64,000 bases of DNA. It comes from Halobacterium litoreum (GTDB lineage Archaea > Halobacteriota > Halobacteria > Halobacteriales > Halobacteriaceae). The stretch lies in assembly GCF_021233415.1 (NCBI RefSeq), contig NZ_CP089466.1, forward strand, positions 1,240,001 through 1,304,000. The letters are read 5' to 3'. The notes beneath the pieces were generated by a model. That model was not told the origin of the DNA, did no database searches, and was given only the letters and a program-made list of their open reading frames with translations. The first letter of the stretch is position 1. Every line of letters begins with the position of its first letter. A program made the position numbers and the translations under genes. Below are positions 1 through 64,000 of this stretch, piece after piece.

Positions 1-177
1 GCGATGCGAATGTTGAAGTACGCGTTCAACATGGCCGACGACGGCCTCGTCGACCAGCAGGTGTTCGCGGGCGAAGCCACCCGCCTCGGCTACATGACCG
101 ACGAAGCCAAGGAGGGCCGAGAGGCGTTCATGGAGGGCCGCGACCCGGATTTCTCGAAGTACCCCTGGCATTACTGA
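1..177 (+). CDS. menB: 1,4-dihydroxy-2-naphthoyl-CoA synthase, C-terminal fragment
   Basis: This is the last 58 codons of a gene that begins before the window. The tail (reading ...[19 protein letters not shown]... and ending DFSKYPWHY) looks like the end of crotonase-fold MenB, whose C-terminus folds over the active site and whose family shares an EGxxAFxEGRxPDF-type ending. MenB closes the naphthoate ring of o-succinylbenzoyl-CoA in menaquinone synthesis. The identification is supported by menA, menC and menE about 3.5 kb downstream on the same strand. The 5' part cannot be checked. Confidence 0.8.
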
Positions 178-308
178 TTCGCCGGCCTTTTCAGTGACAG
201 CGCGCTCGCCGTAGGCAGGATGTACGCTCGCTCGCTACGACCCGTGAGCGACCGCGTTTTCGCACGCACAGCACCGAGACGACCGAGCGACGCCCCCCGT
301 CGACGACG

Positions 309-1913
309 ATGAGTCGGGGTGGCTGGTACGTTCTCGGCCTCGAAGACGCGACGTGGCCCGAGCGCGGCCTGTTCTTCGTCGCGATGGCGGCGATGCTCTC
401 GCTCGCCGCCGTCGGATTCCTGCGCCCGGCGCTCCTCAGCGACGCGCTGAACGGCGCCTTCGACTGGGTGCTGACGTACTTCGGCTGGTGGTTCATCCTC
501 CTCGGGTTCATCCTGTTGGTGCTCGTCCTCTGCGTGACGTTCTCCCGGTACGGCCGCCTCCGCATCGGCGGCCCGGACGCCGAACCAGAGTTCGACACGT
601 TCTCCTGGCTCTCGATGGTGTTCACCGTCGGCTTCGGCGCCTCGATTCTCATCTGGGGCGTCGGCGAACCCGTCTCCATCTTCCAGAACCCGCCGCCGAA
701 ACCCTACCCCGTCGAGGGCGCGTCGCTGAAGTCGCTGTCACTCGCGTTCATGTTCGTCCACGAGGTGTTCCCGGGGCTGGCGATGTGGTACCTCCCGGTC
801 GCCCTCGCGTTCGGCATCGTCGTCTACACCGAGGGCGTCGGCGAGTACAAGATCAGTTCGATGCTCACCGGTATCGTCCCGGCCGACGACTACCCCGGCT
901 TCCACTGGACCGTCGACCTCGCCGCCATCGTCGCGAGCATCGGCGGCATCGCCACCACGCTCGGGTTCAGCTCCCAGACGATGGCCGCCATCCTCGGCGG
1001 CGTCTTCGGCCTCGACGCCGCCGTCCTCACGTACGGCATCTTCGCGCTCATCGGCGGCGTCTTCCTCGTCGACGTCTGGCTCGGCCTCCGGAAGGGCATC
1101 CGGAACGCGGCGCGCGCGACGATGGTGTTCATCGGGCTCGCGATGGCGCTGCTCGTCGTCGTCGGGCCGACGCTGTTCATGTTCGAACTCGGCCTCGACG
1201 CGACCGGCGTCTGGCTGAACAACATGGTCCGGATGATGCTGTACACCGACCCCACGGCGTCCGGCAACTGGGCGGCCAACTGGACCGGCTTCTGGTGGGC
1301 GTGGTGGGCGGCGTGGAGCATCTTCGTCGGGAGTTTCGTCGCGCGCGTCTCGAAGGGACGCACCATCCGCGAGATGTTCGCCGTCCTCGTGCTCGCGCCG
1401 ACGGCGCTGACGTGGATTCAACACCTCCTCGTCGGCGGGTGGGTGCTCGCGCCCGGCTACGTCGGCCCCGTCGGCGACGCGCTGGCGGCCAACGGCATCC
1501 CCGCGGCCATCGCGCGAGCGCTCTCCGTGACGCCGTACGGCTCCGTCCTCGCGGTGCTGTTCGTCGTCGTCATCGCCGGCTACATCGTCACGTCGCTTGA
1601 CTCGGCGGTGTTCATGATATCCGCCATCACGCTCGGCGACGAGGACCCGAACGCCCGGAACCGCGCGTGGTGGGGTGCACTGCTCGCCTTCTTCGGCGTG
1701 GTGAGCCTCGAACTGGAGAGCTTCGCGGCCATCCAGTCGCTGTCCCCGCTGCTCGCGCTCCCGTTCACGGTGTTCCTGCTCGCAATCGTCTACGCGGCCT
1801 ACGTCGCCGCTCGCGACTACGCGAGAGAAGCCGACGGCGTCGACGTCGAACCCGGTTCGTTGCTCTCCGAGCAGTCGCGGTCCGCTGACACCGCGGCCTC
1901 GGACGACGACTGA
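309..1913 (+). CDS. BCCT family betaine/carnitine/choline transporter
   Basis: A 534-aa polytopic membrane protein with about 12 hydrophobic segments. The family signature is clear at about residues 335-360: FWWAWWAAW, then FVARVSKGRTIREM, the aromatic-box helix and following Arg/Lys-rich loop of BCCT carriers. Known members import quaternary amines such as glycine betaine with Na+ or H+, which fits osmoadaptation in a halophile; the exact substrate cannot be read. It sits between menB and the convergent sensor kinase, 7 bp from the kinase stop. The acidic C-terminal tail is typical of halophile membrane proteins. The ATG at 309 is chosen because hydrophobic sequence starts soon after it. Confidence 0.9.
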   Translation: MSRGGWYVLGLEDATWPERGLFFVAMAAMLSLAAVGFLRPALLSDALNGAFDWVLTYFGWWFILLGFILLVLVLCVTFSRYGRLRIGGPDAEPEFDTFSWLSMVFTVGFGASILIWGVGEPVSIFQNPPPKPYPVEGASLKSLSLAFMFVHEVFPGLAMWYLPVALAFGIVVYTEGVGEYKISSMLTGIVPADDYPGFHWTVDLAAIVASIGGIATTLGFSSQTMAAILGGVFGLDAAVLTYGIFALIGGVFLVDVWLGLRKGIRNAARATMVFIGLAMALLVVVGPTLFMFELGLDATGVWLNNMVRMMLYTDPTASGNWAANWTGFWWAWWAAWSIFVGSFVARVSKGRTIREMFAVLVLAPTALTWIQHLLVGGWVLAPGYVGPVGDALAANGIPAAIARALSVTPYGSVLAVLFVVVIAGYIVTSLDSAVFMISAITLGDEDPNARNRAWWGALLAFFGVVSLELESFAAIQSLSPLLALPFTVFLLAIVYAAYVAARDYAREADGVDVEPGSLLSEQSRSADTAASDDD

Positions 1914-1920
1914 CCGCGCG

Positions 1921-3582
1921 TCAGGCCGCCTCCACCGACGGACGCACCACGCCGTCCGTCCCGGAGACGACGACGCGCGTGCCGCCGTCGTAGTCGGCGT
2001 CGAGGTCGGCCTCCCAGCCGTGAACGGCGGCGAGCATTCGGACGTTCGGCAGGAGGATGCCGGCCTCCGCGTCCGGCACCGCGCTCCCGTACTCGAACAG
2101 CGCGTCGGCGTCGAAGGCCGCCAGCGACCGGCCGTCGTCGGCGACGGCGAACCACCCGTCGCCGCACTCGACGGTGACCGACTCGGCGCCGTTGTGCGCC
2201 GCGAACTCGAAGGCGCTCACGAACAGTTCTTCGAGGCGCTCCGGGTCGGCGACGACGTCCCCGTCCCCGTCGACCGAGACGTCGATGTCAGCGTCGGCAA
2301 TTTCGCTGGCGTCGCTCGCGGCGGCGGCGACGCTCACGCGCTCGGTCTCGCCGAGGGTCTTGCCGTGGCGCGCCAGCACGGAGAGGTCGTCGACGACGCC
2401 CGCCATCCGGTCGGCGGCCCCGGAGGCGTTCTGCAGGTACGACCGAGCGTCGTCGACGTCGCCGTCGTCGATGGCGTCGCCCACGAGGGACACGTGTCCG
2501 GAGACGATTTGGAGCGTGTTCAGGAGCTCGTGGCGAATCGCCGCCGCGAACCCCTCCAGTTGCTCGTTCTGTCGTTCGAGTTCGCGGCGCTGGCGTTCGG
2601 TCTCGGTCACGTCGCTGAACACGACCATCCGCCCGACGTCGGACTGGCCGACGGTGAACGACGTGCTGGACACCAGAAAGAACCGGGCCTCGCCGTCGAC
2701 GGCGCGCTGGACTATCGGCTGGTCTTCGTCGAGGACGGCCGCGACGTCCGGGAGGACCGCCGAGAGCGACTCGCCGGTGGCGCCGTCGAGCGCGTCGAAC
2801 ACCGCCGTCGCGCGACCGTTCGCGGACCGAACGCGGTCGGCGTCGTCGAGGTAGACGACCGGGTCGTCGAACCCGTCCGTGAGTTGGACGGCGAGGAACT
2901 CGGCCTCGTAGACGTAGAGGACGCCGAGCGCGAACGCCGCGACGCCGAGCGGTTCGTAGTTCACGTCCAGTAACAGCGGCGACGCGAACCCGAACAGGTC
3001 GAACGCGACCGGGAGGCCGGTGACGCCGACGAGGACGCCGAGCGGGCGCGTGTCGTAGTCGGCTTCGACGAACAGTTCGTACAGCATGAAGAACCCGACA
3101 GCCACGAGCGCGTACGAGAGGCCGGTGACGACCCAGTGGACGGTGCCTTGCTGGACGGCGAGATGCGGGAACGGTGATTCCACGGCGGTGAGCGTGAAGT
3201 ACCAGCCGTGAATCGGATTCGTGAGTTTGAGCGCGACGATGCTCGCGTACACGCCGACTGCGAGCCGCCGAACGGTCTGCTGTCGGTGGAGCGTCCGCCC
3301 GGTGTACGCCGAGGTGAAGTAGAGCCACCCGCCGATGGTGGCGAGGCCGACGACGAGACTCGCGTCGTAGGCGACGTACTTCAGGGCGCGCCCCGGGACG
3401 ACGAGGTAGAGCAACTGGAAGAACGCCCACCCGCCGCTCCCGACGAGCAGGCCGACGAGGCCGCGTTGGGTGTCGTCGTCGGCGACGCGTCGAGCGCGCA
3501 GGACGGCGACGCCGCAGGCGACGGCCGCCGCACCGAAGGCGCCGACGTACGCGGCGAAAACCCACGACTCGGTCGGTGTCAT
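1921..3582 (-). CDS. 7TM sensor histidine kinase with PAS domain
   Basis: A 553-aa protein. Residues 1-230 contain seven hydrophobic helices (HisKA_7TM-type input module). A PAS domain follows (about 235-340, starting DGFDDPVVYLDDADRVRSAN), then a short coiled coil (ETERQRRELERQNEQLEG) and an H-box with His351 in IRHELLNTLQ. The C-terminal ATPase region is recognisable but degenerate: DDGRS stands for the DxGxG loop. The start is set at the ATG beginning MTPTESWVFAAYVGAFG, because the longer reading adds 62 Arg-rich residues that look non-coding. No response regulator is adjacent, as is common for haloarchaeal orphan kinases. The ligand is unknown. Confidence 0.88.
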   Translation of the reverse strand: MTPTESWVFAAYVGAFGAAAVACGVAVLRARRVADDDTQRGLVGLLVGSGGWAFFQLLYLVVPGRALKYVAYDASLVVGLATIGGWLYFTSAYTGRTLHRQQTVRRLAVGVYASIVALKLTNPIHGWYFTLTAVESPFPHLAVQQGTVHWVVTGLSYALVAVGFFMLYELFVEADYDTRPLGVLVGVTGLPVAFDLFGFASPLLLDVNYEPLGVAAFALGVLYVYEAEFLAVQLTDGFDDPVVYLDDADRVRSANGRATAVFDALDGATGESLSAVLPDVAAVLDEDQPIVQRAVDGEARFFLVSSTSFTVGQSDVGRMVVFSDVTETERQRRELERQNEQLEGFAAAIRHELLNTLQIVSGHVSLVGDAIDDGDVDDARSYLQNASGAADRMAGVVDDLSVLARHGKTLGETERVSVAAAASDASEIADADIDVSVDGDGDVVADPERLEELFVSAFEFAAHNGAESVTVECGDGWFAVADDGRSLAAFDADALFEYGSAVPDAEAGILLPNVRMLAAVHGWEADLDADYDGGTRVVVSGTDGVVRPSVEAA

Positions 3583-3710
3583 AGCCGTGATACGTGTCCT
3601 CGGAAACTTATACGTGCGCCTCCCGGTATCACTCTCTATAATCGGCCGGCGTGTCGGCGACGCCCTCGCGGACCGCCACCGCTTTGGGAGCGCTCCCCCA
3701 AGACGGACCA
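3583..3710. promoter_or_regulatory. Divergent intergenic region between kinase and menA
   Basis: This 128-bp gap separates the minus-strand kinase from plus-strand menA. It is locally AT-richer, with a TATA-like stretch (acttatacg) near 3607-3615 and ctctataatc near 3630-3640. It probably holds both promoters, but no operator can be recognised. Confidence 0.4.
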
Positions 3711-4646
3711 ATGACCGACGCGGCCGACGTGACGCGCAGGGAAGCGTGGCTGATGGCGGCCCGACCACACACCCTCCCGGCGGCCGCCGCTCCGGTGGTC
3801 GTCGGCACCGGCCTGGCCGTTCACGCGGGCGTGTTCGCCGCGCTCCCGGCGCTCGCCGCGCTCGTGGGCGCGGCGCTGATTCAGGTCGGGACGAACTTCG
3901 CGAACGACTACTACGACGCCGTCCAGGGCGCCGACACCGAGGACCGCGAGGGGTTCACTCGCGTGACGGCGAGCGGCCTCATCGAGCGCGAGCGCGTGAA
4001 ACTCGCGATGTACGCGACGTTCGCGCTCGCCGTCCTCTCGGGCACCTACCTCGTGTACGTCGGCGGCCTCCCCATCGTCGTCATCGGCCTCGCGAGCGTC
4101 GCCTCCGGCATCGCGTACACCGGCGGCCCCTACCCCCTGGGTTACCACGGCCTGGGCGACCTGTTCGTGTTCGTGTTCTTCGGCGTCGTCGCCGTGATGG
4201 GGACGTTCTACGTGCAGGCCGCCGCGCACCTCGCCGAACCGCTCGCGACGGCGCTCCCCGCGGGCACCGTCACGCTCGCGGCGTTCGTCGCCAGCCTCCC
4301 GGTCGCCGGCCTCTCCACGAACATTCTCGTCGTGAACAACGTCCGCGACAAGGCCGAAGACGAGACGACGGGCAAGCGCACGCTCGCGGTGCGCTTCGGG
4401 TACGCGTTCTCGCGGGCCGAGTTCGCCGCGATGCTCGCGCTCGCCTATCTCGCGCCCGTCTGGTTCTACGTCGAGGGGTACGGCCTCTCGGTGTTCCTCC
4501 CCCTGCTCAGCCTCCCGCTCGCGGCGTCGGTGACACAGACCGTCTTCGAGCGCACGGACGGCGAGGCGCTGAACCCCGCGCTCTCCCGTGTCGGCCAACT
4601 GCTCGCGCTGTACTCGGCGCTGTTCGCCGCCGGCCTGGCGCTATGA
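3711..4646 (+). CDS. menA: 1,4-dihydroxy-2-naphthoate polyprenyltransferase
   Basis: A 311-aa UbiA-superfamily membrane prenyltransferase that attaches the polyprenyl tail to 1,4-dihydroxy-2-naphthoate, the first membrane step of menaquinone synthesis. The N-terminal AARPHTLPAAAAPVVVG is characteristic of MenA. The two Asp-rich motifs are present: NDYYDAVQGAD at residues 65-75, and DKAEDETTGKRT in the second repeat. The start is the ATG opening MTDAADVTRREAWL; an upstream in-frame ATG at 3651 adds 20 unlikely residues. The stop overlaps the menC start (ATGA), so the two genes are probably translationally coupled. Confidence 0.93.
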   Translation: MTDAADVTRREAWLMAARPHTLPAAAAPVVVGTGLAVHAGVFAALPALAALVGAALIQVGTNFANDYYDAVQGADTEDREGFTRVTASGLIERERVKLAMYATFALAVLSGTYLVYVGGLPIVVIGLASVASGIAYTGGPYPLGYHGLGDLFVFVFFGVVAVMGTFYVQAAAHLAEPLATALPAGTVTLAAFVASLPVAGLSTNILVVNNVRDKAEDETTGKRTLAVRFGYAFSRAEFAAMLALAYLAPVWFYVEGYGLSVFLPLLSLPLAASVTQTVFERTDGEALNPALSRVGQLLALYSALFAAGLAL

Positions 4647-5632
4647 TTCGCGCGTTCTCGCTGGCCCTCGACGCGCCGCTCCCGACCGCCAACGGCACCA
4701 TCGACCACCGGTCGGGCTTTCTCTTCGAGCGCGACGGCGGGGTCGGCGAAGCCACGCCGCTTCCGGGGTGGACCGAGTCCCGCGAGGACTGCGGCGCCGC
4801 GCTCCGTGAGGCCGACGCCGCCGACGACTGGGACGCCGCGCTCGCCGCCTGCGAGGGCTCGCCCGCCGCCCGGCACGCCGTCTCGCTCGCGAGACTCGAC
4901 GCCGAATCGAGGGCCCGAGGAATCACGCTCGCCGCCCGCCTCGCCGACGACCCCGCCGGGAGCGTCCCGGTGAACGCCACCGTGGGCGACGCCGGCGTCG
5001 AAGCGACCGTCGAAGCCGTCGAGAACGCCCTCGACGCCGGATTCGAGACAGTGAAGGTGAAGGTCGGCGCGCGCTCGCTGGCGGACGACCTCGAACGGAT
5101 GCGCGCCGCGAGCGACGCGACGGACGCGACCCTGCGCGCGGACGCGAACGGCGCGTGGTCCCGCGAGCAAGCCCGCGAGGCGTTCGACGCGCTCGCCGGC
5201 CTCGGCGTCGAGTACGTCGAACAGCCACTCGCTGCCGACGACCTGACCGGCCACCGCGGCCTCGGCGACGGCGTCGGGGTCGCACTCGACGAGGCGACAA
5301 CGAACCACGCGCTCGACGACGTGCTCGCCGTCGCGGACTGCGTCGTCCTGAAGCCGATGGCGCTCGGTGGCGTCGACCGCGCGCGGGACGCCGCGCTCGC
5401 AGCGCGCGAGGCGGGCGTCGAACCCGTGGTGACGACGACCATCGACGCCGCCGTCGCGCGAACCGCGGCCGTCCACCTCGCCGCCGGCGTCCCCGAGATT
5501 TCGGCGTGCGGGCTGGCGACTGCGGACCTGCTCGCCGAGGACGTCGCCGACGACCCCGCGCCCGTCGAATCGGGGCGCATCCGGGTGCCGGACGCACCCG
5601 GTCACGGCGTGGAGGTGAGCGTCGATGCGTGA
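4643..5632 (+). CDS. menC: o-succinylbenzoate synthase
   Basis: A 329-aa enolase-superfamily enzyme that dehydrates SHCHC to o-succinylbenzoate. The visible active-site set is KVK (Lys138/Lys140) as acid/base, metal ligands Asp168 (RADANGAW), Glu193 (EQPL) and Asp216 (LDEA), and Lys237 in VLKPMALGG. Spacing matches the OSBS and muconate-lactonising subgroup; synteny with menA and menE selects OSBS. It starts within the menA stop and its stop overlaps menE by 8 bp. An in-frame reading extends upstream to 3470 but is the shadow of menA. Confidence 0.93.
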   Translation: MIRAFSLALDAPLPTANGTIDHRSGFLFERDGGVGEATPLPGWTESREDCGAALREADAADDWDAALAACEGSPAARHAVSLARLDAESRARGITLAARLADDPAGSVPVNATVGDAGVEATVEAVENALDAGFETVKVKVGARSLADDLERMRAASDATDATLRADANGAWSREQAREAFDALAGLGVEYVEQPLAADDLTGHRGLGDGVGVALDEATTNHALDDVLAVADCVVLKPMALGGVDRARDAALAAREAGVEPVVTTTIDAAVARTAAVHLAAGVPEISACGLATADLLAEDVADDPAPVESGRIRVPDAPGHGVEVSVDA

Positions 5633-7085
5633 CGCCGTCGCGCTCCAGACGCGGAGCAACCCTGACGGCACGGCGCTCGTGGACGCCGCGACCGACGAGA
5701 CCTGGACGTACGACGAACTCGACGCCGCGGTGGAGACGACGGCGGGCCGACTCGCGGCGCTCGGCGTCGAAGCGGGCGACCGCGTCGGCGTGCTGATGGA
5801 GACGCGGCCCGCGTTCGCGCGGCTTGCGTTCGCGTGCGCTCGCCTCGGCGCCGTGCTGGTCCCGCTGAACGCCCGCCTCTCGCGGCCCGAACTGCGGGCG
5901 CAGGTCGACGCCCTCGGCCCGGTGCTCGTCGTCTGCGAGGCCGACACCGAGGCCGACGCGCTCGCCCTCGACGCGCCCGCGGTGAGCGTGGACGACGGCG
6001 ACGCGCGCGCCTTCCGGGACGCGGATTCCGTCGACTTCGCTCCTGCAGACCTCTCGTGGGGCGACACGCGCGCGCTCCTGTTCACGTCGGGAACCACGGG
6101 CGACCCGAAGGCCGTCCGCCTCACGTACGGAAATTTCGCCGCGAGCGCCGTCGCGTCGGCGTTCCGCCTCGGCGTCCTCCCCGACGACCGCTGGCTCTGC
6201 CCGCTCTCGATGTACCACACGGGCGGCCTCTCGGTCGTCCTCCGGAGCGCGCTCTACGGGACGACCGCCGTCCTCGTGCGCACGCCCGGCTTCGACGCCA
6301 GCGAGGTTCGGGACGCGCTCGCGACGTACGACTGCACCGGCGTCTCGCTCGTGCCGACGATGCTCTCGCGCCTGCTCGATTCTGGTGGTGGTCCCGACAG
6401 CCTGCGGTTCGCACTCGTCGGCGGCGCGCCCACGCCCCCCGACCTCGTGGCGCGTGCGCTGGACTCCGACGTGCCGGTCTGCCCGACGTTCGGGATGACC
6501 GAGACCGCCTCGCAGGTCGCGACGCTCCGCCCGGAGCAGGCCGCCGAACGCCCCGACAGCGCCGGGCGTCCCCTCTTCGGGACCGACGTGACGATTCTCG
6601 GCCCCGACGGCGACCCCGTGCCGACGGGCGAGACGGGCGAAATCGCGGTTGCCGGGCCGACGGTCACGCCCGGCTACGTCGACGGCGACGGCGACCGCTT
6701 TGGCGAGTACGGCCTCCTGACTGGTGACCGCGGGTTCGTGGACGCGGGCGGCTACCTCCACGTCGGCGGCCGGCAGGCCGACCAAATCGTCACCGGCGGC
6801 GAGAACGTCCACCCCGAGGAAGTCGCGGACGCGCTCCGCGACCACCCCCGAATCGCGGACGTGGCCGTCGTCGGCGTACCCGACGACGAGTGGGGCGAAC
6901 GCGTCGGCGCGCTCGTCGTCCCGGACGGCGACGTCTCGCTCGCCGACCTCCGCGAGTTCTGCGAGGGGCGCCTCGCCGGCTACAAGCACCCGCGAGCGGT
7001 CGCGTTCGTCGACGAGATTCCGCGCACGACGTCGGGGACCGTCGACCGCGAGGCCGCACTCGCCGCGCTCGCCGACGACACCTAA
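5625..7085 (+). CDS. menE: o-succinylbenzoate-CoA ligase
   Basis: A 486-aa ANL-superfamily acyl-CoA synthetase. The P-loop-like AMP-binding motif LLFTSGTTGDPKAV lies near residue 152, the A5 motif is FGMTETASQV, and the C-terminal hinge and lysine segment ends PRTTSGTVDREA. It activates o-succinylbenzoate to the CoA ester for MenB. The context (overlap with menC, adjacency to menA) makes MenE much more likely than a general acyl-CoA synthetase. With menB at the left edge, four of the menaquinone genes lie in this 7 kb. Confidence 0.93.
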   Translation: MRDAVALQTRSNPDGTALVDAATDETWTYDELDAAVETTAGRLAALGVEAGDRVGVLMETRPAFARLAFACARLGAVLVPLNARLSRPELRAQVDALGPVLVVCEADTEADALALDAPAVSVDDGDARAFRDADSVDFAPADLSWGDTRALLFTSGTTGDPKAVRLTYGNFAASAVASAFRLGVLPDDRWLCPLSMYHTGGLSVVLRSALYGTTAVLVRTPGFDASEVRDALATYDCTGVSLVPTMLSRLLDSGGGPDSLRFALVGGAPTPPDLVARALDSDVPVCPTFGMTETASQVATLRPEQAAERPDSAGRPLFGTDVTILGPDGDPVPTGETGEIAVAGPTVTPGYVDGDGDRFGEYGLLTGDRGFVDAGGYLHVGGRQADQIVTGGENVHPEEVADALRDHPRIADVAVVGVPDDEWGERVGALVVPDGDVSLADLREFCEGRLAGYKHPRAVAFVDEIPRTTSGTVDREAALAALADDT

Positions 7086-7110
7086 GTACGGGGACGACCT
7101 ACGTCAGGTC

Positions 7111-7797
7111 GTGTGTACGCTGGCATTCGCGTGGCGCGAGTTCGGAGACGCGTGGCTCGTCGTCGGCGCGAACCGAGACGAGGCGACCGGTCGGCCGTCG
7201 ACGCCGCCGAGCGTCCGCGACGGCGACCCCAGAGTGGTGATGCCCCGCGACGAGCAGGCGGGCGGGACGTGGATCGGCGCGAACGAACACCGCGTGTTCG
7301 TCGGCGTGACGAACCGGCGGACCGACCTCGAAGGCGAGCGCTCGCGGGGGCTGCTCATCACGGACGCGCTCGCCGCCGAGACCGCGAGCGCAGCCATCGA
7401 GACCGTCGAGCGCGCCGTCGCCGGGACCGACTACGCCGGGTTCAACCTCGTGCTCGCCGACGAGGACGACTGCGTCCTGCTGGAGTGGGACGGCGAACTC
7501 CGCGAGCACGCCTTCGACCCCGGCACGCACGTCGTCGTCAACGAGGGGTTCGACGACGGCACGGAGAAGTCGCGTGCGGTCCGGCGCGCGCTCACCGGCC
7601 ACGAGACGGCGACCGAGTGGCGGAACGCCGCCCGCGAGGCGCTACGCGACCACGAGACGGGCGCGTGTCTCCACCGCGACGGCTACGGCACGCGGTCGTC
7701 GTCGCTCCTGACAGTCGAAGACGGCGACGTCGTCTACGAGTTCGCGGACGGCCCGCCCTGCGAGACGGAGTATCGACGCGTCAACGACCACCTTTAA
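7111..7797 (+). CDS. NRDE (TANGO2-like) family protein
   Basis: A 228-aa protein starting from a GTG that places Cys at position 2 (MCTLAFAW), as in NRDE/TANGO2 proteins. The family's NRDE motif is visible in GANRDEATGRPS, followed by GGTWIGAN and FVGVTNRR. Biochemical function is not settled; links to Ntn-like hydrolase folds and heme or lipid handling have been proposed. It lies 25 bp after menE on the same strand, so may be co-transcribed. A longer in-frame reading into menE is rejected because it would lose the Met-Cys start. Confidence 0.88.
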   Translation: MCTLAFAWREFGDAWLVVGANRDEATGRPSTPPSVRDGDPRVVMPRDEQAGGTWIGANEHRVFVGVTNRRTDLEGERSRGLLITDALAAETASAAIETVERAVAGTDYAGFNLVLADEDDCVLLEWDGELREHAFDPGTHVVVNEGFDDGTEKSRAVRRALTGHETATEWRNAAREALRDHETGACLHRDGYGTRSSSLLTVEDGDVVYEFADGPPCETEYRRVNDHL

Positions 7798-7800
7798 ACG
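7793..7800 (+). promoter_or_regulatory. TATA element for the winged-helix regulator gene
   Basis: The sequence tttaaacg lies 23-30 nt upstream of the ATG at 7823 and overlaps the stop codon of the preceding gene. The spacing is that of a leaderless haloarchaeal transcript, supporting independent transcription of the regulator. Confidence 0.55.
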
Positions 7801-7822
7801 CGTCGCGGTCCGTGTCTGGTAC

Positions 7823-8185
7823 ATGAGCGCCGAAGCCGAAGTCACCGAGGAGGACCTCTCCGAGGACGAACGCGCAGGGCTGGAACTCGTCCGGGAGACC
7901 CTCGGCATCCACCAGAGCGAGTTCTGGAAGGAACTCGACGTGTCCTCGCGGAAGGGGAGTCGCATCGCTTCCAAACTCGAGGAGAAGGGATTCGTCCAGC
8001 GCGAGGAGTCGGTCCACGAGGGCAACACCACCTACCTCATCACGCCCGTCATCGACGAGCGCGAACTCGACTTCTCGCTGCTGATGGCCGGCGACATGCT
8101 GTCGCCGTTCGTCGGCGAGGAGGAAGTCGACGCGCAGAGCGACGCCTTCTCGCAGTGGATGATGAACCTCGCGTACGAGGAGTAA
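7823..8185 (+). CDS. Winged helix-turn-helix (MarR-like) transcriptional regulator
   Basis: A 120-aa acidic protein. Residues 15-75 form a winged helix: LELVRETLGIHQSEFWKELD is followed by a recognition-helix region SSRKGSRIASKLEEKGFVQR and a wing (NTTYLIT). This MarR/TrmB-like type, lacking a ligand domain, is abundant in haloarchaea. The C-terminal half (SLLMAGDMLSPFVGEEEVDAQ) may dimerise. No operator or target can be assigned, although its own TATA box overlaps the end of the preceding gene. Confidence 0.82.
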   Translation: MSAEAEVTEEDLSEDERAGLELVRETLGIHQSEFWKELDVSSRKGSRIASKLEEKGFVQREESVHEGNTTYLITPVIDERELDFSLLMAGDMLSPFVGEEEVDAQSDAFSQWMMNLAYEE

Positions 8186-8248
8186 AGAGCGAGCGGTCGG
8201 CTACTGTTCTCGCGGCGTCTCGTGATTCCCCGCCACGGCGAGTGACGA

Positions 8249-8608
8249 CTACGACCGCGCGAGCACGAGGGGCACGCGCTCGTCGTCCTCGTCGCGCTCC
8301 CCGGTGAACGCCGACGCGTGGAGCGCCGCGAGCACCGGCCTGAGGTCGTCCCTGACGCCGCCGCGCTCGCAGAGGTCAGTCCACACGCGCTCGGGCACCA
8401 GCAACACCCAGCGCGTCGGCGTGCGCTCGACCAGCGGGTCCTCGGCGAACGCTTGGCGCCACTCGTAGACGAGGCCGTCGATGGTCGCGCCCGGATAGTT
8501 CCCGACCGCCGCCTGCACCGACGCCGCGGCGTCCGCCAGCGCGCGCTCGTCGACGCCGTACACGTCCGCGATGTCTCGGACGGCGCCGCGGCCGAACGGG
8601 TGGCTCAT
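8249..8608 (-). CDS. Conserved-looking haloarchaeal protein of unknown function
   Basis: A 119-aa soluble protein, rich in Ala, Arg, Asp and Val, with no motif I can name. The N-terminal half looks helical (RDIADVYGVDERALADAAASVQAAVG), and a central segment reads TRWVLLVPERVWTDLCE. It has no signal peptide or membrane segment. It is convergent with the upstream regulator and precedes the DUF368 gene, 42 bp from that gene's stop. Codon usage fits the neighbours, so it is probably a real gene. Confidence 0.65.
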   Translation of the reverse strand: MSHPFGRGAVRDIADVYGVDERALADAAASVQAAVGNYPGATIDGLVYEWRQAFAEDPLVERTPTRWVLLVPERVWTDLCERGGVRDDLRPVLAALHASAFTGERDEDDERVPLVLARS

Positions 8609-8650
8609 ACCAAATCGTACGCCCGCGGGCGAGAAAACGCTACCCCAGAG

Positions 8651-9589
8651 TCAGTAATCGAGGTCGTCGGTCGTCGCGTCCAACGCGAGCACGAGGCCCG
8701 CGCCCACGACGGCCGCGACGACGAGCGGCGCGACGGTCCCCGCGTTCCACGCGCCGGTCGCATCCGAAATCCGGATTGCGGGCGCCCGGAGCGCGCCAGC
8801 CATCAACGCCACGAGGAACGTCAGCGTCGCCGCGCGGTAGTGTTCGAGCGCCCACTCCACGGCGCGCGCGAACGACAGGATGCCGACGAGTGCGCCCGCC
8901 ATGAACGCCACGAGCGTCGTCACCGGCTCGACGGCGTCCGCGAACTGCGCGTCGAAGATGGCGTCCGTCGCGTCGCTCACGGCGCCCGTCATCACGTCGT
9001 ACTTCCCGACCGTGAGCAGGATGAGCGACCCGGAGACGCCCGGCAACACCATCGCGCAGATGGCGAACGCGCCGACCACGACCATCACCGCGACGCCGCC
9101 CGGCAGCACGTCGGCCTGGGCCTGCCCGCTCAGCAGGAACGCGAACGCGAACCCGAAGACGCCTGCGGCGATGCGGCCCGGCGTGTCGACCTCGACCTCG
9201 CCGACGAGCACGACGACGGACGCCGCGATGAGCCCGAGGAAGAACGCGAACGTCAGCCCCGTGTAGTCGTTGATAGCGACGTGGACGACGTTCGCCACGG
9301 TCACCACCGAGGAGAGCACGCCAACGCCCAACACGAGGAGGAACGGCACCTCCATGTCGGCGAGCGCGCCCGCGAACTCCTCGCGAGCGCTCGCGCTCCC
9401 GAGTCGCGGCACCAACGCCAACAGCGACAGCGCCTCCCGCGGGTCGAGCGCCGCGATGGCGCCGACGAGGCGCTCGTAGATGCCCGTGATGAGCGCGATG
9501 GTTCCGCCGGAGACGCCGGGAACCGCGTCGGCCGCGCCCATCGCCGCACCCTTCAGGTAGACCGCGACCCAGTCGCGCGCCGACGTCAT
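8651..9589 (-). CDS. DUF368 membrane protein, candidate polyprenyl-phosphate translocase
   Basis: A 312-aa polytopic protein of the DUF368 family. Two copies of the family hallmark are visible: ADAVPGVSGGT near residue 18 and VLPGVSGSL near residue 180, suggesting an internal repeat with pseudo-symmetry. Bacterial DUF368 proteins (PopT) are implicated in returning undecaprenyl phosphate across the membrane. The gene starts inside the aglB stop codon (ATGA), so in this archaeon the natural inference is recycling of dolichyl phosphate left outside after glycan transfer. That role is inferred from context, not shown. Confidence 0.88.
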   Translation of the reverse strand: MTSARDWVAVYLKGAAMGAADAVPGVSGGTIALITGIYERLVGAIAALDPREALSLLALVPRLGSASAREEFAGALADMEVPFLLVLGVGVLSSVVTVANVVHVAINDYTGLTFAFFLGLIAASVVVLVGEVEVDTPGRIAAGVFGFAFAFLLSGQAQADVLPGGVAVMVVVGAFAICAMVLPGVSGSLILLTVGKYDVMTGAVSDATDAIFDAQFADAVEPVTTLVAFMAGALVGILSFARAVEWALEHYRAATLTFLVALMAGALRAPAIRISDATGAWNAGTVAPLVVAAVVGAGLVLALDATTDDLDY

Positions 9590-12500
9590 CGAGTGCGTCG
9601 AATCGCGACGAGACCAGCCAGCGCGGGCACGGCCGCCGCGGTCGCGCCGGCCCCGTCGAAGCCGTCACTGCCGTCTGCGGACGACTCCTCGGTGGTCTCG
9701 ACCGCCGTCGACGGGTCGACCAGCGACGCGGAGGACGTGTTGTTCTGTGCGCCCTCCGGCCGGTCGACGACGCTGCGTTCGAGGTCCACGGTCACCGTCT
9801 CGTCGGACTGCCCGAGCACCTGCGATTCGGTCACGTCCGCCGTGTCGTTGTACTCCACGACGGTGATGCCGTCAGCGGCCGTCGTGTTCCCGGTCGTGAA
9901 CTCGTAGGGACCAGCGGCGCGCACGGAGACGTTCGTGTACCCCTCGTCGGTCCCGAAGTTCTCGTAGCCCGTCGACGAGTACGGGAGCGTCATCGTGAAC
10001 TCGCCGTCCGGCCCGGTCTCCGCGCGCTGGACGTACGTGAACTGCGGGTGCGAGCCGTCCTGGTTGCTCGTCATCTGCGTCATGTTCAGCGTCACGCGCG
10101 CGGTCACCGTCGTGTTCGCCGGCCCGGTGCCGGTCACCTCGGCGCCCTCCACGCGCTCGAACATCTTGACGGCCATCGGCCGCTGCGGGCCGAGCTGACG
10201 CAGGTAGTTGAACGGCGCGAGGTTGTCGTCGCTCACACCGACGAGCCGGTAGTGCTCCAGGGCCGGCACGTCCTCGGAGGGCAGCGCGCTCGTCCCGCCG
10301 ATCTGGGACGTCGAGTCGTTGGCCACGTACGCCTCCGCTGCGGACATGTTCTCGAACGAGCGCACGTTCGTCGTCGACGAGTCGAAGCTCAGGACTTCCG
10401 CCCCGCTCGGCGTCTGGAGCGTGTCCCGCCAGTCGAAGACGACCGGCTGAGCCTGCTGTGCGCTCCCGTGGTAGCGGTACAGCCGAACCATCATCGACTC
10501 GTAGTACGCCTGGCGTTTCACCAGGGACGCCGACTGGAGCGACTGGTAGTTCGTGATCTGGCTCCCGTCGTACTGGGAGTTGATCGCCTGCCGGTAGAAG
10601 TCGTTCCCGCTCAGCGAGCGCGGGCCGTCGTAGAACTGGATGGGTGCGCCGAACTTCGCGCTCGGGAGCACCATCTGCCAGTCCACGGCGACGTACCGCA
10701 TCTTCGCGTCGTCCTCACTGATTCCGGCCATCACGTCCTCGGCCTGGCTCTCGTTGTCCGCGAGCAGGAAGTTCGCGGCGTTGTCCGCGCCCTGCTGGAA
10801 CGGGTTCGCGTGCGGGACGCGCTCGCCCTCGACCGTAATCCAGTGGCCGTAGTCCCACCACGACATCACGCCGTACGAGCCCGCGGGGTAGTCGTAGTCG
10901 TCGGTCTGCGCGTACGTCCCGTAGTAGTCGAGTTGGTCCGCGTTCCCGGCGCCGCCGTAGTTACCGACCTCCGGCGTGTTCGATTTCATCCACTCCAGGG
11001 CGTCGTCCCACTCGATGACCTCGCCCGGGCTGTTCGACGCGCCGACCGTAATCGCGGACTGCAGCGGGACCTGCTGGCCGTTGTTGTTCGTCAGCCGAAT
11101 CGGACTCGCGCTGTTCGGGTTCGAGTCGTTGTTCGTCGCCTCCGCGACCGCGGGCGCGGCGACCGGCACCAACACGAGCAGGACGGCCATCGTCACCGTC
11201 CCGACCTGGTACCAGCTCACCTCGTCGATGGCCGACGCCGGCCGGTCGAGGGCCAGCACGGAGAGCAACTCGCCGAGCAGGTAGGCGTTCAGCACGACCA
11301 CCGGCACGACGAGGTAGTAGTTGAACCGCACCTGCGTGAACGCCGCCGACGTGATGAACGCACCCCACACCACGACGAGCAACTGCTCTGCGTCACGCTC
11401 CGCCGTCACCGCGACCGCAGTCAGCGTCACCGCGACGATCGCGAGCGCGGTGAGTTGGCCGCCGATACCGAAGATGCCGCCGAGCCACTCGGGGAACTGC
11501 GGCGCCGCGAACACCGTCGCGACCACGACGACCGAGGCCGCAGCGCCGGCGATGCGCTTCACGCTCCCGCTCGCGAGATGCGGACGGAGCAGAATCCACG
11601 CCGCACCGAGCAGTGCAGTGAAGAACGCCAGCCCGTACTCGAGGAAGACCACACCGAACATCCCGAGGCCGTACCGCGACTCGCGAGCGAGGAACGGCTG
11701 TGCCTCACCGATGGTTCGGGTGGCGGCGCCGGAACTGAAGCCGACGAAGCGCAGGAGATTCGTCTCGACGAGTGACCAGAGGCTCGGAAGCGCGACCGAG
11801 ACGACCGCGACGCCCACGACGACCAGCGAAAACACTGCAATCGGGTAGGACGTGGCGTCGAAGTCCTGGGTGTCCCACTGGCGAGCGAGCCACGCGAGGA
11901 ACACCGCGCCGAGGCCGACGCCGAGAGCGGCTATCGGTTGGAGGAGCGAGAACCGGGAGGCAGAGAACTCGAGCGTCGCGAGGGGAACGAACATCAGCAG
12001 ACCGGTCGTCACCGAACTGACCGCGGCGACGACGGCGACGTGGTCCGGGCTGGTCCCGTGGTAGTAGTCGCTCGTCAGCTTCACCAGATAGAAGACGCCG
12101 AAGATGCCGACGAGGAGGACGCCCGGCGGCCACATCCACATGTACGCCGCGGTCGCGACGCCGGCGAGCGCGCTCCAGCCGACGACGCGGCGGAGGCCAG
12201 CGACGTCGCGGTCGAGGAACTGCTCCCAGACTGGCTTCTCGCGCTGAGCGACCGCGAGCGCGACCATCGTCGTGAGGACGGCCACCGCCTGGAACAGCGG
12301 CTCGGCGCCGTTGTGGTCGGCGGCGCCCGCACGCGTTCGAATCAAGAAGTACCCCGGCAGGAGCGCGAGGACGACGGCGGCGAACACGCCGCCGAGGCGG
12401 CCGCCCATGCGCTTCCCGAGGAAGTAGACAGGAACCGCGAGCAGCGCGCCGAAGACAGCGGGCGCGAACACCAGCGTCAACGCGATGGTGTTCTGGGACG

Positions 12501-12849
12501 GGTCGCCCATCCCGACGACGAGCGCCGCCGTCGCCACGATTTGGTCGTACAGCGTCCCGAACTGACCGACGCTCGTCCCCGTCGGGAAGTTCGTCCACGG
12601 GTCGAACGGCATCGTCTGCGGCCAGTGCTGGACCGTGTACATCACCTCCCGGAAGTGGTAGTAAGCGTCGTTCCCCGAGAAGTACACTTCGCCGTCGACG
12701 GTGAAGGCCTTCCACGACTGGACGCGAACCCAGAACATGAACGCCAACACCGCGCCGATAACCGGCACGTGATACCAATCTTCGAGCACGTCGAGGGCCG
12801 AATCGAACGAGATGGAGGACTCCCTCGACGCTTCAGTCTTCTCGCTCAT
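9586..12849 (-). CDS. aglB: Dolichyl-phosphooligosaccharide-protein glycotransferase (oligosaccharyltransferase)
   Basis: A 1087-aa STT3-family enzyme that transfers lipid-linked glycan to Asn in N-X-S/T sequons at the outer membrane face. There is a multi-helix N-terminal half. Motifs seen are a DxD-like SGNDAYYHFR near residue 60, AADHNGAE near 180, the loop motif TRTIGEAQ near 378 and the catalytic WWDYGHW near 663. A C-terminal Ig-like region ends in one hydrophobic segment followed by RRTR. A TATA-like ttattcgc lies about 30 nt upstream of the start on the minus strand. Length is within the haloarchaeal AglB range. It borders the AT-richer glycan island on the right. Confidence 0.96.
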   Translation of the reverse strand: MSEKTEASRESSISFDSALDVLEDWYHVPVIGAVLAFMFWVRVQSWKAFTVDGEVYFSGNDAYYHFREVMYTVQHWPQTMPFDPWTNFPTGTSVGQFGTLYDQIVATAALVVGMGDPSQNTIALTLVFAPAVFGALLAVPVYFLGKRMGGRLGGVFAAVVLALLPGYFLIRTRAGAADHNGAEPLFQAVAVLTTMVALAVAQREKPVWEQFLDRDVAGLRRVVGWSALAGVATAAYMWMWPPGVLLVGIFGVFYLVKLTSDYYHGTSPDHVAVVAAVSSVTTGLLMFVPLATLEFSASRFSLLQPIAALGVGLGAVFLAWLARQWDTQDFDATSYPIAVFSLVVVGVAVVSVALPSLWSLVETNLLRFVGFSSGAATRTIGEAQPFLARESRYGLGMFGVVFLEYGLAFFTALLGAAWILLRPHLASGSVKRIAGAAASVVVVATVFAAPQFPEWLGGIFGIGGQLTALAIVAVTLTAVAVTAERDAEQLLVVVWGAFITSAAFTQVRFNYYLVVPVVVLNAYLLGELLSVLALDRPASAIDEVSWYQVGTVTMAVLLVLVPVAAPAVAEATNNDSNPNSASPIRLTNNNGQQVPLQSAITVGASNSPGEVIEWDDALEWMKSNTPEVGNYGGAGNADQLDYYGTYAQTDDYDYPAGSYGVMSWWDYGHWITVEGERVPHANPFQQGADNAANFLLADNESQAEDVMAGISEDDAKMRYVAVDWQMVLPSAKFGAPIQFYDGPRSLSGNDFYRQAINSQYDGSQITNYQSLQSASLVKRQAYYESMMVRLYRYHGSAQQAQPVVFDWRDTLQTPSGAEVLSFDSSTTNVRSFENMSAAEAYVANDSTSQIGGTSALPSEDVPALEHYRLVGVSDDNLAPFNYLRQLGPQRPMAVKMFERVEGAEVTGTGPANTTVTARVTLNMTQMTSNQDGSHPQFTYVQRAETGPDGEFTMTLPYSSTGYENFGTDEGYTNVSVRAAGPYEFTTGNTTAADGITVVEYNDTADVTESQVLGQSDETVTVDLERSVVDRPEGAQNNTSSASLVDPSTAVETTEESSADGSDGFDGAGATAAAVPALAGLVAIRRTR

Positions 12850-12984
12850 TGCGTGTAGGGACTAATAGAGCGCGAATAAGCCTTGTGAAACCACACGACT
12901 TGCAATTCCGGTGAGGGCCAGCGGCAGCACGGAGGCCTACAGATTAGACTGTCCTCCGGATTGAACCGTCTGCCAACTCATAAT
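12850..12984. other. Junction between aglB and the glycan island
   Basis: This 135-bp gap lies between the aglB start and the rmlB stop, both on the minus strand. It contains the aglB promoter (TATA-like element near 12870-12880). The base composition changes here from GC-rich to AT-richer. No gene, tRNA or repeat is visible. Confidence 0.5.
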
Positions 12985-13932
12985 TTATGCTCCCGACGTT
13001 TCTTCCACCCGGTTTTGTATGTCTTCGACCGTTCGTCGTAGTCCTTCCTCGAAGTCCCATTCTGCTTCCCAACCAAGTGATTCGATTTTGTCTGTAGCGA
13101 GAGCATAGCGTTGGTCGTGTCCGGCGCGGTCCTCGACAAATTCGATTAGATCTTCAGAGGCACCTGTGAGATCGACGATATTTTTGGTGACCTCTAGGTT
13201 TGAACGTTCCACGCCACTCCCTACGTTGTAAATCTCTCCACTACCCCCCTCTCGCAGTACGAGGTCAATTGCCCTACAATTGTCTCGAACGTAAGTCCAT
13301 TCGCGTACGTTTGAACCGTCGCCGTATACTGGGAGCGTCTGGCCAGTCATTGCTCTCGCGATAAATTTTGGAATGAGTTTTTCGCGGTGCTGCCGAGGTC
13401 CGTAGTTGTTTGACGACCTTGTGATTGAGACGGGCAATCCATACGTAGTGTGGTAACTTGAGGCGAGTAGGTCGGCAGACGCCTTAGTCGCGGCGTACGG
13501 ATTCCGAGGACCCAGTCGGTCCCCCTCCTCAAACGTTCCATCTAAAATTTGCCCATAGACCTCATCCGTGGAAATCTGAACAAACCGTTCTATATCAGTT
13601 GAGAGTGCAGCGTCAAGTAGGGTCTGGGTGCCAACAACGTTAGACGCTACGAACGCCTCAGAACTATCAATTGATCTATCAACGTGAGATTCGGCAGCGA
13701 AATTCACAACGGCATCTACATCTTCAATCAGGGTTGATACAAGGGATTCGTTTCGAATATCCCCTTCTACGAATTTGTGTCGTGGATTGTCCATGACCGA
13801 TTCTAAATTCTCGGTGGAACCGGCGTACGTCAGTGCGTCTAGTGTCACTACCTCATCGGTTGTTTCTTCCAGTATGTAGTGAACGAAGTTGGACCCGATG
13901 AATCCGGCTCCTCCAGTGACGAGTATCCTCAT
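12985..13932 (-). CDS. rmlB: dTDP-glucose 4,6-dehydratase
   Basis: A 315-aa extended SDR. It has the N-terminal NAD motif TGGAGFIGSNF, the RmlB active-site segment STDEVYG (Thr-Asp-Glu triad) and YAATK as the Tyr-Lys pair. It makes dTDP-4-keto-6-deoxyglucose from dTDP-glucose, the product of the nearby rmlA. No rmlC or rmlD is visible in the window, so the intermediate probably goes to the DegT aminotransferase rather than to rhamnose. It is convergently flanked by none: all genes from here to 23,219 run on the minus strand. A 5-5-5 inverted repeat (ggtaa/ttacc) lies 24-38 nt upstream of its start. Confidence 0.93.
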   Translation of the reverse strand: MRILVTGGAGFIGSNFVHYILEETTDEVVTLDALTYAGSTENLESVMDNPRHKFVEGDIRNESLVSTLIEDVDAVVNFAAESHVDRSIDSSEAFVASNVVGTQTLLDAALSTDIERFVQISTDEVYGQILDGTFEEGDRLGPRNPYAATKASADLLASSYHTTYGLPVSITRSSNNYGPRQHREKLIPKFIARAMTGQTLPVYGDGSNVREWTYVRDNCRAIDLVLREGGSGEIYNVGSGVERSNLEVTKNIVDLTGASEDLIEFVEDRAGHDQRYALATDKIESLGWEAEWDFEEGLRRTVEDIQNRVEETSGA

Positions 13933-13955
13933 AGTACTCTCGTGGGAGGGACAAC

Positions 13956-13970
13956 GGTAAACCTGTTACC
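13956..13970. promoter_or_regulatory. Inverted repeat in the rmlB promoter
   Basis: GGTAA and TTACC arms separated by 5 bp lie 24-38 nt upstream of the rmlB start, overlapping where the TATA element should be. It could be an operator, but such a short dyad can arise by chance. Confidence 0.3.
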
Positions 13971-14039
13971 AAGTCCTCTGACACCTCTTAGAAACTATTC
14001 CGACCACAAACACCTGAGAGGTCAGTATATTTTATCGAT

Positions 14040-14219
14040 TCACAACTGGTACTTCTCGCAATTCTTGAGGAAGTACGTCTGATCCTCGTCACTGAGGTCA
14101 TCGAACGACAGGATTTCCTCACAACCACTTCTCGGACATTTCATCGTTCTATTGCGCTCTAGAACGTTGGCAGCTACGACCGTTTCGCACGTGGGACACG
14201 TGTGGGTGATTATCTTCAT
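14040..14219 (-). CDS. 59-aa zinc-ribbon protein between rmlA and rmlB
   Basis: A short gene that a length filter would miss. Translation from the ATG at 14219 gives 59 residues with CPTC at 8-11 and CPRSGC at 28-33, a four-Cys treble-clef or zinc-ribbon pattern, then an acidic helix-like tail (FDDLSDEDQTYFL) with one more Cys. It starts 1 nt after the rmlA stop, so it is almost certainly in the same transcript. The role is unknown; possibilities are a small regulator or a subunit that binds a sugar-nucleotide enzyme. The spacing, intact frame and paired cysteines argue for a real protein. Confidence 0.72.
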   Translation of the reverse strand: MKIITHTCPTCETVVAANVLERNRTMKCPRSGCEEILSFDDLSDEDQTYFLKNCEKYQL

Positions 14220-14220
14220 T

Positions 14221-15294
14221 CTATAGATTCAGGCTTGAGTTTTCGCCGACAACCAAGCGGTGACCGTCGGGTAGCAGGCCATCCGAACTTTCGATTTCAG
14301 TTCCGCTGCCCAGCAGACTGTCTACAATTTTTTCGGACGTGGATAGCGTTGAGTCGCCAATAATAACGCTGTTCTCGATATGAGCTCCGTCAACGGTCGT
14401 ATTCGCGCCAATGGACGTATACGGGCCCACATACGTTCCGCTAGTCACTGTTACATTCGCACCAATAGAGACAGGGCCACGAACTACTGCACCACTTTCA
14501 ACCACAGCGCCCTGCTGGAGTTCAATGTCACCAGAAATTTCCGCGCCGTCTCTGATTTCTCCCTGTATCCTACCCGTTTTGTCGTCCAGAACTAAACGAT
14601 TCGCTTCCAGAATATCCGTTGGCTTCCCAGTGTCTTTCCACCAACCACGCACGACGTGTGAATCAATACGCCCTCCATTCTCTAACAGTTCCTGAATGGC
14701 GTCCGTGATTTCTAACTCGCCTCTCCACGACGGCTCAAGTTCTTCGATAACCTCGAAAACTGCGGGCGAGAAAACGTAAACGCCGATGAGCGCGAGATCG
14801 CTAGGGGGGTTCTCGGGCTTCTCAACGAGACGTGTCACTGTTCCCTCCTCATCAACAGCCGCGACGCCGAACTGTTCTGGATTATCGACACTTTGGAGGG
14901 CAATTCCAGCGTCAAAGTCTCCTGACTCGAAACTCTCTACAAGTTCCGAAATACCCTGTTTCAGCATATTGTCCCCCAGGTACATTATAAAGTCATCGTC
15001 CCCAACGAATGCTTGAGCACATCCTGCCGCGTGGGACAATCCCAATGGTTCCCCTTGGAAGATGTACGTTATTTCAACTCCAAACTCGCTTCCGTCGCCA
15101 AGGAAGTCCTGGATCTCTTCGGCGCCTTTTTTACCGAGTACGATTCCAATTTCTTCTATTCCCGCCTCAGCCAAATCCTCCACGGCATACTGGATTACCG
15201 GCTTGTTAGCGACTGGTACGAGCTGCTTAGGTCCAGTATGGGTAATCGGTCGGAGCCTGGTCCCTCTCCCGCCAGATAGTATGACTCCCTTCAT
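14221..15294 (-). CDS. rmlA: Glucose-1-phosphate thymidylyltransferase, long archaeal type
   Basis: A 357-aa nucleotidyltransferase. The N-terminal GILSGGRGTRLRPIT-type signature (here KGVILSGGRGTRLRP) and EKP motif are followed by a C-terminal left-handed beta-helix built of hexapeptide repeats (ISGDIELQQGAVVESGAVV, VSIGANVTVTSG). This two-domain form is usual in archaeal RmlA-like enzymes. It activates glucose-1-phosphate with dTTP, feeding rmlB. A UTP-using enzyme cannot be excluded by sequence alone. The 59-aa zinc-ribbon gene follows within 1 nt. Confidence 0.9.
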   Translation of the reverse strand: MKGVILSGGRGTRLRPITHTGPKQLVPVANKPVIQYAVEDLAEAGIEEIGIVLGKKGAEEIQDFLGDGSEFGVEITYIFQGEPLGLSHAAGCAQAFVGDDDFIMYLGDNMLKQGISELVESFESGDFDAGIALQSVDNPEQFGVAAVDEEGTVTRLVEKPENPPSDLALIGVYVFSPAVFEVIEELEPSWRGELEITDAIQELLENGGRIDSHVVRGWWKDTGKPTDILEANRLVLDDKTGRIQGEIRDGAEISGDIELQQGAVVESGAVVRGPVSIGANVTVTSGTYVGPYTSIGANTTVDGAHIENSVIIGDSTLSTSEKIVDSLLGSGTEIESSDGLLPDGHRLVVGENSSLNL

Positions 15295-15333
15295 CTTGTT
15301 CTTGATTGGGCTTCGTACACCCCCGACAAGGGA

Positions 15334-16467
15334 TTATCGAAGTTCGTCGTAGCGTTGCTCAAGCTTTGGTGCTAGAACACCGATGTCGTGGCGCTCGGCC
15401 ATTCGTTTGACACCAGCACGCCCCATCTCCTCCATTTTTTCAGGATCTGCCGTACACGATGTTAACGCTTCGGACAGTGCAGTAACGTCACCTGGTTCCA
15501 CGAGAATACCGGTTTCACCGTCCTCAACGACGTACGGAATATCCGCGTGAGTCGTGGACACAACCGGTTTGCCGGACGCCTGTGCTTCAAGCAGGACTGT
15601 CGGAGCGCCTCCTTCTGAGTCCCCCGAGTCGGCCAGCTTACTCGGCGCCAGTAAAAGATCGCACTCATGAACTTCCCTCAAGTAGTCGTCGTACTCTAGG
15701 AACCCCGTGAACGTCACACTATCTTCAATGTTCGCATCTCTGGCGATCTTCTGCAGTTGCTTCTGTTTGTAGGTTCCTGGACCACCGACAATCCGCAACT
15801 CTGCATCGTTCCTCTTGAACGCATTTGCAAATGCCTTGATTCCGTCTGGCATTCCCTTTTTCTGGACGAATCGGCCGACCATCAGTACGCGAATACCCCC
15901 GTCTACGTCTGGATACTGCGGTGTGATGCGTGACGTATTGATTGCAATTCGCTGGATTCCTATCTTGGACCTCGGACAGCCCAACTCCTCCACCTTCTCG
16001 GCCATCGCCGGTCCCTCGACGAGTACGAGGTCTCCCTGGTCGAACAGCGTCTGATACTGCTCTCGTGCGTCCGCTTCTTGTTGAACGAAGCGCGAAGCGT
16101 CGTACCCATAGAATGACGTCACTAGCTTCCGATTGTCACGTTGATACGGAGCTAAATCTACGCCCATCGGCCCGAAGTGGGCGTGCATAATATCCGGGTC
16201 TCGTCGCTCCAGCACTCGGGGGTAGTAAGTGTCCCTGATATCCTTGACACCTAACTTGGCGAGAGCCCCATAGGTCCAGAATCGAGGATTCCACCGTGGT
16301 AACTCCATGAAAATCTCTCTTGGGGAGAACTCAAACAGATCCACGTTCTCACTGAACGTCCCACAGACGAACGGCTCATATCGCTCGTGATTAGTAAGGT
16401 ATTGATATATAAACGTCTCTGTGATTGGAAGATAATTTGAAACGAAGTGGCCAACGTCGTTACTCAT
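15334..16467 (-). CDS. Family 4 glycosyltransferase
   Basis: A 377-aa GT-B enzyme. The C-terminal Rossmann domain shows LMVGRFVQKKGMPDGIKAF, and the nucleotide-sugar binding segment SEGGAPTVLLEAQASGKPVVST carries the GT4 Glu-x7-Glu spacing. The N-terminal acceptor domain begins VGHFVSNYLPITETFIYQYL, a form seen in colanic-acid and exopolysaccharide transferases. It probably adds one sugar to the lipid-linked glycan at the cytoplasmic face. Its first 8 bp overlap the end of the aminotransferase gene, indicating an operon. Confidence 0.9.
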   Translation of the reverse strand: MSNDVGHFVSNYLPITETFIYQYLTNHERYEPFVCGTFSENVDLFEFSPREIFMELPRWNPRFWTYGALAKLGVKDIRDTYYPRVLERRDPDIMHAHFGPMGVDLAPYQRDNRKLVTSFYGYDASRFVQQEADAREQYQTLFDQGDLVLVEGPAMAEKVEELGCPRSKIGIQRIAINTSRITPQYPDVDGGIRVLMVGRFVQKKGMPDGIKAFANAFKRNDAELRIVGGPGTYKQKQLQKIARDANIEDSVTFTGFLEYDDYLREVHECDLLLAPSKLADSGDSEGGAPTVLLEAQASGKPVVSTTHADIPYVVEDGETGILVEPGDVTALSEALTSCTADPEKMEEMGRAGVKRMAERHDIGVLAPKLEQRYDELR

Positions 16468-17593
16468 TCGTCGGGTCTCGAAGTGCGTCTACGACGAAAT
16501 CCTGTTCATCGTCCGTCATATATGGATACATCGGAATTGATAGAATACCCTCGTACAGCGTATCCGCGTTGGTGTGCTCTCCAGCCACGTCGTTGTAGTA
16601 CGAGAGTTCGGAGATTGGTGGGTAATGAACGCCTGTGATTATCCCTCTTTCGGAGAGATAGTCGTACAACTCTGCCCGTGTCAATGGGTACTCTCCTTGG
16701 ACTTCGATCACGAAAAGGTGGAAGGCATGTTCGGTGCTTGATTCATTTTCCCCAACCCATTCGAGTCCAGGAATCTTCTGAAGGGCGTCGACGTATCGGT
16801 CTGCAACGTTCCGTCGCGATTCGTTCATTGCGGGAAGCTGCTGGAGCTGACTATTCCCGATGGTCGCCTGAATTTCACTCATTCGGAAATTGAACCCAAG
16901 GCCATCCACGTCGTAGCCCCAGTTGTCCCTCTTCTCGTCGGGGGACTTCGTCTGATGGTGATTTCTGAGCTTTCGGACGTCGGCCGCGATCTCTTCGTCG
17001 TTCGTGACGACCATCCCGCCTTCACCTGTTGTCATGTTCTTCGTCGCATAGAAACTATAGCATCCCGCATCTCCCCACGACCCGACTGGTTTTCCGTCGA
17101 GTGTGGCACCAGGCGCGTGCGCACAGTCCTCGATTACGGCTGCGTCGTGCTCTTCGGCGATGTCCGTGATTTCGGTCATGTTGGCCGGCAAGCCATACAG
17201 GTGAACCGGGATGACAACTGAGACGTCGTGTTCGTCGAGTAGCCGCTGGAGGCTCTCAGTATCCATGTTCCCATTCGAGTTCACGTCACAGAGGACTACC
17301 TCGCCATCGAGTAGTTCGACGACGTTCGCAGTGGCAGAGAAGGTCATCGCCGGAACAACCACTGTATCGCCCGCTTCCACTCCCAGAGCTCGCAGACACG
17401 CGTACAGAGCAGACGTACACGAATTTACTGCAATTCCGTGCTCGCAGCCGTGCGCTTCCGCGAAGGACTCTTCGAACGACCGCGTCTCCGGTCCGAGTGT
17501 GAGCCACCCAGACGCAATGACGTCCCCGATACCCGCGAGGACTTCGTCCCCGATAACGTTCTCGGGCTTGTACAGCGGGACTTCGTCTTCCAT
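16460..17593 (-). CDS. DegT/DnrJ/EryC1/StrS family sugar aminotransferase
   Basis: A PLP-dependent aminotransferase, 377 aa from the ATG that opens MEDEVPLYKPENVIGDEV. That start matches the family pattern (xxPLYKP near the N-terminus); an upstream in-frame ATG at 17689 would add 32 residues and overlap the NUDIX gene by 20 bp. The PLP lysine is in FYATKNMTTGEGG, and the pocket segment EDCAHAPGATLDGKPVG is intact. The likely substrate is dTDP-4-keto-6-deoxyglucose from RmlB or another keto-sugar, giving an amino sugar for the glycan. Donor and regiochemistry cannot be read. Confidence 0.9.
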   Translation of the reverse strand: MEDEVPLYKPENVIGDEVLAGIGDVIASGWLTLGPETRSFEESFAEAHGCEHGIAVNSCTSALYACLRALGVEAGDTVVVPAMTFSATANVVELLDGEVVLCDVNSNGNMDTESLQRLLDEHDVSVVIPVHLYGLPANMTEITDIAEEHDAAVIEDCAHAPGATLDGKPVGSWGDAGCYSFYATKNMTTGEGGMVVTNDEEIAADVRKLRNHHQTKSPDEKRDNWGYDVDGLGFNFRMSEIQATIGNSQLQQLPAMNESRRNVADRYVDALQKIPGLEWVGENESSTEHAFHLFVIEVQGEYPLTRAELYDYLSERGIITGVHYPPISELSYYNDVAGEHTNADTLYEGILSIPMYPYMTDDEQDFVVDALRDPTNE

Positions 17594-17669
17594 GACATAC
17601 GACGATGGGGGGATTTCAATAATGGTTTCGGAGGCCCCGCCGAGAAACCTGAAATCTGCACGTTGAATT

Positions 17670-18200
17670 TTAGATATATCCCCTTTCACGAGCCAACGTA
17701 AGCGGTGCTAAGGTCCATCCAGTCGCTGGTTGGGAAGCTGCGATGTCCAATGCTCGGTCAACAGAGACATATCGCCAGTCTATATACTCTGAGTCTTCAG
17801 GTGTAGATTGTCCCTCGGATAATCCTTCTGCAACAATTATCGAACGCTTATACCGTGCCGTTGCCGTTGGGTAGTACGTAGATAGGTGGAAGAATTCACT
17901 TGCCGATATCCCGGTCTCCTCACGTAATTCACGCTTGGCTGCCTCAATGTGCGACTCTTCCTCTTCCACGTGTCCTCCTGGACACTCTGTGAATTTCTGT
18001 TTTAATTTGGGGCGATACTGTTCTACCATTACAACTTTTCCGTCTGAAACTGCTACGACAGCGATTGCATCTTTCGGGCGGTCAACCCAGTAATAATCTT
18101 TGACTTCGCCGTCGGGATTTCTCACTTGATCTGACCCAACAGAGAACCACGGACACTCGAATTTTGTATCTTGACTAAGTGTCTGCCAGTTTTCTCCCAT
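17670..18200 (-). CDS. NUDIX hydrolase, ADP-ribose-pyrophosphatase-like
   Basis: A 176-aa protein with a perfect Nudix box, GGHVEEEE, then KRELREETGI (GX5EX7REUXEEXGU). Upstream is the strand WVDRPKDAIAVVAVSDGKVVMVEQYR, typical of ADP-ribose and nucleotide-sugar pyrophosphatases. Within the sugar-nucleotide operon it may clean up or balance nucleoside-diphosphate sugars. It sits between the aminotransferase and epimerase genes on the same strand with short gaps. Substrate is inferred only. Confidence 0.88.
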   Translation of the reverse strand: MGENWQTLSQDTKFECPWFSVGSDQVRNPDGEVKDYYWVDRPKDAIAVVAVSDGKVVMVEQYRPKLKQKFTECPGGHVEEEESHIEAAKRELREETGISASEFFHLSTYYPTATARYKRSIIVAEGLSEGQSTPEDSEYIDWRYVSVDRALDIAASQPATGWTLAPLTLARERGYI

Positions 18201-18237
18201 GAAATTGTGCTATTCCGGCCCAGCTATATTACTACAC

Positions 18238-19227
18238 TCAAATCTCGTCGTATATCTCATCCATGTTGTCAATACAACGGTTGAGTGAATCGTCTAATTT
18301 GACCTTTGGGTCCCAGCCGAAGTCTGCGTTCGCTTTATTAACGTGGGGAACTCGCTTCTTCACGTCGTCGTCATATATTGGAACGTAATCGAATTCTAGT
18401 TCTTCACCTCTAACAATTCCGTGATCCCTTCCTTTCGCGAAAATTCGACGAGCAAGTTCTTTCATAGTTACTGGCTCAGGATTTGCCAGATTGTACGTCT
18501 CGTTTGTCGTTGCATCTGCAAACGACTGGTTAGCAATTGCTTCTGCAACCTCATTGATCCACGTGAAGCAACGGACCTGCTCTCCGTCACCGAAGATTTC
18601 CATTGGGTTCTGCTTCTCGACGAGTATCTTCCGCAAAAAGTCGGCGAAGACGTGGCTAATCCCTGCTTCGTCCTCACTCTTCTCGTAAGGGGTGATTATA
18701 TTGAATGGCCTCCAGATTGTGTATTCGATACCATATTGTTCTTCAAACGCCATACTAAGACGTTCTCCTACAACCTTCGAGAGCCCGTAGTCAGTTGAGG
18801 GGACTCGGCTTTTCCACACATCCGCCTCATTGTGAGGCGGTTCATCTTGCTCATATACCATCGACGAGGACAGATACGCTACACGCGACACATCGTGCTT
18901 CTTTGCTGCTTCCAGAATGTTTCGGTGGATGACTACGTCGTTGGAAAGAATATCTGCGGGATATTCATGGAACCCTTTGACACCATATATTAACGCAGCT
19001 GCGTTGATGACCCCGTCTACATCACTTACGAGATCCATCACTCGATCATGTTCTGTTAGATCAGCTTTGTGGAATTCGTATTCCTCCGGGTCAACCACTC
19101 GGGTGTGGTTGTAGTCGTCGTATCTAGCGTGGTTATCCACGCCAACCACCTCATGATCGTTTTGCAGTAGGTGTTTGATAGTCCACTGCATTAGCGATCC
19201 CTCACTACCGGTTACCAGAATTCTCAT
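18238..19227 (-). CDS. NAD-dependent epimerase/dehydratase (extended SDR)
   Basis: A 329-aa extended SDR of the nucleotide-sugar type. The NAD motif is TGSEGSLMQ (an altered GxxGxxG, with Leu-Met in the third position), and the catalytic YGLSK is present. SSSMVYEQ supplies the Ser. The C-terminal region (IFGDGEQVRCFTWINEVAEAI) binds the sugar nucleotide as in 4-epimerases. It starts 4 bp inside the dehydrogenase gene (ATGA-type overlap). It may be a UDP-GlcNAc or UDP-uronate epimerase; which one cannot be fixed. Confidence 0.87.
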   Translation of the reverse strand: MRILVTGSEGSLMQWTIKHLLQNDHEVVGVDNHARYDDYNHTRVVDPEEYEFHKADLTEHDRVMDLVSDVDGVINAAALIYGVKGFHEYPADILSNDVVIHRNILEAAKKHDVSRVAYLSSSMVYEQDEPPHNEADVWKSRVPSTDYGLSKVVGERLSMAFEEQYGIEYTIWRPFNIITPYEKSEDEAGISHVFADFLRKILVEKQNPMEIFGDGEQVRCFTWINEVAEAIANQSFADATTNETYNLANPEPVTMKELARRIFAKGRDHGIVRGEELEFDYVPIYDDDVKKRVPHVNKANADFGWDPKVKLDDSLNRCIDNMDEIYDEI

Positions 19228-20510
19228 AGACTCACCTCGGTTTCACCGCTGAGCTCGTCGTCCAATTCCCGCCCCACAAAGTAGCCGTTGTCAGATTGGT
19301 ATCTGGCAGCATCCCAGACACCCCAGATATCACAGTAAAGACAGTCATCGTTATTGACACGGCGTTGAATCGAATCGAAATCTTCGAACTCTGTGTGTGG
19401 CGTCATGAGAATCACCCAGTCGCTTTGCTCGATGTCTTCCAAATCGTCGTAACCGGGAACATTCGGTTCCACTTCGACGACATTTCGATACCCCTTCATC
19501 TGGAGTTGTTTCTCCATTTTGAATGAGACAGAGTTCCGGACGTCGTCGGAATCTCTTTTGAAAGTCATTCCAAGAACTGAAATTTTAGACGGGTCGGGGG
19601 ACTTCTCGGCCATTCTTTTTATGATCTGGGCGGGCATCCCTTCGTTGATCTGGTAGGCAGTTGAAACAAGTTCGTTAAATGGGATATTATCGACTAGGAA
19701 CCACCCGTCCTTCGTCAGGCATGGCCCACCGACGTTGGCGCCTGGAGATGGGACATCAAACCGGGGATAGTTCTTACCAGTTTTATCCAGAATCTTGTTT
19801 ACGTTGACGTTGTGGTGTGTGGCGAAGGATTCCGTGATTAGGTGGAATTCATTCGCTGCGGCGAACGTTAGGTACCGCCACATGTTCGTAAACAGTTTGC
19901 CGAGTTCTGCCTCGGTTGGATTCAATCTGAGGCAGTCCTCTTCAAGAATACTATTGAATACCTCCGCGGTACGCTCGTAGCTGTCGTCGTCTGGCGCACC
20001 GATAAGTTGTGGGAGACCAACAATCTCTTCAAACGCTTTGTGTTGTGCTATTCGCTCTGGGGCAAACGAGACGTAGACGTCCTCTCCGACCGTAAATCCT
20101 CGTTCTTCTAGGGTTTCACAGACGAGTTCTGTCGTGCCCGGATAGATTGTCGAACGGAAAATTAGCAACTGGTTGTCGCTGAGGTTTGGAATCACCTCGT
20201 TTACGACATCTAACAGAACGTCCATCTGTGGATTATGGTGTTCGTCGATGGGGGTACCAATGACGAACATGATGACATCGCAATTTTCAGCTGTCTCAAT
20301 TTCAGTAGTCGTATCTAAGCGACCGGAGGCCAGTACAGTTTCGAGCATCTCCTCGCCTCCTGGCTCATTGAACGGCAGTTCTCCACTTTCGACCGTTTGC
20401 AGTCTAGTCTCATCCTTGTCAATGAGTGTTACTGAGAAGCCAGCATCGGCGAGTACTATACCTAAGGGCAGACCAACATGGCCTCCACCACCGATGATTC
20501 CAATCCGCAT
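19224..20510 (-). CDS. UDP-N-acetylmannosaminuronate-type nucleotide-sugar dehydrogenase
   Basis: A 428-aa three-domain dehydrogenase from the ATG opening MRIGIIGGGGHVGLPLG. The longer reading from 20528 adds only MHQHGC, and the upstream TATA-like ctatgataagg fits the shorter start better. The catalytic Cys is in GANVGGPCLTKDGW. The segment FAPERIAQHKAFEEI resembles WecC and related UDP-ManNAc dehydrogenases more than UDP-glucose dehydrogenase. It oxidises C6 twice with NAD+ to a uronic acid. A second, UDP-glucose-type dehydrogenase is at 36,439. Confidence 0.9.
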   Translation of the reverse strand: MRIGIIGGGGHVGLPLGIVLADAGFSVTLIDKDETRLQTVESGELPFNEPGGEEMLETVLASGRLDTTTEIETAENCDVIMFVIGTPIDEHHNPQMDVLLDVVNEVIPNLSDNQLLIFRSTIYPGTTELVCETLEERGFTVGEDVYVSFAPERIAQHKAFEEIVGLPQLIGAPDDDSYERTAEVFNSILEEDCLRLNPTEAELGKLFTNMWRYLTFAAANEFHLITESFATHHNVNVNKILDKTGKNYPRFDVPSPGANVGGPCLTKDGWFLVDNIPFNELVSTAYQINEGMPAQIIKRMAEKSPDPSKISVLGMTFKRDSDDVRNSVSFKMEKQLQMKGYRNVVEVEPNVPGYDDLEDIEQSDWVILMTPHTEFEDFDSIQRRVNNDDCLYCDIWGVWDAARYQSDNGYFVGRELDDELSGETEVSL

Positions 20511-20857
20511 ACATCCATGCTGATGCACGTCCCTATTAGCCTTATCATAGCTTTTGTCCGAAGAACGTACCAGTAAATCTGCAGTCAGTCAGAACCAGAC
20601 TTCACACCTTGATATCCTGGAACCGGTGATGAGTTTGTTCTTGAACCCCTATCTCATGCGCTCCGAAATTTCCCAAATTGAAATTCTAAACCCTCCAAAT
20701 TTTATATATGTGTTTCGAGTGTAATGAAGCTCGAATTGCGCCACTAATAGCCCTCACTCTGGAAAAATTATCCACGCCTCACAAAGTGTGCAGCTAACTC
20801 GATCTGCATCAGCGGCCTGTCCAGACGAACCGCCGGTAGTATAGAAGTGACAATCGA
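20511..20857. other. 347-bp intergenic region
   Basis: AT-rich. It contains the promoter of the dehydrogenase gene (about 20535-20550) and a run ttttatatatgtg near 20700. No open frame with a recognisable product, no tRNA and no repeat is seen. The stretch downstream of the FkbM gene may carry its transcription end. Confidence 0.45.
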
Positions 20858-21640
20858 TTAGTCTATTGATAATTGTGCTCTAATATGTGTACAAGATGGG
20901 TGTTGATTCTTGCCGTTCTCCACTACTTCAACGACATCGTATCCCTTACTATTTAGAATGTCCACTACTTCACTATGATTATTGTGCGTCTCGACAAGTA
21001 AAACCGATGGTTTGACATCCATCTTCTGTAAAATTGCAGTTTCTGCGCCTTCACAGTCCATTTCATAAACATCAGCGTGGGGCAGTTTGCTTGCCGGGAC
21101 TCTATTCACATCAGATGGTGGATTCTGAGTGAAATTTGACCCGGCCACTTCACCCACCGCTGCCAACTCTATGTCGACTTTATCGGTACAATCATTTAAT
21201 TCAATTGTCTGACTCAATATCTCATATGTTTGCTTGGATTGTTCAAATGCAGTTACTTTGCTATCCGTCACTTTGCTTGCAACTACTGCTGTAACACCGA
21301 GCCCGCCACCAATGACAACTACCTCGTCACCCTTCTCAGCATAGGATTTAAGCGACTCAACCTCAGTATATTCATATTCTGGATCATTTTCTGTTGGATA
21401 TGCCGGTTCATAGTATGGAGAATACACATCGAGCAAATTAATATTTACTGGCACGACAACGTCATTTAGTTCCAGTTGTCGCGATTTATCCGGCGTGAAA
21501 CGTTTTAAAGAATTTACTACTTTTGTATAATTCGAGTGTGTTTTGTTTCGGATATACGATTGAATACTGTTTAGTAGACTTATCAAACCCTCTTCGGAGT
21601 AAATCTCCCAAACCCTGGTTGGTAGAGACTGTCCTGGCAT
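20858..21640 (-). CDS. FkbM family methyltransferase
   Basis: A 260-aa SAM-dependent methyltransferase. The glycine-rich motif EVVVIGGGLGVTAVVASK appears near residue 105, and the FkbM hallmark DVYEMDCEGAETAILQKM near residue 190. Such enzymes O-methylate sugars or polyketides; in this island a methylated sugar of the surface glycan is the likely product. Its coding sequence is the most AT-rich of the island, suggesting separate acquisition. A TATA-like taagtatgcg lies 24-32 nt upstream of the ATG. Confidence 0.82.
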   Translation of the reverse strand: MPGQSLPTRVWEIYSEEGLISLLNSIQSYIRNKTHSNYTKVVNSLKRFTPDKSRQLELNDVVVPVNINLLDVYSPYYEPAYPTENDPEYEYTEVESLKSYAEKGDEVVVIGGGLGVTAVVASKVTDSKVTAFEQSKQTYEILSQTIELNDCTDKVDIELAAVGEVAGSNFTQNPPSDVNRVPASKLPHADVYEMDCEGAETAILQKMDVKPSVLLVETHNNHSEVVDILNSKGYDVVEVVENGKNQHPSCTHIRAQLSID

Positions 21641-22071
21641 AATTATCCATTAGCCCCTATCGCATACTTAGTGATGTTGAAAATCACATTTAATGGATTG
21701 TCTCCTGAATCCTGTAATCAGAAGCCCAGTCGTTCACAAATTCACACCCAATCCCTTTTGAAGACCCACGCGAATGAACCCCATTCTCTTAACAAAACTG
21801 GGGCGATTAAATTTCAAGGATGATGAGGAACTTGCTGAGAGTATTAGTTCAATCTACGCACTCATCTAACTCCCGCACCTAAGATGTGATTCTCGAGAGA
21901 ACGATTCTAAGTTTGTAACTGTCTCTCCCGGAATATTCGTGAATAGAAGTGCCTTATTTAATCCGGCCAAGAATGTCGATATGGGTACTACTTTGACAGG
22001 AAACCCTGTGGGATAGTAGAATCTTCCATCAGGACTGTGAAGTACCCCACAGAAGGTGTCATAACTCGGAC
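21641..22071. other. 431-bp AT-rich region without a convincing gene
   Basis: This gap lies between the FkbM gene and the frameshifted glycosyltransferase. A plus-strand frame of 31 codons (21774-21869) is open but matches nothing I know, and it lies next to a CCCCA/TGGGG hairpin. It could be debris of an insertion sequence or of another island gene. No intact transposase or terminal repeats are visible. Confidence 0.45.
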
Positions 22072-23219
22072 TCAGTCGTCGGCATTCCCGAGAAATCTAT
22101 CCGCTGCAATCTCTGGTTCCATAAATTCATCATAGACCTCTCCTGCCTGATCTCCAATACTGCCTTCCTTTTCCATTTCGTAGAACTGTCCAATTCGGTC
22201 TGACACCATTGTTCTATCTTCAAGTAAAACCGCCGTCTCCCCGTCTTCGAATAGCTCGCAAATTGCAGGCGAGTCTACACTCAGCATGGGCTTCGAGAAA
22301 TACGCGGCTTCTGCAGCCTTGTTTCCAATACCAATATCTCCGTGAGGGTTGTGGACTAACCGATTACTAACTAGGTCTGCAGCATCAATGTAGGCCAAAA
22401 GCGTCTTATTGTCTACAAACCCCTCGAATTTGACGTTATCTAGTGATTTTCGTTTTGCGTCCTCCATGATTTCTGTCCGGCTCCCACCATCACCGAGAAA
22501 GACGAACTCTTTATCAGGATGAGATTCGGCAGCAGAGAGAAGTTCTGAAACGCCATGGAAGTTGATATAGTTCCCCCAGTACAGAATATTCACGTCAACG
22601 TTACTGTCATTATTACCTCCTTCCCGGCTTGCAAATCGATCTTCATCTACCCCGCAGTAAATTGTTACAGCATTTTCCATCGGTAAGTCGAAAGCATCGG
22701 CAAACTCCTCAGTCATCGCATCCGTTAGAGAAATGTATTTGTTTGCTACTTTGATCGCCAGTTTATCTAGCTTGAAATAGAGTCGAGCGGCGGGGGAGTT
22801 CTGGGCTACTAGTTGTCTACCAAGAACGTTCGGGTAGTACAAACCACCGTGCGAATCAAAGTAGAGGGGGAGTCAAGAACAATTGCCAATATCTTCATTG
22901 AAAATACACTGTAATCTGAAGCGTTTGCCGCGAAGAGGATATCTGCGTCTTTGAGAGTTCGCAGGTGTAAAGCGGAGTAAAGGAGTGCTAGGGTATTCTC
23001 TATCAATATGAGTGCGACGAGGAATACCCAGAGTAGATACCCGTCGAATCGGTCGGACAGATTTCGCTGTCTTCGACGAGTGAAAAGACTGGGCGATTGA
23101 ACTTTCTGAACTGTGTGCCCCCTCCGCCTGAGTCCCTCTTCAATTACGTCATCACGATTTGACCAACCAGGAAAAGAACCGACAAATGCGATTCTACGTT
23201 TGGCGTTTGAGCTCCCCAT
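22072..23219 (-). pseudogene. Glycosyltransferase family 4, split by a frameshift
   Basis: Two overlapping frames together make one GT4 protein of about 383 residues. The N-terminal frame (23219 to 22809) starts RRIAFVGSFPGWSNRDDVIEEGLRR and reads correctly to AIVLDSP. The C-terminal frame (from about 22865 to 22072) continues LYFDSHGGLYYPNVLGR and holds the donor-binding domain (ILYWGNY, FLGDGG, GIGNKAAEAAYFSKPML). Adding one C to the run of five C (minus strand, 22866-22870) joins them perfectly as DSPLYFDSHGG. So it is either a recent pseudogene, a sequencing error or a phase-variable gene. Downstream sequence shows no further decay. Confidence 0.85.
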
Positions 23220-23326
23220 ATCTAACTCACTGCTTGAGACATCGATACTTCAATTCTTTTGTTGAACTTGATTTCACCACGGAATTGTAGTTCCGAGTGT
23301 GACCTGAGCGGAGCAACCACGGGTTG

Positions 23327-23338
23327 TTAAATATTTAG
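23327..23338 (+). promoter_or_regulatory. TATA element deciding the start of the phosphodiesterase gene
   Basis: The sequence ttaaatatttag is a strong archaeal TATA box. Transcription would begin near 23358-23362, exactly where the conserved N-terminus (ITTIVLGIDG) starts, implying a leaderless mRNA beginning at an ATT or ATC codon. Confidence 0.6.
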
Positions 23339-23360
23339 ACCGTTAAAGTCGCTCAGAGGG

Positions 23361-24896
23361 ATTACTATCACTACAATCGTCCTCGGTATCGATGGTACGA
23401 CTTGGACGCTCTTGGATCGATGGCTGGACGATCTTCCTACGCTCTCCGGGATTGTTGAGAATGGTACATCCAGCGAACTCGAAAGCTCAACCCCGCCAGT
23501 CACTAGTCCTGCCTGGCGGTGCTACGGGACCGGAAAGAACCCCGACGACATCGGTGTCTACTGGTGGCGACAACTCGACCGGGAGACAAACGAGTTCGTC
23601 GGGGCCGACCAGTTGCCGCTCACCGACGAGTGTTACTGGGAGCGACTGTCCGACGCCGGGTACCAGGTTGCGGTCATGGGCGTTCCGCTTAACTCTCCGC
23701 CCCAAGCGGTTGATGGACACTTCGTGAGCGGCGGACCCTTCGCCGACCCAGACAACTACACGTATCCAGAGTCCCTGTCGGACACTCTGGAGAGTGAGTT
23801 CGATTACCAGCTCCATCCGAAGGAGTACCCGTCTGTCGAGAACGCAACTGACTCAGAGATCGTAGCCGATTTCGAGGCGATGATCGAACAGCGCTTCGAC
23901 GTTGCGGAGTGGCTGCTGGAAGAGCACGACCCTGACTTCCTCAATCTCACCCTCTTCTACATCAACGTCATGCAGCACAAGGCGTGGGATGCACCGGAAG
24001 TGAAGGGCCTCTGGAAAGTTATCGACGAGCGAATCGGCGAGTTGGTCGATAGTGACGACAACCTCATTATTCATTCCGACCACGGGCTGCACGAGGTCGA
24101 GCGGGTTTTCTATCTCAACGCGTGGCTCGAACAACAGGGGTATCTTTCGGTTACCGCTCCCGAGGATGACCGCTCAGTTGTGGACTACGTCAAAAGTGTA
24201 ACCGATGCCCTTGGAATCTCAGAGCAGGTCGGTCGCGTTCTTCCAGAATTTATTCGCCAACGTGTCGGTTCTGGTCGTCGATTGCTTGACTCGGGGGAAT
24301 ACGAGTCCAGAATCGATTTCGACGAATCCCGTGCCGTAGCACTTCCACAGGGGCCTGTGTACTTGCTGGATGATGATCCGTCATTTGCAGATGCACTCAC
24401 TAATGAACTACTTGCGGTGGAAGACCCCAAAACGGGCAGACGGGCTCTGGAGGACATCGTGCCTGCCTCAGACGTGTACGGTGACCCAGTTGGGGAGAAT
24501 GCCCCCGACCTGCTGGTCCGATGGAACGACGGCTTCGAGGTCAAGAACCAACACTCTGAAGACGAAAAACAGGTGTGGGGTTCGCCGCACGGTGTCCTCG
24601 CGGACAACGCCCAGCAGGGAGTGGTAATCGCGGAAGGACCTAGCTTTGGTTCCAGTGACGATGTGAAAACGCCTTACCTTACCGATATAGCACCCACTGT
24701 CCTTCACTTATTTGGGGAGCCGATTCCTGAGGGATTCTCTGGTTCTGTGGCCATGGATCTGTTTGCACCGGGGTCAGAACCTGCGAACAAGGAGGTTTCG
24801 TACACTACGGCAACCATGTCTGGACGAAGCAACGGCCACGAAGATGCTACTCAGGACGTAAACGATCGGCTCCAAGATCTCGGATACCTCGAGTAA
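23361..24896 (+). CDS. Alkaline phosphatase superfamily protein (type I phosphodiesterase-like)
   Basis: A protein of about 511 residues. The metal-binding N-terminus GIDGTTWTLLDRWLDDLPTL is in frame from 23361 but no ATG, GTG or TTG precedes it; the nearest, a TTG at 23412, would cut this motif off. I therefore place the start at the ATT at 23361 (or ATC at 23367), supported by the TATA box 24-35 nt upstream. The nucleophile region is STPPVTSPAWRCYGTGKNP (Thr or Ser), and HSDHG supplies metal ligands. It may be a phosphodiesterase, phosphotransferase or sulfatase acting on the glycan. The tail RLQDLGYLE matches two other island enzymes. Confidence 0.8.
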   Translation: MTITTIVLGIDGTTWTLLDRWLDDLPTLSGIVENGTSSELESSTPPVTSPAWRCYGTGKNPDDIGVYWWRQLDRETNEFVGADQLPLTDECYWERLSDAGYQVAVMGVPLNSPPQAVDGHFVSGGPFADPDNYTYPESLSDTLESEFDYQLHPKEYPSVENATDSEIVADFEAMIEQRFDVAEWLLEEHDPDFLNLTLFYINVMQHKAWDAPEVKGLWKVIDERIGELVDSDDNLIIHSDHGLHEVERVFYLNAWLEQQGYLSVTAPEDDRSVVDYVKSVTDALGISEQVGRVLPEFIRQRVGSGRRLLDSGEYESRIDFDESRAVALPQGPVYLLDDDPSFADALTNELLAVEDPKTGRRALEDIVPASDVYGDPVGENAPDLLVRWNDGFEVKNQHSEDEKQVWGSPHGVLADNAQQGVVIAEGPSFGSSDDVKTPYLTDIAPTVLHLFGEPIPEGFSGSVAMDLFAPGSEPANKEVSYTTATMSGRSNGHEDATQDVNDRLQDLGYLE

Positions 24897-25011
24897 CGCG
24901 GCTATTTTCGTTGCGACGACCCGACGCTTATTTCGTTGCCTCCTGACCTAATTCGTGTTTTCAGGCGTCTTTCTTGATAGTGTTGGCGTACATAGACAAT
25001 ACACGACAAAA

Positions 25012-25020
25012 CTTTATTCC
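25012..25020 (+). promoter_or_regulatory. TATA element for the sulfatase-like gene at 25044
   Basis: ctttattcc lies 24-32 nt upstream of the ATG, consistent with a leaderless transcript. Confidence 0.5.
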
Positions 25021-25043
25021 GGTGTTGCTAGTAGATATCTACT

Positions 25044-26480
25044 ATGAGTGAAACGACTCGCCCTCCGAACATTCTACTAGTCGTTTTAGATTCAGCGCGC
25101 GCCCGGAATTTTGGAATTTACGGACACGACCGTGAAACGACGCCGTTTTTATCGGAGTTCGAGAAGGAGTCAGTAAAGTTTACGTCTGCGTGGTCTCCCG
25201 GTGTTTGGACACTTCCGAGTCACGTGAGTATGCTCTCTGGGTACGACGTTGCTGAGCACGGTGTTACTAGTACCGAAGACAGCATCAATCCTCAGGAGAC
25301 AGTATTTCACAAGCTATCGGAGCGGGGATACGATACTGGTGTTTTCTCTGAGAACACCTGGCTGACAGAGGCGGAGGTCGGCCTCAAGCACTCCTTCGAC
25401 ACCGTTCGTGGGAAGCCGAGTGTGATTTATCCGAGTGGATTGAATCCAGGTGAATTCGCACACAGAAACGAGTACGGCGATTACCTCGCATTCATCCGTG
25501 AATCGTTATCGCACGATGCGCCGTTGAAGTCTCTTCTTAATGGCGTCGCAGCGAAAGTTCAGTACGACTTCCCAGAGCGTGTTTCGAACTGGCTCCTCGC
25601 TGAACCAACTGGAGAGTACTACGTTGATTCCTTCCTTAAGTGGTCTCGCGACTCTTCTGGCCCATGGGCAGGATGTATCAACCTCATGGACGCTCACCGC
25701 CCATATGTTCCATCGGCAGATATGGACCTGTGGAGTGATTCTACGGCTTGGGAAGTACAGAAATCGCTCTCAGACCCCGTATGGCCGTTCCTTCGAGAGG
25801 ATGAGCCCCTGTGGAAATTACGGGAACTTGAGGACCTGTACGACGGCGGAATTCGGCAATGCGACCACGCAATAAAGCGCTTAATTCACGGTCTCAAGGA
25901 ACGGGACGCACTTGAAGATACATTTGTCATCATTACTGGCGACCACGGGGAAGGATTCGGGGAGGACAGTTTTCTCCGTCCTGACGAACCTGTCGTAGAG
26001 CACAAAGCAGGTATCCATCCAGTCCAGACAAATGTCCCCCTTCTAGTCCGAACTCCCTCCAAACAGAGTGGTTCGGTAACGAATCCAGTTTCACTCACTC
26101 GAATTCACGATGTGATTCTATCGATGGTCTCTGAGGACTTCGAACCGACAGATTTCAGCGCTGAGACTGGAGCACGTATCAGCTATACGGGCGGAGCCGC
26201 CCAACAAATCGATTCACAGACAGACGGTGAAGAACCTACTGCGAACTGCGTCGTCCAGCAAATCGGCGACAAGGTCGTGAAACTCACAGAGTGGGGCGAC
26301 AGCGAAGCGTCGGTCTCAATTGAAGACGCCCAAGTAGCCACTCCGAACGACGAATACGAGATAGAGCCTCGAGTTTCAGCGGCTTTCTCGACTCTGCGGA
26401 CCCCCGATATTCGTGAAGATCGAACTGAGCCAATTGAGCCCGGTGTAAAGGACCGCCTCGAGGAATTGGGTTATCGGTGA
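25044..26480 (+). CDS. Sulfatase-like alkaline phosphatase superfamily protein
   Basis: A 478-aa protein with the sulfatase-fold start PNILLVVLDSARARNFGIYG and the active-site segment WTLPSHVSMLSG. The position that is Cys or Ser in formylglycine sulfatases (C/S-x-P-x-R) reads Thr-Leu-Pro-Ser-His here, so hydrolysis or transfer through a Thr nucleophile, as in phosphoethanolamine or phosphoglycerol transferases, is a better guess than true sulfatase activity. ITGDHGEGFGED gives the second metal site. There is no signal peptide, so it may act in the cytoplasm. It is convergent with the flippase gene. The tail RLEELGYR is shared with two neighbours. Confidence 0.88.
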   Translation: MSETTRPPNILLVVLDSARARNFGIYGHDRETTPFLSEFEKESVKFTSAWSPGVWTLPSHVSMLSGYDVAEHGVTSTEDSINPQETVFHKLSERGYDTGVFSENTWLTEAEVGLKHSFDTVRGKPSVIYPSGLNPGEFAHRNEYGDYLAFIRESLSHDAPLKSLLNGVAAKVQYDFPERVSNWLLAEPTGEYYVDSFLKWSRDSSGPWAGCINLMDAHRPYVPSADMDLWSDSTAWEVQKSLSDPVWPFLREDEPLWKLRELEDLYDGGIRQCDHAIKRLIHGLKERDALEDTFVIITGDHGEGFGEDSFLRPDEPVVEHKAGIHPVQTNVPLLVRTPSKQSGSVTNPVSLTRIHDVILSMVSEDFEPTDFSAETGARISYTGGAAQQIDSQTDGEEPTANCVVQQIGDKVVKLTEWGDSEASVSIEDAQVATPNDEYEIEPRVSAAFSTLRTPDIREDRTEPIEPGVKDRLEELGYR

Positions 26481-26485
26481 CGAAC

Positions 26486-27928
26486 TCAGGGGACGTTTAA
26501 CCGCTTTAGAACTGTATTCGCGATTCGACGTCCCTCTTTGCTGATTGTGAGTAGTACCAGTCCATACGATGCTGCTCCAGCCCCAACGATGAACAACAGC
26601 GACATCCACGACGATATAGCCGTCTCTCGTAGCAGTACCCAAACCATCACAGCCATCACTGTAGACGCTACGAGTTGGTGGCCGATGAACCGCCAGGAAA
26701 GGTCGGTTACCGAAGCAACACTTGTATTTAGGTAATAGAGAGAGATTACTGAGCGGAGTGCGTGAGAGCCGACGAGGCAGTAGAGGAAAAGGGACTCCCA
26801 ATCCAATGTAAGTGTAACTGCAAACAGTGGGACTGCTACGGCCGTGGTTAGTATACTTGACTTTGCGACTAAATCGGGGTAGTTCGACCCAGCAAGGGAG
26901 CTGGTGAGTATTTTTGTAAGTGCTTGGAATACGAATGCCGCTGCGACAGCAGCCAAGATGTATCCCGAATCAGCATACTGTGCACCGTATACTGTTACCA
27001 TTACTTCGTCCCCAAGCACGAGAGCTCCGGCAGTCAATGGAGTCGCGAACAGAATGGCGACATCTACACCGTTCTGGATCGCTTGGACCGGATTGTTGCC
27101 TCGCTCGATACTGGCACTCACCTGCACGAAGATTGACTCGATAACGCTTCTCACTGGAATACGAGCCGGTTCAATCAGGTTCTTGGCCGACTTGATGTAG
27201 GATGCCAACGTCGGTGAGAATAATAGCCCTGGAAGAACGACCACTGAATTCTCCAGAATCTCGTTTCCCAGGCGAGAGAGGAGAGACCAGCCCGAGAAAT
27301 TGCGGACGTCGTCAAAGGTGGACCATCTCGGTGGTTGCGTCGGAATTTCGAACCGTCGGAGGTACGCGGTCAAACCAACGAGCAAGCCAGAGAGCGCAGC
27401 ACTATAGATTAATCCCGCAGCACCCATCCCAAATCCAAGAATGAACAGGAATCGAAGTACAGCAGTGAGTAGTCCGTCAGCGAAATCGAGGCCGGCTGCT
27501 GTCCCCGTGGATCCGACTCCATCGAAGATGCGCTCAACGTGGAAAAGGAACGTTCGACCGAGCAGATGCGCGATTCCAGCAACCGCAAGTGGTTCAAACG
27601 GTAGTTCAGTAACTGACCCCAGCCAAAAGACTGCCGCGCCACATAGGGCTGCGTATCCCACTATGAAGATAGCTCCGAATGTGAAAAATCGCTCGTAGTC
27701 GCTCGTATCTTCACTGATCCGTTTTCGGATCGCAATCGCGATCGCGTTCGGAGCACTCCCCAATATGAGACTGATTCCGATTAGGGTGTACGCTGTGCCA
27801 AAACTGCTAGTTGAAAAGTAGTTCGCGAAGTAGACGAATGCGACAAATGCAGCTATCTTGTCCAGACTGTCCCAGAGAAAGGTGAACAGCGCCTCGCGAG
27901 TTAGATCCACCTCTGCAGGGGTTTTCAT
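26486..27928 (-). CDS. Oligosaccharide flippase / polysaccharide biosynthesis protein
   Basis: A 480-aa membrane protein with 12-14 hydrophobic helices and the MATE-like exporter pattern of Wzx-type flippases (FLWDSLDKIAAFVAFVYFANYFSTSSFG at the N-terminus). It is the only such protein in the island and probably moves a lipid-linked glycan or part of it to the outer face, ahead of AglB. Known haloarchaeal relatives include AglR, though I cannot assign orthology. Its stop is 6 bp from the convergent sulfatase-like gene. Confidence 0.85.
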   Translation of the reverse strand: MKTPAEVDLTREALFTFLWDSLDKIAAFVAFVYFANYFSTSSFGTAYTLIGISLILGSAPNAIAIAIRKRISEDTSDYERFFTFGAIFIVGYAALCGAAVFWLGSVTELPFEPLAVAGIAHLLGRTFLFHVERIFDGVGSTGTAAGLDFADGLLTAVLRFLFILGFGMGAAGLIYSAALSGLLVGLTAYLRRFEIPTQPPRWSTFDDVRNFSGWSLLSRLGNEILENSVVVLPGLLFSPTLASYIKSAKNLIEPARIPVRSVIESIFVQVSASIERGNNPVQAIQNGVDVAILFATPLTAGALVLGDEVMVTVYGAQYADSGYILAAVAAAFVFQALTKILTSSLAGSNYPDLVAKSSILTTAVAVPLFAVTLTLDWESLFLYCLVGSHALRSVISLYYLNTSVASVTDLSWRFIGHQLVASTVMAVMVWVLLRETAISSWMSLLFIVGAGAASYGLVLLTISKEGRRIANTVLKRLNVP

Positions 27929-27998
27929 CGAGTCCCTCCTGAGTGGCGAATTAGTCCAAAATCTGCACCTGAGCCGCAGTTAATCAGTTCTCTTCGAG

Positions 27999-28928
27999 TC
28001 ATGCCCTGAAGCTTCGTTTCGTATCTAACAACCGATCATACGCGTCAATCCCAAGAATAGACACCAAGAGATACATGATGAGCTTCGGTTCGAAGGGATA
28101 TTCGAGGATTGCGTTCGCGAAATACCGCCTGGCAATCGCCGAGTTCCGATTCACGAGTGCAGCATCCCCGACTTCCATTCGTAGTCTAGCGAGCGCCCGC
28201 CGTCGGAATACCGCCCCATATTCACTCGCCTGCGCTTCGATGAGCGATTCGAAGAACGGATACGTCGTCTCGAGGAGCGTGTCGAGGTTCTTGCTGATTT
28301 GGTCGTCTTTTCCGGAGCGCTTGACCGTCAGGTGTTCGTGTACTGCTTTGAAGCCGTAGTGGTCTGCAACGCGGAGGTAGAACTCCCAGTCCTGCCAACT
28401 CGGCAGGTCTCGCTTCAAATCACCAACAGTTTCGAATACCTCGGTTTTCACGACGATACTCGAGAACGTCCCCACATAGTCACCGAGGAGGAGTCGACGT
28501 TTCGGATTGTCGGGTGCCGCCGTAGAGACCTTGTCGATGGTTGCGCCATCGAAGTCCTGAATTTCGATCGCCGTGTGGACGAGGCCACAGTTCTCTGGTG
28601 CATCGTCGAACGCTTCGAGTTGCCGTTCCAGTTTGTCTGGCTTCCAGTAGTCGTCTGCATCCAGGAACGCGACGAATTCTCCCTCCGCTAACTCGATTCC
28701 CTTGTTCCTAGCTGCGTTCGCCCCCTGGTTCTCCTCAAAACAGTAATACTGGACGGTCTCGTATTCGTCGAGCAGTCGTTCGGTACCGTCAGTCGATGCG
28801 TCATCCACGACGACGACTTCGATGTCTTCGTAGGTTTGAGCGAGAACGCTGTCGATTGCTTTGCCGAGTACGTCTGCCCGGTTGTACGTCGGGATGACGA
28901 CGCTCACGGTTCCGGGGGCAGTCATCAT
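27999..28928 (-). CDS. Family 2 glycosyltransferase
   Basis: A 309-aa GT-A enzyme: TVSVVIPTYNRADVLGKAIDSVL, VVVDDASTDGTERLL and the metal-binding FLDADDYWKPDKL. No membrane helices are evident except a short hydrophobic stretch at the C-terminus (LIMYLLVSILGI). It likely adds one sugar to the lipid carrier. The start may be the first or second of two consecutive ATGs. It is flanked by the flippase and the nucleotidyltransferase on the same strand. Confidence 0.9.
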   Translation of the reverse strand: MMTAPGTVSVVIPTYNRADVLGKAIDSVLAQTYEDIEVVVVDDASTDGTERLLDEYETVQYYCFEENQGANAARNKGIELAEGEFVAFLDADDYWKPDKLERQLEAFDDAPENCGLVHTAIEIQDFDGATIDKVSTAAPDNPKRRLLLGDYVGTFSSIVVKTEVFETVGDLKRDLPSWQDWEFYLRVADHYGFKAVHEHLTVKRSGKDDQISKNLDTLLETTYPFFESLIEAQASEYGAVFRRRALARLRMEVGDAALVNRNSAIARRYFANAILEYPFEPKLIMYLLVSILGIDAYDRLLDTKRSFRA

Positions 28929-28986
28929 TTTCGACTCGGAGGGTGAATGATAAAACGATACTGCTCTGGTTGCGGCGTCGCGCCGG

Positions 28987-29706
28987 TCAGGTGGACTCTT
29001 CGCGGAGACGTTGCTCAGCCCGGTCGCGGTCTTCAGGATAGCCCACGTCGATTCGCCATCCTTCCATTTGAATTGCGTCTATCGTGCGGCCGCTCTCGAT
29101 GAGCAAGTCAATGGCTTCGGAGAGCTCGTACTCGCCACGACTCGACGGTTGGACCAGATGGCAGGCGTGGAAGATTGCGGGAGTGAAGGTATAGAACCCC
29201 GTCATGACCAGATTCGACGGTGGATCATCTGGTTTCTCGACGACGTTCACGATTTCGCCGTCGTGGTTGGTGTCACACACTCCATACCGGGACGCTTCTT
29301 CTCGAGGAACCTCCTCTACGAGAAACGCGGCGTCCGTGTGCTGGGATTGTTGTCGCTCAACCACTTCACCGAGGTTCGCATCGAAAACGTTGTCGCCGAG
29401 CATCAACACGAAATCATCATCGACGTGGTCTTCGACAGTGACCAGTGCGTGAGCGAGTCCGTTCTGCTCTCGTTGGTGAGCGTACGTGATTGGAATCCCC
29501 CGAAACTCATCACCGAAGTGACCGATAATGTTCTCTTTCCGGTAGCCGACGACGACAATGATTTCATCGATGCCAATTCCCTCCAACTGCTCGAAGACGT
29601 GTGTTAGAATCGGCAGACCGTCGACTTTGACCATCCCTTTCGGCTTATCGTCTGTGAGGGGGCGGAGTCGAGTGCCTTCTCCCGCAGCGAGAACGACGGC
29701 TTGCAT
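28987..29706 (-). CDS. Sugar-1-phosphate nucleotidyltransferase, short form (AglF-like)
   Basis: A 239-aa enzyme with VLAAGEGTRLRPLTDDKPKGMVKVDG, LGDNVF and EKPDDPPSN motifs. It lacks the beta-helix domain found in the rmlA product at 14221. Short enzymes of this type supply UDP-glucose or similar donors for haloarchaeal N-glycosylation. It is probably co-transcribed with the GT2 gene 58 bp downstream. Nucleotide preference cannot be read from sequence. Confidence 0.86.
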   Translation of the reverse strand: MQAVVLAAGEGTRLRPLTDDKPKGMVKVDGLPILTHVFEQLEGIGIDEIIVVVGYRKENIIGHFGDEFRGIPITYAHQREQNGLAHALVTVEDHVDDDFVLMLGDNVFDANLGEVVERQQSQHTDAAFLVEEVPREEASRYGVCDTNHDGEIVNVVEKPDDPPSNLVMTGFYTFTPAIFHACHLVQPSSRGEYELSEAIDLLIESGRTIDAIQMEGWRIDVGYPEDRDRAEQRLREEST

Positions 29707-29940
29707 TATTCGGTGGGAGTTGATGGGGCGGCAAATAGGTTTGGTGTGGTCAGTCTATCTCACCATCGGCTCACTCATATTCGTCGTAACGCTGGGCATG
29801 TGCCGAGCAGAGACATTTTGTAGAGGCCTGTCGAACGTTGTGGCAACGATGGGATTCGTGAAGGAGATGAAGTATAAAGTGGTTGTTGGTTTGGCTGCCC
29901 CGGGGGCTTCTTTAATTCGATTAGCCGTGCCAAAACACCA
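29707..29940. other. Divergent intergenic region
   Basis: This 234-bp gap separates the minus-strand nucleotidyltransferase from the plus-strand gene at 29941. A TATA element (tttaattc, 29911-29918) lies 23-30 nt upstream of the plus-strand ATG. Small open frames in both directions show no recognisable product. Confidence 0.5.
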
Positions 29941-30888
29941 ATGACTAACGAGGAGACCGTCTTCGCAATCACGGCAGACCAAGGTGCATTTGGCAACCAA
30001 GCACTCGCTCTTGCCCGTTCTATTCAGACGCACCATCCTGATGCGGGAATCGTAGTATTCGTTCCCGAAACGGGTGCACGACACATGTCTAGTGGTTTAT
30101 TGGAGGGTTTGGGGGAGATTGCAACGGTAGAAATTGGCCCGTATCCTGACCCCGAGTACCCCATATCAGCCCAACTTCGGGCATTCGAACTCGCTGCAGA
30201 ACGTAGCGGAGTAGAGCGAGCGGTCATGCTCGATACCGACATCATTCTGTTGGATAGCCTCACTTTCTCTGCAGATGACGCTGCACTGAGCGCTCGTCCA
30301 TGCACACTTCGTGGGTCATTCTGGACGAACAATGTATCAATTCCCGTTTGGGAGACATTGTACGAGCGCTACGGATTTGATGAGCCCACTCGTCGCGTGT
30401 CGTCAGTGCTCGGCGGTGAGTTACCGTATCCGTTCTACAACTCGGCGGTTGTCGTTGCGCACGATCTCTCGATACCCAAACGACTTCTGGACGTGACTAT
30501 GGATATTCGGTCCGAAAACAGTAATAACATCGTTGAGTCGGCAGGGAATGAAACCCCGCTGTTCTACAGTGATCAAGTTGCACTGTCACTGCTCGCACAG
30601 GAGTACCCGTTCACACAACTTCTGCTAAAGAACAATTACCCAGTCACGGCGTTTCTTCGGATTCCGTCGTCTGTTGCAGGCCTCCACTATGGCGATCGGA
30701 AACTCCTCAGTACCGCTCTACCTCAGACAGAGTGGGATGAGTACGCCGAGTTGCTGGAACTCGAGTCGGATACAAAAAATTGGATGCGGCGAGCATTGAG
30801 TGTAGGTTGGTTTCGCGTGGCAAACCGTATTCCGTACCGCTTCCAGACGTTTCTCCGTCGCGTAGCAAACTCTCGGCACGCGCCCTAA
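29941..30888 (+). CDS. GT-A fold glycosyltransferase (nucleotide-diphospho-sugar transferase type)
   Basis: A 315-aa protein. The N-terminal TVFAITADQGAFGNQALALARSIQTHHPDAGIVVFV and the metal-binding motif AVMLDTDIILLD (DxD) match the GT8-like or nucleotide-diphospho-sugar transferase fold. The middle contains GGELPYPFYNSAVVV, reminiscent of GT8 acceptor loops. No membrane segments are seen. It is convergent with the neighbour, whose stop abuts its own (30888/30889). Donor and acceptor are unknown. Confidence 0.75.
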   Translation: MTNEETVFAITADQGAFGNQALALARSIQTHHPDAGIVVFVPETGARHMSSGLLEGLGEIATVEIGPYPDPEYPISAQLRAFELAAERSGVERAVMLDTDIILLDSLTFSADDAALSARPCTLRGSFWTNNVSIPVWETLYERYGFDEPTRRVSSVLGGELPYPFYNSAVVVAHDLSIPKRLLDVTMDIRSENSNNIVESAGNETPLFYSDQVALSLLAQEYPFTQLLLKNNYPVTAFLRIPSSVAGLHYGDRKLLSTALPQTEWDEYAELLELESDTKNWMRRALSVGWFRVANRIPYRFQTFLRRVANSRHAP

Positions 30889-31833
30889 TTACCGGTATCC
30901 GAGTGCTTCTAGCCGGTTGGATACATCTTCGTCAGTCGTTCCTTGGCGGGTCATCTTCGGTTCGTATTCGCGTACTTGTGTCGCACTAGTTGTGACCCAT
31001 GGGACGTTCCGGAGGGATGGGAGACAAATTCCGCCAGGATGTCCATAAATACCGTACTCTCCGATAGCATTGCCGTGGTCCGCTGTTATTGCGACGGTGC
31101 CCGCATCGATGGTATCCAACAGCAACTCGACTTCATCAAGAACTGTTCGGAGGTTCTCACGGTAGGCATCCCAGAGATCTTCCTGTTCTATCTCTCCGTC
31201 TCGGAGTAATTCCCAAACGTTCCTCGAATCGAATGTCTCTCCCCAACTCTCTAGCGAGAGGCCCGTTCCAGCGAGTGAAGAGTCGAGGAACGGATAGTGT
31301 GGCTGCATGTAGTGAACGATCATCTGGTCCGCGTCTTCACGCGACTGCCATCGTGAGATAGCAGTGTCAGTGAGTGGCCGAGGCCGAATAGTTTCTGCAT
31401 CATCGTCCCAGCCGTCCCGCCAGACTTCGTGGAATTCCGCAAAATCGTCTGCGTTGGCGTGCTCGTTGCTGAAGGGGTTCCCAGTGACGTAAATTGTGTT
31501 CTCGGTTCTATCTCGGTGCCTTTCCGTGAATGTATTTTTCATCCACTCCGCAGAAGTACTGGCTACCGACCAGCGAGTCCCAACTGAGTTCAGAAACGAG
31601 TATTCATCCTCGACTTCCCGCATCAAGTCCACTCGGCACGCATCCAGAATGAGGAGAACGTCCCAATCATCGGAGAAAATGTTTTTCCCTTTTTTGTTGC
31701 CGAACAGAGAGCAACCTGCTCGTAGCATAGATTCGTAACTATAGAAGAATCCCTCACGAACCAGTTGCTTGAGTCCTTGAGACCGATAAATCTGCAATCC
31801 AGACTGAGTTAGAGATTGCTTTGAGCCGGTCAT
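30889..31833 (-). CDS. Alkaline phosphatase superfamily protein, short form
   Basis: A 314-aa protein. WDVLLILDACRVDLMREV contains the first metal ligand (DA), SVASTSAEWMKNTF offers a Thr or Ser nucleophile, and ITADHGNAIGEYGIYGHPGG supplies Asp-His and His metal ligands. It is shorter than the other two superfamily members but ends in the same tail, RLEALGYR. The approx. 50-residue N-terminus is basic and probably soluble. It likely cleaves or transfers a phosphate- or sulfate-containing group on the glycan, but this is inferred from fold and location. Confidence 0.82.
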   Translation of the reverse strand: MTGSKQSLTQSGLQIYRSQGLKQLVREGFFYSYESMLRAGCSLFGNKKGKNIFSDDWDVLLILDACRVDLMREVEDEYSFLNSVGTRWSVASTSAEWMKNTFTERHRDRTENTIYVTGNPFSNEHANADDFAEFHEVWRDGWDDDAETIRPRPLTDTAISRWQSREDADQMIVHYMQPHYPFLDSSLAGTGLSLESWGETFDSRNVWELLRDGEIEQEDLWDAYRENLRTVLDEVELLLDTIDAGTVAITADHGNAIGEYGIYGHPGGICLPSLRNVPWVTTSATQVREYEPKMTRQGTTDEDVSNRLEALGYR

Positions 31834-31905
31834 AGATACCTGATTCTACGATAGCGGTAAAAACAGTTCGCACTTGTCTAAATAATTTCTAAGAGGAATA
31901 AGGGC

Positions 31906-33048
31906 TTAGTCGAATGCTTCTCGTAACTCCGCATCGACATCCCAGGTTCCATCCGAATCACCCACTATGAGTTCGACGCTCGCACGCAGGAGCGACACTT
32001 GTGTGTCGAAAACTGAGTACAATGCTTGTGCTGAGCCAAGCCAATCCCGCTGTCCGAGGTAGACGAACAGACCGGCCGCGAGTGGTAGACCAAGGCCGAT
32101 TGCGCCCCACTCTAGAATGGCGCCAACAGTCCCAACCACTAGCGTAGAGAGCAGCAGCCACGGGGAGAGTATCATGAACCACCAGTTGAACGGCAACACG
32201 ACCTTACCGTACTTGCCGTACTTTCCGAGTGCGTCTCGGTGCTGGACCAACAACCGAATCAGCCCCATCCCACGCCGGTCTTTCTGCTTGCGACGCTTGA
32301 CGAAGTTCGAGAAACTCGCTTCCTTGTACCGGACGGCCGGATCGAAGATCACTCGCCCTCCCTGCCGGCGAATCTTCAATGCCAGTTCCGTGTCGTCCGC
32401 AAGAGAATTTGGATCAATCGGCAACAGCGCGTCGTTCTCGAAGGCGGAGAACGGTCCGTGGAAGATGAGCGTCGAGTCGAGATGCGATTCCAACTGTTGG
32501 ATGTGGGACTGCACGCCGCGATAGCCGGACTCGACTTCACTCCCACCCAGGACTTCCACGTTCTGTCCGGTCACGGCCGCGATGTCGTCGTCCGCGAGGT
32601 TCGCAGCGGCCTCTCGAAGCACGTCCGACGGGAGCTTCGAGTCGCAGTCGGTCTTCACGACCATTTCGTTGTCGGCAGCCTCGTAGGCATCGTTGAGCGC
32701 GGGAGCGAGTCCGCGGCGTTCGTCTTCCTCGAGCAACACCAGGTCGGGGGCTTCGCGGTCTGCGAAGAAATCTCGAATTATCGCTCGGGTGTCGTCGTCG
32801 CTCGAATCAACGACCACCAATTCCACTTTCTCCATCGGGTAGTCGAGTTCGAGGATATCCTCGAGTTTCGTCTCGACAATCTTCTCCTCGTTGTACGTCG
32901 GAAGTACAATGCTGACTGATGGCTCCCAGTCCTGCTTGTCCGCGGGCGACCCCGATGGACGAATCCACGCGTACAGCGCGAGATACGCCACGTAGGGGAT
33001 GGCCGCAACAGCCGCGAGTACAATCGCGGCCACGGCGAGTAAGTTCAT
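31906..33048 (-). CDS. Membrane family 2 glycosyltransferase
   Basis: A 380-aa enzyme with an N-terminal anchor (AAIVLAAVAAIPYVAYLALYAW), a GT2 catalytic domain (SVSIVLPTYNEEKIV, VVVDSSDDDTRAI, KTDCDSKLP as DxD) and two or three C-terminal helices (LPFNWWFMILSPWLLLSTL). The layout resembles processive or synthase-like GT2 enzymes, with DTELALKIRRQGG and KRRKQKDRRGMG replacing ED and QxxRW motifs. It closes the island: the next gene returns to GC-rich sequence. Confidence 0.88.
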   Translation of the reverse strand: MNLLAVAAIVLAAVAAIPYVAYLALYAWIRPSGSPADKQDWEPSVSIVLPTYNEEKIVETKLEDILELDYPMEKVELVVVDSSDDDTRAIIRDFFADREAPDLVLLEEDERRGLAPALNDAYEAADNEMVVKTDCDSKLPSDVLREAAANLADDDIAAVTGQNVEVLGGSEVESGYRGVQSHIQQLESHLDSTLIFHGPFSAFENDALLPIDPNSLADDTELALKIRRQGGRVIFDPAVRYKEASFSNFVKRRKQKDRRGMGLIRLLVQHRDALGKYGKYGKVVLPFNWWFMILSPWLLLSTLVVGTVGAILEWGAIGLGLPLAAGLFVYLGQRDWLGSAQALYSVFDTQVSLLRASVELIVGDSDGTWDVDAELREAFD

Positions 33049-33104
33049 GACCGCGGGTTTGTCACCTTCCGGTAAAACACCACCGCCCTCACTTGGAAGG
33101 AATA

Positions 33105-33114
33105 CGTTTTTGCG
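33105..33114 (+). promoter_or_regulatory. TATA element for the AglJ-like gene
   Basis: cgtttttgcg lies 24-33 nt upstream of the ATG at 33138, supporting that start over the in-frame ATG at 33093. Confidence 0.5.
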
Positions 33115-33137
33115 CTTTCCCTATCGAATCCAACTCA

Positions 33138-34052
33138 ATGACGGAGTACGAGAACGTCTGCGCCCTCGTGCCGACCCGCAACGAGGCCGCGACTATCGGC
33201 GACGTCGTGGGCGGCCTCTACGACGTGGGCATCGAGAGCGTTCTCGTCGTGGACGGCCACTCGACGGACGACACGAGAGAGATCGCCGAAGAGCACGGCG
33301 CGCGAGTGGTCCAGCAATCGGGCGACGGCAAGGGACAGGCCGTCCGCCAAGGCGTCGCCGAAATCGACGAGGCGTACGTCCTCCTCCTCGACGGCGACAT
33401 GACGAACCCTCCGGAACAAGCCCCGCGCCTCCTCGACCCGCTCGTTTCAGGGAGCGTAGACCACGTTATCGGCGATCGAACCGCCGACATGCGGTCGGGC
33501 GCGATGAGCAAACTGAACCAGGTGGGCAACCGCCTCATCAACGCGGCGTTCCGGCGCATCCACGGCGAGGACTACGGCGACATCCTCTCGGGGTATCGAG
33601 CATTTACGAGAGATTCCTTCGATCGGATGTTCCTCTCCGCTGAGGGGTTCGGCATCGAGACGGAGATGGCCGTGGAGTGCGCGCGCCACGGCATCCCGGT
33701 CGAGGTCGTGCCGACGACGTACCGCGCGCGGCCGGACGGCTCGGAGACGAACCTCCATCCGATTTCCGATGGCGCGCGCATCATCCTCACGCTCTACAGT
33801 CTCGCGAAGACGTCGAATCCGCTGTTCTACTTCGGGAGCATCGGCGCGGGGTTCGGCGCGCTCGGCGCGGCGCTCGCGGGCTACGTTGCGTGGGACTGGT
33901 TCGCAAACGGCGTCTCCCACGAGGTCATCGCGCTCGTCTCGGGCGTCAGCGTCCTCTTCGGCCTCCAACTCCTCATGTTCGGGCTGCTCTCGGACTTGGT
34001 GGTGACGCTCCACCGCGAGCAGACGCGTCGCCTGGAGCGCCTGCGGGACTGA
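33138..34052 (+). CDS. aglJ: Dolichyl-phosphate hexosyltransferase, AglJ-like
   Basis: A 304-aa GT2 protein: VCALVPTRNEAATIGDVVGGL, VVDGHSTDDTREIAEEHGARV and LLLDGDMTNPPEQ, then two C-terminal helices (FYFGSIGAGFGALGAALAGYV and VIALVSGVSVLFGLQLLMFGLL). This arrangement matches haloarchaeal AglJ, which links the first hexose to dolichyl phosphate in N-glycosylation. The start at 33138 is preferred because the longer reading adds 15 residues before the conserved beta strand and contradicts the TATA spacing. It marks the right border of the glycan island; orthology is by pattern only. Confidence 0.82.
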   Translation: MTEYENVCALVPTRNEAATIGDVVGGLYDVGIESVLVVDGHSTDDTREIAEEHGARVVQQSGDGKGQAVRQGVAEIDEAYVLLLDGDMTNPPEQAPRLLDPLVSGSVDHVIGDRTADMRSGAMSKLNQVGNRLINAAFRRIHGEDYGDILSGYRAFTRDSFDRMFLSAEGFGIETEMAVECARHGIPVEVVPTTYRARPDGSETNLHPISDGARIILTLYSLAKTSNPLFYFGSIGAGFGALGAALAGYVAWDWFANGVSHEVIALVSGVSVLFGLQLLMFGLLSDLVVTLHREQTRRLERLRD

Positions 34053-34067
34053 ACTCCAGAAGGCGCT

Positions 34068-34745
34068 TCAGCTCACGAGGGACTTCAGGCTCTCTAGCCA
34101 GAGTTTCGGCCCGCGCTTTCTCGCGCCGTCCACCGCGTGCCGGAGCGCGTCGTCCCCGTCGTTCATCACGCCGCGGCCGTGTCCCGTGAGGATGCGCTCG
34201 GGCGAGAATTTGCGGAGGACGCCCGGCGGTTTCACGCGGAGCATCGGGTGGACGCCGATGCGCTCTCTGCCGGTGGTGAAGTAGTCGGCGGTGCCGACGA
34301 CGTCGCCGACGACGAGCGTCTCGCCGTCGTAGAGCGCGACCTCGTCCCAGCCCGGCCAGTCGACCGTCTGGACGACCTCGTAGTCCGTCCCGGGGAGCGC
34401 GCCGCCGACGCGCTCCGTGCGCGTCCCGAAGTCGAGGTCCACCGAGTCGGGGACGTAGACGGGCACGTCGTGGCGGCGCGCGATGGCTTCGCTGTCCCGA
34501 GAGTGACGGTCCATCAGGACGACGGCGCCCCTCACGTCGCCGAGGTCCGCGAGGAAGTCGTCCAAGCCGTCGGCGTCCACGGGGTCGATGACCCACACGT
34601 CTGCCGGTTCATTCTCGTCCTCGTTTTGGACGACGAGCGCGTGGCTCGCGCGCTGCATCGTCTCGTCCGAGTGGGCGATCCAGCCGACGCCGCCGTCGAA
34701 TCGGTCGATTACCTCGAAGTCGGTGGCTCGACCGCCTGCTTTCAT
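34068..34745 (-). CDS. Metallo-beta-lactamase-fold-like protein lacking the usual zinc motif
   Basis: A 225-aa protein with beta-sandwich features of MBL-fold proteins (DVWVIDPVDADGLDDFLADL, LYDGETLVVGDVVGTADYF, ILTGHGRGVM). The HxHxDH motif is not present: the corresponding loop reads LMDRHSRDSEAIARRHDVPVYVPD. It may therefore be an inactive or differently metallated relative. The start is set at the ATG opening MKAGGRATDFEVIDRF; two other ATGs lie within 33 bp upstream. It is convergent with the AglJ-like gene. Confidence 0.65.
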   Translation of the reverse strand: MKAGGRATDFEVIDRFDGGVGWIAHSDETMQRASHALVVQNEDENEPADVWVIDPVDADGLDDFLADLGDVRGAVVLMDRHSRDSEAIARRHDVPVYVPDSVDLDFGTRTERVGGALPGTDYEVVQTVDWPGWDEVALYDGETLVVGDVVGTADYFTTGRERIGVHPMLRVKPPGVLRKFSPERILTGHGRGVMNDGDDALRHAVDGARKRGPKLWLESLKSLVS

Positions 34746-34821
34746 CGGCATACCCCCACGTACGCCTGCCACCACCAAAAAACGGGGTACGCCTTTGGTT
34801 CTCGCCGCGAAATCCGGGGAT

Positions 34822-35505
34822 ATGCTCGACGCCCTCGACTCGCTCGCGCTCGAAGTCCACCACCTCGACGACGCGAGCGACTTCTACGAGACACATCTGG
34901 GGTTGGACGGCACCCGAACGGACCACGAGGCCCGCTACGAGGTCGGCGACACGACGCTCGTGCTCCGCGAACCCTCGACGGTCCCACGGGGCGGCGTCCA
35001 CGTCCACTACGCGTTCGCCACTACCGAAGACCGCTACGACGAGTGGTACGACGCCCTCGACGACGACTTCGACCTCGCGGAGTTCGACTTCGGGAGCGCG
35101 CGCTCGCTGTACTTCGACGACCCCGACGCCCACTGCGTCGAAATCGGGACCGCGGGACCGGAGGGCGACGACGCCCTCACGGGAATCTTCGAGGTCGTCC
35201 TCGAAGTCGAGGACCTCGCCAGCGCCGAAGCGTTCTACCGCGACCTCGGCTTCGAGGTGGTGGACCGCGGCGACGGCCGCGACCGCGTCCGCCTCGCCGG
35301 ACCCGTCGACCTCGAACTCTGGGAGCCACAGCGCGGCATCGCCGACGCCCGCGGCGGCGTCCACGTCGACCTCGGCTTCCTCGCAGACGACCCGAGCGCG
35401 GCCGCCGCCGCGGTCGCGGACCGCGCCTGCGAGGTTGCCGACATCGAGGCCGGCGTCCGCGTTCGCGACCCCGACGGCCACTACCTGACGTTCCACGAGG
35501 CGTAA
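34822..35505 (+). CDS. VOC (glyoxalase/dioxygenase) superfamily protein
   Basis: A 227-aa protein with two VOC modules in tandem: residues 1-100 (LALEVHHLDDASDFYETHLGL ... DPDAHCVEIG) and about 118-227 (FEVVLEVEDLASAEAFYRDLGFEVVD ... DPDGHYLTFHEA). Each ends with a Glu metal ligand (VEIG and FHE). Substrate is unknown; extradiol dioxygenases and glyoxalases share this fold. The start is the ATG at 34822, where the first conserved strand begins. Confidence 0.87.
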   Translation: MLDALDSLALEVHHLDDASDFYETHLGLDGTRTDHEARYEVGDTTLVLREPSTVPRGGVHVHYAFATTEDRYDEWYDALDDDFDLAEFDFGSARSLYFDDPDAHCVEIGTAGPEGDDALTGIFEVVLEVEDLASAEAFYRDLGFEVVDRGDGRDRVRLAGPVDLELWEPQRGIADARGGVHVDLGFLADDPSAAAAAVADRACEVADIEAGVRVRDPDGHYLTFHEA

Positions 35506-35567
35506 ACACGCCGGGCTCGCAGCCGTCGGCCGAAGGTTTGTAGGCGCCTCGCAACGACCGGACGCGC

Positions 35568-35918
35568 ATGGATTACGTGCTGGTCGGGGCGGGAGTCGGT
35601 ATTGTGGTGGTGTTGCTCGGCGTTCTCGCGCTGTTGCGGCGGCGGTCGTCGGACGCCCGGGCGTCGAAGCGCGCCCACGAGGAAGCACAGGAGCGCGAGC
35701 CGCCCGTGGAAATCGGGGAGACCTACGAGTTCGGCGTGACGGAGTTCACGGACCACCACTCCGGGGAGCGCGTCGCCGTCGGGAAGGTGGAGGGATTCGT
35801 CGTGTTCACCGAGGACGTTCCGGGGAGCGTCTCCGAGGGCGACGTGATTCGCGCCAAAGTGTTGTCGTTCAACCGCGGCGAGACCTCGGCGGACGCGTCG
35901 TTCGTCGGGACGGCCTGA
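35568..35918 (+). CDS. Membrane-anchored TRAM-domain protein
   Basis: A 116-aa protein. One N-terminal helix (VLVGAGVGIVVVLLGVLALL) is followed by an Arg-rich linker and a TRAM domain (PVEIGETYEFGVTEF ... GFVVFTEDVPGSVSEGDVIRAKVLSFNRGETSADASFVG). TRAM binds RNA and is often a single-domain protein in haloarchaea. A membrane-anchored form is unusual but recurs in this group. The function is unknown. TATA-like aaggtttgtagg precedes the ATG by about 28-36 nt. Confidence 0.78.
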   Translation: MDYVLVGAGVGIVVVLLGVLALLRRRSSDARASKRAHEEAQEREPPVEIGETYEFGVTEFTDHHSGERVAVGKVEGFVVFTEDVPGSVSEGDVIRAKVLSFNRGETSADASFVGTA

Positions 35919-35941
35919 GGCCGCGAAGGAACGTCGGCCGC

Positions 35942-36319
35942 TCACTCGGTGTCTCGCGCCAGTCCGTCGAGGACGTACTCGGCCGAGGTCCGCGTCGTCG
36001 CAAGCGGCACGTCGTGGACGTCACAGATTCGCAACAGCGCGCTGATGTCGGGTTCGTGTGGCTGTGCGGTCAAGGGGTCGCGGAGGAAGACGATGGCGTC
36101 CAGTTCGTCCGCGGCGACCTCCGCGCCGATCTGCACGTCGCCGCCGAGGCGCCCGCTCTGCTTGCGCTCGACGTCGAGGCCCGTCTCGTCGGTGATTCGC
36201 TGGCCGGTCGTGCCGGTGCCGACGAGGTCGAACCCCGCGAGCAGGTCCTCGTAGGCCCGCACGAGGTCGATCATCTCGGGCTTCTCGTCGTCGTGAGCGA
36301 TGAGCGCGACGCGCGTCAT
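35942..36319 (-). CDS. mgsA: Methylglyoxal synthase
   Basis: A 125-aa protein matching MgsA over its length: [47 protein letters not shown] and [37 protein letters not shown]. The catalytic Asp residues lie in the QIGAE and FLRDP regions. It converts dihydroxyacetone phosphate to methylglyoxal plus phosphate. It is unrelated in context to its neighbours and convergent with the TRAM gene. Confidence 0.92.
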
Positions 36320-36438
36320 GGGTAGGCTGACGCGCGGCAGCGAGGAAAGCGTGGGTGGTCGTCACGGAAGTGACGAGCGCGAGGTGACGAACGACATTTG
36401 TAGGGGTCGGTCGTAGGCCCGGGCAAGGGGAACCTCTC

Positions 36439-37716
36439 GTGAACGTGAGCATCGTCGGCAGCGGGTACGTCGGCACGACAATCGCGGCGTGTTTCGCGGA
36501 CCTCGGCCACGAGGTCGTGAACGTCGACATCGACGAGGACGTGGTGGAGACCATCAACAGCGGCGAGGCGCCCATCCACGAACCGGGTCTGGAAGAACGC
36601 ATCGCCGAGCACGCGGGCGACCGACTGCGCGCGACGACGGACTACGAGACGGTCCGAGAGACGGACGTGACGTTCCTCGCGCTCCCGACGCCGTCCCGCG
36701 AGGACGGCAGCATCGATACGTCCATCATGGAGGCCGGAGCCGAGTCGCTGGGCGAGGCGCTCGCCGGGAAGGACGACCACGTCGTCGTCGTGAAGAGCAC
36801 CGTCGTTCCGGGGACGACCGACAGCGTGGTCGCGCCCGCCATCGAGCGCGGCGGCTTCGACGGCGCGACGCTCGCGATGAACCCCGAGTTCCTCCGGATG
36901 GGGTCGGCCGTCTCGGACTTCCTCGACCCCGACAAGGTCGTCTTCGGCGCGACCAGCGAGGCGGGCTACGAGACGCTCCGCGAGGTGTACGAGCCACTGC
37001 TCGCGGACGCTGACGCCGCGGTCGTTGAGACTGACCTGCGGGAGGCAGAGATGATAAAGTACGCGAACAACGCGTTCCTCGCGTCGAAGGTCAGCCTCGT
37101 CAACGACCTCGGGAACATCTGCAAGGAGTTCGGCGTCGACGCCTACGAGGTGGCGGACGCCATCGCACACGACGACCGCATCAGCGGCCGGTTCCTGCGC
37201 TCCGGCGTGGGATGGGGTGGTAGTTGCTTCCCGAAAGACGTGGCCGCGATAATCGCCGCTGCGAAGTCCGAGGGCTACGACCCGACCGTCCTCGAAGCTG
37301 CGGTGGAACTGAACGACGGCCAGCCCGAGCGCTTGCTCGAACTACTGGACGACCACGTCGACGTGGGCGGCGAGCGCGTCGCCGTGCTCGGTCTCTCGTT
37401 CAAGCCGGGAACGGACGACATCCGCGGGACGCGTGCGATTCCGGTCATCGACGGCCTGCAGGAGCGCGGCGCCGACGTGGTCGCGTACGACCCGGTGGCG
37501 ACCGAGAAGATGGCCGAGAAGCGCCCGGACGTCGACTACGCCGACAGCGCGCGAGAAGCCTTGGACGGCGCGTCCGGTGCGGTGGTCGTGACGGACTGGG
37601 ACGAGTTCGGCGCGCTCGACGACGAGTTCGACGCGATGGCCGAGCGCGTGGTCGTCGACGGCCGGCGCATTGTGGAGCGCCGCGACGGCATCACGTACGA
37701 AGGACTGACGTGGTAG
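36439..37716 (+). CDS. aglM: UDP-glucose 6-dehydrogenase (AglM-like)
   Basis: A 425-aa enzyme starting at [28 protein letters not shown]. The catalytic Cys lies in [16 protein letters not shown], and the C-terminal NAD/UDP domain starts [27 protein letters not shown]. This is the UDP-glucose or GDP-mannose dehydrogenase subgroup; AglM of other haloarchaea makes UDP-glucuronate for N-glycans. It is 3.4 kb to the right of the AglJ-like gene and in GC-rich sequence, so it probably belongs to the older glycosylation core. The dehydrogenase at 19224 is a second, different type. Confidence 0.9.
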
Positions 37717-38010
37717 TCAGAGCCGGTCGGCGTCGACGCCGACGCCGGGCGGCGCGACGACGAGGAAGTCACGGAAGTGCATGAGGGTGCCGTCGGCGTT
37801 CTTGACGTCGCCGGCGAATCCGGCGGCGAGTTCGTTCAGGTCGCCTTCGACGGCGAGCAGGAGGACGTTGCCGTCCTCGATTTCTTGGAGCCACTCGGCG
37901 TCGGGCGTGGTACCGTCGAGGACGCCGAGGGTGACGTGGCCCTCGAACTCCTCCGGGAGGTCGATCTCCTCCTCGGCGCTTCGCAGGTCGAGATTGAAGC
38001 CGTCGCTCAT
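37717..38010 (-). CDS. Small acidic haloarchaeal protein
   Basis: A 97-aa acidic protein from the ATG opening MSDGFNLDLRSAEEEIDL. It reads GHVTLGVLDGTTPDAEWLQEIEDGNVLLLAVEGDLNELAAGFAGDVKNADG and ends in a hydrophobic segment and GVGVDADRL. It has no known motif; it resembles haloarchaeal DUF families (possibly DUF5779) in length and composition. The start at 38010 is preferred since a TATA-like ggtttttgcc lies 25-31 nt upstream. It is convergent with aglM. Confidence 0.65.
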   Translation of the reverse strand: MSDGFNLDLRSAEEEIDLPEEFEGHVTLGVLDGTTPDAEWLQEIEDGNVLLLAVEGDLNELAAGFAGDVKNADGTLMHFRDFLVVAPPGVGVDADRL

Positions 38011-38056
38011 GCTCGCAGGTGTGGCCCGCGCCGGCAAAAACCTTCCCGACAGAGGG

Positions 38057-38063
38057 TTTATGC
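38057..38063 (+). promoter_or_regulatory. TATA element for the 48-aa protein gene
   Basis: tttatgc lies 24-30 nt upstream of the ATG at 38087. Confidence 0.5.
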
Positions 38064-38086
38064 GTCGGGATGGCGTCCGTTCACGT

Positions 38087-38233
38087 ATGCCGAAGGTCAT
38101 GCTCAGCGAGGAGACGGTGGAGCGACTGGAGGGCCTCCAGGAGGACGACGAGTCCTACGACGAACTCGTCACGGAGCTGTTGAACATCTACGAGGCCGAG
38201 GAGTTGACGCTGTTCCACTCGGGCGACGGCTAA
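38087..38233 (+). CDS. 48-aa antitoxin-like small protein
   Basis: A 48-aa protein with the pattern of small haloarchaeal antitoxin-like proteins (MPKVMLSEETVERLEGLQEDDESYDELVTELLNIYE): a beta strand, then two amphipathic helices. It resembles the N-terminal region of ribbon-helix-helix or VapB antitoxins, but no PIN toxin gene is adjacent. Its stop lies next to the convergent gene at 38230. A TATA element at 38057 supports the start. Regulation is unknown. Confidence 0.7.
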   Translation: MPKVMLSEETVERLEGLQEDDESYDELVTELLNIYEAEELTLFHSGDG

Positions 38234-38700
38234 TTCTCGCTTGGGTCGCGTTCGCGGACGGCGGCGCGACAGACGTCTTCGAAGCGTCCCTCGTCTTCTA
38301 AGTGCGCCTGTAGTTCGTCGGCGTATTCGCCCGCGAGTTGCGTCGCTTCTCGTTCCAGTTCTTCGCTGCCGTCGTCGTCGCTGCCGCCGAGGCCGAGTGC
38401 GTCCTTGATGCCGCCGACGACGCCGCCCGAGGACGACCCGCCGTTGCCGCCTCCGCCGGCCATCGCGTTCATCTGGTCGTCGACGTTCTGCATCTCCGGG
38501 AGGACGTGTTCCAGTTTCGAGGTGTCCGCGGCGATTTCGGCGTTCTCGGGGTCGTCGGGGTTCTCGATTTCGAACTCGACGGCCGTCATCACGAGGCCCC
38601 ACTGCGGGCGGGAGAGCGAGGAGCCCCGGATTCGGTCGCCGAACTTCTGGTCTACCGCCATGCGGGCACCGACGATGCGGTCCTGCCAGCCGTCACTCAT
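38230..38700 (-). CDS. Conserved haloarchaeal protein with Gly/Ser linker (DUF5799-like)
   Basis: A 156-aa protein. The N-terminal domain (DRIVGARMAVDQKFGDRIRGSSLSRPQWGLVMTAVEFEIENPDD) looks conserved, a Gly/Ser-rich linker follows (AMAGGGGNGGSSSGGVVGG), and the C-terminal helix is acidic. The layout matches the haloarchaeal family DUF5799, though I give this by pattern only. It is 4 bp convergent-overlapping with the 48-aa gene. There is no signal peptide. Confidence 0.72.
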   Translation of the reverse strand: MSDGWQDRIVGARMAVDQKFGDRIRGSSLSRPQWGLVMTAVEFEIENPDDPENAEIAADTSKLEHVLPEMQNVDDQMNAMAGGGGNGGSSSGGVVGGIKDALGLGGSDDDGSEELEREATQLAGEYADELQAHLEDEGRFEDVCRAAVRERDPSEN

Positions 38701-38774
38701 GGCTCCGGGTACGCGGGCGGCGTGCTTGTATGCTGCGACGAAAAAACGAGCGAATCGAGTAGGGGGGCGCGTCC

Positions 38775-39170
38775 TCAGAAGGCGTCCGTCTCGCCCGTAA
38801 TCTCCGCGTGGAGTTCCTCGCGGAGCGCGGTGTGGACGTGACAGATGCCCTCGGCGCGCTCGACGACGGCGTCGAACTCGTCGTCGGAGAGGTCGGCTTC
38901 CACGAGGATGTGGAAGCGAATCGCGGTGAGGTCGTCGTCCTCGTCGAGGTCACCCTCGACGTCGACGTCGATTCGGCCGAGGTCGTCGAAGCCCTCCTGC
39001 TGGCCGCCGACGCGGAACGCGGGGATGAAACAGGACGCGTAGTCGGCGATGAGTGTGGCGTTCGGGTCCGGGCCGTCCTCGCCGGTCGCGTCGATGGTCA
39101 GTTCGAAGTCCCCGACGCGGGACCGCGTGGTGTAGCCTTCCTCGGACGTGCTGGTAACTTCGATGGTCAT
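38775..39170 (-). CDS. OsmC/Ohr family protein
   Basis: A 131-aa protein with the OsmC fold: GYTTRSRVGDFELTIDATGEDGPDPNATLIADYASCFIPAFRVGG, with the peroxidatic Cys in ASCFIPAF and the second in EGICHVHTAL. Such enzymes reduce organic hydroperoxides, with thiols as donors. It is a stand-alone gene on the minus strand. The N-terminal start MTIEVTSTSEEGYTT fits. Confidence 0.85.
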   Translation of the reverse strand: MTIEVTSTSEEGYTTRSRVGDFELTIDATGEDGPDPNATLIADYASCFIPAFRVGGQQEGFDDLGRIDVDVEGDLDEDDDLTAIRFHILVEADLSDDEFDAVVERAEGICHVHTALREELHAEITGETDAF

Positions 39171-39283
39171 TGCACGCGGACGGAGTCACGCGCGACCCGT
39201 AAGCGTTGTTCTTTCGGTGGGGTTCGCCCCGGACGCGCCCCCGTGACGAAACCGGACGCGGGCGGCGTGACGGCGGGGCGCCG

Positions 39284-40012
39284 TCAGTAGTAGAGCGCGT
39301 CCGCGAGGTCGAACGTCTCGTCGCCGTCGAGGACGTGGACGTCGGCCTGACTGCCGGTGGCGTCGACTTCGCGCTCGAAGTCCTCGATTTCGATTTCGAT
39401 GGGCGGGAAGGTGTCGTAGTGCATCGGGAACGCGATTTCGGCGTCGAGCCAGTCGACGGCGACGGCGGCCTGCCACGGTCCCATGGTGAAGTGGTCGCCG
39501 ACCGGGACGGCGACGGCGTCGGGTTCGAGGTACGTCGCGACGACGTCACGCATCTCGGTGTGGAGGCTGGTGTCGCCGGCGTGGTAGAACGTCGTGCTCT
39601 CGGCGTCCGCGACCTGCGTGGGCTTCGTGTCCGAAATCACGTAGCCAGCGGGCATCCCGGCGGAGGTGCCGTAGCCGGTGTCGATGCCGTTGGAGTGGTC
39701 GGCGCGCACCATCGTGACGTAGGCGTCGCCGAGTTCGACGGTGCCGCCGAGGTTCATCCCCGTCGAGTCGTCGATGCCGTACTCGTCGGTGAGGTAGCCC
39801 GTGAGTTCGGGCGTGCCGACGAAGTGCGCGCCGCGGTAGCGGTCCACGTCGGCGATGTGGTCCGCGTGCCCGTGCGTGAGCAGGACGTGGTCCGGGTCGA
39901 GTTCCTCCGGGTCCGTGTCCGTGTGGGGGTTGTCGAAGAACGGGTCGATGAGCAGGTCCGTTTCGCCGACTGAAACGTGCCACGTCGAGTGTCCGTGCCA
40001 AGTGAGTTCCAT
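39284..40012 (-). CDS. MBL-fold metal-dependent hydrolase (UlaG/UPF0173-like)
   Basis: A 242-aa protein with MBL zinc motif [13 protein letters not shown] (HxHxDH) near residue 45, [23 protein letters not shown] and a C-terminal [11 protein letters not shown]. The start [28 protein letters not shown] is standard for UPF0173 or UlaG-like hydrolases, which act on phosphodiesters or lactones; substrate is unknown. It is divergent from the aldo/keto reductase gene at 40139. Confidence 0.9.
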
Positions 40013-40138
40013 GCCGTCCGTAACTACTCTCGAATCCCACATAAAACGTGACGGCCGGTTGGTGGCCGCCGCGGGTCGAACCCGGACAGACTCGCGGAGT
40101 CCAGCACCGTTAGGTACCCCGGCGGAGTCGGTTCGGGC

Positions 40139-41122
40139 ATGGACACGCGACGACTCGGCACGACGGAATTCGACGTGAGCGAAGTGGGCCTCGGCACGTG
40201 GGAAATCGGCGGCGAGTGGGGCGACGTCTCCGAGGACGAGGGCAAGCGCGCCGTCCACGCCGCGCTCGACGCGGGCGTGAACTTCCTCGACACCGCGGAC
40301 GTGTACGGCGACGGCCGCAGCGAGCGCCTCATCAGTGACGTCCTCGAAGCGCGCGACGAGGAACCGGTAGTCGCGACGAAGGCGGGCCGCCGCCTCGACC
40401 CCCACGAGGCGGACCGGTACACGCACGAGAACCTCGAGCGGTTCGTCGACCGCTCGCGGGAGAACCTCGGCGTGGACTCGCTTGACCTCCTGCAACTGCA
40501 CTGCCCGCCGACGGACGTCTACTACCGGCCCGAGACGTTCGACGCGCTCGCGGCCCTGCAGTCCGCGGGGAAACTCGACCACTACGGCGTGAGCGTCGAG
40601 CGCGTCGAGGAGGGCCTGAAGGCAATCGAGTACCCGGGCGTGGAGACCGTCCAAATCATCTTCAATCCGTTCCGGCAGCGCCCCGCCGAGCGCTTCCTCG
40701 ACGCCGCCGCCGAGGCCGGCGTCGGCGTCATCGTGCGCGTCCCGCTGGCCTCGGGCCTGCTCACGGGGAACATCGACGCGGACGCGGAGTTCCCCGAGAA
40801 CGACCACCGGAACTTCAACCGCGACGGCGACGCCTTCGACGTCGGCGAGACGTTCGCCGGCGTCCCCCTCGACGACGGCGTGACCGCCGTGGAGGCGCTC
40901 CGCGAGCACGTCCCCGACCACCTCACGATGGCGCAGTTCGCGCTCCGGTGGATTCTCGACTTCGAAGCCGTCTCCACCGTGATTCCGGGCTCTACGTCCC
41001 CGGAGCACATCGAGGCGAACGTCGCCGCGTCGAACGCCGCGCCGCTCAGCCACGAGGCCCACGGCGCCGTCCGCGACGTCTACGAACTCACCGTCGAGGA
41101 GCACGTCCACCAGCGCTGGTAG
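40139..41122 (+). CDS. Aldo/keto reductase
   Basis: A 327-aa NADPH-dependent AKR. The catalytic tetrad Asp-Tyr-Lys-His is seen in [21 protein letters not shown] and LLQLHCPP. The C-terminal nucleotide-binding loop [16 protein letters not shown] is intact. Substrate is unknown. A homologue is common in haloarchaea; neighbours give no clear pathway. Confidence 0.9.
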
Positions 41123-41148
41123 GAGACTCGGCTTGCCGCACCCGGAAC

Positions 41149-41156
41149 GCTTAGGC
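41149..41156 (+). promoter_or_regulatory. TATA element for the FAH-family gene
   Basis: gcttaggc lies 24-31 nt upstream of the ATG at 41180. Confidence 0.5.
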
Positions 41157-41179
41157 GCGACCCACCGGAATCCGGGCTT

Positions 41180-41917
41180 ATGCACCAGATGCGTTTTCGC
41201 GACCCGGCGGGGGCTGTCCGAACCGGCGAGTACGACGCCGACGCCGACACCGTCTCGTTCGGCGGGCGAACCTACGACACCGACGAGGTCGACGTGTTGC
41301 CGCCCTGTGACCCGTCGAAGGTCGTCTGTGTCGGGCGGAACTACGCGGCCCACGCCGAGGAGCGCGGCGAGGACGTGCCCGACCGCCCGCTGTTGTTCCT
41401 GAAGCCGCCGAACGCGCTCGCGGGGCACGGCGACACCGTCGAACTGCCCGCCGAGAAGCGCGTCGAACACGAGGCCGAACTTGCCGTCGTCGTCGGCGAG
41501 CAGTGCAAGCACGTCGACGAGGCCGACGCGATGGACGTGGTCGCGGGGTTCGCGTGTGCCGACGACGTGTCGAATCGCACCGACCAGCGCGAGGAACAGA
41601 ACTGGGTTCGTGGGAAGGCCTTCGACGGCGCGTGCCCGCTCGGTCCGGTGCTCGCGACGCCCGACGAGGTGCCCGAGGACGCGAGCGTGGAACTGCGCGT
41701 GAACGGCGAGACGCGCCAGTCCTCGACCACCGAGCGCTTCATCTTCGACGTCCCCGAACTGATTGCGGAGATTACGGCGTTCGTCACCCTCGAACCGGGC
41801 GACGTGATTCTCACCGGCACCCCGGAGGGCGTCGGCGAACTCGCCGACGGCGACCGCGTCGAGGTCGAAGTCGAGGGCGTCGGCGTCCTCGAACACGACG
41901 TCGAGCGCGCGCCCTGA
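41180..41917 (+). CDS. Fumarylacetoacetate hydrolase family protein
   Basis: A 245-aa FAH-fold enzyme. Motifs: [28 protein letters not shown], the metal-binding region [14 protein letters not shown] and [18 protein letters not shown], and the end [18 protein letters not shown]. The family hydrolyses or decarboxylates beta-diketo acids and acylpyruvates. Which one cannot be read. The preceding gap carries a TATA element. Confidence 0.9.
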
Positions 41918-41944
41918 GAACCGCCGGCGCGCTCCGCGACCGCG

Positions 41945-43186
41945 CTACGCGCGCACCGTCACGTCGGAGGTGTTGCCCGCGGCCGCTGCGTTCTCCACGA
42001 ACGAGTCGGCGCCCGCGAACACGACCACCGTCTCGTCGCTGACCGACGCGAGGCGGAACTGCTCCTCGTTGCCCGCGTCGTAGTCCGCGAACGCGTCGCC
42101 GAACTCCGTCGCTTCGCTCGCGTCGTCCCACCGGAGCACCCACGCGTAGGCGTCGTTCCCGCTGTCGTCCCGGAAGTAGACGAGGCGGTCCATCCCCCAG
42201 CCGGCGGCGGCGTCGGCGGCGCGCTCGAATTCCAACTCGGAGGAGAGCGCGAGGCGCGCGAACAGTTCGCCCTTCGTGCGGCCGCCGCCGAGCACGTCGA
42301 ACTCGCTCTCGGAGGCGTTCGCTTCGACGGTCAGTTCCTTCGCTCGCTCGCCGTCCGGCGCGTAGCCGTGGAGCAGTTGCTCGGTCGTGCGCGGCGGATT
42401 CTCGTAGACGTCGACGACGCCGCTCGCGTCGTCGAGGCGCATCGCGAAGTACCGGGAGCCGTACTCGTAGGGCGCGATGCGGTACCGGACGTACGCCGAG
42501 GCGTTCGTCCAGCGCTCGGGAATCGCGGTCTGGTTCAGGGTGACGTTCTGGTACTCGATGCCGTAGCGCTCTTGGACGTACTCGGCGGAGCCCTCGGTCA
42601 TCGCGCCCTTGAGGAACGCGCGGTTCCGGCGCAGGTCGAGTTCGTCGACGGCCGCGCGGACCGGCAGTTCGGTCTGGAAGACGTGGACGAACTCGTGGGC
42701 GAGAATCCGCTGCTGGAACGCCGCGCTCGCGTTCGGGTGGTCGAACAGCGTCACGTCCGTCCCCCGCGTCACCGCGCCCGTGACGACGCCGCCGTCCTCC
42801 CCCGCGGACGGGAGCGGTTCGATGCCGACGAGGTTCGTGAAGCCGCTCGTCGAGGCCTGCCCGATACTCCCCCCCTCCGGTGGCTCTTTCACCGCGACGA
42901 CGGTGTGGGGCCAACTCGGCTGGTCGAGGCCGAGCAAGCGGCCGGTTCGCCGATAGATAGGCGCTACGTCGTAGGGCAGGTCGTCGGTGACGGTGACGAA
43001 CTCCGTCGACTCGGCGGGGCCATCGTTCGTCCCCGTCGTGTTCGTCTGCGTCGTCGCTTCCGTCGCCCTCTCGGTCGTCGGTGCGTCGGTCGCCGCGTCC
43101 CCCGTCGCCGTGTTCGTCGGGGCCTGACAGCCCGCGGTCACGAACAGGACGGCGACTGCCACCCCCAGCACCCGTCGTCGGTCCAT
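41945..43186 (-). CDS. Surface lipoprotein with predicted metallopeptidase motif (Hvo_1808-like)
   Basis: A 413-aa lipoprotein: signal peptide LGVAVAVLFVTAGC with lipobox TAGC, then a Thr-rich spacer likely O-glycosylated. RILAHEFVHVFQTELP contains HExxH and a Glu about 45 residues later in TEGSAEYVQERYG, the arrangement of gluzincin-type zinc peptidases. The rest (GWGMDRLVYFRDDSGNDAYAW) is beta-rich. The family is known as Hvo_1808 surface proteins; peptidase activity has not been read from the sequence beyond the motifs. It is divergent from the gluconate-dehydrogenase-like pair. Confidence 0.82.
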   Translation of the reverse strand: MDRRRVLGVAVAVLFVTAGCQAPTNTATGDAATDAPTTERATEATTQTNTTGTNDGPAESTEFVTVTDDLPYDVAPIYRRTGRLLGLDQPSWPHTVVAVKEPPEGGSIGQASTSGFTNLVGIEPLPSAGEDGGVVTGAVTRGTDVTLFDHPNASAAFQQRILAHEFVHVFQTELPVRAAVDELDLRRNRAFLKGAMTEGSAEYVQERYGIEYQNVTLNQTAIPERWTNASAYVRYRIAPYEYGSRYFAMRLDDASGVVDVYENPPRTTEQLLHGYAPDGERAKELTVEANASESEFDVLGGGRTKGELFARLALSSELEFERAADAAAGWGMDRLVYFRDDSGNDAYAWVLRWDDASEATEFGDAFADYDAGNEEQFRLASVSDETVVVFAGADSFVENAAAAGNTSDVTVRA

Positions 43187-43258
43187 GGCGGGTCGAACGA
43201 CCGCGTCACCGTAAATCCCCGGCAGGGGTCACACCCCCGGAAAACGCAACCCTGAAGT

Positions 43259-43272
43259 TTAGGCTGGCCTAA
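43259..43272. promoter_or_regulatory. DtxR-like inverted-repeat operator
   Basis: The 14-bp sequence ttaggctggcctaa is a near-perfect dyad (TTAGGC/GCCTAA) resembling bacterial DtxR/IdeR boxes. It sits 13-26 nt upstream of the ATG at 43285, overlapping the TATA position, so a bound repressor would block transcription. Confidence 0.5.
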
Positions 43273-43284
43273 GAGGCGCGTCGA

Positions 43285-43803
43285 ATGGAACTGTCTCGGC
43301 GCGACGTGCTCGCGGCGCTCGCGGCCAGCGGTGCGGCCGTCGGCGCGGGCGCGACGCTGCTCTCTGGCGGCGACGACACCCCGCTCGGCGACCACGAACT
43401 CGACACGCTCGTGGCCGTCGCCGAGGTCGTCTACCCCTCCGAAGTCGAGGGCGTCGAGGAGTTCGTCAGGCAGTACAGCGCGACCCGGGTTCGGGACAGG
43501 CCCGACTACGCCGAGGGTGTCGCGGACGCCGTCGCCGCGCTCGACGACTACAGCCGGAACTGGGAGGACGCCGACTTCGCCGCGCTCGACCCCGACACGG
43601 CCGACGACACGCTCTCCGGGTTCGACGTGGACGCCGCCGACCCGGACCCGGAGGGCAGCGACCGCGAGCGCGTCCGGTACTACCTCGTGAACGAACTGCT
43701 GTACGCGCTGTTCACGACGCCGACCGGGGGCGAACTCGCGGGCATCGAGAACCCGCAGGGATTCCCCGGCGGAACCCAGTCCTACCAGCGAGGGCCGAAA
43801 TGA
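43285..43803 (+). CDS. Gluconate 2-dehydrogenase subunit 3-like protein
   Basis: A 172-aa protein with a twin-arginine signal peptide (ELSRRDVLAALAASGAAVGAGATLL), then a domain matching gluconate 2-dehydrogenase subunit 3 (DHELDTLVAVAEVVYPSEVEGVEEFVRQYSATRV ... YYLVNELLYALFTTPTGGELAG). It overlaps the start of the GMC oxidoreductase by 4 bp, the usual partner gene. The pair is probably a membrane-associated sugar or alcohol dehydrogenase exported folded by Tat. A DtxR-like dyad in the promoter suggests metal-dependent control. Confidence 0.88.
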   Translation: MELSRRDVLAALAASGAAVGAGATLLSGGDDTPLGDHELDTLVAVAEVVYPSEVEGVEEFVRQYSATRVRDRPDYAEGVADAVAALDDYSRNWEDADFAALDPDTADDTLSGFDVDAADPDPEGSDRERVRYYLVNELLYALFTTPTGGELAGIENPQGFPGGTQSYQRGPK

Positions 43804-45389
43804 ACCGCGAGCCATCCGAGCGCGTCGACGTCTGCGTCGTCGGCGCGGGGCCCGCCGGGAGCCTGATGGCGGACCGACTCGCGGAGCGCGGGCACGACGT
43901 GGTCGTCCTCGAAGCCGGCCCGCGATTCGATAGCGAGGACCGGGAGCGACGGATGGAACGCGACATCCGGCCCGCGCACGGCCCGGACTCGGTGTGGGAG
44001 ATGGGCGGCGCCCGCGACGCCTACGAGTCCTCCGGGGAGCGCCACTACCCTCTGAACGCGGCGCGCGTGAAGGGCGTCGGCGGGTCGACGCTCCACTGGC
44101 AGGGGATGGTGATGCGCCTCCACGAGCAGGACTTCCGCGTCGAGAGCGAGACGGGCGTCGGCGCCGACTGGCCAATCGCGTACGACGACCTCAAGCCCTA
44201 CTACGCCGACGCCGAGGACGCGTTCGGCGTCGCGGGCGCGAGCGACAATCCGTTCGCGCCGCCCCGCGAGGAACCACACCCGCTTCCCGCGTTCCCGCCG
44301 AGTTACTCGGACTCGCTGTTCGCAGAGGCGTGCGAGGAGTTGGGAATCGCCATGCACTCGGTGCCGAACGCGCGCCTCTCGGAGTCCCGCGACGACCGGA
44401 GCGCCTGTGTCGGCTACGGCACCTGCAAGCCGGTGTGTCCGTCGGGCGCGAAGTACGACGCGACGATTCACGTCGAGCGCGCGGAGGAGCGGGGCGTCCA
44501 CGTCATCGACCGCGCGCCCGTCCAGCGCCTCGAACACGGCGACGCCGGCGAGCGCGTGACGGCCGCCGTCTACGCGACGCCCGAGGGCGAGGAGCACCGA
44601 CAGGCGGCCCGCGAATTCGTGCTCGCGGCGGGCGGCGTGGAGAACCCCCGGCTCCTCCTGCTCTCGGAGAGCGAGCAGTACCCGGACGGTCTCGCGAACT
44701 CCTCGGGGGCGGTCGGGAAGTACTTCATGGACCACCTGTTCGCGGGCGTCGGCGGCACGCTCGACGAGCCGACCCGGCAGAACCACGTCGGCTTCAACAC
44801 CAGCGAGACTCACCAGTTCTACGACAGACCGGACGACAGCAGGGGCGCCATCAAACTGGAGTTTCTGAACTACGCCGGCCCGTCGCCCGCGGAGATGGCG
44901 CTCTCGGGCGACAACTGGGGCGACGAGATGCTGGACCGCATTCGCGCGAACTACGGGACGCACGTCGCGGTGGGCGCGCTCGTGGAGCAGCAGCCACGGA
45001 AGGAAAACCGGATTCGCCTCGACCCGGAGACGACCGACGACCACGGGAATCCGGTGCCGGACGTGGTGTGGTCGCTGTCGGACTACGAGCGCCGGACCGT
45101 CGAGCGCGCGAACGAGATTCAGCGCCGGATTCTGGACGAACTCGGCGCCGACGTGACGTGGACGGTCGGCCCCGATTCCACGGGGCCGGCCTTCCACCAC
45201 ATGGGGACGACGCGGATGGGCGACGACCCCGCGGATAGCGTGGTGGACGCGCAACTGCGCACGCACGACCTCTCGAATCTCACGGTCGCCTCCTCCAGTG
45301 TCTTCCCGACGGGCGGCGCGATGAATCCGACGCTCACCATCGCGGCGCTCGCGCTGAAGGCCGCCGACCACGTGGACGAACGCCTCTGA
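43800..45389 (+). CDS. GMC family oxidoreductase (gluconate dehydrogenase large-subunit-like)
   Basis: A 529-aa flavoenzyme. FAD motif VDVCVVGAGPAGSLMADRLAERGHDVVVLEAG at the N-terminus; the GMC C-terminal segment HHMGTTRMGDDPADSVVDAQLRTHDLSNLTVASSSVFPTGG with NPTLTIAAL ends the protein. The Cys-rich stretch CVGYGTCKPVCPSGAKYDATIHV is typical of gluconate 2-dehydrogenase-type members. It has no signal peptide and probably rides through Tat with its small partner. It oxidises a sugar acid or alcohol with electrons passed to the respiratory chain. Confidence 0.92.
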   Translation: MNREPSERVDVCVVGAGPAGSLMADRLAERGHDVVVLEAGPRFDSEDRERRMERDIRPAHGPDSVWEMGGARDAYESSGERHYPLNAARVKGVGGSTLHWQGMVMRLHEQDFRVESETGVGADWPIAYDDLKPYYADAEDAFGVAGASDNPFAPPREEPHPLPAFPPSYSDSLFAEACEELGIAMHSVPNARLSESRDDRSACVGYGTCKPVCPSGAKYDATIHVERAEERGVHVIDRAPVQRLEHGDAGERVTAAVYATPEGEEHRQAAREFVLAAGGVENPRLLLLSESEQYPDGLANSSGAVGKYFMDHLFAGVGGTLDEPTRQNHVGFNTSETHQFYDRPDDSRGAIKLEFLNYAGPSPAEMALSGDNWGDEMLDRIRANYGTHVAVGALVEQQPRKENRIRLDPETTDDHGNPVPDVVWSLSDYERRTVERANEIQRRILDELGADVTWTVGPDSTGPAFHHMGTTRMGDDPADSVVDAQLRTHDLSNLTVASSSVFPTGGAMNPTLTIAALALKAADHVDERL

Positions 45390-45400
45390 TCCGGCGCCGA

Positions 45401-45449
45401 TACAGAAGCGAATTTCAGTAAGACCGCGTACAGAAATGTAATTCAGATT
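45401..45449 (+). repeat. Imperfect direct repeat
   Basis: Two copies of a 20-21 bp sequence (tacagaagcgaatttcagta and tacagaaatgtaattcagat) lie 28 bp apart, each with a GAA...TTC half-symmetry. They fall after the GMC gene stop and before the small membrane gene. Function is unknown; a pair of operator half-sites is one possibility. Confidence 0.4.
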
Positions 45450-45485
45450 ATGCTTATTGTGGTGGTGGCCGTAGGACTATCTGTG

Positions 45486-45728
45486 ATGAGAGACGCACTC
45501 ACTGACGCGCCGACCGACGCACACGACCTCCCGACCACCGTCGCGGCGGCGCTCCTGGCCGTGGTCGCGACGTTCGCCGCCGTCGCCGCAGCCACCGCCC
45601 CCGGAACGACGGTTACCGTCGCGGCCACCGTCGCCGCCGTGCTCGCCGTTCAACGCGGGCGACGAGCGGTCGCGGCCCGGCGTCGACGCCACAGCCGCGG
45701 GCGACACTCGAACCCCGCGACGGCGTAG
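45486..45728 (+). CDS. Small membrane protein
   Basis: An 80-aa protein with two hydrophobic helices (AALLAVVATFAAVAAATA and VAATVAAVLAVQ) and a very basic tail (RRAVAARRRRHSRGRHS). No family is recognisable. Two starts are possible: ATG at 45450 or at 45486; the latter is preferred because a TATA-like gcttattg lies 27-34 nt upstream. It is convergent with the Rieske gene. Low complexity means it could be a spurious frame. Confidence 0.45.
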   Translation: MRDALTDAPTDAHDLPTTVAAALLAVVATFAAVAAATAPGTTVTVAATVAAVLAVQRGRRAVAARRRRHSRGRHSNPATA

Positions 45729-45771
45729 CCCCCGAACTGCCCGACGCCGCCCGACTTCCCGCGTCGACGCG

Positions 45772-46206
45772 CTAGAACTGGAGGTGCGACGTGGAACTCG
45801 GGCCGTCGTCGTCCCCGTCGTCGTGTTTCGTGCCCTCGTAGAGGAACGTCACGTCCTCGTCCGCGAGGTAGACCTGGCCGTCCTCCACGTCGACGTCCAC
45901 GGAGACGAGCGTCGTGTCCGCGGCGTCCCCGTTGTCGCAGTACCCCGAGCACGTGTCGAACGTGGAGCCGTGCTTCGGGCAGACGACCTCGCCGTCCCGC
46001 GTAATCGCGCCGATGTCTTCGCGGTAGAGCCGTTGGGCTTCGTGCGTACAGCGGTTCACCCACGCCTCCACGGGGGGCTTCTCGTCGTCGTCGCAGGGCA
46101 CGAGAAACACCTCCTCGTCGTCGTCGTGCTGGTCGCGCACCGTGAACACCCACGACCCCTCGTCGCGGACGGCGTCCACGCTCGTCAGTCGATAGCGACT
46201 CGTCAT
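45772..46206 (-). CDS. Rieske [2Fe-2S] domain protein
   Basis: A 144-aa protein. The two Rieske motifs are seen: NRCTHEAQRL (CxH) and CPKHGSTFD (CxxH), followed by extra Cys residues in TCSGYCDNGDA that may form the fold's disulfide or be a halophile variation. No dioxygenase catalytic domain is present, so it is probably a stand-alone ferredoxin-like electron carrier. A TATA-like actaactgc lies about 24-30 nt upstream on the minus strand. Confidence 0.85.
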   Translation of the reverse strand: MTSRYRLTSVDAVRDEGSWVFTVRDQHDDDEEVFLVPCDDDEKPPVEAWVNRCTHEAQRLYREDIGAITRDGEVVCPKHGSTFDTCSGYCDNGDAADTTLVSVDVDVEDGQVYLADEDVTFLYEGTKHDDGDDDGPSSTSHLQF

Positions 46207-46247
46207 AGGAAGCAGGGAGGGCGGCGCGCAGTTAGTTCTCCCGGTGG

Positions 46248-46673
46248 TCAGAACCCGCCCGCCGCCAGCACGCCGGCGTCCGCGAGCACGAGCGCCGCGA
46301 GGCCGGCGGCGACGTACAGCAGCGTGCTGGCGTCCTCGCCGTCCGCGAGTTTCGAGGACGCGGCCTCGACGACGCCGGTCATCGCGAGCCACAACACGAA
46401 CATCGCGAGGACGAGATGGCCGTCGCCCGTGCCCGTGAGTCGGTCGCCGGGCACGTAGTCGAACGCCGACAGCATGTAACCCCCCGTGGCGAACAGCAGG
46501 AGCGCACTCGACCGGGATACCATGCGGAGCCGCGAGACGAACGTCTCGCGCGCGCTACTCGACAGCGACCCCTGGACCGCGGGGAGCGTCCACGCGGCGA
46601 ACAGTACGGACCCGGTCACCAGACCGGCGAACAGGATGTGGATAACGTACGCGAGCGTCTCGGGCAGAGCCAT
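46248..46673 (-). CDS. CopD-like four-helix membrane protein
   Basis: A 141-aa protein with four hydrophobic helices: AYVIHILFAGLVTGSVLFAAWTL, SSALLLFATGGYMLSAF, LVLAMFVLWLAMTGVVEAA and LLYVAAGLAALVLADAGVL. The helical pattern resembles CopD/DUF420-type integral membrane proteins, with possible metal or heme ligands His13 and others. The start is the ATG opening MALPETLAYVI; a TATA-like tttta lies 25-30 nt upstream and supports it over the GTG two codons earlier. Confidence 0.7.
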   Translation of the reverse strand: MALPETLAYVIHILFAGLVTGSVLFAAWTLPAVQGSLSSSARETFVSRLRMVSRSSALLLFATGGYMLSAFDYVPGDRLTGTGDGHLVLAMFVLWLAMTGVVEAASSKLADGEDASTLLYVAAGLAALVLADAGVLAAGGF

Positions 46674-46713
46674 GCTCACACCTGAGGACGGAACCGCCGT
46701 AAAACGCCGGGGT

Positions 46714-47121
46714 TCAGACGCCCGGTACGCCGAGCGCGTCGAAACTCGCGACGCCCAACACCGCGAGCACGTACAACACCACGAGTGACGCCAGCCAGGC
46801 CACGAGCGCGACGAGAATCGCGTTCACCCAGCCGCCGGGATACCGGCTGTTGATGACCCAGACGTACGCCGCGAGCGTCAACAGCGCGCCGAGGAACGGA
46901 ATCCACCCGAGCAGGAAGCCGACGACTGCCCAGACGATTGCGCCGATGAGTGCCGTGACGACGGCGTGCCCGAAGTCGTCCACGTCCGCGACGACGCGGC
47001 CGCCGACGTAGATGCCGAACGCACCGACGAGCAGGCTCACCGCGAACACGACCAGCGAATCGAGGAAGCCCACCGGCTCCTGTTGGGCGAGTGCGGCGGC
47101 GAGAACCTCGGGGAGTGTCAT
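46714..47121 (-). CDS. Haloarchaeal membrane protein of unknown function
   Basis: A 135-aa protein with four helices (LVVFAVSLLVGAFGIYVGGRVV, AVVTALIGAIVWAVVGFLLGW, FLGALLTLAAYVWVINS and AILVALVAWLASLVVLYVLAVLGV). Gly-Tyr and Trp-Val repeats recur. It is the neighbour of the CopD-like gene on the same strand (40 bp apart), perhaps co-transcribed. No family can be named. Confidence 0.7.
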   Translation of the reverse strand: MTLPEVLAAALAQQEPVGFLDSLVVFAVSLLVGAFGIYVGGRVVADVDDFGHAVVTALIGAIVWAVVGFLLGWIPFLGALLTLAAYVWVINSRYPGGWVNAILVALVAWLASLVVLYVLAVLGVASFDALGVPGV

Positions 47122-47184
47122 ACCCGGAGTTCGCGGGCGACGGCCTTTGCAATGGAGTGCTTAGATGGACTCGGAACCGGCTAA

Positions 47185-47649
47185 CTAGCGGTTACTGTTT
47201 TTTGCCACGGATTCTGATTCGACTCGGTATTCCTTGTTAAGAACTACGAACAGGTTTAGTCCGAGAACAAGCGAGCAGATGAACGCCACGAGCATTCCAA
47301 CGGAAAGACTCAGCTGGGGGAGCAAAGGGGTAGCCAATCGGTTTGTGATAATCCCTGTCGCGGTGCCTACAGAAACTGCAAGTACAGCCGTAGTTACGTA
47401 TTGTACGAACTGCAGGCTTTCGTCGGTCTCGGCGAGGTATCGTTCGAAATCGAACCGATCTGGCAGGGACTGAATCCCAATTCTCACCATGTAGACTGGC
47501 GCAAGTGCGCTGGCGAATAGGACAACCACGGAACTACTGAGGGCACTCTGGGAGGCAATTACGGCACCCGCTCCAAGTCCCGCAAACCAGAGTACAATAA
47601 CACTAACTACCGTCACCACTCGCTCCTTCACGTCGAATGATTCCAGCAT
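47185..47649 (-). CDS. Four-helix membrane protein paired with the exported protein
   Basis: A 154-aa membrane protein: helices at about 11-31, 34-54, 87-107 and 117-137, with the loop GIQSLPDRFDFERYLAETDESLQF between two and three. It starts 3 nt after the stop of the upstream exported-protein gene, so the two are co-transcribed and the encoded functions probably belong together. It is AT-richer than either flank. It might be an immunity or transport partner of the exported protein; that is inference from the arrangement alone. Confidence 0.72.
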   Translation of the reverse strand: MLESFDVKERVVTVVSVIVLWFAGLGAGAVIASQSALSSSVVVLFASALAPVYMVRIGIQSLPDRFDFERYLAETDESLQFVQYVTTAVLAVSVGTATGIITNRLATPLLPQLSLSVGMLVAFICSLVLGLNLFVVLNKEYRVESESVAKNSNR

Positions 47650-47652
47650 CTA

Positions 47653-48384
47653 TTACGCAGTAAGAACTAGTGTGCCTGCGACCCCAGGGCCAAATGTAGC
47701 CGCCGCGACCAACAACAATCCACCGCCTACGACAAGCGCCTTCTTCTCGTTGTTTGCAACCCAATTCGTGACATCAGTTGCTAATGACTCGATTGGTCCT
47801 TCGTAGTTCTGTGGTTCCTCTATAAGATTCGCTCGACGTGTCTTCATGTCACATTGGAATTTCTTCGCATACCCACTTGATTCATTGCCACCCCAGAGGC
47901 AGCCAGTGTTCATATTCACCCCCATCCACATATCGAAGCTCACGCCTGAGCTGAAGTCATGCAGAGTTGCTGTGGTGTAGTTTAGTGTAGGTGTATGGCC
48001 GCTTGGACAACTCACGCAGGGCTGTTGTCCAATACTGAAGGTTTCGCCCAAGCCCTGCACGCAAGCTTCCTGATTCTCTGTGGTGTAACAAAGATCAATT
48101 GGATAACTTCCAGGATTGTCCGCGTTTATGACCAGATTCAATGAATCTTCAGCTTCCTCTCGGTGGGCAATCCACTCGGAATCTGTATCAAACCCGTATT
48201 CCATACTTGGTCCAGGTACGTGCTTGTCTGGATCTGGGTTAGGAATAGATTGGTCTGGTGAGCCAGTCACGGAACCAACTGCACCAACGCTCAAGCCGGA
48301 ACCAACTGCTGCTCCTAAACCGAGCTTCTTCAGAAGTGTTCTTCGTTTACTCTGCGAACGTGTCTGTCTGTTGTCTTTAGACAT
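47653..48384 (-). CDS. Tat-exported Cys-containing protein with hydrophobic C-terminal tail
   Basis: A 243-aa protein. The N-terminus (SQSKRRTLLKKLGLGAAVG) is a twin-arginine signal peptide with KRRTLLKK, followed by a Ser/Pro-rich segment. The middle contains six Cys residues (DLCYTTENQEAC, QQPCVSCPSG, NTGCLWGG and FQCDM), likely disulfides in an extracytoplasmic protein. The C-terminus is a hydrophobic segment (KALVVGGGLLLVAAATFGPG) capable of inserting into a membrane. The Tat leader plus the hydrophobic end recall secreted halocin precursors by layout, but no family match can be claimed. It is followed 3 nt later by a membrane-protein gene. Confidence 0.72.
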   Translation of the reverse strand: MSKDNRQTRSQSKRRTLLKKLGLGAAVGSGLSVGAVGSVTGSPDQSIPNPDPDKHVPGPSMEYGFDTDSEWIAHREEAEDSLNLVINADNPGSYPIDLCYTTENQEACVQGLGETFSIGQQPCVSCPSGHTPTLNYTTATLHDFSSGVSFDMWMGVNMNTGCLWGGNESSGYAKKFQCDMKTRRANLIEEPQNYEGPIESLATDVTNWVANNEKKALVVGGGLLLVAAATFGPGVAGTLVLTA

Positions 48385-48516
48385 ATATACAGAATGCAGA
48401 TGGGTGATTATAAATATATTTTAGAATGTTTAATTAAAATATTCTAATATATTATAAATATGAAGGTCCAATCTAGTGAGGGCACGCTTAAGGCCCGCCC
48501 GCCACTCTCGTCGGGC
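48385..48516. promoter_or_regulatory. AT-rich divergent promoter region with a long dyad
   Basis: This 132-bp gap separates the minus-strand exported-protein gene from plus-strand hisC. On the minus strand a TATA-like ttataaatata (about 48408-48418) lies 24-34 nt upstream of the start codon at 48384. An imperfect inverted repeat (arms 48413-48427 and 48441-48453) spans its centre. The hisC TATA (cttaagg, 48487-48493) is separate. Confidence 0.55.
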
Positions 48517-49590
48517 ATGGAACTACGGGACCTCTCCGACCACGTGGAGTACCGGGCCGGTCGGGGCATCGAGGAGGTCGCGCGCGAACTCGGGCGCGAC
48601 CCCTCGGAGTTCGTGAAACTCTCCTCGAACGAGAACCCCCACGGCCCGAGTCCGAAGGCGGCCGACGCCATCCGGGCCGCGGCGTCGGAGGTCCACCGCT
48701 ACCCGAAGGCCGTCCACGCCGACCTGACGGCGAAGGTGGCCGACCGGTGGGACGTGACCGACGAACAGGTGTGGCTGGCGAACGGCGGCGACGGCGCGCT
48801 CGACTACCTCGCGCGGGCGATGCTCGACCCCGACGACACCGTGCTCGTGCCCTCGCCCGGCTTCACGTACTACGGGATGAGCGCGCGCTTCCACCACGGC
48901 GACGTGGCGGAGTACCCTGTCGCGGAGCGCGACGGCGAGTTCGCGCTGGACGCCGAGAGCGTCCTCTCTGCCTACGACGGCGAGCGCGTCGTCTACCTCA
49001 CGAGCCCCCACAATCCGACGGGCGCGCGCTTCACGCTCGACGCGGTGCGAGACATCGCCGACGGCGTCGACGACGCGCTCGTGGTCGTCGACGAGGCGTA
49101 CGGCGAGTTCGCCGACGGGCCGTCGGCGGTCGAACTGCTCGACGAGCGCGACGATATCGCAGTGCTGCGAACGTTCTCGAAGGCGTACGGGCTGGCGGGC
49201 GTCCGCCTCGGCTACGCGCTCGTCCCCGAGTCGTGGGCCGACGCGTACGCTCGCGTGCAGACGCCGTTCGCCGCGAGCGCCGTCGCCTGCGAGGCCGGCC
49301 TCGCCGCGATGGACGACGACGCACACGTCGAGCAGACCGTCGAGAGCGTCGAGTGGGGCCGCGAGTACGTCCACGACGAACTCGACGCGCAGACCTACGA
49401 GAGCCACGGGAACTTCGTGCTCGCGAACGTCGGCGACGCCGAGGCCGTCACGGAGGCCGCGAAGCGAGAGGGCGTGCTGATTCGGGACTGTTCGAGTTTC
49501 GGTCTGCCCGAGTGCGTCCGCGTCACTATCGGCACCCGGGAGGAGACCGAGCGCGCCGTCGCCGTGCTGAACGAGGTGCTGGACGCGTGA
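48517..49590 (+). CDS. hisC: Histidinol-phosphate aminotransferase
   Basis: A 357-aa class I/II PLP aminotransferase. The N-terminal HVEYRAGRGIEEVARELG and KLSSNENPHGPSPKAADAI are hallmarks of HisC; the PLP Lys is in TFSKAYGLAGVRLGYAL. It converts imidazole-acetol phosphate to histidinol phosphate. The ATG at 48517 is preferred over one 19 codons upstream, since that reading starts in AT-rich promoter DNA and the TATA spacing fits. Its stop overlaps the next gene (GTGA). Confidence 0.93.
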   Translation: MELRDLSDHVEYRAGRGIEEVARELGRDPSEFVKLSSNENPHGPSPKAADAIRAAASEVHRYPKAVHADLTAKVADRWDVTDEQVWLANGGDGALDYLARAMLDPDDTVLVPSPGFTYYGMSARFHHGDVAEYPVAERDGEFALDAESVLSAYDGERVVYLTSPHNPTGARFTLDAVRDIADGVDDALVVVDEAYGEFADGPSAVELLDERDDIAVLRTFSKAYGLAGVRLGYALVPESWADAYARVQTPFAASAVACEAGLAAMDDDAHVEQTVESVEWGREYVHDELDAQTYESHGNFVLANVGDAEAVTEAAKREGVLIRDCSSFGLPECVRVTIGTREETERAVAVLNEVLDA

Positions 49591-50093
49591 GAGTCGCGCT
49601 CACCGGCACGCCGGGGACAGGGAAGACGACCGTCTCGGAACTGCTCGACAGCGACCTCGACGTCGTCCACGTCAACGCACTCGTGGAGGACGAGGGCCTC
49701 TACAGCGAGGTCGACGAGGACCGCGACAGCAAGGTCGCGGACATGGAAGCCGTGCGCGAGTGGCTGGCCGGCGAGGACGACGTACTCGTGGAGTCCCACC
49801 TCGCGCACCTCGTGGACGTCGACCGGGTCGTCGTGTTGCGGTGTGCGCCGGACGAACTCGAAACACGGCTCACCGAGCGCGGCGAGTCGCCCCGGAAAGC
49901 CGAGGAGAACGCGGAGAGCGAGGCGCTGGACGTGATTCTCTCGGAGGCCGTGCGCATCCACGGCGAGTCGAAGGTCTACGAAGTGGACACCACCGGTCGC
50001 ACGCCCGAGGACGTCGCCGCGGACGTGGACGCCGCAATCGCGGGCGACCGAGAGCCGTCGGCGGGCGACGTGGACTTCACGGACTACCTATGA
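49587..50093 (+). CDS. Adenylate kinase-like NMP kinase (AK6/Fap7 type)
   Basis: A 168-aa P-loop protein, GTG start, with ALTGTPGTGKTTVSELL (Walker A), LVESHLAHLV (Walker B region), and CAPDELETRLTERGESPRKAEENAESE as the LID. This is the archaeal AK6-like subgroup. It may phosphorylate AMP or act in rRNA maturation like eukaryotic Fap7. It is translationally coupled to hisC (4-bp overlap) and its end overlaps the next gene. Confidence 0.88.
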   Translation: MRVALTGTPGTGKTTVSELLDSDLDVVHVNALVEDEGLYSEVDEDRDSKVADMEAVREWLAGEDDVLVESHLAHLVDVDRVVVLRCAPDELETRLTERGESPRKAEENAESEALDVILSEAVRIHGESKVYEVDTTGRTPEDVAADVDAAIAGDREPSAGDVDFTDYL

Positions 50094-50689
50094 CCCTCGA
50101 CCAACTCCGTCCCGTGGCGAACCGCCTGCTCGCGCCGTGGGTCCGGGGCGCGAAAGCCGTCGGCGCGACGCCGAACAGCGTCAGCGTCGTCGCGTTTCTG
50201 CTCGCAGTCGGTGCAGGCGTCGCGTTCTACGTCGCGACGCCGCTCGCGTACGGCGCGGGCGCCGTGCTCGTCTTCCTGAACGGCTGGCTCGACCTGCTGG
50301 ACGGCGCGCTCGCCCGCGAACTCGGCACCGACTCGGAGGCCGGCGACCTGCTCGACCACGTCCTCGACCGGTACGCCGACGTGGTCGTGGTCGCCGGCCT
50401 GGCCGCCGGCATCGCGCGCTTCGACCTCGGCCTCGCCGCCGTCACCGGCGTCCTGCTCACCTCCTACCTCGGCACGCAGGCCGAAGCCGTCGGCCTCGAC
50501 CGCGTGTACGGCGGTCTGCTCGGGCGCGCCGACCGCCTCGCGCTCGTCGGCGTCACTGGCGCCGTCTCGGTTTCCGTCTCCTCGGTCGGCGGCTACTCGC
50601 CAGTCGCGTACCTGCTCGGCCTGTTCGCGGTCGTCGGCCACCTGACCGCTGTCCAGCGGTTCGTCTCCGCGTGGCGGCAACTCGCCTGA
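50090..50689 (+). CDS. pgsA: CDP-alcohol phosphatidyltransferase (archaetidyl-type)
   Basis: A 199-aa membrane enzyme with the CDP-OH-P motif DGALARELGTDSEAGDLLDHVLD (DGxxAR x8 GxxxDxxxD) near residue 65 and six helices. It condenses a CDP-archaeol type lipid with an alcohol (inositol phosphate, glycerol phosphate or serine). The subfamily cannot be fixed; archaetidylinositol-phosphate synthase is a common haloarchaeal annotation. The ATG overlaps the adk stop by 4 bp; the three genes form one overlapping operon. Confidence 0.85.
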   Translation: MTLDQLRPVANRLLAPWVRGAKAVGATPNSVSVVAFLLAVGAGVAFYVATPLAYGAGAVLVFLNGWLDLLDGALARELGTDSEAGDLLDHVLDRYADVVVVAGLAAGIARFDLGLAAVTGVLLTSYLGTQAEAVGLDRVYGGLLGRADRLALVGVTGAVSVSVSSVGGYSPVAYLLGLFAVVGHLTAVQRFVSAWRQLA

Positions 50690-50701
50690 CCGGGCGTGCC
50701 A

Positions 50702-50708
50702 TTTAAGC
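50702..50708 (+). promoter_or_regulatory. TATA element for the MBF1 gene
   Basis: tttaagc lies 24-30 nt upstream of the ATG at 50732, overlapping the downstream end of the pgsA gene region. Confidence 0.55.
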
Positions 50709-50731
50709 GTGCCCCAGAGCAAGAACTGGGT

Positions 50732-51271
50732 ATGGTTCAGTGCGAGATGTGTGGCGCGGACGTTCCGAACCCGAAGACCGTGAAGGTCGAGGGCGCGGAA
50801 CTGGACGTCTGCGACGACTGTGCCGACTTCGGCACGGAAGTCAAACAGGAGTCCACCAGCACCACCAGCACGAAGTACTCGACGTCTTCCTCGTCGGGCG
50901 GGTCCTCGAAGTCCACGTCGTCGGGTGGCTCCGGCGGGTCCTCGGGCGGCCGGCGCCGCCGCGACATGTTCGACGAGATGGAGGAGGTAGCGAGCGACTA
51001 CGACCAACGCATCCGGTCGGCCCGCGAGAGCGAGGGGCTCAGCCAGGAGGACCTCGCGCAGGAACTCAACGAGAAGGCGAGTGTCATCCGGAAGCTCGAA
51101 CGCGGCGACAGCCTCCCGAGCGACGACGTCCGGGAGAAACTGGAGAAACACCTCGGCATCTCCCTGACCGAGTCCGGCGGCGGGGACGGCGACGAGGAGT
51201 GGTCGTCGTCCAGCGACAGCGCGGGGCTGACGCTCGGCGACAAGGTCAAGCGCAAGAGCGACGACGGCTAG
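50732..51271 (+). CDS. mbf1: Multiprotein bridging factor 1-like regulator
   Basis: A 179-aa protein with an N-terminal zinc ribbon (CEMCGADV ... VCDDCADFG), a long Ser/Gly/Thr linker, and a helix-turn-helix XRE domain ([57 protein letters not shown]). This is the archaeal MBF1 family, which bridges TBP and activators in eukaryotes. Its own TATA box gives a leaderless start at the ATG at 50732. The C-terminal tail is acidic and Ser-rich. Confidence 0.93.
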
Positions 51272-51306
51272 GAACTTTTTTCGACCCGGCAGTCCCTCTC
51301 TGTGAC

Positions 51307-51954
51307 GTGTTCGTACTCGTCAATCTGAAGGCCTACCCCTGCGACCCGGTCGCGGTCGCGGAGGCCGCCGCCGACGTCGCCGCCGAAACCGACACCACCA
51401 TCGCCGTCGCGCCGCAAGCCGCGGACCTCGCCGCGGTCGCCGAGACGGGCGCGACGACGTACGCTCAGGACGTCAGCCCCGTGGAACACGGCAGTCACAC
51501 GGGGTCGACGCTCGCGGAGCGCGCCGCGGCGAACGGCGCCACGGGCACCCTGCTCAATCACTCCGAGTGCCGCCGCAAACTCGCGGACATCGACGCCGGC
51601 CTCGACGCCGCCGAGCGCGCCGACCTCGACACCGTGGTCTGTGCGAACAACCCCGAGCAGATAGCGGCCGCCGCGGCGCTCGGCCCGGACGCCGTCGCCG
51701 TCGAACCCCCGGAACTCATCGGCACCGGGACGCCGGTCTCGCAGGCCGACCCCGACATCGTGGAGGACGCCGTCGCCGCCGCCGAAGCCGTCGACCCCTC
51801 GGTGGACGTCTACTGCGGCGCCGGCATCAGCACCGGCGACGACCTGGAAGCCGCGGGCGACCTCGGCGCGACGGGCGTCCTGCTCGCCAGCGGGGTCGCG
51901 AAGGCCGACGACCCGCGCGCCGCGCTCGAAGACCTCGTCGCACCGCTCGCCTGA
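51307..51954 (+). CDS. tpiA: Triosephosphate isomerase
   Basis: A 215-aa archaeal-type TIM. The N-terminal VNLKAYP contains the catalytic Lys, [13 protein letters not shown] the catalytic His, and [12 protein letters not shown] the catalytic Glu. The phosphate-binding loops ([27 protein letters not shown]) are intact. The GTG at 51307 is the start: a short MFVLVNLK beginning is typical of archaeal TIMs, which are about 30 residues shorter than the bacterial ones. Confidence 0.93.
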
Positions 51955-51997
51955 GAACGGTCGAAACGCCGAAGGGCCGTCTCCGCGAGGCCCCTGT

Positions 51998-52177
51998 ATG
52001 TCCGAGAGAGACGTGGTCCTGTTCGGTATCGCCCTGATTCTCGCCTCCGGCTTCTTCCACGTCGCGGGGCTTCTCATGCCCGGAGACACAAATCCCGTGT
52101 TCGTCTACGGGATTCTCGGCGGTCTCGTCGTCTCGCTTCTCGGGACGGTGGCGAGCGTGACCGACGAGTCGAACTGA
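51998..52177 (+). CDS. 59-aa membrane protein
   Basis: A small gene easily missed by ORF filters. Translation from the ATG at 51998 gives 59 residues with two hydrophobic helices (VLFGIALILASGFFHVAGLLM and VFVYGILGGLVVSLLGTVAS) separated by a Pro-Gly-Asp turn. It is located 43 bp after tpiA and is followed by the SDR gene. No family match can be claimed; two-helix proteins of this size recur in haloarchaea. Confidence 0.6.
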   Translation: MSERDVVLFGIALILASGFFHVAGLLMPGDTNPVFVYGILGGLVVSLLGTVASVTDESN

Positions 52178-52228
52178 GAGATTCGCCCCGACGCCACGCT
52201 TTATGCGACGTGCCACCGATTCGCGTGC

Positions 52229-52933
52229 ATGGGTTCCGAACGCGTGGCAGTCGTGACGGCGGCGGGGCGAGGCATCGGCGAGGCGTGCGCGCGGCGACTG
52301 ACCGAGGACGGCTACACGCCCGTCCTGTTCTCGAAGTCCGGGGCGGCGGTCGACGTGGCCGAGGATTTGGGCGGCGTCGGCTTCGAGGGGTCGGTGACCG
52401 ACCCGGCGGACCTCGAAGCGCTCGTCGACGCCGCCGTCGAACGCTACGGGCGCGTGGACGCGGTGGTGAACAACACCGGCCACCCGCCGACCGGCGACCT
52501 GCTCGACATCGGGGACGACGAGTGGCACGACGCCCTCGACCTCGTGTTGTTGAACGTCGTGCGGACGGCCCGCCTCGTCACGCCGGTGATGCGCGAACAG
52601 GGCGGCGGGAGCCTCGTCAACATCTCCACGTTCTCGGCGTTCGAGCCGAGTGCGGACTTCCCCGTCTCGTCTATCCTCCGGGCGGCGCTCGGCAGTTTCA
52701 CGAAACTGTACGCCGACCGGCACGCCGCGGACGGTATCCGGATGAACGCGGTGCTCCCGGGCTACGCGGACAGTTACGAGGTGGACGACGAGACCAGAGC
52801 GCAGATTCCGATGGGCCGTCCGGCGGCCACCGAGGAGATTGCCGACGCCGTCGCCTACCTGGCGTCCCCGAACGCGAGTTACGTCACCGGGCAGAACATC
52901 CGCGTGGACGGCGGGCTGACGCGCTCGGTCTGA
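52229..52933 (+). CDS. SDR family oxidoreductase (FabG-like)
   Basis: A 234-aa classical SDR. NAD motif TAAGRGIGEACARRL, NNTG after strand 4, and the catalytic Tyr is not in the standard YxxxK: the expected region reads SAFEPSADFPVSSILRAALGSFTKLYAD, where Ser/Lys are present but Tyr is replaced (no Y at the -4 position). The C-terminal YVTGQNIRVDGGL is intact. It may use a different residue or be non-catalytic. Substrate unknown. The next gene is convergent. Confidence 0.82.
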   Translation: MGSERVAVVTAAGRGIGEACARRLTEDGYTPVLFSKSGAAVDVAEDLGGVGFEGSVTDPADLEALVDAAVERYGRVDAVVNNTGHPPTGDLLDIGDDEWHDALDLVLLNVVRTARLVTPVMREQGGGSLVNISTFSAFEPSADFPVSSILRAALGSFTKLYADRHAADGIRMNAVLPGYADSYEVDDETRAQIPMGRPAATEEIADAVAYLASPNASYVTGQNIRVDGGLTRSV

Positions 52934-53206
52934 TTACCTCGGGTCGATTACGTACCCGTCGTCGCGCTCCCGGAGGACGCCGCCGTCTTCCAGTTTCACG
53001 ATGTAGCCCGTCGGCTGGCTGAGGCGCTCGTGGGCGGCGTCCGTGCGCGCGAGGCGGCCGACGACCTGCGCGGAAGGCGGTTTCTGGGCGGCGCCGCAGT
53101 CGTAGACGGTCAGCAGTTCGCCGCCGTCCTCGGCCTCGTAGACGACGACGTGGGCGTGCCGGTCGAGTCGCCACGCGCCCTCGCCGACCTGCGGGAGTTT
53201 GTTCAC
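52934..53206 (-). CDS. Small protein of unknown function next to dinB
   Basis: A 90-aa protein from the GTG that opens MNKLPQVGEGAWRLDRHAHVVVYEAEDGGELLTVYDCG. A TATA-like stretch (ggtttttgcc) at 53230-53237 lies about 25-31 nt upstream, supporting that start over a TTG nine codons earlier. The rest is mixed alpha/beta (GYIVKLEDGGVLRERDDGYVIDPR). It could be a DNA-repair accessory or regulator by neighbourhood, but the sequence shows no motif. Confidence 0.6.
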   Translation of the reverse strand: MNKLPQVGEGAWRLDRHAHVVVYEAEDGGELLTVYDCGAAQKPPSAQVVGRLARTDAAHERLSQPTGYIVKLEDGGVLRERDDGYVIDPR

Positions 53207-53237
53207 GACCGGGCGTTCGCCGGCGGCGGGCAAAAAC

Positions 53238-54473
53238 CTACTCGAACTCGCCGAGCGACGCCTGTCCGTCCGTGTCGTCCTCGCCGCTATCGCGCTCCCA
53301 GTCTCGGTTGCGGTCGCTCTCGGTCGCGCCCTCGCGGTCCGCGAACCCGGTGAGGCTGGCTTGCTCGCGCTCCGAGAAGTCCAGATTCGAGACGCGAACG
53401 CCGACCTTCCGCACGGACTCGTCGGCGAACTCCCCGAGCAACTCTTGGGTCACTTCGTCCACGAGATCCGGGTCGTCGACGGGACCGGGGAGTGACTCGG
53501 CGCGCGTGTGGACGTCGAACGGCGGCGTGACGACCTTCACGCCGATGGTTCGGTAGAACGCGTCCTTCCGGGTGGCGCGGTCGGCGACCGCCTCGGCGAG
53601 CGTCGCGACCTGCTCGCGAACGCGCTCGAAGTCGTCGGTCGCGCCGTCGAACGCCGACTCGCGGGAGAGACTCTTGGGCTTCCCGCGGGGTTCGACCGGG
53701 CGGTCGTCCTCGCCGCGGGCGCGTCGGTGGAGGTCGCGGCCGCGCTCCCCGAACTCGTCGGCGAGCTCGTAGGGGTCTGCGTCGGCGAGGTCGCCCGCCG
53801 TCTCGATGCCCATCTCGCGGAGTTCGCGGGCGCGCACCGGCCCGACGCCGTGGACGTCGGCCACGTCGATTGGCGCGAGGAACTCGCGGACGTCGTCCGG
53901 GCGGACGACCACGAGACCGTCGGGCTTGTCGTGGTCGCTCGCGAGTTTCGCGGTGCTCATGTCGGGCGCGACGCCGACGCTCGCCGGCACGCCGACCTCG
54001 CGAGCGATGCGTTGCTTGACGTGCCGGCCGAACCCTTCGGCGACGTCCCACGCAGTCCTGTCGGTCACGTCGAGGTACGCCTCGTCGATGCTCACCTCCC
54101 GGACGGTGTCCCCGAGTTCGTACAGAATCTCCTTGACCTCGCCACCGACGTCCTGATAGCAGTCCATGTCCACTGACCGGTAGTAGCCGGCGTCCGGGTC
54201 GTCCGGATGCTCGGCCTTCCGCGGGAGGCTGTCGAGCGCCGAACCGATTGCCTGCGCGCTCTCGACGCCGTACTCGCGAGCCTCGTAACTCGCCGTGGCG
54301 ACCGCGCCCACCGTCTCGCCGGGCTCGTACCCCATGCCGACGACGACTGGTTCGCCCTCCAGACTCGGGTCCTTGAGGCGCTCGCAGGACGCGTAAAAGC
54401 AGTCCATGTCGACGTGCAGGACGATGCGCTCCTCGCGTTCGGGCGCGCCGGGGAGCCGTTCGCCTGCGGGCAT
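53238..54473 (-). CDS. dinB: DNA polymerase IV (Y family)
   Basis: A 411-aa translesion polymerase. Catalytic carboxylates: LHVDMDCFYASCE (first Asp) and VREVSIDEAYLDVT (SIDEA Asp-Glu). The little-finger region runs to the C-terminus, which ends in an acidic stretch and a PIP-box-like QASLGEFE (Gln-x-x-Leu-x-x-Phe), a probable PCNA contact. The gene is 32 bp from the GTP cyclohydrolase III gene on the same strand. Confidence 0.93.
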   Translation of the reverse strand: MPAGERLPGAPEREERIVLHVDMDCFYASCERLKDPSLEGEPVVVGMGYEPGETVGAVATASYEAREYGVESAQAIGSALDSLPRKAEHPDDPDAGYYRSVDMDCYQDVGGEVKEILYELGDTVREVSIDEAYLDVTDRTAWDVAEGFGRHVKQRIAREVGVPASVGVAPDMSTAKLASDHDKPDGLVVVRPDDVREFLAPIDVADVHGVGPVRARELREMGIETAGDLADADPYELADEFGERGRDLHRRARGEDDRPVEPRGKPKSLSRESAFDGATDDFERVREQVATLAEAVADRATRKDAFYRTIGVKVVTPPFDVHTRAESLPGPVDDPDLVDEVTQELLGEFADESVRKVGVRVSNLDFSEREQASLTGFADREGATESDRNRDWERDSGEDDTDGQASLGEFE

Positions 54474-54505
54474 ACTGTTCGGTCAGTCGGCGCGTCGGAT
54501 GACGC

Positions 54506-55270
54506 TTACGCCAAGTCGCCCTCGACGTAGGTGTCGTCCTCGCGCGCGAGTTCGAGGGCGTGCTTCGCGCCCATGCCGGCGTCGTGCGGGGAGACGCCGC
54601 GGCCGACGCCGACGCGCAGGTCGACGTTCGCCGTCTCGCGGACGTGCTGGATGGCGGCGTCGTAGTCGTCGTCGGTGAGGTCCGGGCAGACCGCGATGAT
54701 GTTGTCGCCGCCGACGAAGAAGGAAAGCGAGTCGTGGGCGGCGTGCATGTGCTTCATGAGTTCGGCGTAGCCCTGCTCGATGTTGACAAAGGAGGAGAAC
54801 GCGTCGAGTTCGTCGGTGTACTTGCCGGTGGCGTCGACCACGTCGAAGTGCGCGATTTGGACGTCGTCGTCGGTGCGTTCGGCCTCGTCGATGGGTTGGC
54901 CGAGGAGGGCTTCGCGGCGGTCGGCGTCCTGTGCGCTCCCCTGGTCTTGGAGCGCGGCGGTGGCGTTCACGAGGGCGTCGGCGGGCGACGCGCCGGTGCC
55001 GATGGAGAGGCTGACGGTGACCGGGTAGCGGTTCCGGATGGACTCCTGAATCCGGGCGTGGTCTTCGAGGTCGAGGCCGTTCGTGACGGCGAGCATGTTG
55101 TCGAAGCGCGTGAAGAATACGTAGCCGTCGCGCATCCCGAACGCCTGCGAGAGGTCGGCGTACAGCCGGGACTGCATGGTCTGGAGGTCCACTTCCCGGC
55201 GGGGGGCGGGCGTCACGGTCCACGGGCCGTAGTTGTCGAGTTGGACGAGGGTGACCTGCGTGTTCGTCAC
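54506..55270 (-). CDS. gch3: GTP cyclohydrolase III (archaeal)
   Basis: A 254-aa protein, GTG start (MTNTQVTLVQLDNYGPWTVTPAPRREVDLQTMQSRLYADLSQAF). Motifs: FFTRFDNMLAVTNGL, VSLSIGTGASPADALVNATAALQ, and the second repeat SFFVGGDNIIAVCPDLTDDDYDAAIQHV, all characteristic of archaeal GTP cyclohydrolase III, which makes the FAPy intermediate of F420 and riboflavin synthesis. A TATA-like gatatacttg lies 25-34 nt upstream. Confidence 0.92.
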   Translation of the reverse strand: MTNTQVTLVQLDNYGPWTVTPAPRREVDLQTMQSRLYADLSQAFGMRDGYVFFTRFDNMLAVTNGLDLEDHARIQESIRNRYPVTVSLSIGTGASPADALVNATAALQDQGSAQDADRREALLGQPIDEAERTDDDVQIAHFDVVDATGKYTDELDAFSSFVNIEQGYAELMKHMHAAHDSLSFFVGGDNIIAVCPDLTDDDYDAAIQHVRETANVDLRVGVGRGVSPHDAGMGAKHALELAREDDTYVEGDLA

Positions 55271-55340
55271 GGTTGTCCGTCACTCCACGCGGCGCAAGTA
55301 TATCAGTTTTGGATTGCGTTCCAGAACTGTTCTGGCAGAG

Positions 55341-55937
55341 TCAGTACGGTCGCGACACGGACACCTCGTCGGCGTCCTCGCATTTCACGTGTGCGTCGAA
55401 CGGCGGCTTCAGGCGCGCCAGCGACTGGGAATCGTGGGCGACCGGGTCGACGTGGAAGTGCGCCGTCGCGTCCTCGGTCGAGACCTGCTGGGTGATTACG
55501 CGCAGGAACCGAAACAGCGTCCGCACCGAGTTGTACTCCGACAGTTCGGTGAGCGAATCGAAACAGACCACCGCGTCGTTCGGGCTCGACGCCGCCCCGT
55601 CGAAGAAGTCCCGAATCGCCATCCCGAGTCCGGTGAGGTCGTTCGGGTTGACGCTCCGAACGTGCGCACCGTTCCGCCGGCCCTCGCGGCGGTCGGTCTC
55701 GCTCAACCGCACGAGGCCGAGATTCGACCCCGCGGACACTAGTTGGTCGCCCCACGCGTCCAGCCACGGCCCCGGCCGCGAGAACGTCACCACCAACACG
55801 TCCGTCTCCCTCTCGGTCAACCCGGACAGCAGCATCTCGTGGATGCGTTCGTCCGCCGACGACGCCCCGTCCTCCAACACGAGGATGTTCGACGCGTCAG
55901 CCAACTGCTCTGTCAGCGAATCCGACATCTCACTCAC
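55341..55937 (-). CDS. Haloarchaeal RecA-like domain protein (DUF7504-like)
   Basis: A 198-aa protein with a RecA-superfamily pattern but degenerate P-loop: ILVLEDGASSADERIHEMLLS replaces Walker A, and DAVVCFDSLTELSEY resembles Walker B. It is the type annotated DUF7504 in haloarchaea, thought to relate to signalling. The start may be the first ATG or the fourth codon. Its 5' end overlaps the next gene by 8 bp. Confidence 0.72.
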   Translation of the reverse strand: MSEMSDSLTEQLADASNILVLEDGASSADERIHEMLLSGLTERETDVLVVTFSRPGPWLDAWGDQLVSAGSNLGLVRLSETDRREGRRNGAHVRSVNPNDLTGLGMAIRDFFDGAASSPNDAVVCFDSLTELSEYNSVRTLFRFLRVITQQVSTEDATAHFHVDPVAHDSQSLARLKPPFDAHVKCEDADEVSVSRPY

Positions 55938-56343
55938 TGTCTACTACCTCGCGAACCGCGTCGAGGGCGCCCTGAATCGAAACCGAGGGTTCCAACGAGA
56001 CGTAGAGCCCGGCGTCGTCACCGACGACCCTGAGCACGGTCGCACGGTCCATCACCGCCACGAACGCGTGGACGTTCCCGAGTTCTCCGTAAATCTCCTC
56101 GTAGAGTTCCTGCTGAGTGAAATCCAGTCGGTAGTCGCTGTGCAGTTCGTCGGCGAGTTCGCCGAACGCGTCCGGACCGCCCAGTTCGTCGACTACGTCG
56201 TCGCGGATGTACAACAGATTGTACCGCTGTTCGTCGTACTCGACGAGCGTCCGAAGGTCGTCGCCGGCAACGTCGTCGATGGCGGACGCAACCTCAGCGT
56301 CGTCGAACGCCGTCAACTCCGGCTCTTGGCGGAGTTCAATCAC
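55930..56343 (-). CDS. Conserved haloarchaeal protein (DUF7522-like)
   Basis: A 137-aa protein starting at GTG (MIELRQEPELTAFDDAEVASAIDDVAGDDLRTLVEYDEQRYNLLYIRDDVVDELGG). A longer reading from 56427 would add a basic, non-conserved leader and is not chosen. It is paired with the DUF7504-like gene by an 8-bp overlap, an arrangement recurrent in haloarchaea; the pair may sense or report on a cell state, but this is inference. Confidence 0.65.
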   Translation of the reverse strand: MIELRQEPELTAFDDAEVASAIDDVAGDDLRTLVEYDEQRYNLLYIRDDVVDELGGPDAFGELADELHSDYRLDFTQQELYEEIYGELGNVHAFVAVMDRATVLRVVGDDAGLYVSLEPSVSIQGALDAVREVVDSE

Positions 56344-56458
56344 AACCGTATCTGGCGGTTTCGCGCAAAAAGGTTTGCGCCCGAACGAATCCGCCTGGGC
56401 CGCCACCACAGACGCCGGCCGTGTCAAGACATATCATCCGCGAGCACCAAGTACTCGC

Positions 56459-57829
56459 GTGACCCGACGCCACCACACGCGCCGCGGCGTCCTCCAGACT
56501 GGCTTCGCTCTCGGCCTCGGGAGCGCGCTCGCCGGCTGTCTCGCGAGCGCACCCGACCGGCCCGAGGACACCGCGGACGCGACGGCAGACGGAGACACGA
56601 CCGACTCGACGCCCACCGACGGCGTCGGCACCGAACTCGTCGCGTCGGGCTTCACCGCACCCCTCGGCGTCGAGTTCGCGCCCGGCGACACCGAGAACGC
56701 GTACGTCGTCGACCAGACCGGCGTCGTGCGCGTCGCGACACCCGACGGCGTCCGCGACGAACCGCTCCTCGACGTGCGCGACCGGATGGTGTCGCTGTCC
56801 GGCTACGAGGAACGCGGCCTCCTGGGCGCCGCCTTCCACCCCGATTATCCCGACGACCCACGGCTGTTCGCGCGGTACAGCGCCCCGCTCGGAGACGGCG
56901 CGCCGAGCGGCTACAGCCACACGTTCGTCCTCTCGGCGTTCACCGTCGACGGCGGGCGCGCCGACCCCGCGAGCGAACGCCGCCTCCTCGAACTCCCCCA
57001 GCCACAGTCCAACCACAACGCCGGCAGCGTCGTCTTCGGCCCCGACGGCTACCTCTACGTCGGCACCGGCGACGGCGGCGGCGCGAACGACACCGGCCGC
57101 GGGCACGTCGACGACTGGTACGACGCCAACGCCGGCGGCAACGGCCAGGACACCGAACGGAACCTCCTCGGGAGCGTCCTCCGCATCGACGTGGACGGCA
57201 GCAGCGACGGCAGGCCGTACGCGATTCCCGACGACAACCCTCTCGTCGGCGAACCCGGCCTCGACGAACAGTACGCGTGGGGCTTCCGGAACCCGTGGCG
57301 GATGTCGTTCGCCGACGGCGACCTCTACGTCGCGGACGTCGGCCAGAACCGCTTCGAAGAGGTGAGCGTCGTCGAACGCGGCGGGAACTACGGCTGGAAC
57401 GTCCGCGAAGCCACGCACTGCTTCAGCGCGTCCTCCCCGAACAGTCCGCCCGAGAACTGCCCGCGCGAGACGCCCGACGGCGACCCGCTGCGCGACCCGG
57501 TCATCGAGTACTCGCACTCGGGCGGCGCCGTCTCGGGCATCTCCGTCATCGGCGGCTACCGCTACACCGGCGACGCCGTTCCCGCGCTCTCGGGCGAGTA
57601 CGTGTTCGGCGACTGGCGCTCGAACGGCGACGTGTTCGTCGCCACGCCCACGGACGACGGTCTCTGGCCGACCGAAGCCGTGTCGCTCCGGCACGACGGC
57701 GACGTGCCGCCCCGCGAGTACCTCCTCGCGTTCGGGCGCGACTACGACGACGAACTCTACGTTGCCACCACCGGCAGCGCCACCCCGACCGGGTCCAGCG
57801 GACGCGTTCACAGACTCGTCTCGGCCTGA
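56459..57829 (+). CDS. PQQ-dependent sugar dehydrogenase (glucose/sorbosone type), Tat lipoprotein
   Basis: A 456-aa exported beta-propeller. GTG start, twin-arginine signal THTRRGVLQTGFALGLGSALAGC-like (here TRRGVLQTGFALGLGSALAGC) with lipobox. The propeller carries the family motifs GLLGAAFHPDY, NHNAGSVVFGPDGYLYVGTGDGG, RIDVDG, YAWGFRNPWRMSF, ADVGQNRFEEVSVVERGGNYGWN and GGYRYTG. The fold oxidises aldose sugars or similar with PQQ; no PQQ synthesis genes are seen. A TATA-like gacatatc lies about 24-31 nt upstream. Confidence 0.9.
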   Translation: MTRRHHTRRGVLQTGFALGLGSALAGCLASAPDRPEDTADATADGDTTDSTPTDGVGTELVASGFTAPLGVEFAPGDTENAYVVDQTGVVRVATPDGVRDEPLLDVRDRMVSLSGYEERGLLGAAFHPDYPDDPRLFARYSAPLGDGAPSGYSHTFVLSAFTVDGGRADPASERRLLELPQPQSNHNAGSVVFGPDGYLYVGTGDGGGANDTGRGHVDDWYDANAGGNGQDTERNLLGSVLRIDVDGSSDGRPYAIPDDNPLVGEPGLDEQYAWGFRNPWRMSFADGDLYVADVGQNRFEEVSVVERGGNYGWNVREATHCFSASSPNSPPENCPRETPDGDPLRDPVIEYSHSGGAVSGISVIGGYRYTGDAVPALSGEYVFGDWRSNGDVFVATPTDDGLWPTEAVSLRHDGDVPPREYLLAFGRDYDDELYVATTGSATPTGSSGRVHRLVSA

Positions 57830-57905
57830 ATTCGGTCTCCCTGGAGGACACAGTACGGCGGAGCCGGGGCGACGACCACCATGGCCACCCAACCCCACCC
57901 TCAAG

Positions 57906-57913
57906 TTTTTTAA
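57906..57913 (+). promoter_or_regulatory. TATA element for the LEA-like lipoprotein gene
   Basis: tttttaac lies 24-31 nt upstream of the ATG at 57937, indicating a leaderless transcript. Confidence 0.55.
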
Positions 57914-57936
57914 CATGTACCCTCACGTAGGGGTGT

Positions 57937-58398
57937 ATGCGACGACGTCGAGTACTGCAGACGGTGGGGGCATCGGGGGCGGCGCTTTTTTCGGGTTGCG
58001 GGAGCACGCCGCTGGGGAGTCTGAACAGCAAACCGCCGTTGGGGAAGTTGGACGTCAGTTTCACGGACGTCCGAAAACCGGACTTCGGGGTGACGTCGCT
58101 GACGATGCCGCTGATTCTGGAGTTCCACAACCCCGCCGGGCAGGCGATTCCCGATATCTCGGGGGATTTCGACCTCCAGGTCAACGGTGAGCGCATCGCG
58201 ACCGACGAACTGACGATCAATAAACTGGAACCCGGCGAGCGAACGCCCCACCAGGTGGACGTGCTGGTCAAATACGGCAACACGACCGACGCAGTCCTCA
58301 ATCTCCTTCAGGAAGGGGCGTTCGCAGCGACACTCGACATGGAACTGAACGCCGGCGGTGCGAGTCGCTCGCTGGTCGTCTCCACGTCCAACGACTGA
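57937..58398 (+). CDS. LEA14-like lipoprotein
   Basis: A 153-aa lipoprotein. A Tat-type signal peptide (MRRRRVLQTVGASGAALFSGCGS, lipobox FSGC) precedes a domain with the LEA type 2 / WHy pattern: LDVSFTDVRKPDFGVTSLTMPLILEFHNPAGQAIPDISGDFDLQVNGERIATDEL. WHy/LEA14 proteins bind water or membranes and are frequent as haloarchaeal lipoproteins. The role is unknown. Confidence 0.8.
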   Translation: MRRRRVLQTVGASGAALFSGCGSTPLGSLNSKPPLGKLDVSFTDVRKPDFGVTSLTMPLILEFHNPAGQAIPDISGDFDLQVNGERIATDELTINKLEPGERTPHQVDVLVKYGNTTDAVLNLLQEGAFAATLDMELNAGGASRSLVVSTSND

Positions 58399-58414
58399 GT
58401 GGCCGGCGGAGTGG

Positions 58415-58606
58415 CTACTTCGTCAAGCCGATGAGACTACCAGTGAAGACGCCGGCGCCACCGGCCGCCGTAACGTAGAGGCCGATTCCGGCTTCGTAGG
58501 TGACCTCGAAGAACCCGGCGTCCACGTTACTGGTCCCCTGCGCCGGCTCCATGATGTACATGATTGCGATGCCCGCCGTAACGAGACCGGCGAGGACGCC
58601 AGGCAC
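58415..58606 (-). CDS. 63-aa membrane protein
   Basis: A small protein from GTG with two hydrophobic helices (GVLAGLVTAGIAIMYIM and AGIGLYVTAAGGAGVFTGSLIGL) separated by a polar loop. A stop codon immediately upstream in frame forces this start. It is convergent with the LEA14-like gene. No family match can be claimed. Confidence 0.5.
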   Translation of the reverse strand: MPGVLAGLVTAGIAIMYIMEPAQGTSNVDAGFFEVTYEAGIGLYVTAAGGAGVFTGSLIGLTK

Positions 58607-58716
58607 GTTTCCAGTAAAGAGACGCCGTCATTCTGAACTCGTTGAAATACCTGTAACTCCGGGATTGAGGCCTTCCAACCCTCATCTTTTGTACCTGTCT
58701 GGCCTGGCTACTGGTA

Positions 58717-59529
58717 ATGGACTGGCAAGAGCGCTTGGACTCCGGGGCGGATATGCTCCGCCAGCAGGCGGTTCGGATTCCACTGCCGGACGCGGAATCC
58801 GAACGAACGCTCCACGAAAATATGGCGCGCATCGCGGACGCTGGCGACCGAAAGCGCGCGTTACTCGACGACCCGGACGTCCCGTTGACCGAGGTCTACG
58901 AGGACGAACTGGACGACATGAGACAGAGCTTCGAACACCGCTTGCTGCAGGTCGCCGGCGAGGACTACTACGACGTCGCGACCGCGTACATGGACGGCGA
59001 ACGCGACGACTGGATCGGCGCCCTCGCCGCATACTATCTGGAGTGCTATTACCGCTTGCAGGAACGCTACACCGTCGACGAACAGTTCTTCTTCCTCGTG
59101 ATTCTGCGATACCCCGACTGTTTCACGGTGAACCTCAGTTTCCTCACCGGTGACATCGACTCGGACGGGGTCCGGTACGAGTCCGCCACGCACGGCGGCG
59201 GCGACCTCACCGACAGTGACCGAGAACAGTACTACGCAGACAGCCAGTATTCGCAACACGAGGCCGCGGAGTACCTCCGCGGGCAAATCGGCTGTATTCG
59301 GGACGCGTTCCCCGACCCGGACTCGACCCCGGTCGAGGAGCGCCGCTACGGCGGCTTCGTCCACATCACTGGCCGGGATGGAGCGAAGTTCGCAGAGATA
59401 CTCGACTCACTCTCACCGGACCCAGACCGGTTCGACGGCGAGGCTTCGACCCCCGGCCTCGTCCCGGAAGGACCGGAAGCCAGGCGCGCGAAACAGCAGT
59501 ACTTCACCGACGTCGAGATCGCGATCTGA
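58717..59529 (+). CDS. Orphan 270-aa acidic protein
   Basis: A 270-aa acidic soluble protein with no recognised domain. It looks mostly helical in the first half (RTLHENMARIADAGDRKRALL, DDMRQSFEHRLLQVAGEDYYDVATAYMDG), with aromatic-rich AYYLECYYRLQERYTVDEQFFFLVILRYPDCF in the middle. A TATA-like cttttgta lies 24-31 nt upstream. The middle segment resembles helical repeats of immunity-type proteins (DUF1911/DUF1910-like), which I offer only as a guess. It precedes a toxin-antitoxin-like pair. Confidence 0.65.
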   Translation: MDWQERLDSGADMLRQQAVRIPLPDAESERTLHENMARIADAGDRKRALLDDPDVPLTEVYEDELDDMRQSFEHRLLQVAGEDYYDVATAYMDGERDDWIGALAAYYLECYYRLQERYTVDEQFFFLVILRYPDCFTVNLSFLTGDIDSDGVRYESATHGGGDLTDSDREQYYADSQYSQHEAAEYLRGQIGCIRDAFPDPDSTPVEERRYGGFVHITGRDGAKFAEILDSLSPDPDRFDGEASTPGLVPEGPEARRAKQQYFTDVEIAI

Positions 59530-59574
59530 TAGTCGCGACTACGCTCGAGATACAGGAGGGCAGGCGGACTGGCG

Positions 59575-59733
59575 TTGTTCGCGAATGTCGGCGTCCATCT
59601 CCCCGGCCACCTCCTCCTGCGTCCCGTCGTCGATACTGTCGACGCCGGCGCCGGCCTCCGGGAGGGCACGGACGCCGCAGCGGGCGCTCGCGACGCGCGC
59701 AAGCAGATGAAAGAGGACGTCGGCGCTCGGTGA
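59575..59733 (+). CDS. Probable VapB-like antitoxin, short or degenerate
   Basis: A 52-aa frame from a TTG, with only a hydrophobic stretch (NVGVHLPGHLLLRPVV) and a basic/acidic tail (EGTDAAAGARDARKQMKEDVGAR). It ends in a GTGA overlap with the PIN-domain gene, the classical antitoxin position. The DNA-binding domain usually found at the antitoxin N-terminus is not visible, and a stop codon precedes it closely, so it may be truncated. The coupling to vapC is the main support. Confidence 0.45.
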   Translation: MFANVGVHLPGHLLLRPVVDTVDAGAGLREGTDAAAGARDARKQMKEDVGAR

Positions 59734-60071
59734 CGCTCTACGACAGTAGCGTTCTCATCGACTACCTCGACGGCCGCGACGACGCCGTCGCCCCGCCACT
59801 CGTGCTCTACGAGGTGTTCAAATCCGGGCCCGCGGACTTCGACGCCGTCGACGGCGCCCTGGAGTGGCTCGTCGTCCTCGACGAGACACCGGAACTCGCG
59901 CGCGCCGCCGCCGAACTCCAAGACGACCTCGCGAACAGCGGGCAAGCACTGAGCGCACGCGACACCTACATCGCCGGCAGCGCGAAGGGACCCGGCGAAC
60001 GGCTCGCCGCCTCGAACGCCGACTTCGACGTACCCGGCATCACCGACGCACTCGACGTCGATATCGTCTGA
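59730..60071 (+). CDS. vapC: PIN-domain ribonuclease (VapC-like toxin)
   Basis: A 113-aa PIN domain. Acidic active-site residues are in place: Asp5 (YDSSVLIDYL), Glu (YEVFKSG), Asp in ARDTYIAGSA and SNADFDVPG. It starts at a GTG that overlaps the stop of the short upstream frame by 4 bp, as in vapBC operons. VapC enzymes cut tRNA or rRNA. The toxin looks intact while the antitoxin is doubtful. It lies 126 bp before the tRNA-Trp gene (opposite strand). Confidence 0.82.
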   Translation: MTLYDSSVLIDYLDGRDDAVAPPLVLYEVFKSGPADFDAVDGALEWLVVLDETPELARAAAELQDDLANSGQALSARDTYIAGSAKGPGERLAASNADFDVPGITDALDVDIV

Positions 60072-60197
60072 GAAGACCGCCTTCTGCCGTAGGGTGGTCG
60101 CTCACGCGCACCACCTCCGGTTCGAGAGCCGGATGGCTGGTGCTGGTTCGAGTGAAGTTGAAAGCGACAAAACGCGCCGCTTTACTTATAAATGGTA

Positions 60198-60371
60198 TGG
60201 GGCCGGAGGGATTTGAACCCCCGATCGACTGATATCTCCGGTGCGCCTCGGAACTCCAGAGGGTCGTCAGTGCGGCCGATGATCAGTCGGCCGCTCGGTA
60301 TACCAGTGGAGTTTCGTCCCGGGCGCGTGACCTCTGGAGTCAGTCGCCATTCCTGGCTTGGCCACAGCCCC
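60198..60371 (-). tRNA. trnW: tRNA-Trp (CCA) with intron
   Basis: A complete tRNA gene on the minus strand: exon 1 60334-60371 (38 nt), intron 60234-60333 (100 nt), exon 2 60198-60233 (36 nt). The mature 74-nt sequence has acceptor stem GGGGCTG/ CGGCCCC (paired), D arm GGCCAAGCCAGGAATGGCG, anticodon loop CTCCAGA with anticodon CCA, stem ACTGA/TCAGT, T-arm CGGGGGTTCAAATCCCTCC, then A discriminator. The intron breaks after G37, with a bulge-helix-bulge around CCAG|AGG and GGAGAT|ATCAG. The 3' CCA is not encoded. Trp tRNA introns like this are known from haloarchaea. Confidence 0.95.
60234..60333 (-). ncRNA. tRNA-Trp intron, candidate intron-encoded box C/D guide RNA
   Basis: The 100-nt intron contains a 10-nt segment complementary to the anticodon region of exon 1 (match over ACTCCAGAGG; positions 60253-60262) and an 8-nt segment complementary to the start of exon 2 (ATCAGTCG; 60282-60289). 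CTGA motifs (minus strand, about 60267-60270 and 60284-60287) could be D or D' boxes. This fits the known haloarchaeal system in which the intron guides 2'-O-methylation of its own tRNA. C boxes are not clear. Confidence 0.6.
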
Positions 60372-60467
60372 GTGCGTCCCACCGTACGGCGATTCGCCCC
60401 AAGAGGGTTTCGATTCGGTGGTGGGGCGGCACAAGACCGAGGTGGATGGGTGGCGTACTGCCGGGGC

Positions 60468-60770
60468 GTGATTGCGCGAGTCTGGCGCGGCTGGACGGAG
60501 CCGAGTGACGCGGACGAGTACGAGGCGTTCGTCACCGAGACGGTGTTCGCGGACGCCCGCGGGGAGATTCCGTCGCTCGTGGACTTCGAGGTGTGGCGGC
60601 GGGACGCCGGCGACGAGGTCGCGTTCGTGACCGTGGCGCGCTTCGAGTCCTGGGACGGCGTCGAGGCGTTCGCGGGCGAGGAGTACGAGTCGGCACACGT
60701 GCCCGACCGGGCGGCGGCGTTGCTCTCGCGGTACGAGTCGACCGTGACACACTACGAGGTTCGCGGGTAG
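60468..60770 (+). CDS. Antibiotic biosynthesis monooxygenase-like (dimeric alpha-beta barrel) protein
   Basis: A 100-aa protein from GTG: VIARVWRGWTEPSDADEYEAFVTETVFADARGEIPSLVDFEVWRRDAGDEVAFVTVARFESWDGVEAFAGEEYESAHVPDRAAALLSRYESTVTHYEVR. The layout (beta strand, helix, three strands, helix, last strand) matches ABM-fold enzymes such as heme-degrading or quinol monooxygenases. No catalytic residue can be assigned. It begins just after the tRNA-Trp locus on the opposite strand. Confidence 0.7.
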   Translation: MIARVWRGWTEPSDADEYEAFVTETVFADARGEIPSLVDFEVWRRDAGDEVAFVTVARFESWDGVEAFAGEEYESAHVPDRAAALLSRYESTVTHYEVRG

Positions 60771-60807
60771 CGATTGGTCTTTCCGGGTCGGCGACGAAGC
60801 CCGGTGC

Positions 60808-61017
60808 ATGACCGAGTACCCCGTCGTGGTGCGGGAGATTGGCGGACAGAACCGATTGGGCGTGGAGGACGCAGACGAGTTCGAGGCGGACCTGCGGGAG
60901 GTCGTCGCGGAGGGCTACGAGCGCGTGGACGTCGAGAGTTGCGAGGACGGCGAACAGGTGGGGACGGTGGTCGCAGCGAGCGAGACGGAGATAGCGACGG
61001 TCCGCTGGCGGGATTAG
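60808..61017 (+). CDS. 69-aa haloarchaeal protein
   Basis: A 69-aa acidic protein (MTEYPVVVREIGGQNRLGVEDADEFEADLREVVAEGYERVDVESCEDGEQVGTVV) with one Cys and beta-alpha-beta-like order. Its stop overlaps the stop of the convergent gene by 3 bp. No family match. Codon pattern and start position look real. Confidence 0.6.
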   Translation: MTEYPVVVREIGGQNRLGVEDADEFEADLREVVAEGYERVDVESCEDGEQVGTVVAASETEIATVRWRD

Positions 61018-61238
61018 GTCTCGCGTTCGCTCCAGTCGCAGTCCTGGCACTTGTAGCCGGTGACGAACTCGGTGACCGAGGGCATGTAGCCGACCGAGAG
61101 CACGTCGCCGCCGCAGTCGGGGCAGTCGCGGTCGGCTTCGCTGATGGGTTCGGCGTCCATCACGGAGTCGCCTTCGACGAGTTCGGCGAGTTTCTTCGGC
61201 GTGACCATGCGGCCCTGCACGACCCGGTTGTCGGCCAT
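61014..61238 (-). CDS. Small zinc-ribbon protein (DUF5795-like)
   Basis: A 74-aa protein with a four-Cys zinc ribbon: DCPDCGGDVLSVGYMPSVTEFVTGYKCQDCDWSE (CxxC ... CxxC). The layout corresponds to the haloarchaeal family DUF5795, which I give by pattern. It precedes, on the same strand, the DUF5794-like gene upstream (61,293), a known neighbour pair. The function is unknown. Confidence 0.78.
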   Translation of the reverse strand: MADNRVVQGRMVTPKKLAELVEGDSVMDAEPISEADRDCPDCGGDVLSVGYMPSVTEFVTGYKCQDCDWSERET

Positions 61239-61292
61239 GGCTGTCCGGAGACGGCGGCGACGGTAAAATGCTTCTGTGGGCGGGTTACGGAT

Positions 61293-62195
61293 TCAGAGCC
61301 ACGGCGCGCGCTCTTCGGCGCCGTCCTCGCCGGGGTAGCCGTACGCGGGTTCGTCGGTGTCGGGGTCGCTGCCACCGTCGGTGGCGGACGTGACGCCGCG
61401 CGGGTCGGCGGGGCCGTCGTCGGCCGGCGGGGCCGACTGCGTGTCGGCGCCGCCGGAGACTTCGTCGGCGACGTCGTCGGGGTCGAACGCAAGCAGGCCG
61501 GCGACGCCGAAGACGAGCAGGGGCGCTTGGGACGGGACGAGGTGGAAGATGGAGAGCGCGAGCGTCGCGAGCGCGACCGCGCTCCCGAACCGGAAGCGGT
61601 CGATGTCGACGATGCGCCGGAGGAACGGCTGGAGCGCGACGACGGCGAGCGCGAAGCCGACGGCGACGCCGCCGGCGGCCGCGGCGTGGAGCAACAGCGT
61701 GGTGTCGTACTGGACCTTCAGCGCGACGTTCTCGGGCTGGAAGCTCGCGAGGAAGCCGAGGCCGATGATGATGCCGGGCGAGGGGAGGTACTCGCCGATG
61801 GTGGAACTCGCCGTCTTCGCGGCGATGGCGAGGATGACGAGCGCGGCGAAGCGCTCGAACGTCGGCACGTCGACGATGGTCTCGATGGTCGGCGCGAGCG
61901 CGGCTTCGACGGCGGCGACGACGATGAGGGGGACGCCGACGATGAGGACGCTGGCGACCTGCTCGCGGGGGTCTTCGTCCATTTCCGCGAGGATGACTGC
62001 GAGCGTGGCGCTGCCACCGAAGACGAGCAGGCCGACCTGCGCGACGCCGGTCCACGTTTCGAGGCCGCCGGCGAGGACGAGCGCGGCGAAGATGCCGTCC
62101 ACGAGCGGCAGCAACATCACCGTAGCGAGCAGCTTGGTTGCGCCGCCGACCCGCTGCTCGAGGCGGAGCGCGATGGGGTGACGTGAGCTACTCAT
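61293..62195 (-). CDS. Polytopic membrane protein (DUF5794-like)
   Basis: A 300-aa membrane protein with seven helices (AVMLLPLVDGIFAALVLAGG-like start, IAAKTASSTIGEYLPSPGIIIGLGFL in the middle) and a C-terminal acidic tail rich in Asp, Pro and Ser. The first helix region is VMLLPLVDGIFAALVLAG. The haloarchaeal family DUF5794 has this size and layout. It could be a transporter-like protein; no ligand can be assigned. Its gene is upstream of the zinc-ribbon gene. Confidence 0.75.
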   Translation of the reverse strand: MSSSRHPIALRLEQRVGGATKLLATVMLLPLVDGIFAALVLAGGLETWTGVAQVGLLVFGGSATLAVILAEMDEDPREQVASVLIVGVPLIVVAAVEAALAPTIETIVDVPTFERFAALVILAIAAKTASSTIGEYLPSPGIIIGLGFLASFQPENVALKVQYDTTLLLHAAAAGGVAVGFALAVVALQPFLRRIVDIDRFRFGSAVALATLALSIFHLVPSQAPLLVFGVAGLLAFDPDDVADEVSGGADTQSAPPADDGPADPRGVTSATDGGSDPDTDEPAYGYPGEDGAEERAPWL

Positions 62196-62198
62196 GGA

Positions 62199-62375
62199 CT
62201 ACGCGGTCAACTCGGGTCTGGGCGTGGTCCGGTCGGAGCGGCGATACGCGCGTGCGGACGCCGGCATTCCGAGTGGGAGTCGGGCCATCAGTTTCCCGAT
62301 AAATGTGCGTACGCCGGTGGAGAATTCACTGTAGTTGCCGGCGATGCAGTCTGCATCGGGACTGATGGAGTCCAT
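62199..62375 (-). CDS. 58-aa conserved-looking small protein
   Basis: A 58-aa protein from the ATG opening MDSISPDADCIAGNYSEFSTGVRTFIGKLMARLPLGMP. A TATA-like ctttatg (62400-62406 on the complement) lies 25-31 nt upstream, giving a leaderless start and ruling out the longer reading from 62444. It has one amphipathic helix and an Arg-rich tail. It ends 4 bp from the DUF5794-like start. The role is unknown. Confidence 0.6.
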   Translation of the reverse strand: MDSISPDADCIAGNYSEFSTGVRTFIGKLMARLPLGMPASARAYRRSDRTTPRPELTA

Positions 62376-62681
62376 ACGCCAAAACACAGGGGTCGGGAGC
62401 ATAAAGATTGCGTGAGAAGGAGCCACATGTGGTGTGACATCCAAGCCAGGGTTTAAATAACGGCTTTCTCACCCTCGGTATTTCTCACCGAACGTCGATA
62501 ACACGCCGAGTAGTTGCAGCCAGTTTGCACGTTCGTCGACTCGCGAACCCGAAAGTGGACGACTGTCTACCTCCTCGACCCACATACACGTTCGTGCGTG
62601 TGTCGGCGAAGTGTGTCGAGTATTCACACCACGTTCGCCCAATCTCGCAACGCTTTTGCCGCGGGCGCCGCGACGGTTTAC
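62376..62681. promoter_or_regulatory. 306-bp divergent intergenic region
   Basis: It holds the promoter of the 58-aa gene at its left end and the guaB promoter at its right end: cgcttttgcc at 62651-62660 is 22-31 nt upstream of the guaB ATG. The middle has tttaaataacggc and repeated ctttctcac/atttctcac words near 62463-62488. No gene is seen. Confidence 0.5.
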
Positions 62682-64000
62682 ATGGCGAACGACTCGTCCA
62701 CCGACGGCCGATTCTCCGAGAAACTCCGCGTTCCCGAAGCGCTCACGTTCGACGACGTGCTCCTCCGTCCGAGCGAGAGCCGCGTCGAACCCGACGACGC
62801 CGACGTCTCCACGAGCGTCTCCACGAACGTCGACCTGAACGTTCCCATCCTCTCGGCGGCGATGGACACCGTCACCGAATCAGGGCTCGCCATCGCGATG
62901 GCCCGCGAGGGCGGTCTCGGCGTCCTCCACCGCAACATGGACACCGACGCGGTCACCGCCGAAATCGAGCGCGTGAAACGCGCCGACGAACTCGTCATCC
63001 GTCGCGAGAACGTCGTCACCGCGTCCCCCGACCAGACTATCGACGACGTGGACGCGATGATGAGCGCCGAGGGCGTCTCCGGCGCGCCCGTCGTCGACGG
63101 CGACGACGAAGTGCTCGGCATCATCTCCGCGACGGACATCCGCCCGTACCTCGAAGTCGGCGAGTCCGACACCGTCCGCGAGGCGATGACCGACGAGGTC
63201 GTCACCGCGCCCGAGGACGTCACCGCCCGCGAAGCGCTCGAACTCATGTACGAGCACAAGATCGAGCGCGTCCCCATCGTGGACGACGGCCGCCTCGTCG
63301 GCCTCGTCACGATGCAGGGCATCCTCTCCCGGCGCGAACACGAAAACGCCGCGCGCGACGACAACGGCCGGCTCCGCGTCGGCGTCGCCGTCGGCCCGTT
63401 CGAGGACGACCGCGCGACCGCCGCCGACGAGGCGGGCGCGGACGTGCTGTTCATCGACTGCGCGCACGCGCACAACCGGAACGTCATCGACTCCGCCCGC
63501 GACATCCAGCAGAGCGTCGACGCGGACGTCGTCGTCGGGAACATCGGCACCCGCGAAGCCGCCGAAGCGGTCGTCGACTTCGCTGACGGCGTGAAAGTCG
63601 GCATCGGGCCGGGCTCTATCTGCACGACGCGGGTCGTGACGGGCGCCGGGATGCCCCAGATTACGGCCGTCTCCGAGGTCGCCGACGTGGCCGTCGAGGA
63701 GGACGTGCCGGTCATCGCGGACGGCGGCATCCGGTACTCCGGCGACGCCGCGAAGGCCATCGCCGCGGGCGCCGACGCCGTAATGTTGGGTTCGTACTTC
63801 GCGGGCACCGACGAGGCGCCGGGCCGCGTCATCACGATGAACGGGAAGAAGTACAAGCAGTACCGCGGCATGGGGTCGGTCGGCGCGATGCAGTCCGGCG
63901 GCGGCGACCGCTACCTCAAGGAAGAACAGGAAGACGAGGAGTTCGTCCCCGAGGGCGTGGAGGCGGCGACGCCGTACAAGGGGTCGCTGGCGTCCGAACT
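62682..64000 (+). CDS. guaB: IMP dehydrogenase, 3' end outside the window
   Basis: 439 codons of a complete N-terminus. [49 protein letters not shown] is the conserved opening; two CBS domains follow ([39 protein letters not shown] and [37 protein letters not shown]). The catalytic Cys is in [20 protein letters not shown], and the flap [10 protein letters not shown] is present. It makes XMP from IMP for guanine nucleotides. About 55 codons should remain. Confidence 0.95.

Follow-up and report, generated by a model that had tools for sequence, protein, structure and literature searches.

A putative toxin-immunity gene pair gained beside hisC in Halobacterium litoreum, and its polymorphic haloarchaeal relatives

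Halocins C8 and H4 carry a Tat-type leader, and the HalC8 peptide itself is rich in cysteines; for halocin H4, a membrane gene dedicated to immunity is not known to us. Pore-forming colicins are exported killers whose C-terminus forms a hydrophobic hairpin, with a small immunity protein of three to four transmembrane segments encoded next to them, and a 2019 survey by Makarova is said to cover archaeal polymorphic toxin systems and candidate archaeocins. Both halocins act through C-terminal fragments after proteolysis (PMC12893001). For halocin H4, which has been speculated to perforate the cell surface (PMC6759562), the halolysin HlyR4 releases the antimicrobial C-terminal fragment of the exported precursor (PMC12893001), while work cited in that same article presents halocin C8 as an exported haloarchaeal precursor with a bioactive C-terminal fragment, and the title of Sun 2005, also cited there, ascribes the toxin HalC8 and the immunity protein HalI to one gene. 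Archaeal polymorphic toxin systems, as outlined in PMC8416519, consist of a variable secreted protein and dedicated neighbouring immunity proteins, DNase and RNase domains being given in that outline as the commonest ones.

The window, i.e. the whole stretch of 64,000 nucleotides of the Halobacterium litoreum chromosome that was analysed, contains a two-gene unit, P1 and P2, that we read, with somewhat more confidence than doubt, as a toxin-immunity pair acquired by horizontal transfer and belonging to a polymorphic family of haloarchaea. Its features are the following:

47653..48384, minus strand: P1, candidate exported toxin, 243 aa (ORF, translation, homologues with the same architecture)
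48262..48384, minus strand: Tat leader of P1, about residues 1-41, SKRRTLLKKLGLG..., without a lipobox cysteine (sequence)
47845..48114, minus strand: cysteine/W-G core of P1, residues ~91-180 (alignment columns of 26 members)
47656..47745, minus strand: hydrophobic C-terminal tail of P1, residues ~214-243, uncharged from 216
47185..47649, minus strand: P2, small multi-helix membrane protein, candidate immunity protein, 154 aa (ORF)
48408..48414, minus strand: TATA-like TTTATAA, centred at -27 from the P1 ATG, leaderless-type promoter
48416..48452, no strand assigned: imperfect inverted repeat with 16-nt arms, possible operator, immediately upstream of the TATA-like box
47158..48476, no strand assigned: gained segment, approximate, ~1.3 kb, with P2, P1 and promoter (flanks compared with the empty sites of G027 and G056)

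A sequence-only reading of this DNA had described a Tat leader, six cysteines and a hydrophobic C-terminus in P1, all of which are seen in the translation, as well as the two-gene layout, in which P2 indeed starts 3 nt downstream of P1 on the same strand. The leader shows the Tat motif KRRTLLKK followed by a long uncharged stretch, and weak NCBIfam Tat-signal matches were obtained for P1 and for other members of its family; the six cysteines would form disulfides, and a 28-residue uncharged hydrophobic run reaches the C-terminus. P2 had been called a four-helix membrane protein, of which the membrane location holds and the helix number is plausible rather than proven, three hydrophobic segments being found in a Kyte-Doolittle scan and four helices (7-34, 39-60, 68-101, 115-152) in a low-confidence model. 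AlphaFold confidence was low both for P2 with one relative (pLDDT 48.8) and for P1 alone (pLDDT 39.5). Six P2 homologues keep the motifs FD(F/Y) and N..Y.

The GC content is 0.50 in P1, 0.52 in P2 and 0.22 in the promoter region, and 0.68 and 0.71 in the flanking genes, so that the unit is AT-richer than both flanks (~50% GC against ~70%), as had been noticed from the sequence. The AT-rich promoter with a long dyad proposed at the same time was also borne out: the region has 22% GC, the arms of the dyad (48416-48431 and 48437-48452) are complementary at 14/16 positions, and its score was equalled in 2/500 dinucleotide shuffles; as a fold the dyad is not unusual (z = -1.3). The position of the TATA-like box, 27 nt before the start codon, suggests that the P1 transcript is leaderless. 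Another part of the window, 15000-30000, is AT-rich too (40-58% GC, lowest near 20500-21600) and contains ORFs that by eye were named glycosyltransferase-, nucleotide-sugar dehydrogenase-, epimerase- and sulfatase-like; it is probably a horizontally acquired surface glycan cluster.

Neither P1 nor P2 reaches any cut-off in Pfam or NCBIfam. When 26 members of the P1 family were compared with these two collections, only generic Tat models and one marginal DUF match were found; no chain of the PDB matched the family, and a PHROGs scan of P1, P2 and their relatives gave nothing useful. Weak matches of single members to ELAPOR1, aldolase, formate_TAT and SLATT were rejected, as they lay below cut-off or covered the leader only. 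A homologue with a known role, which would have spoken against a toxin, was not found in these scans for P1, P2 or their relatives. The earlier statement that there is no recognisable family stands for Pfam, NCBIfam and PHROGs but not beyond them, since many uncatalogued relatives exist: profile searches detected P1 relatives that share the core, beyond the leader, in at least 33 haloarchaeal genomes; most further matches in the profile lists share the Tat leader only. The family is thus absent by name from Pfam, NCBIfam, PHROGs and PDB, and may be listed in the 2019 survey of archaeal toxins. No P1 relatives were found in viral contigs, and a plasmid search gave no match for P1 or for L012 (the G066 member). 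When a genome collection was scanned with P1, none of the relatives turned up bore a name.

Clustering of 34 collected P1 proteins at 40% identity rendered 23 clusters. The 26-member alignment shows no variation at W153, G155 and G166 and next to none at C99, C108 and C126. An additional N-terminal region, missing from P1, is present in some members, and it is only in this region and in the partner that the kind of sequence varies within the family. Exchangeable toxin domains behind a conserved delivery region were not found, the cysteine core being homologous throughout and followed by the hydrophobic tail, and the DNase and RNase domains of archaeal polymorphic toxin systems were not found in the P1 family either; what does match those systems is the neighbouring-gene layout and the diversity of partners, with a candidate immunity role for the latter. 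The Tat-type leader, kept in the P1-family alignments, is common to P1 and the halocins broadly. P1 resembles halocin H4 in being exported with such a leader, a likeness drawn from the description of H4. In contrast to the cysteine-rich peptide of halocin C8, the last 60 residues of P1, and those of most of its relatives, are free of cysteine, and a separate membrane gene, a candidate for the immunity role, follows P1 in most clusters. One locus (L056, 1516-3246, in G008) has two P1-like cores in tandem, separated by a six-helix membrane gene.

The tails are uncharged over 25-48 residues in most members, and in some the uncharged run reaches the length of a hairpin (35-48 residues), that of P1 being 28. 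Lysine or arginine is usual at the cytoplasmic end of a membrane anchor; neither follows the hydrophobic tail in 29 of the 34 family members. Such tails, together with small multi-helix partners, recall pore-forming colicins and their immunity proteins, although no sequence relation to colicins was found, P1 is Tat-exported and much smaller, and the membrane-active element would have to be built from its tail alone.

A partner was defined as a multi-helix membrane ORF of up to 400 aa on the same strand and no more than 180 nt downstream. Such partners follow P1 in 16/23 clusters, compared with 12/37 control Tat proteins (Fisher p = 0.008), and with partners limited to 180 aa the figures are 12/23 and 9/37 (p = 0.05). 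The controls are Tat-only loci weakly similar to the same profile, some of which resemble similar two-gene units, and they often have membrane neighbours as well, so that the enrichment is moderate and the contrast conservative but modest. In several control loci (L164, L156/L059, L158, L121 and L150) a small AT-rich membrane gene follows the Tat-exported protein; these may represent further toxin-immunity-like families. The 30 partner proteins fall into 14 sequence families at E < 1e-3, some of which might still share a very remote kinship. Only 10 changes, the fewest possible, are needed to place partner type on the P1 tree, a value as low as this was not reached in any of 200 shuffles, and near-copies contribute to this agreement. 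One clade (L055, L057, L134, L143) lacks a neighbouring membrane gene; L058 and L045 do have one, but on the upstream side. The partners in L009, L010, L012 and L041 are larger (222-376 aa; seven hydrophobic segments at most) and by eye resemble degenerate M48-type membrane proteases without the zinc motif, a resemblance for which Pfam gave no supporting match.

In G411, G301 and the plasmid phalar01 of the halophilic archaeon DL31, a stop or frame break divides P1 beside an intact small membrane gene, and the G163 genome has the same split; a broken P1 beside an intact partner is as expected if immunity is kept after loss of the toxin. The phalar01 partner is identical to that on the Halorubrum lacusprofundi plasmid pR1SE2, and IS transposases lie nearby. 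Both plasmids (phalar01: L178, CP002989.1; pR1SE2: L180, NZ_KX906370.1) thus have a P1-family gene and a partner in common, with the P1 gene split in DL31.

The window genome has 2.7 Mb and belongs to the genus of Halobacterium salinarum. All 13 Halobacterium genomes have hisC, but only in the window genome does P1 lie beside it; P2 is missing at this site in 10/13, and these lack P1 too. In two sister species with the uninterrupted arrangement (G027 and G056), the neighbouring membrane gene (window 46714-47121) adjoins hisC without any insert. A P2 homologue alone is found upstream of hisC in H. salinarum DSM 3754 (G064, NZ_VRYN01000004.1) and in G113, in line with the orphan immunity genes of polymorphic toxin systems. 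These orphans are 35-39% identical to P2 and host-like in composition (0.69 GC), and that of H. salinarum has a similar TATA-like box at about -27 from its start. An orphan P2 at the same locus without P1 is what the retention of an immunity gene would leave behind. The pair could also be ancestral and have been lost in most Halobacterium species; a sporadic gain beside hisC is favoured because the copy in the window has a low GC content. A prophage or transposon as carrier of the pair was considered and rejected, no such gene lying between the flanks.

Outside the genus, homologues of P1 (30% identity over 234 residues, E = 2e-28) and P2 (25% identity, E = 5e-6) are adjacent in G130, from another family of the order, among neighbours unrelated to those of the window pair, and in G049 two P2 homologues lie in tandem behind one of P1, again with other neighbours. 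The convincing P2 matches in 392 genomes of the order amount to three P1-linked loci and the two orphans. Adjacency in two other genera with different neighbours agrees with the expectation, set out with the sequence-only reading, that the genes of such a pair are kept together; genes commonly found apart had been named there as an argument against it, and the two species with an orphan P2 at hisC depart from it.

The pairing across genera, the polymorphism of the partners and the decayed P1 copies support the toxin-immunity interpretation put forward in the sequence-only reading, and on these comparative grounds we lean, if only slightly, towards P1 and P2 being a toxin and its immunity protein in the general sense. 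The moderate enrichment, the partnerless clade, the upstream membrane genes of L058 and L045 and a hydrophobic C-terminus that might equally be an anchor speak against a toxin. In the main rival, compatible with the layout alone, P1 would be a surface protein anchored by its C-terminal tail (a receptor, adhesin or self-recognition factor) and P2 its partner in a stable complex, with no toxin involved. Anchoring of a Tat-exported folded domain through a single hydrophobic segment at the C-terminus is known, a complex would also agree with the co-variation of P1 and partner, and membrane genes are common beside other Tat proteins (12/37); nevertheless, we consider such a complex unlikely, as 29/34 tails have no lysine or arginine after the hydrophobic run, the partners are unrelated between subfamilies, P2 persists without P1 in two species, and P1 copies decay beside partners that stay intact. 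One exported family with unrelated partners that track the P1 tree, and with decayed P1 copies, is easier to reconcile with a toxin and its immunity protein than with transport or anchoring. An export, processing or maturation role of P2, which had also been raised from the sequence and would leave P1 a toxin or not, agrees with the immediate adjacency of the genes (3 nt), but a factor that matures a single family would be expected to be conserved, whereas there are 14 partner families; with an orphan P2 in existence and export already provided by the Tat leader, this role appears improbable.

As to how a toxin might act, the tail and partner features, taken with the C-terminal fragments of halocins H4 and C8, lead us to favour a membrane-active, halocin-like exported toxin with P2 as its immunity protein; by analogy with these systems, membrane damage as the specific mechanism is put forward tentatively, as something we find plausible but would not count on. 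P1 would fold in the cytoplasm before Tat export. Its release, perhaps preceded by proteolysis as in halocins H4 and C8, would follow, and the cysteine core could bind the envelope of a related haloarchaeon, whose membrane the uncharged C-terminal tail would enter, depolarising that cell. P2, translated from the P1 transcript, would reside in the membrane of the producer and block the P1 tail. It could also be the case that the toxin takes a non-membrane route, towards the S-layer or, after uptake, an intracellular target, with P2 sequestering it. Conservation in the family resides in the cysteine core and not in the tail sequence, which agrees with such a route, but multi-helix membrane partners best fit a membrane target and the tails are consistently long and uncharged, so that we hold it to be a slight chance.

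Few halocins have known genes, and dedicated archaeal immunity proteins have barely been described. It is conceivable, though we would sooner bet against it, that the P1 family represents a large uncatalogued class of haloarchaeal membrane toxins, with one cysteine core and tail, an unrelated immunity partner in each subfamily and spread across genera, in which loss of the toxin would leave resistant lineages with orphan immunity genes, e.g. H. salinarum. The family brings many toxin-immunity candidates under a single scheme. It includes natural strains with orphan immunity (H. salinarum) as well as hosts amenable to genetics, and it would make the specificity of killing and protection among haloarchaea directly testable.
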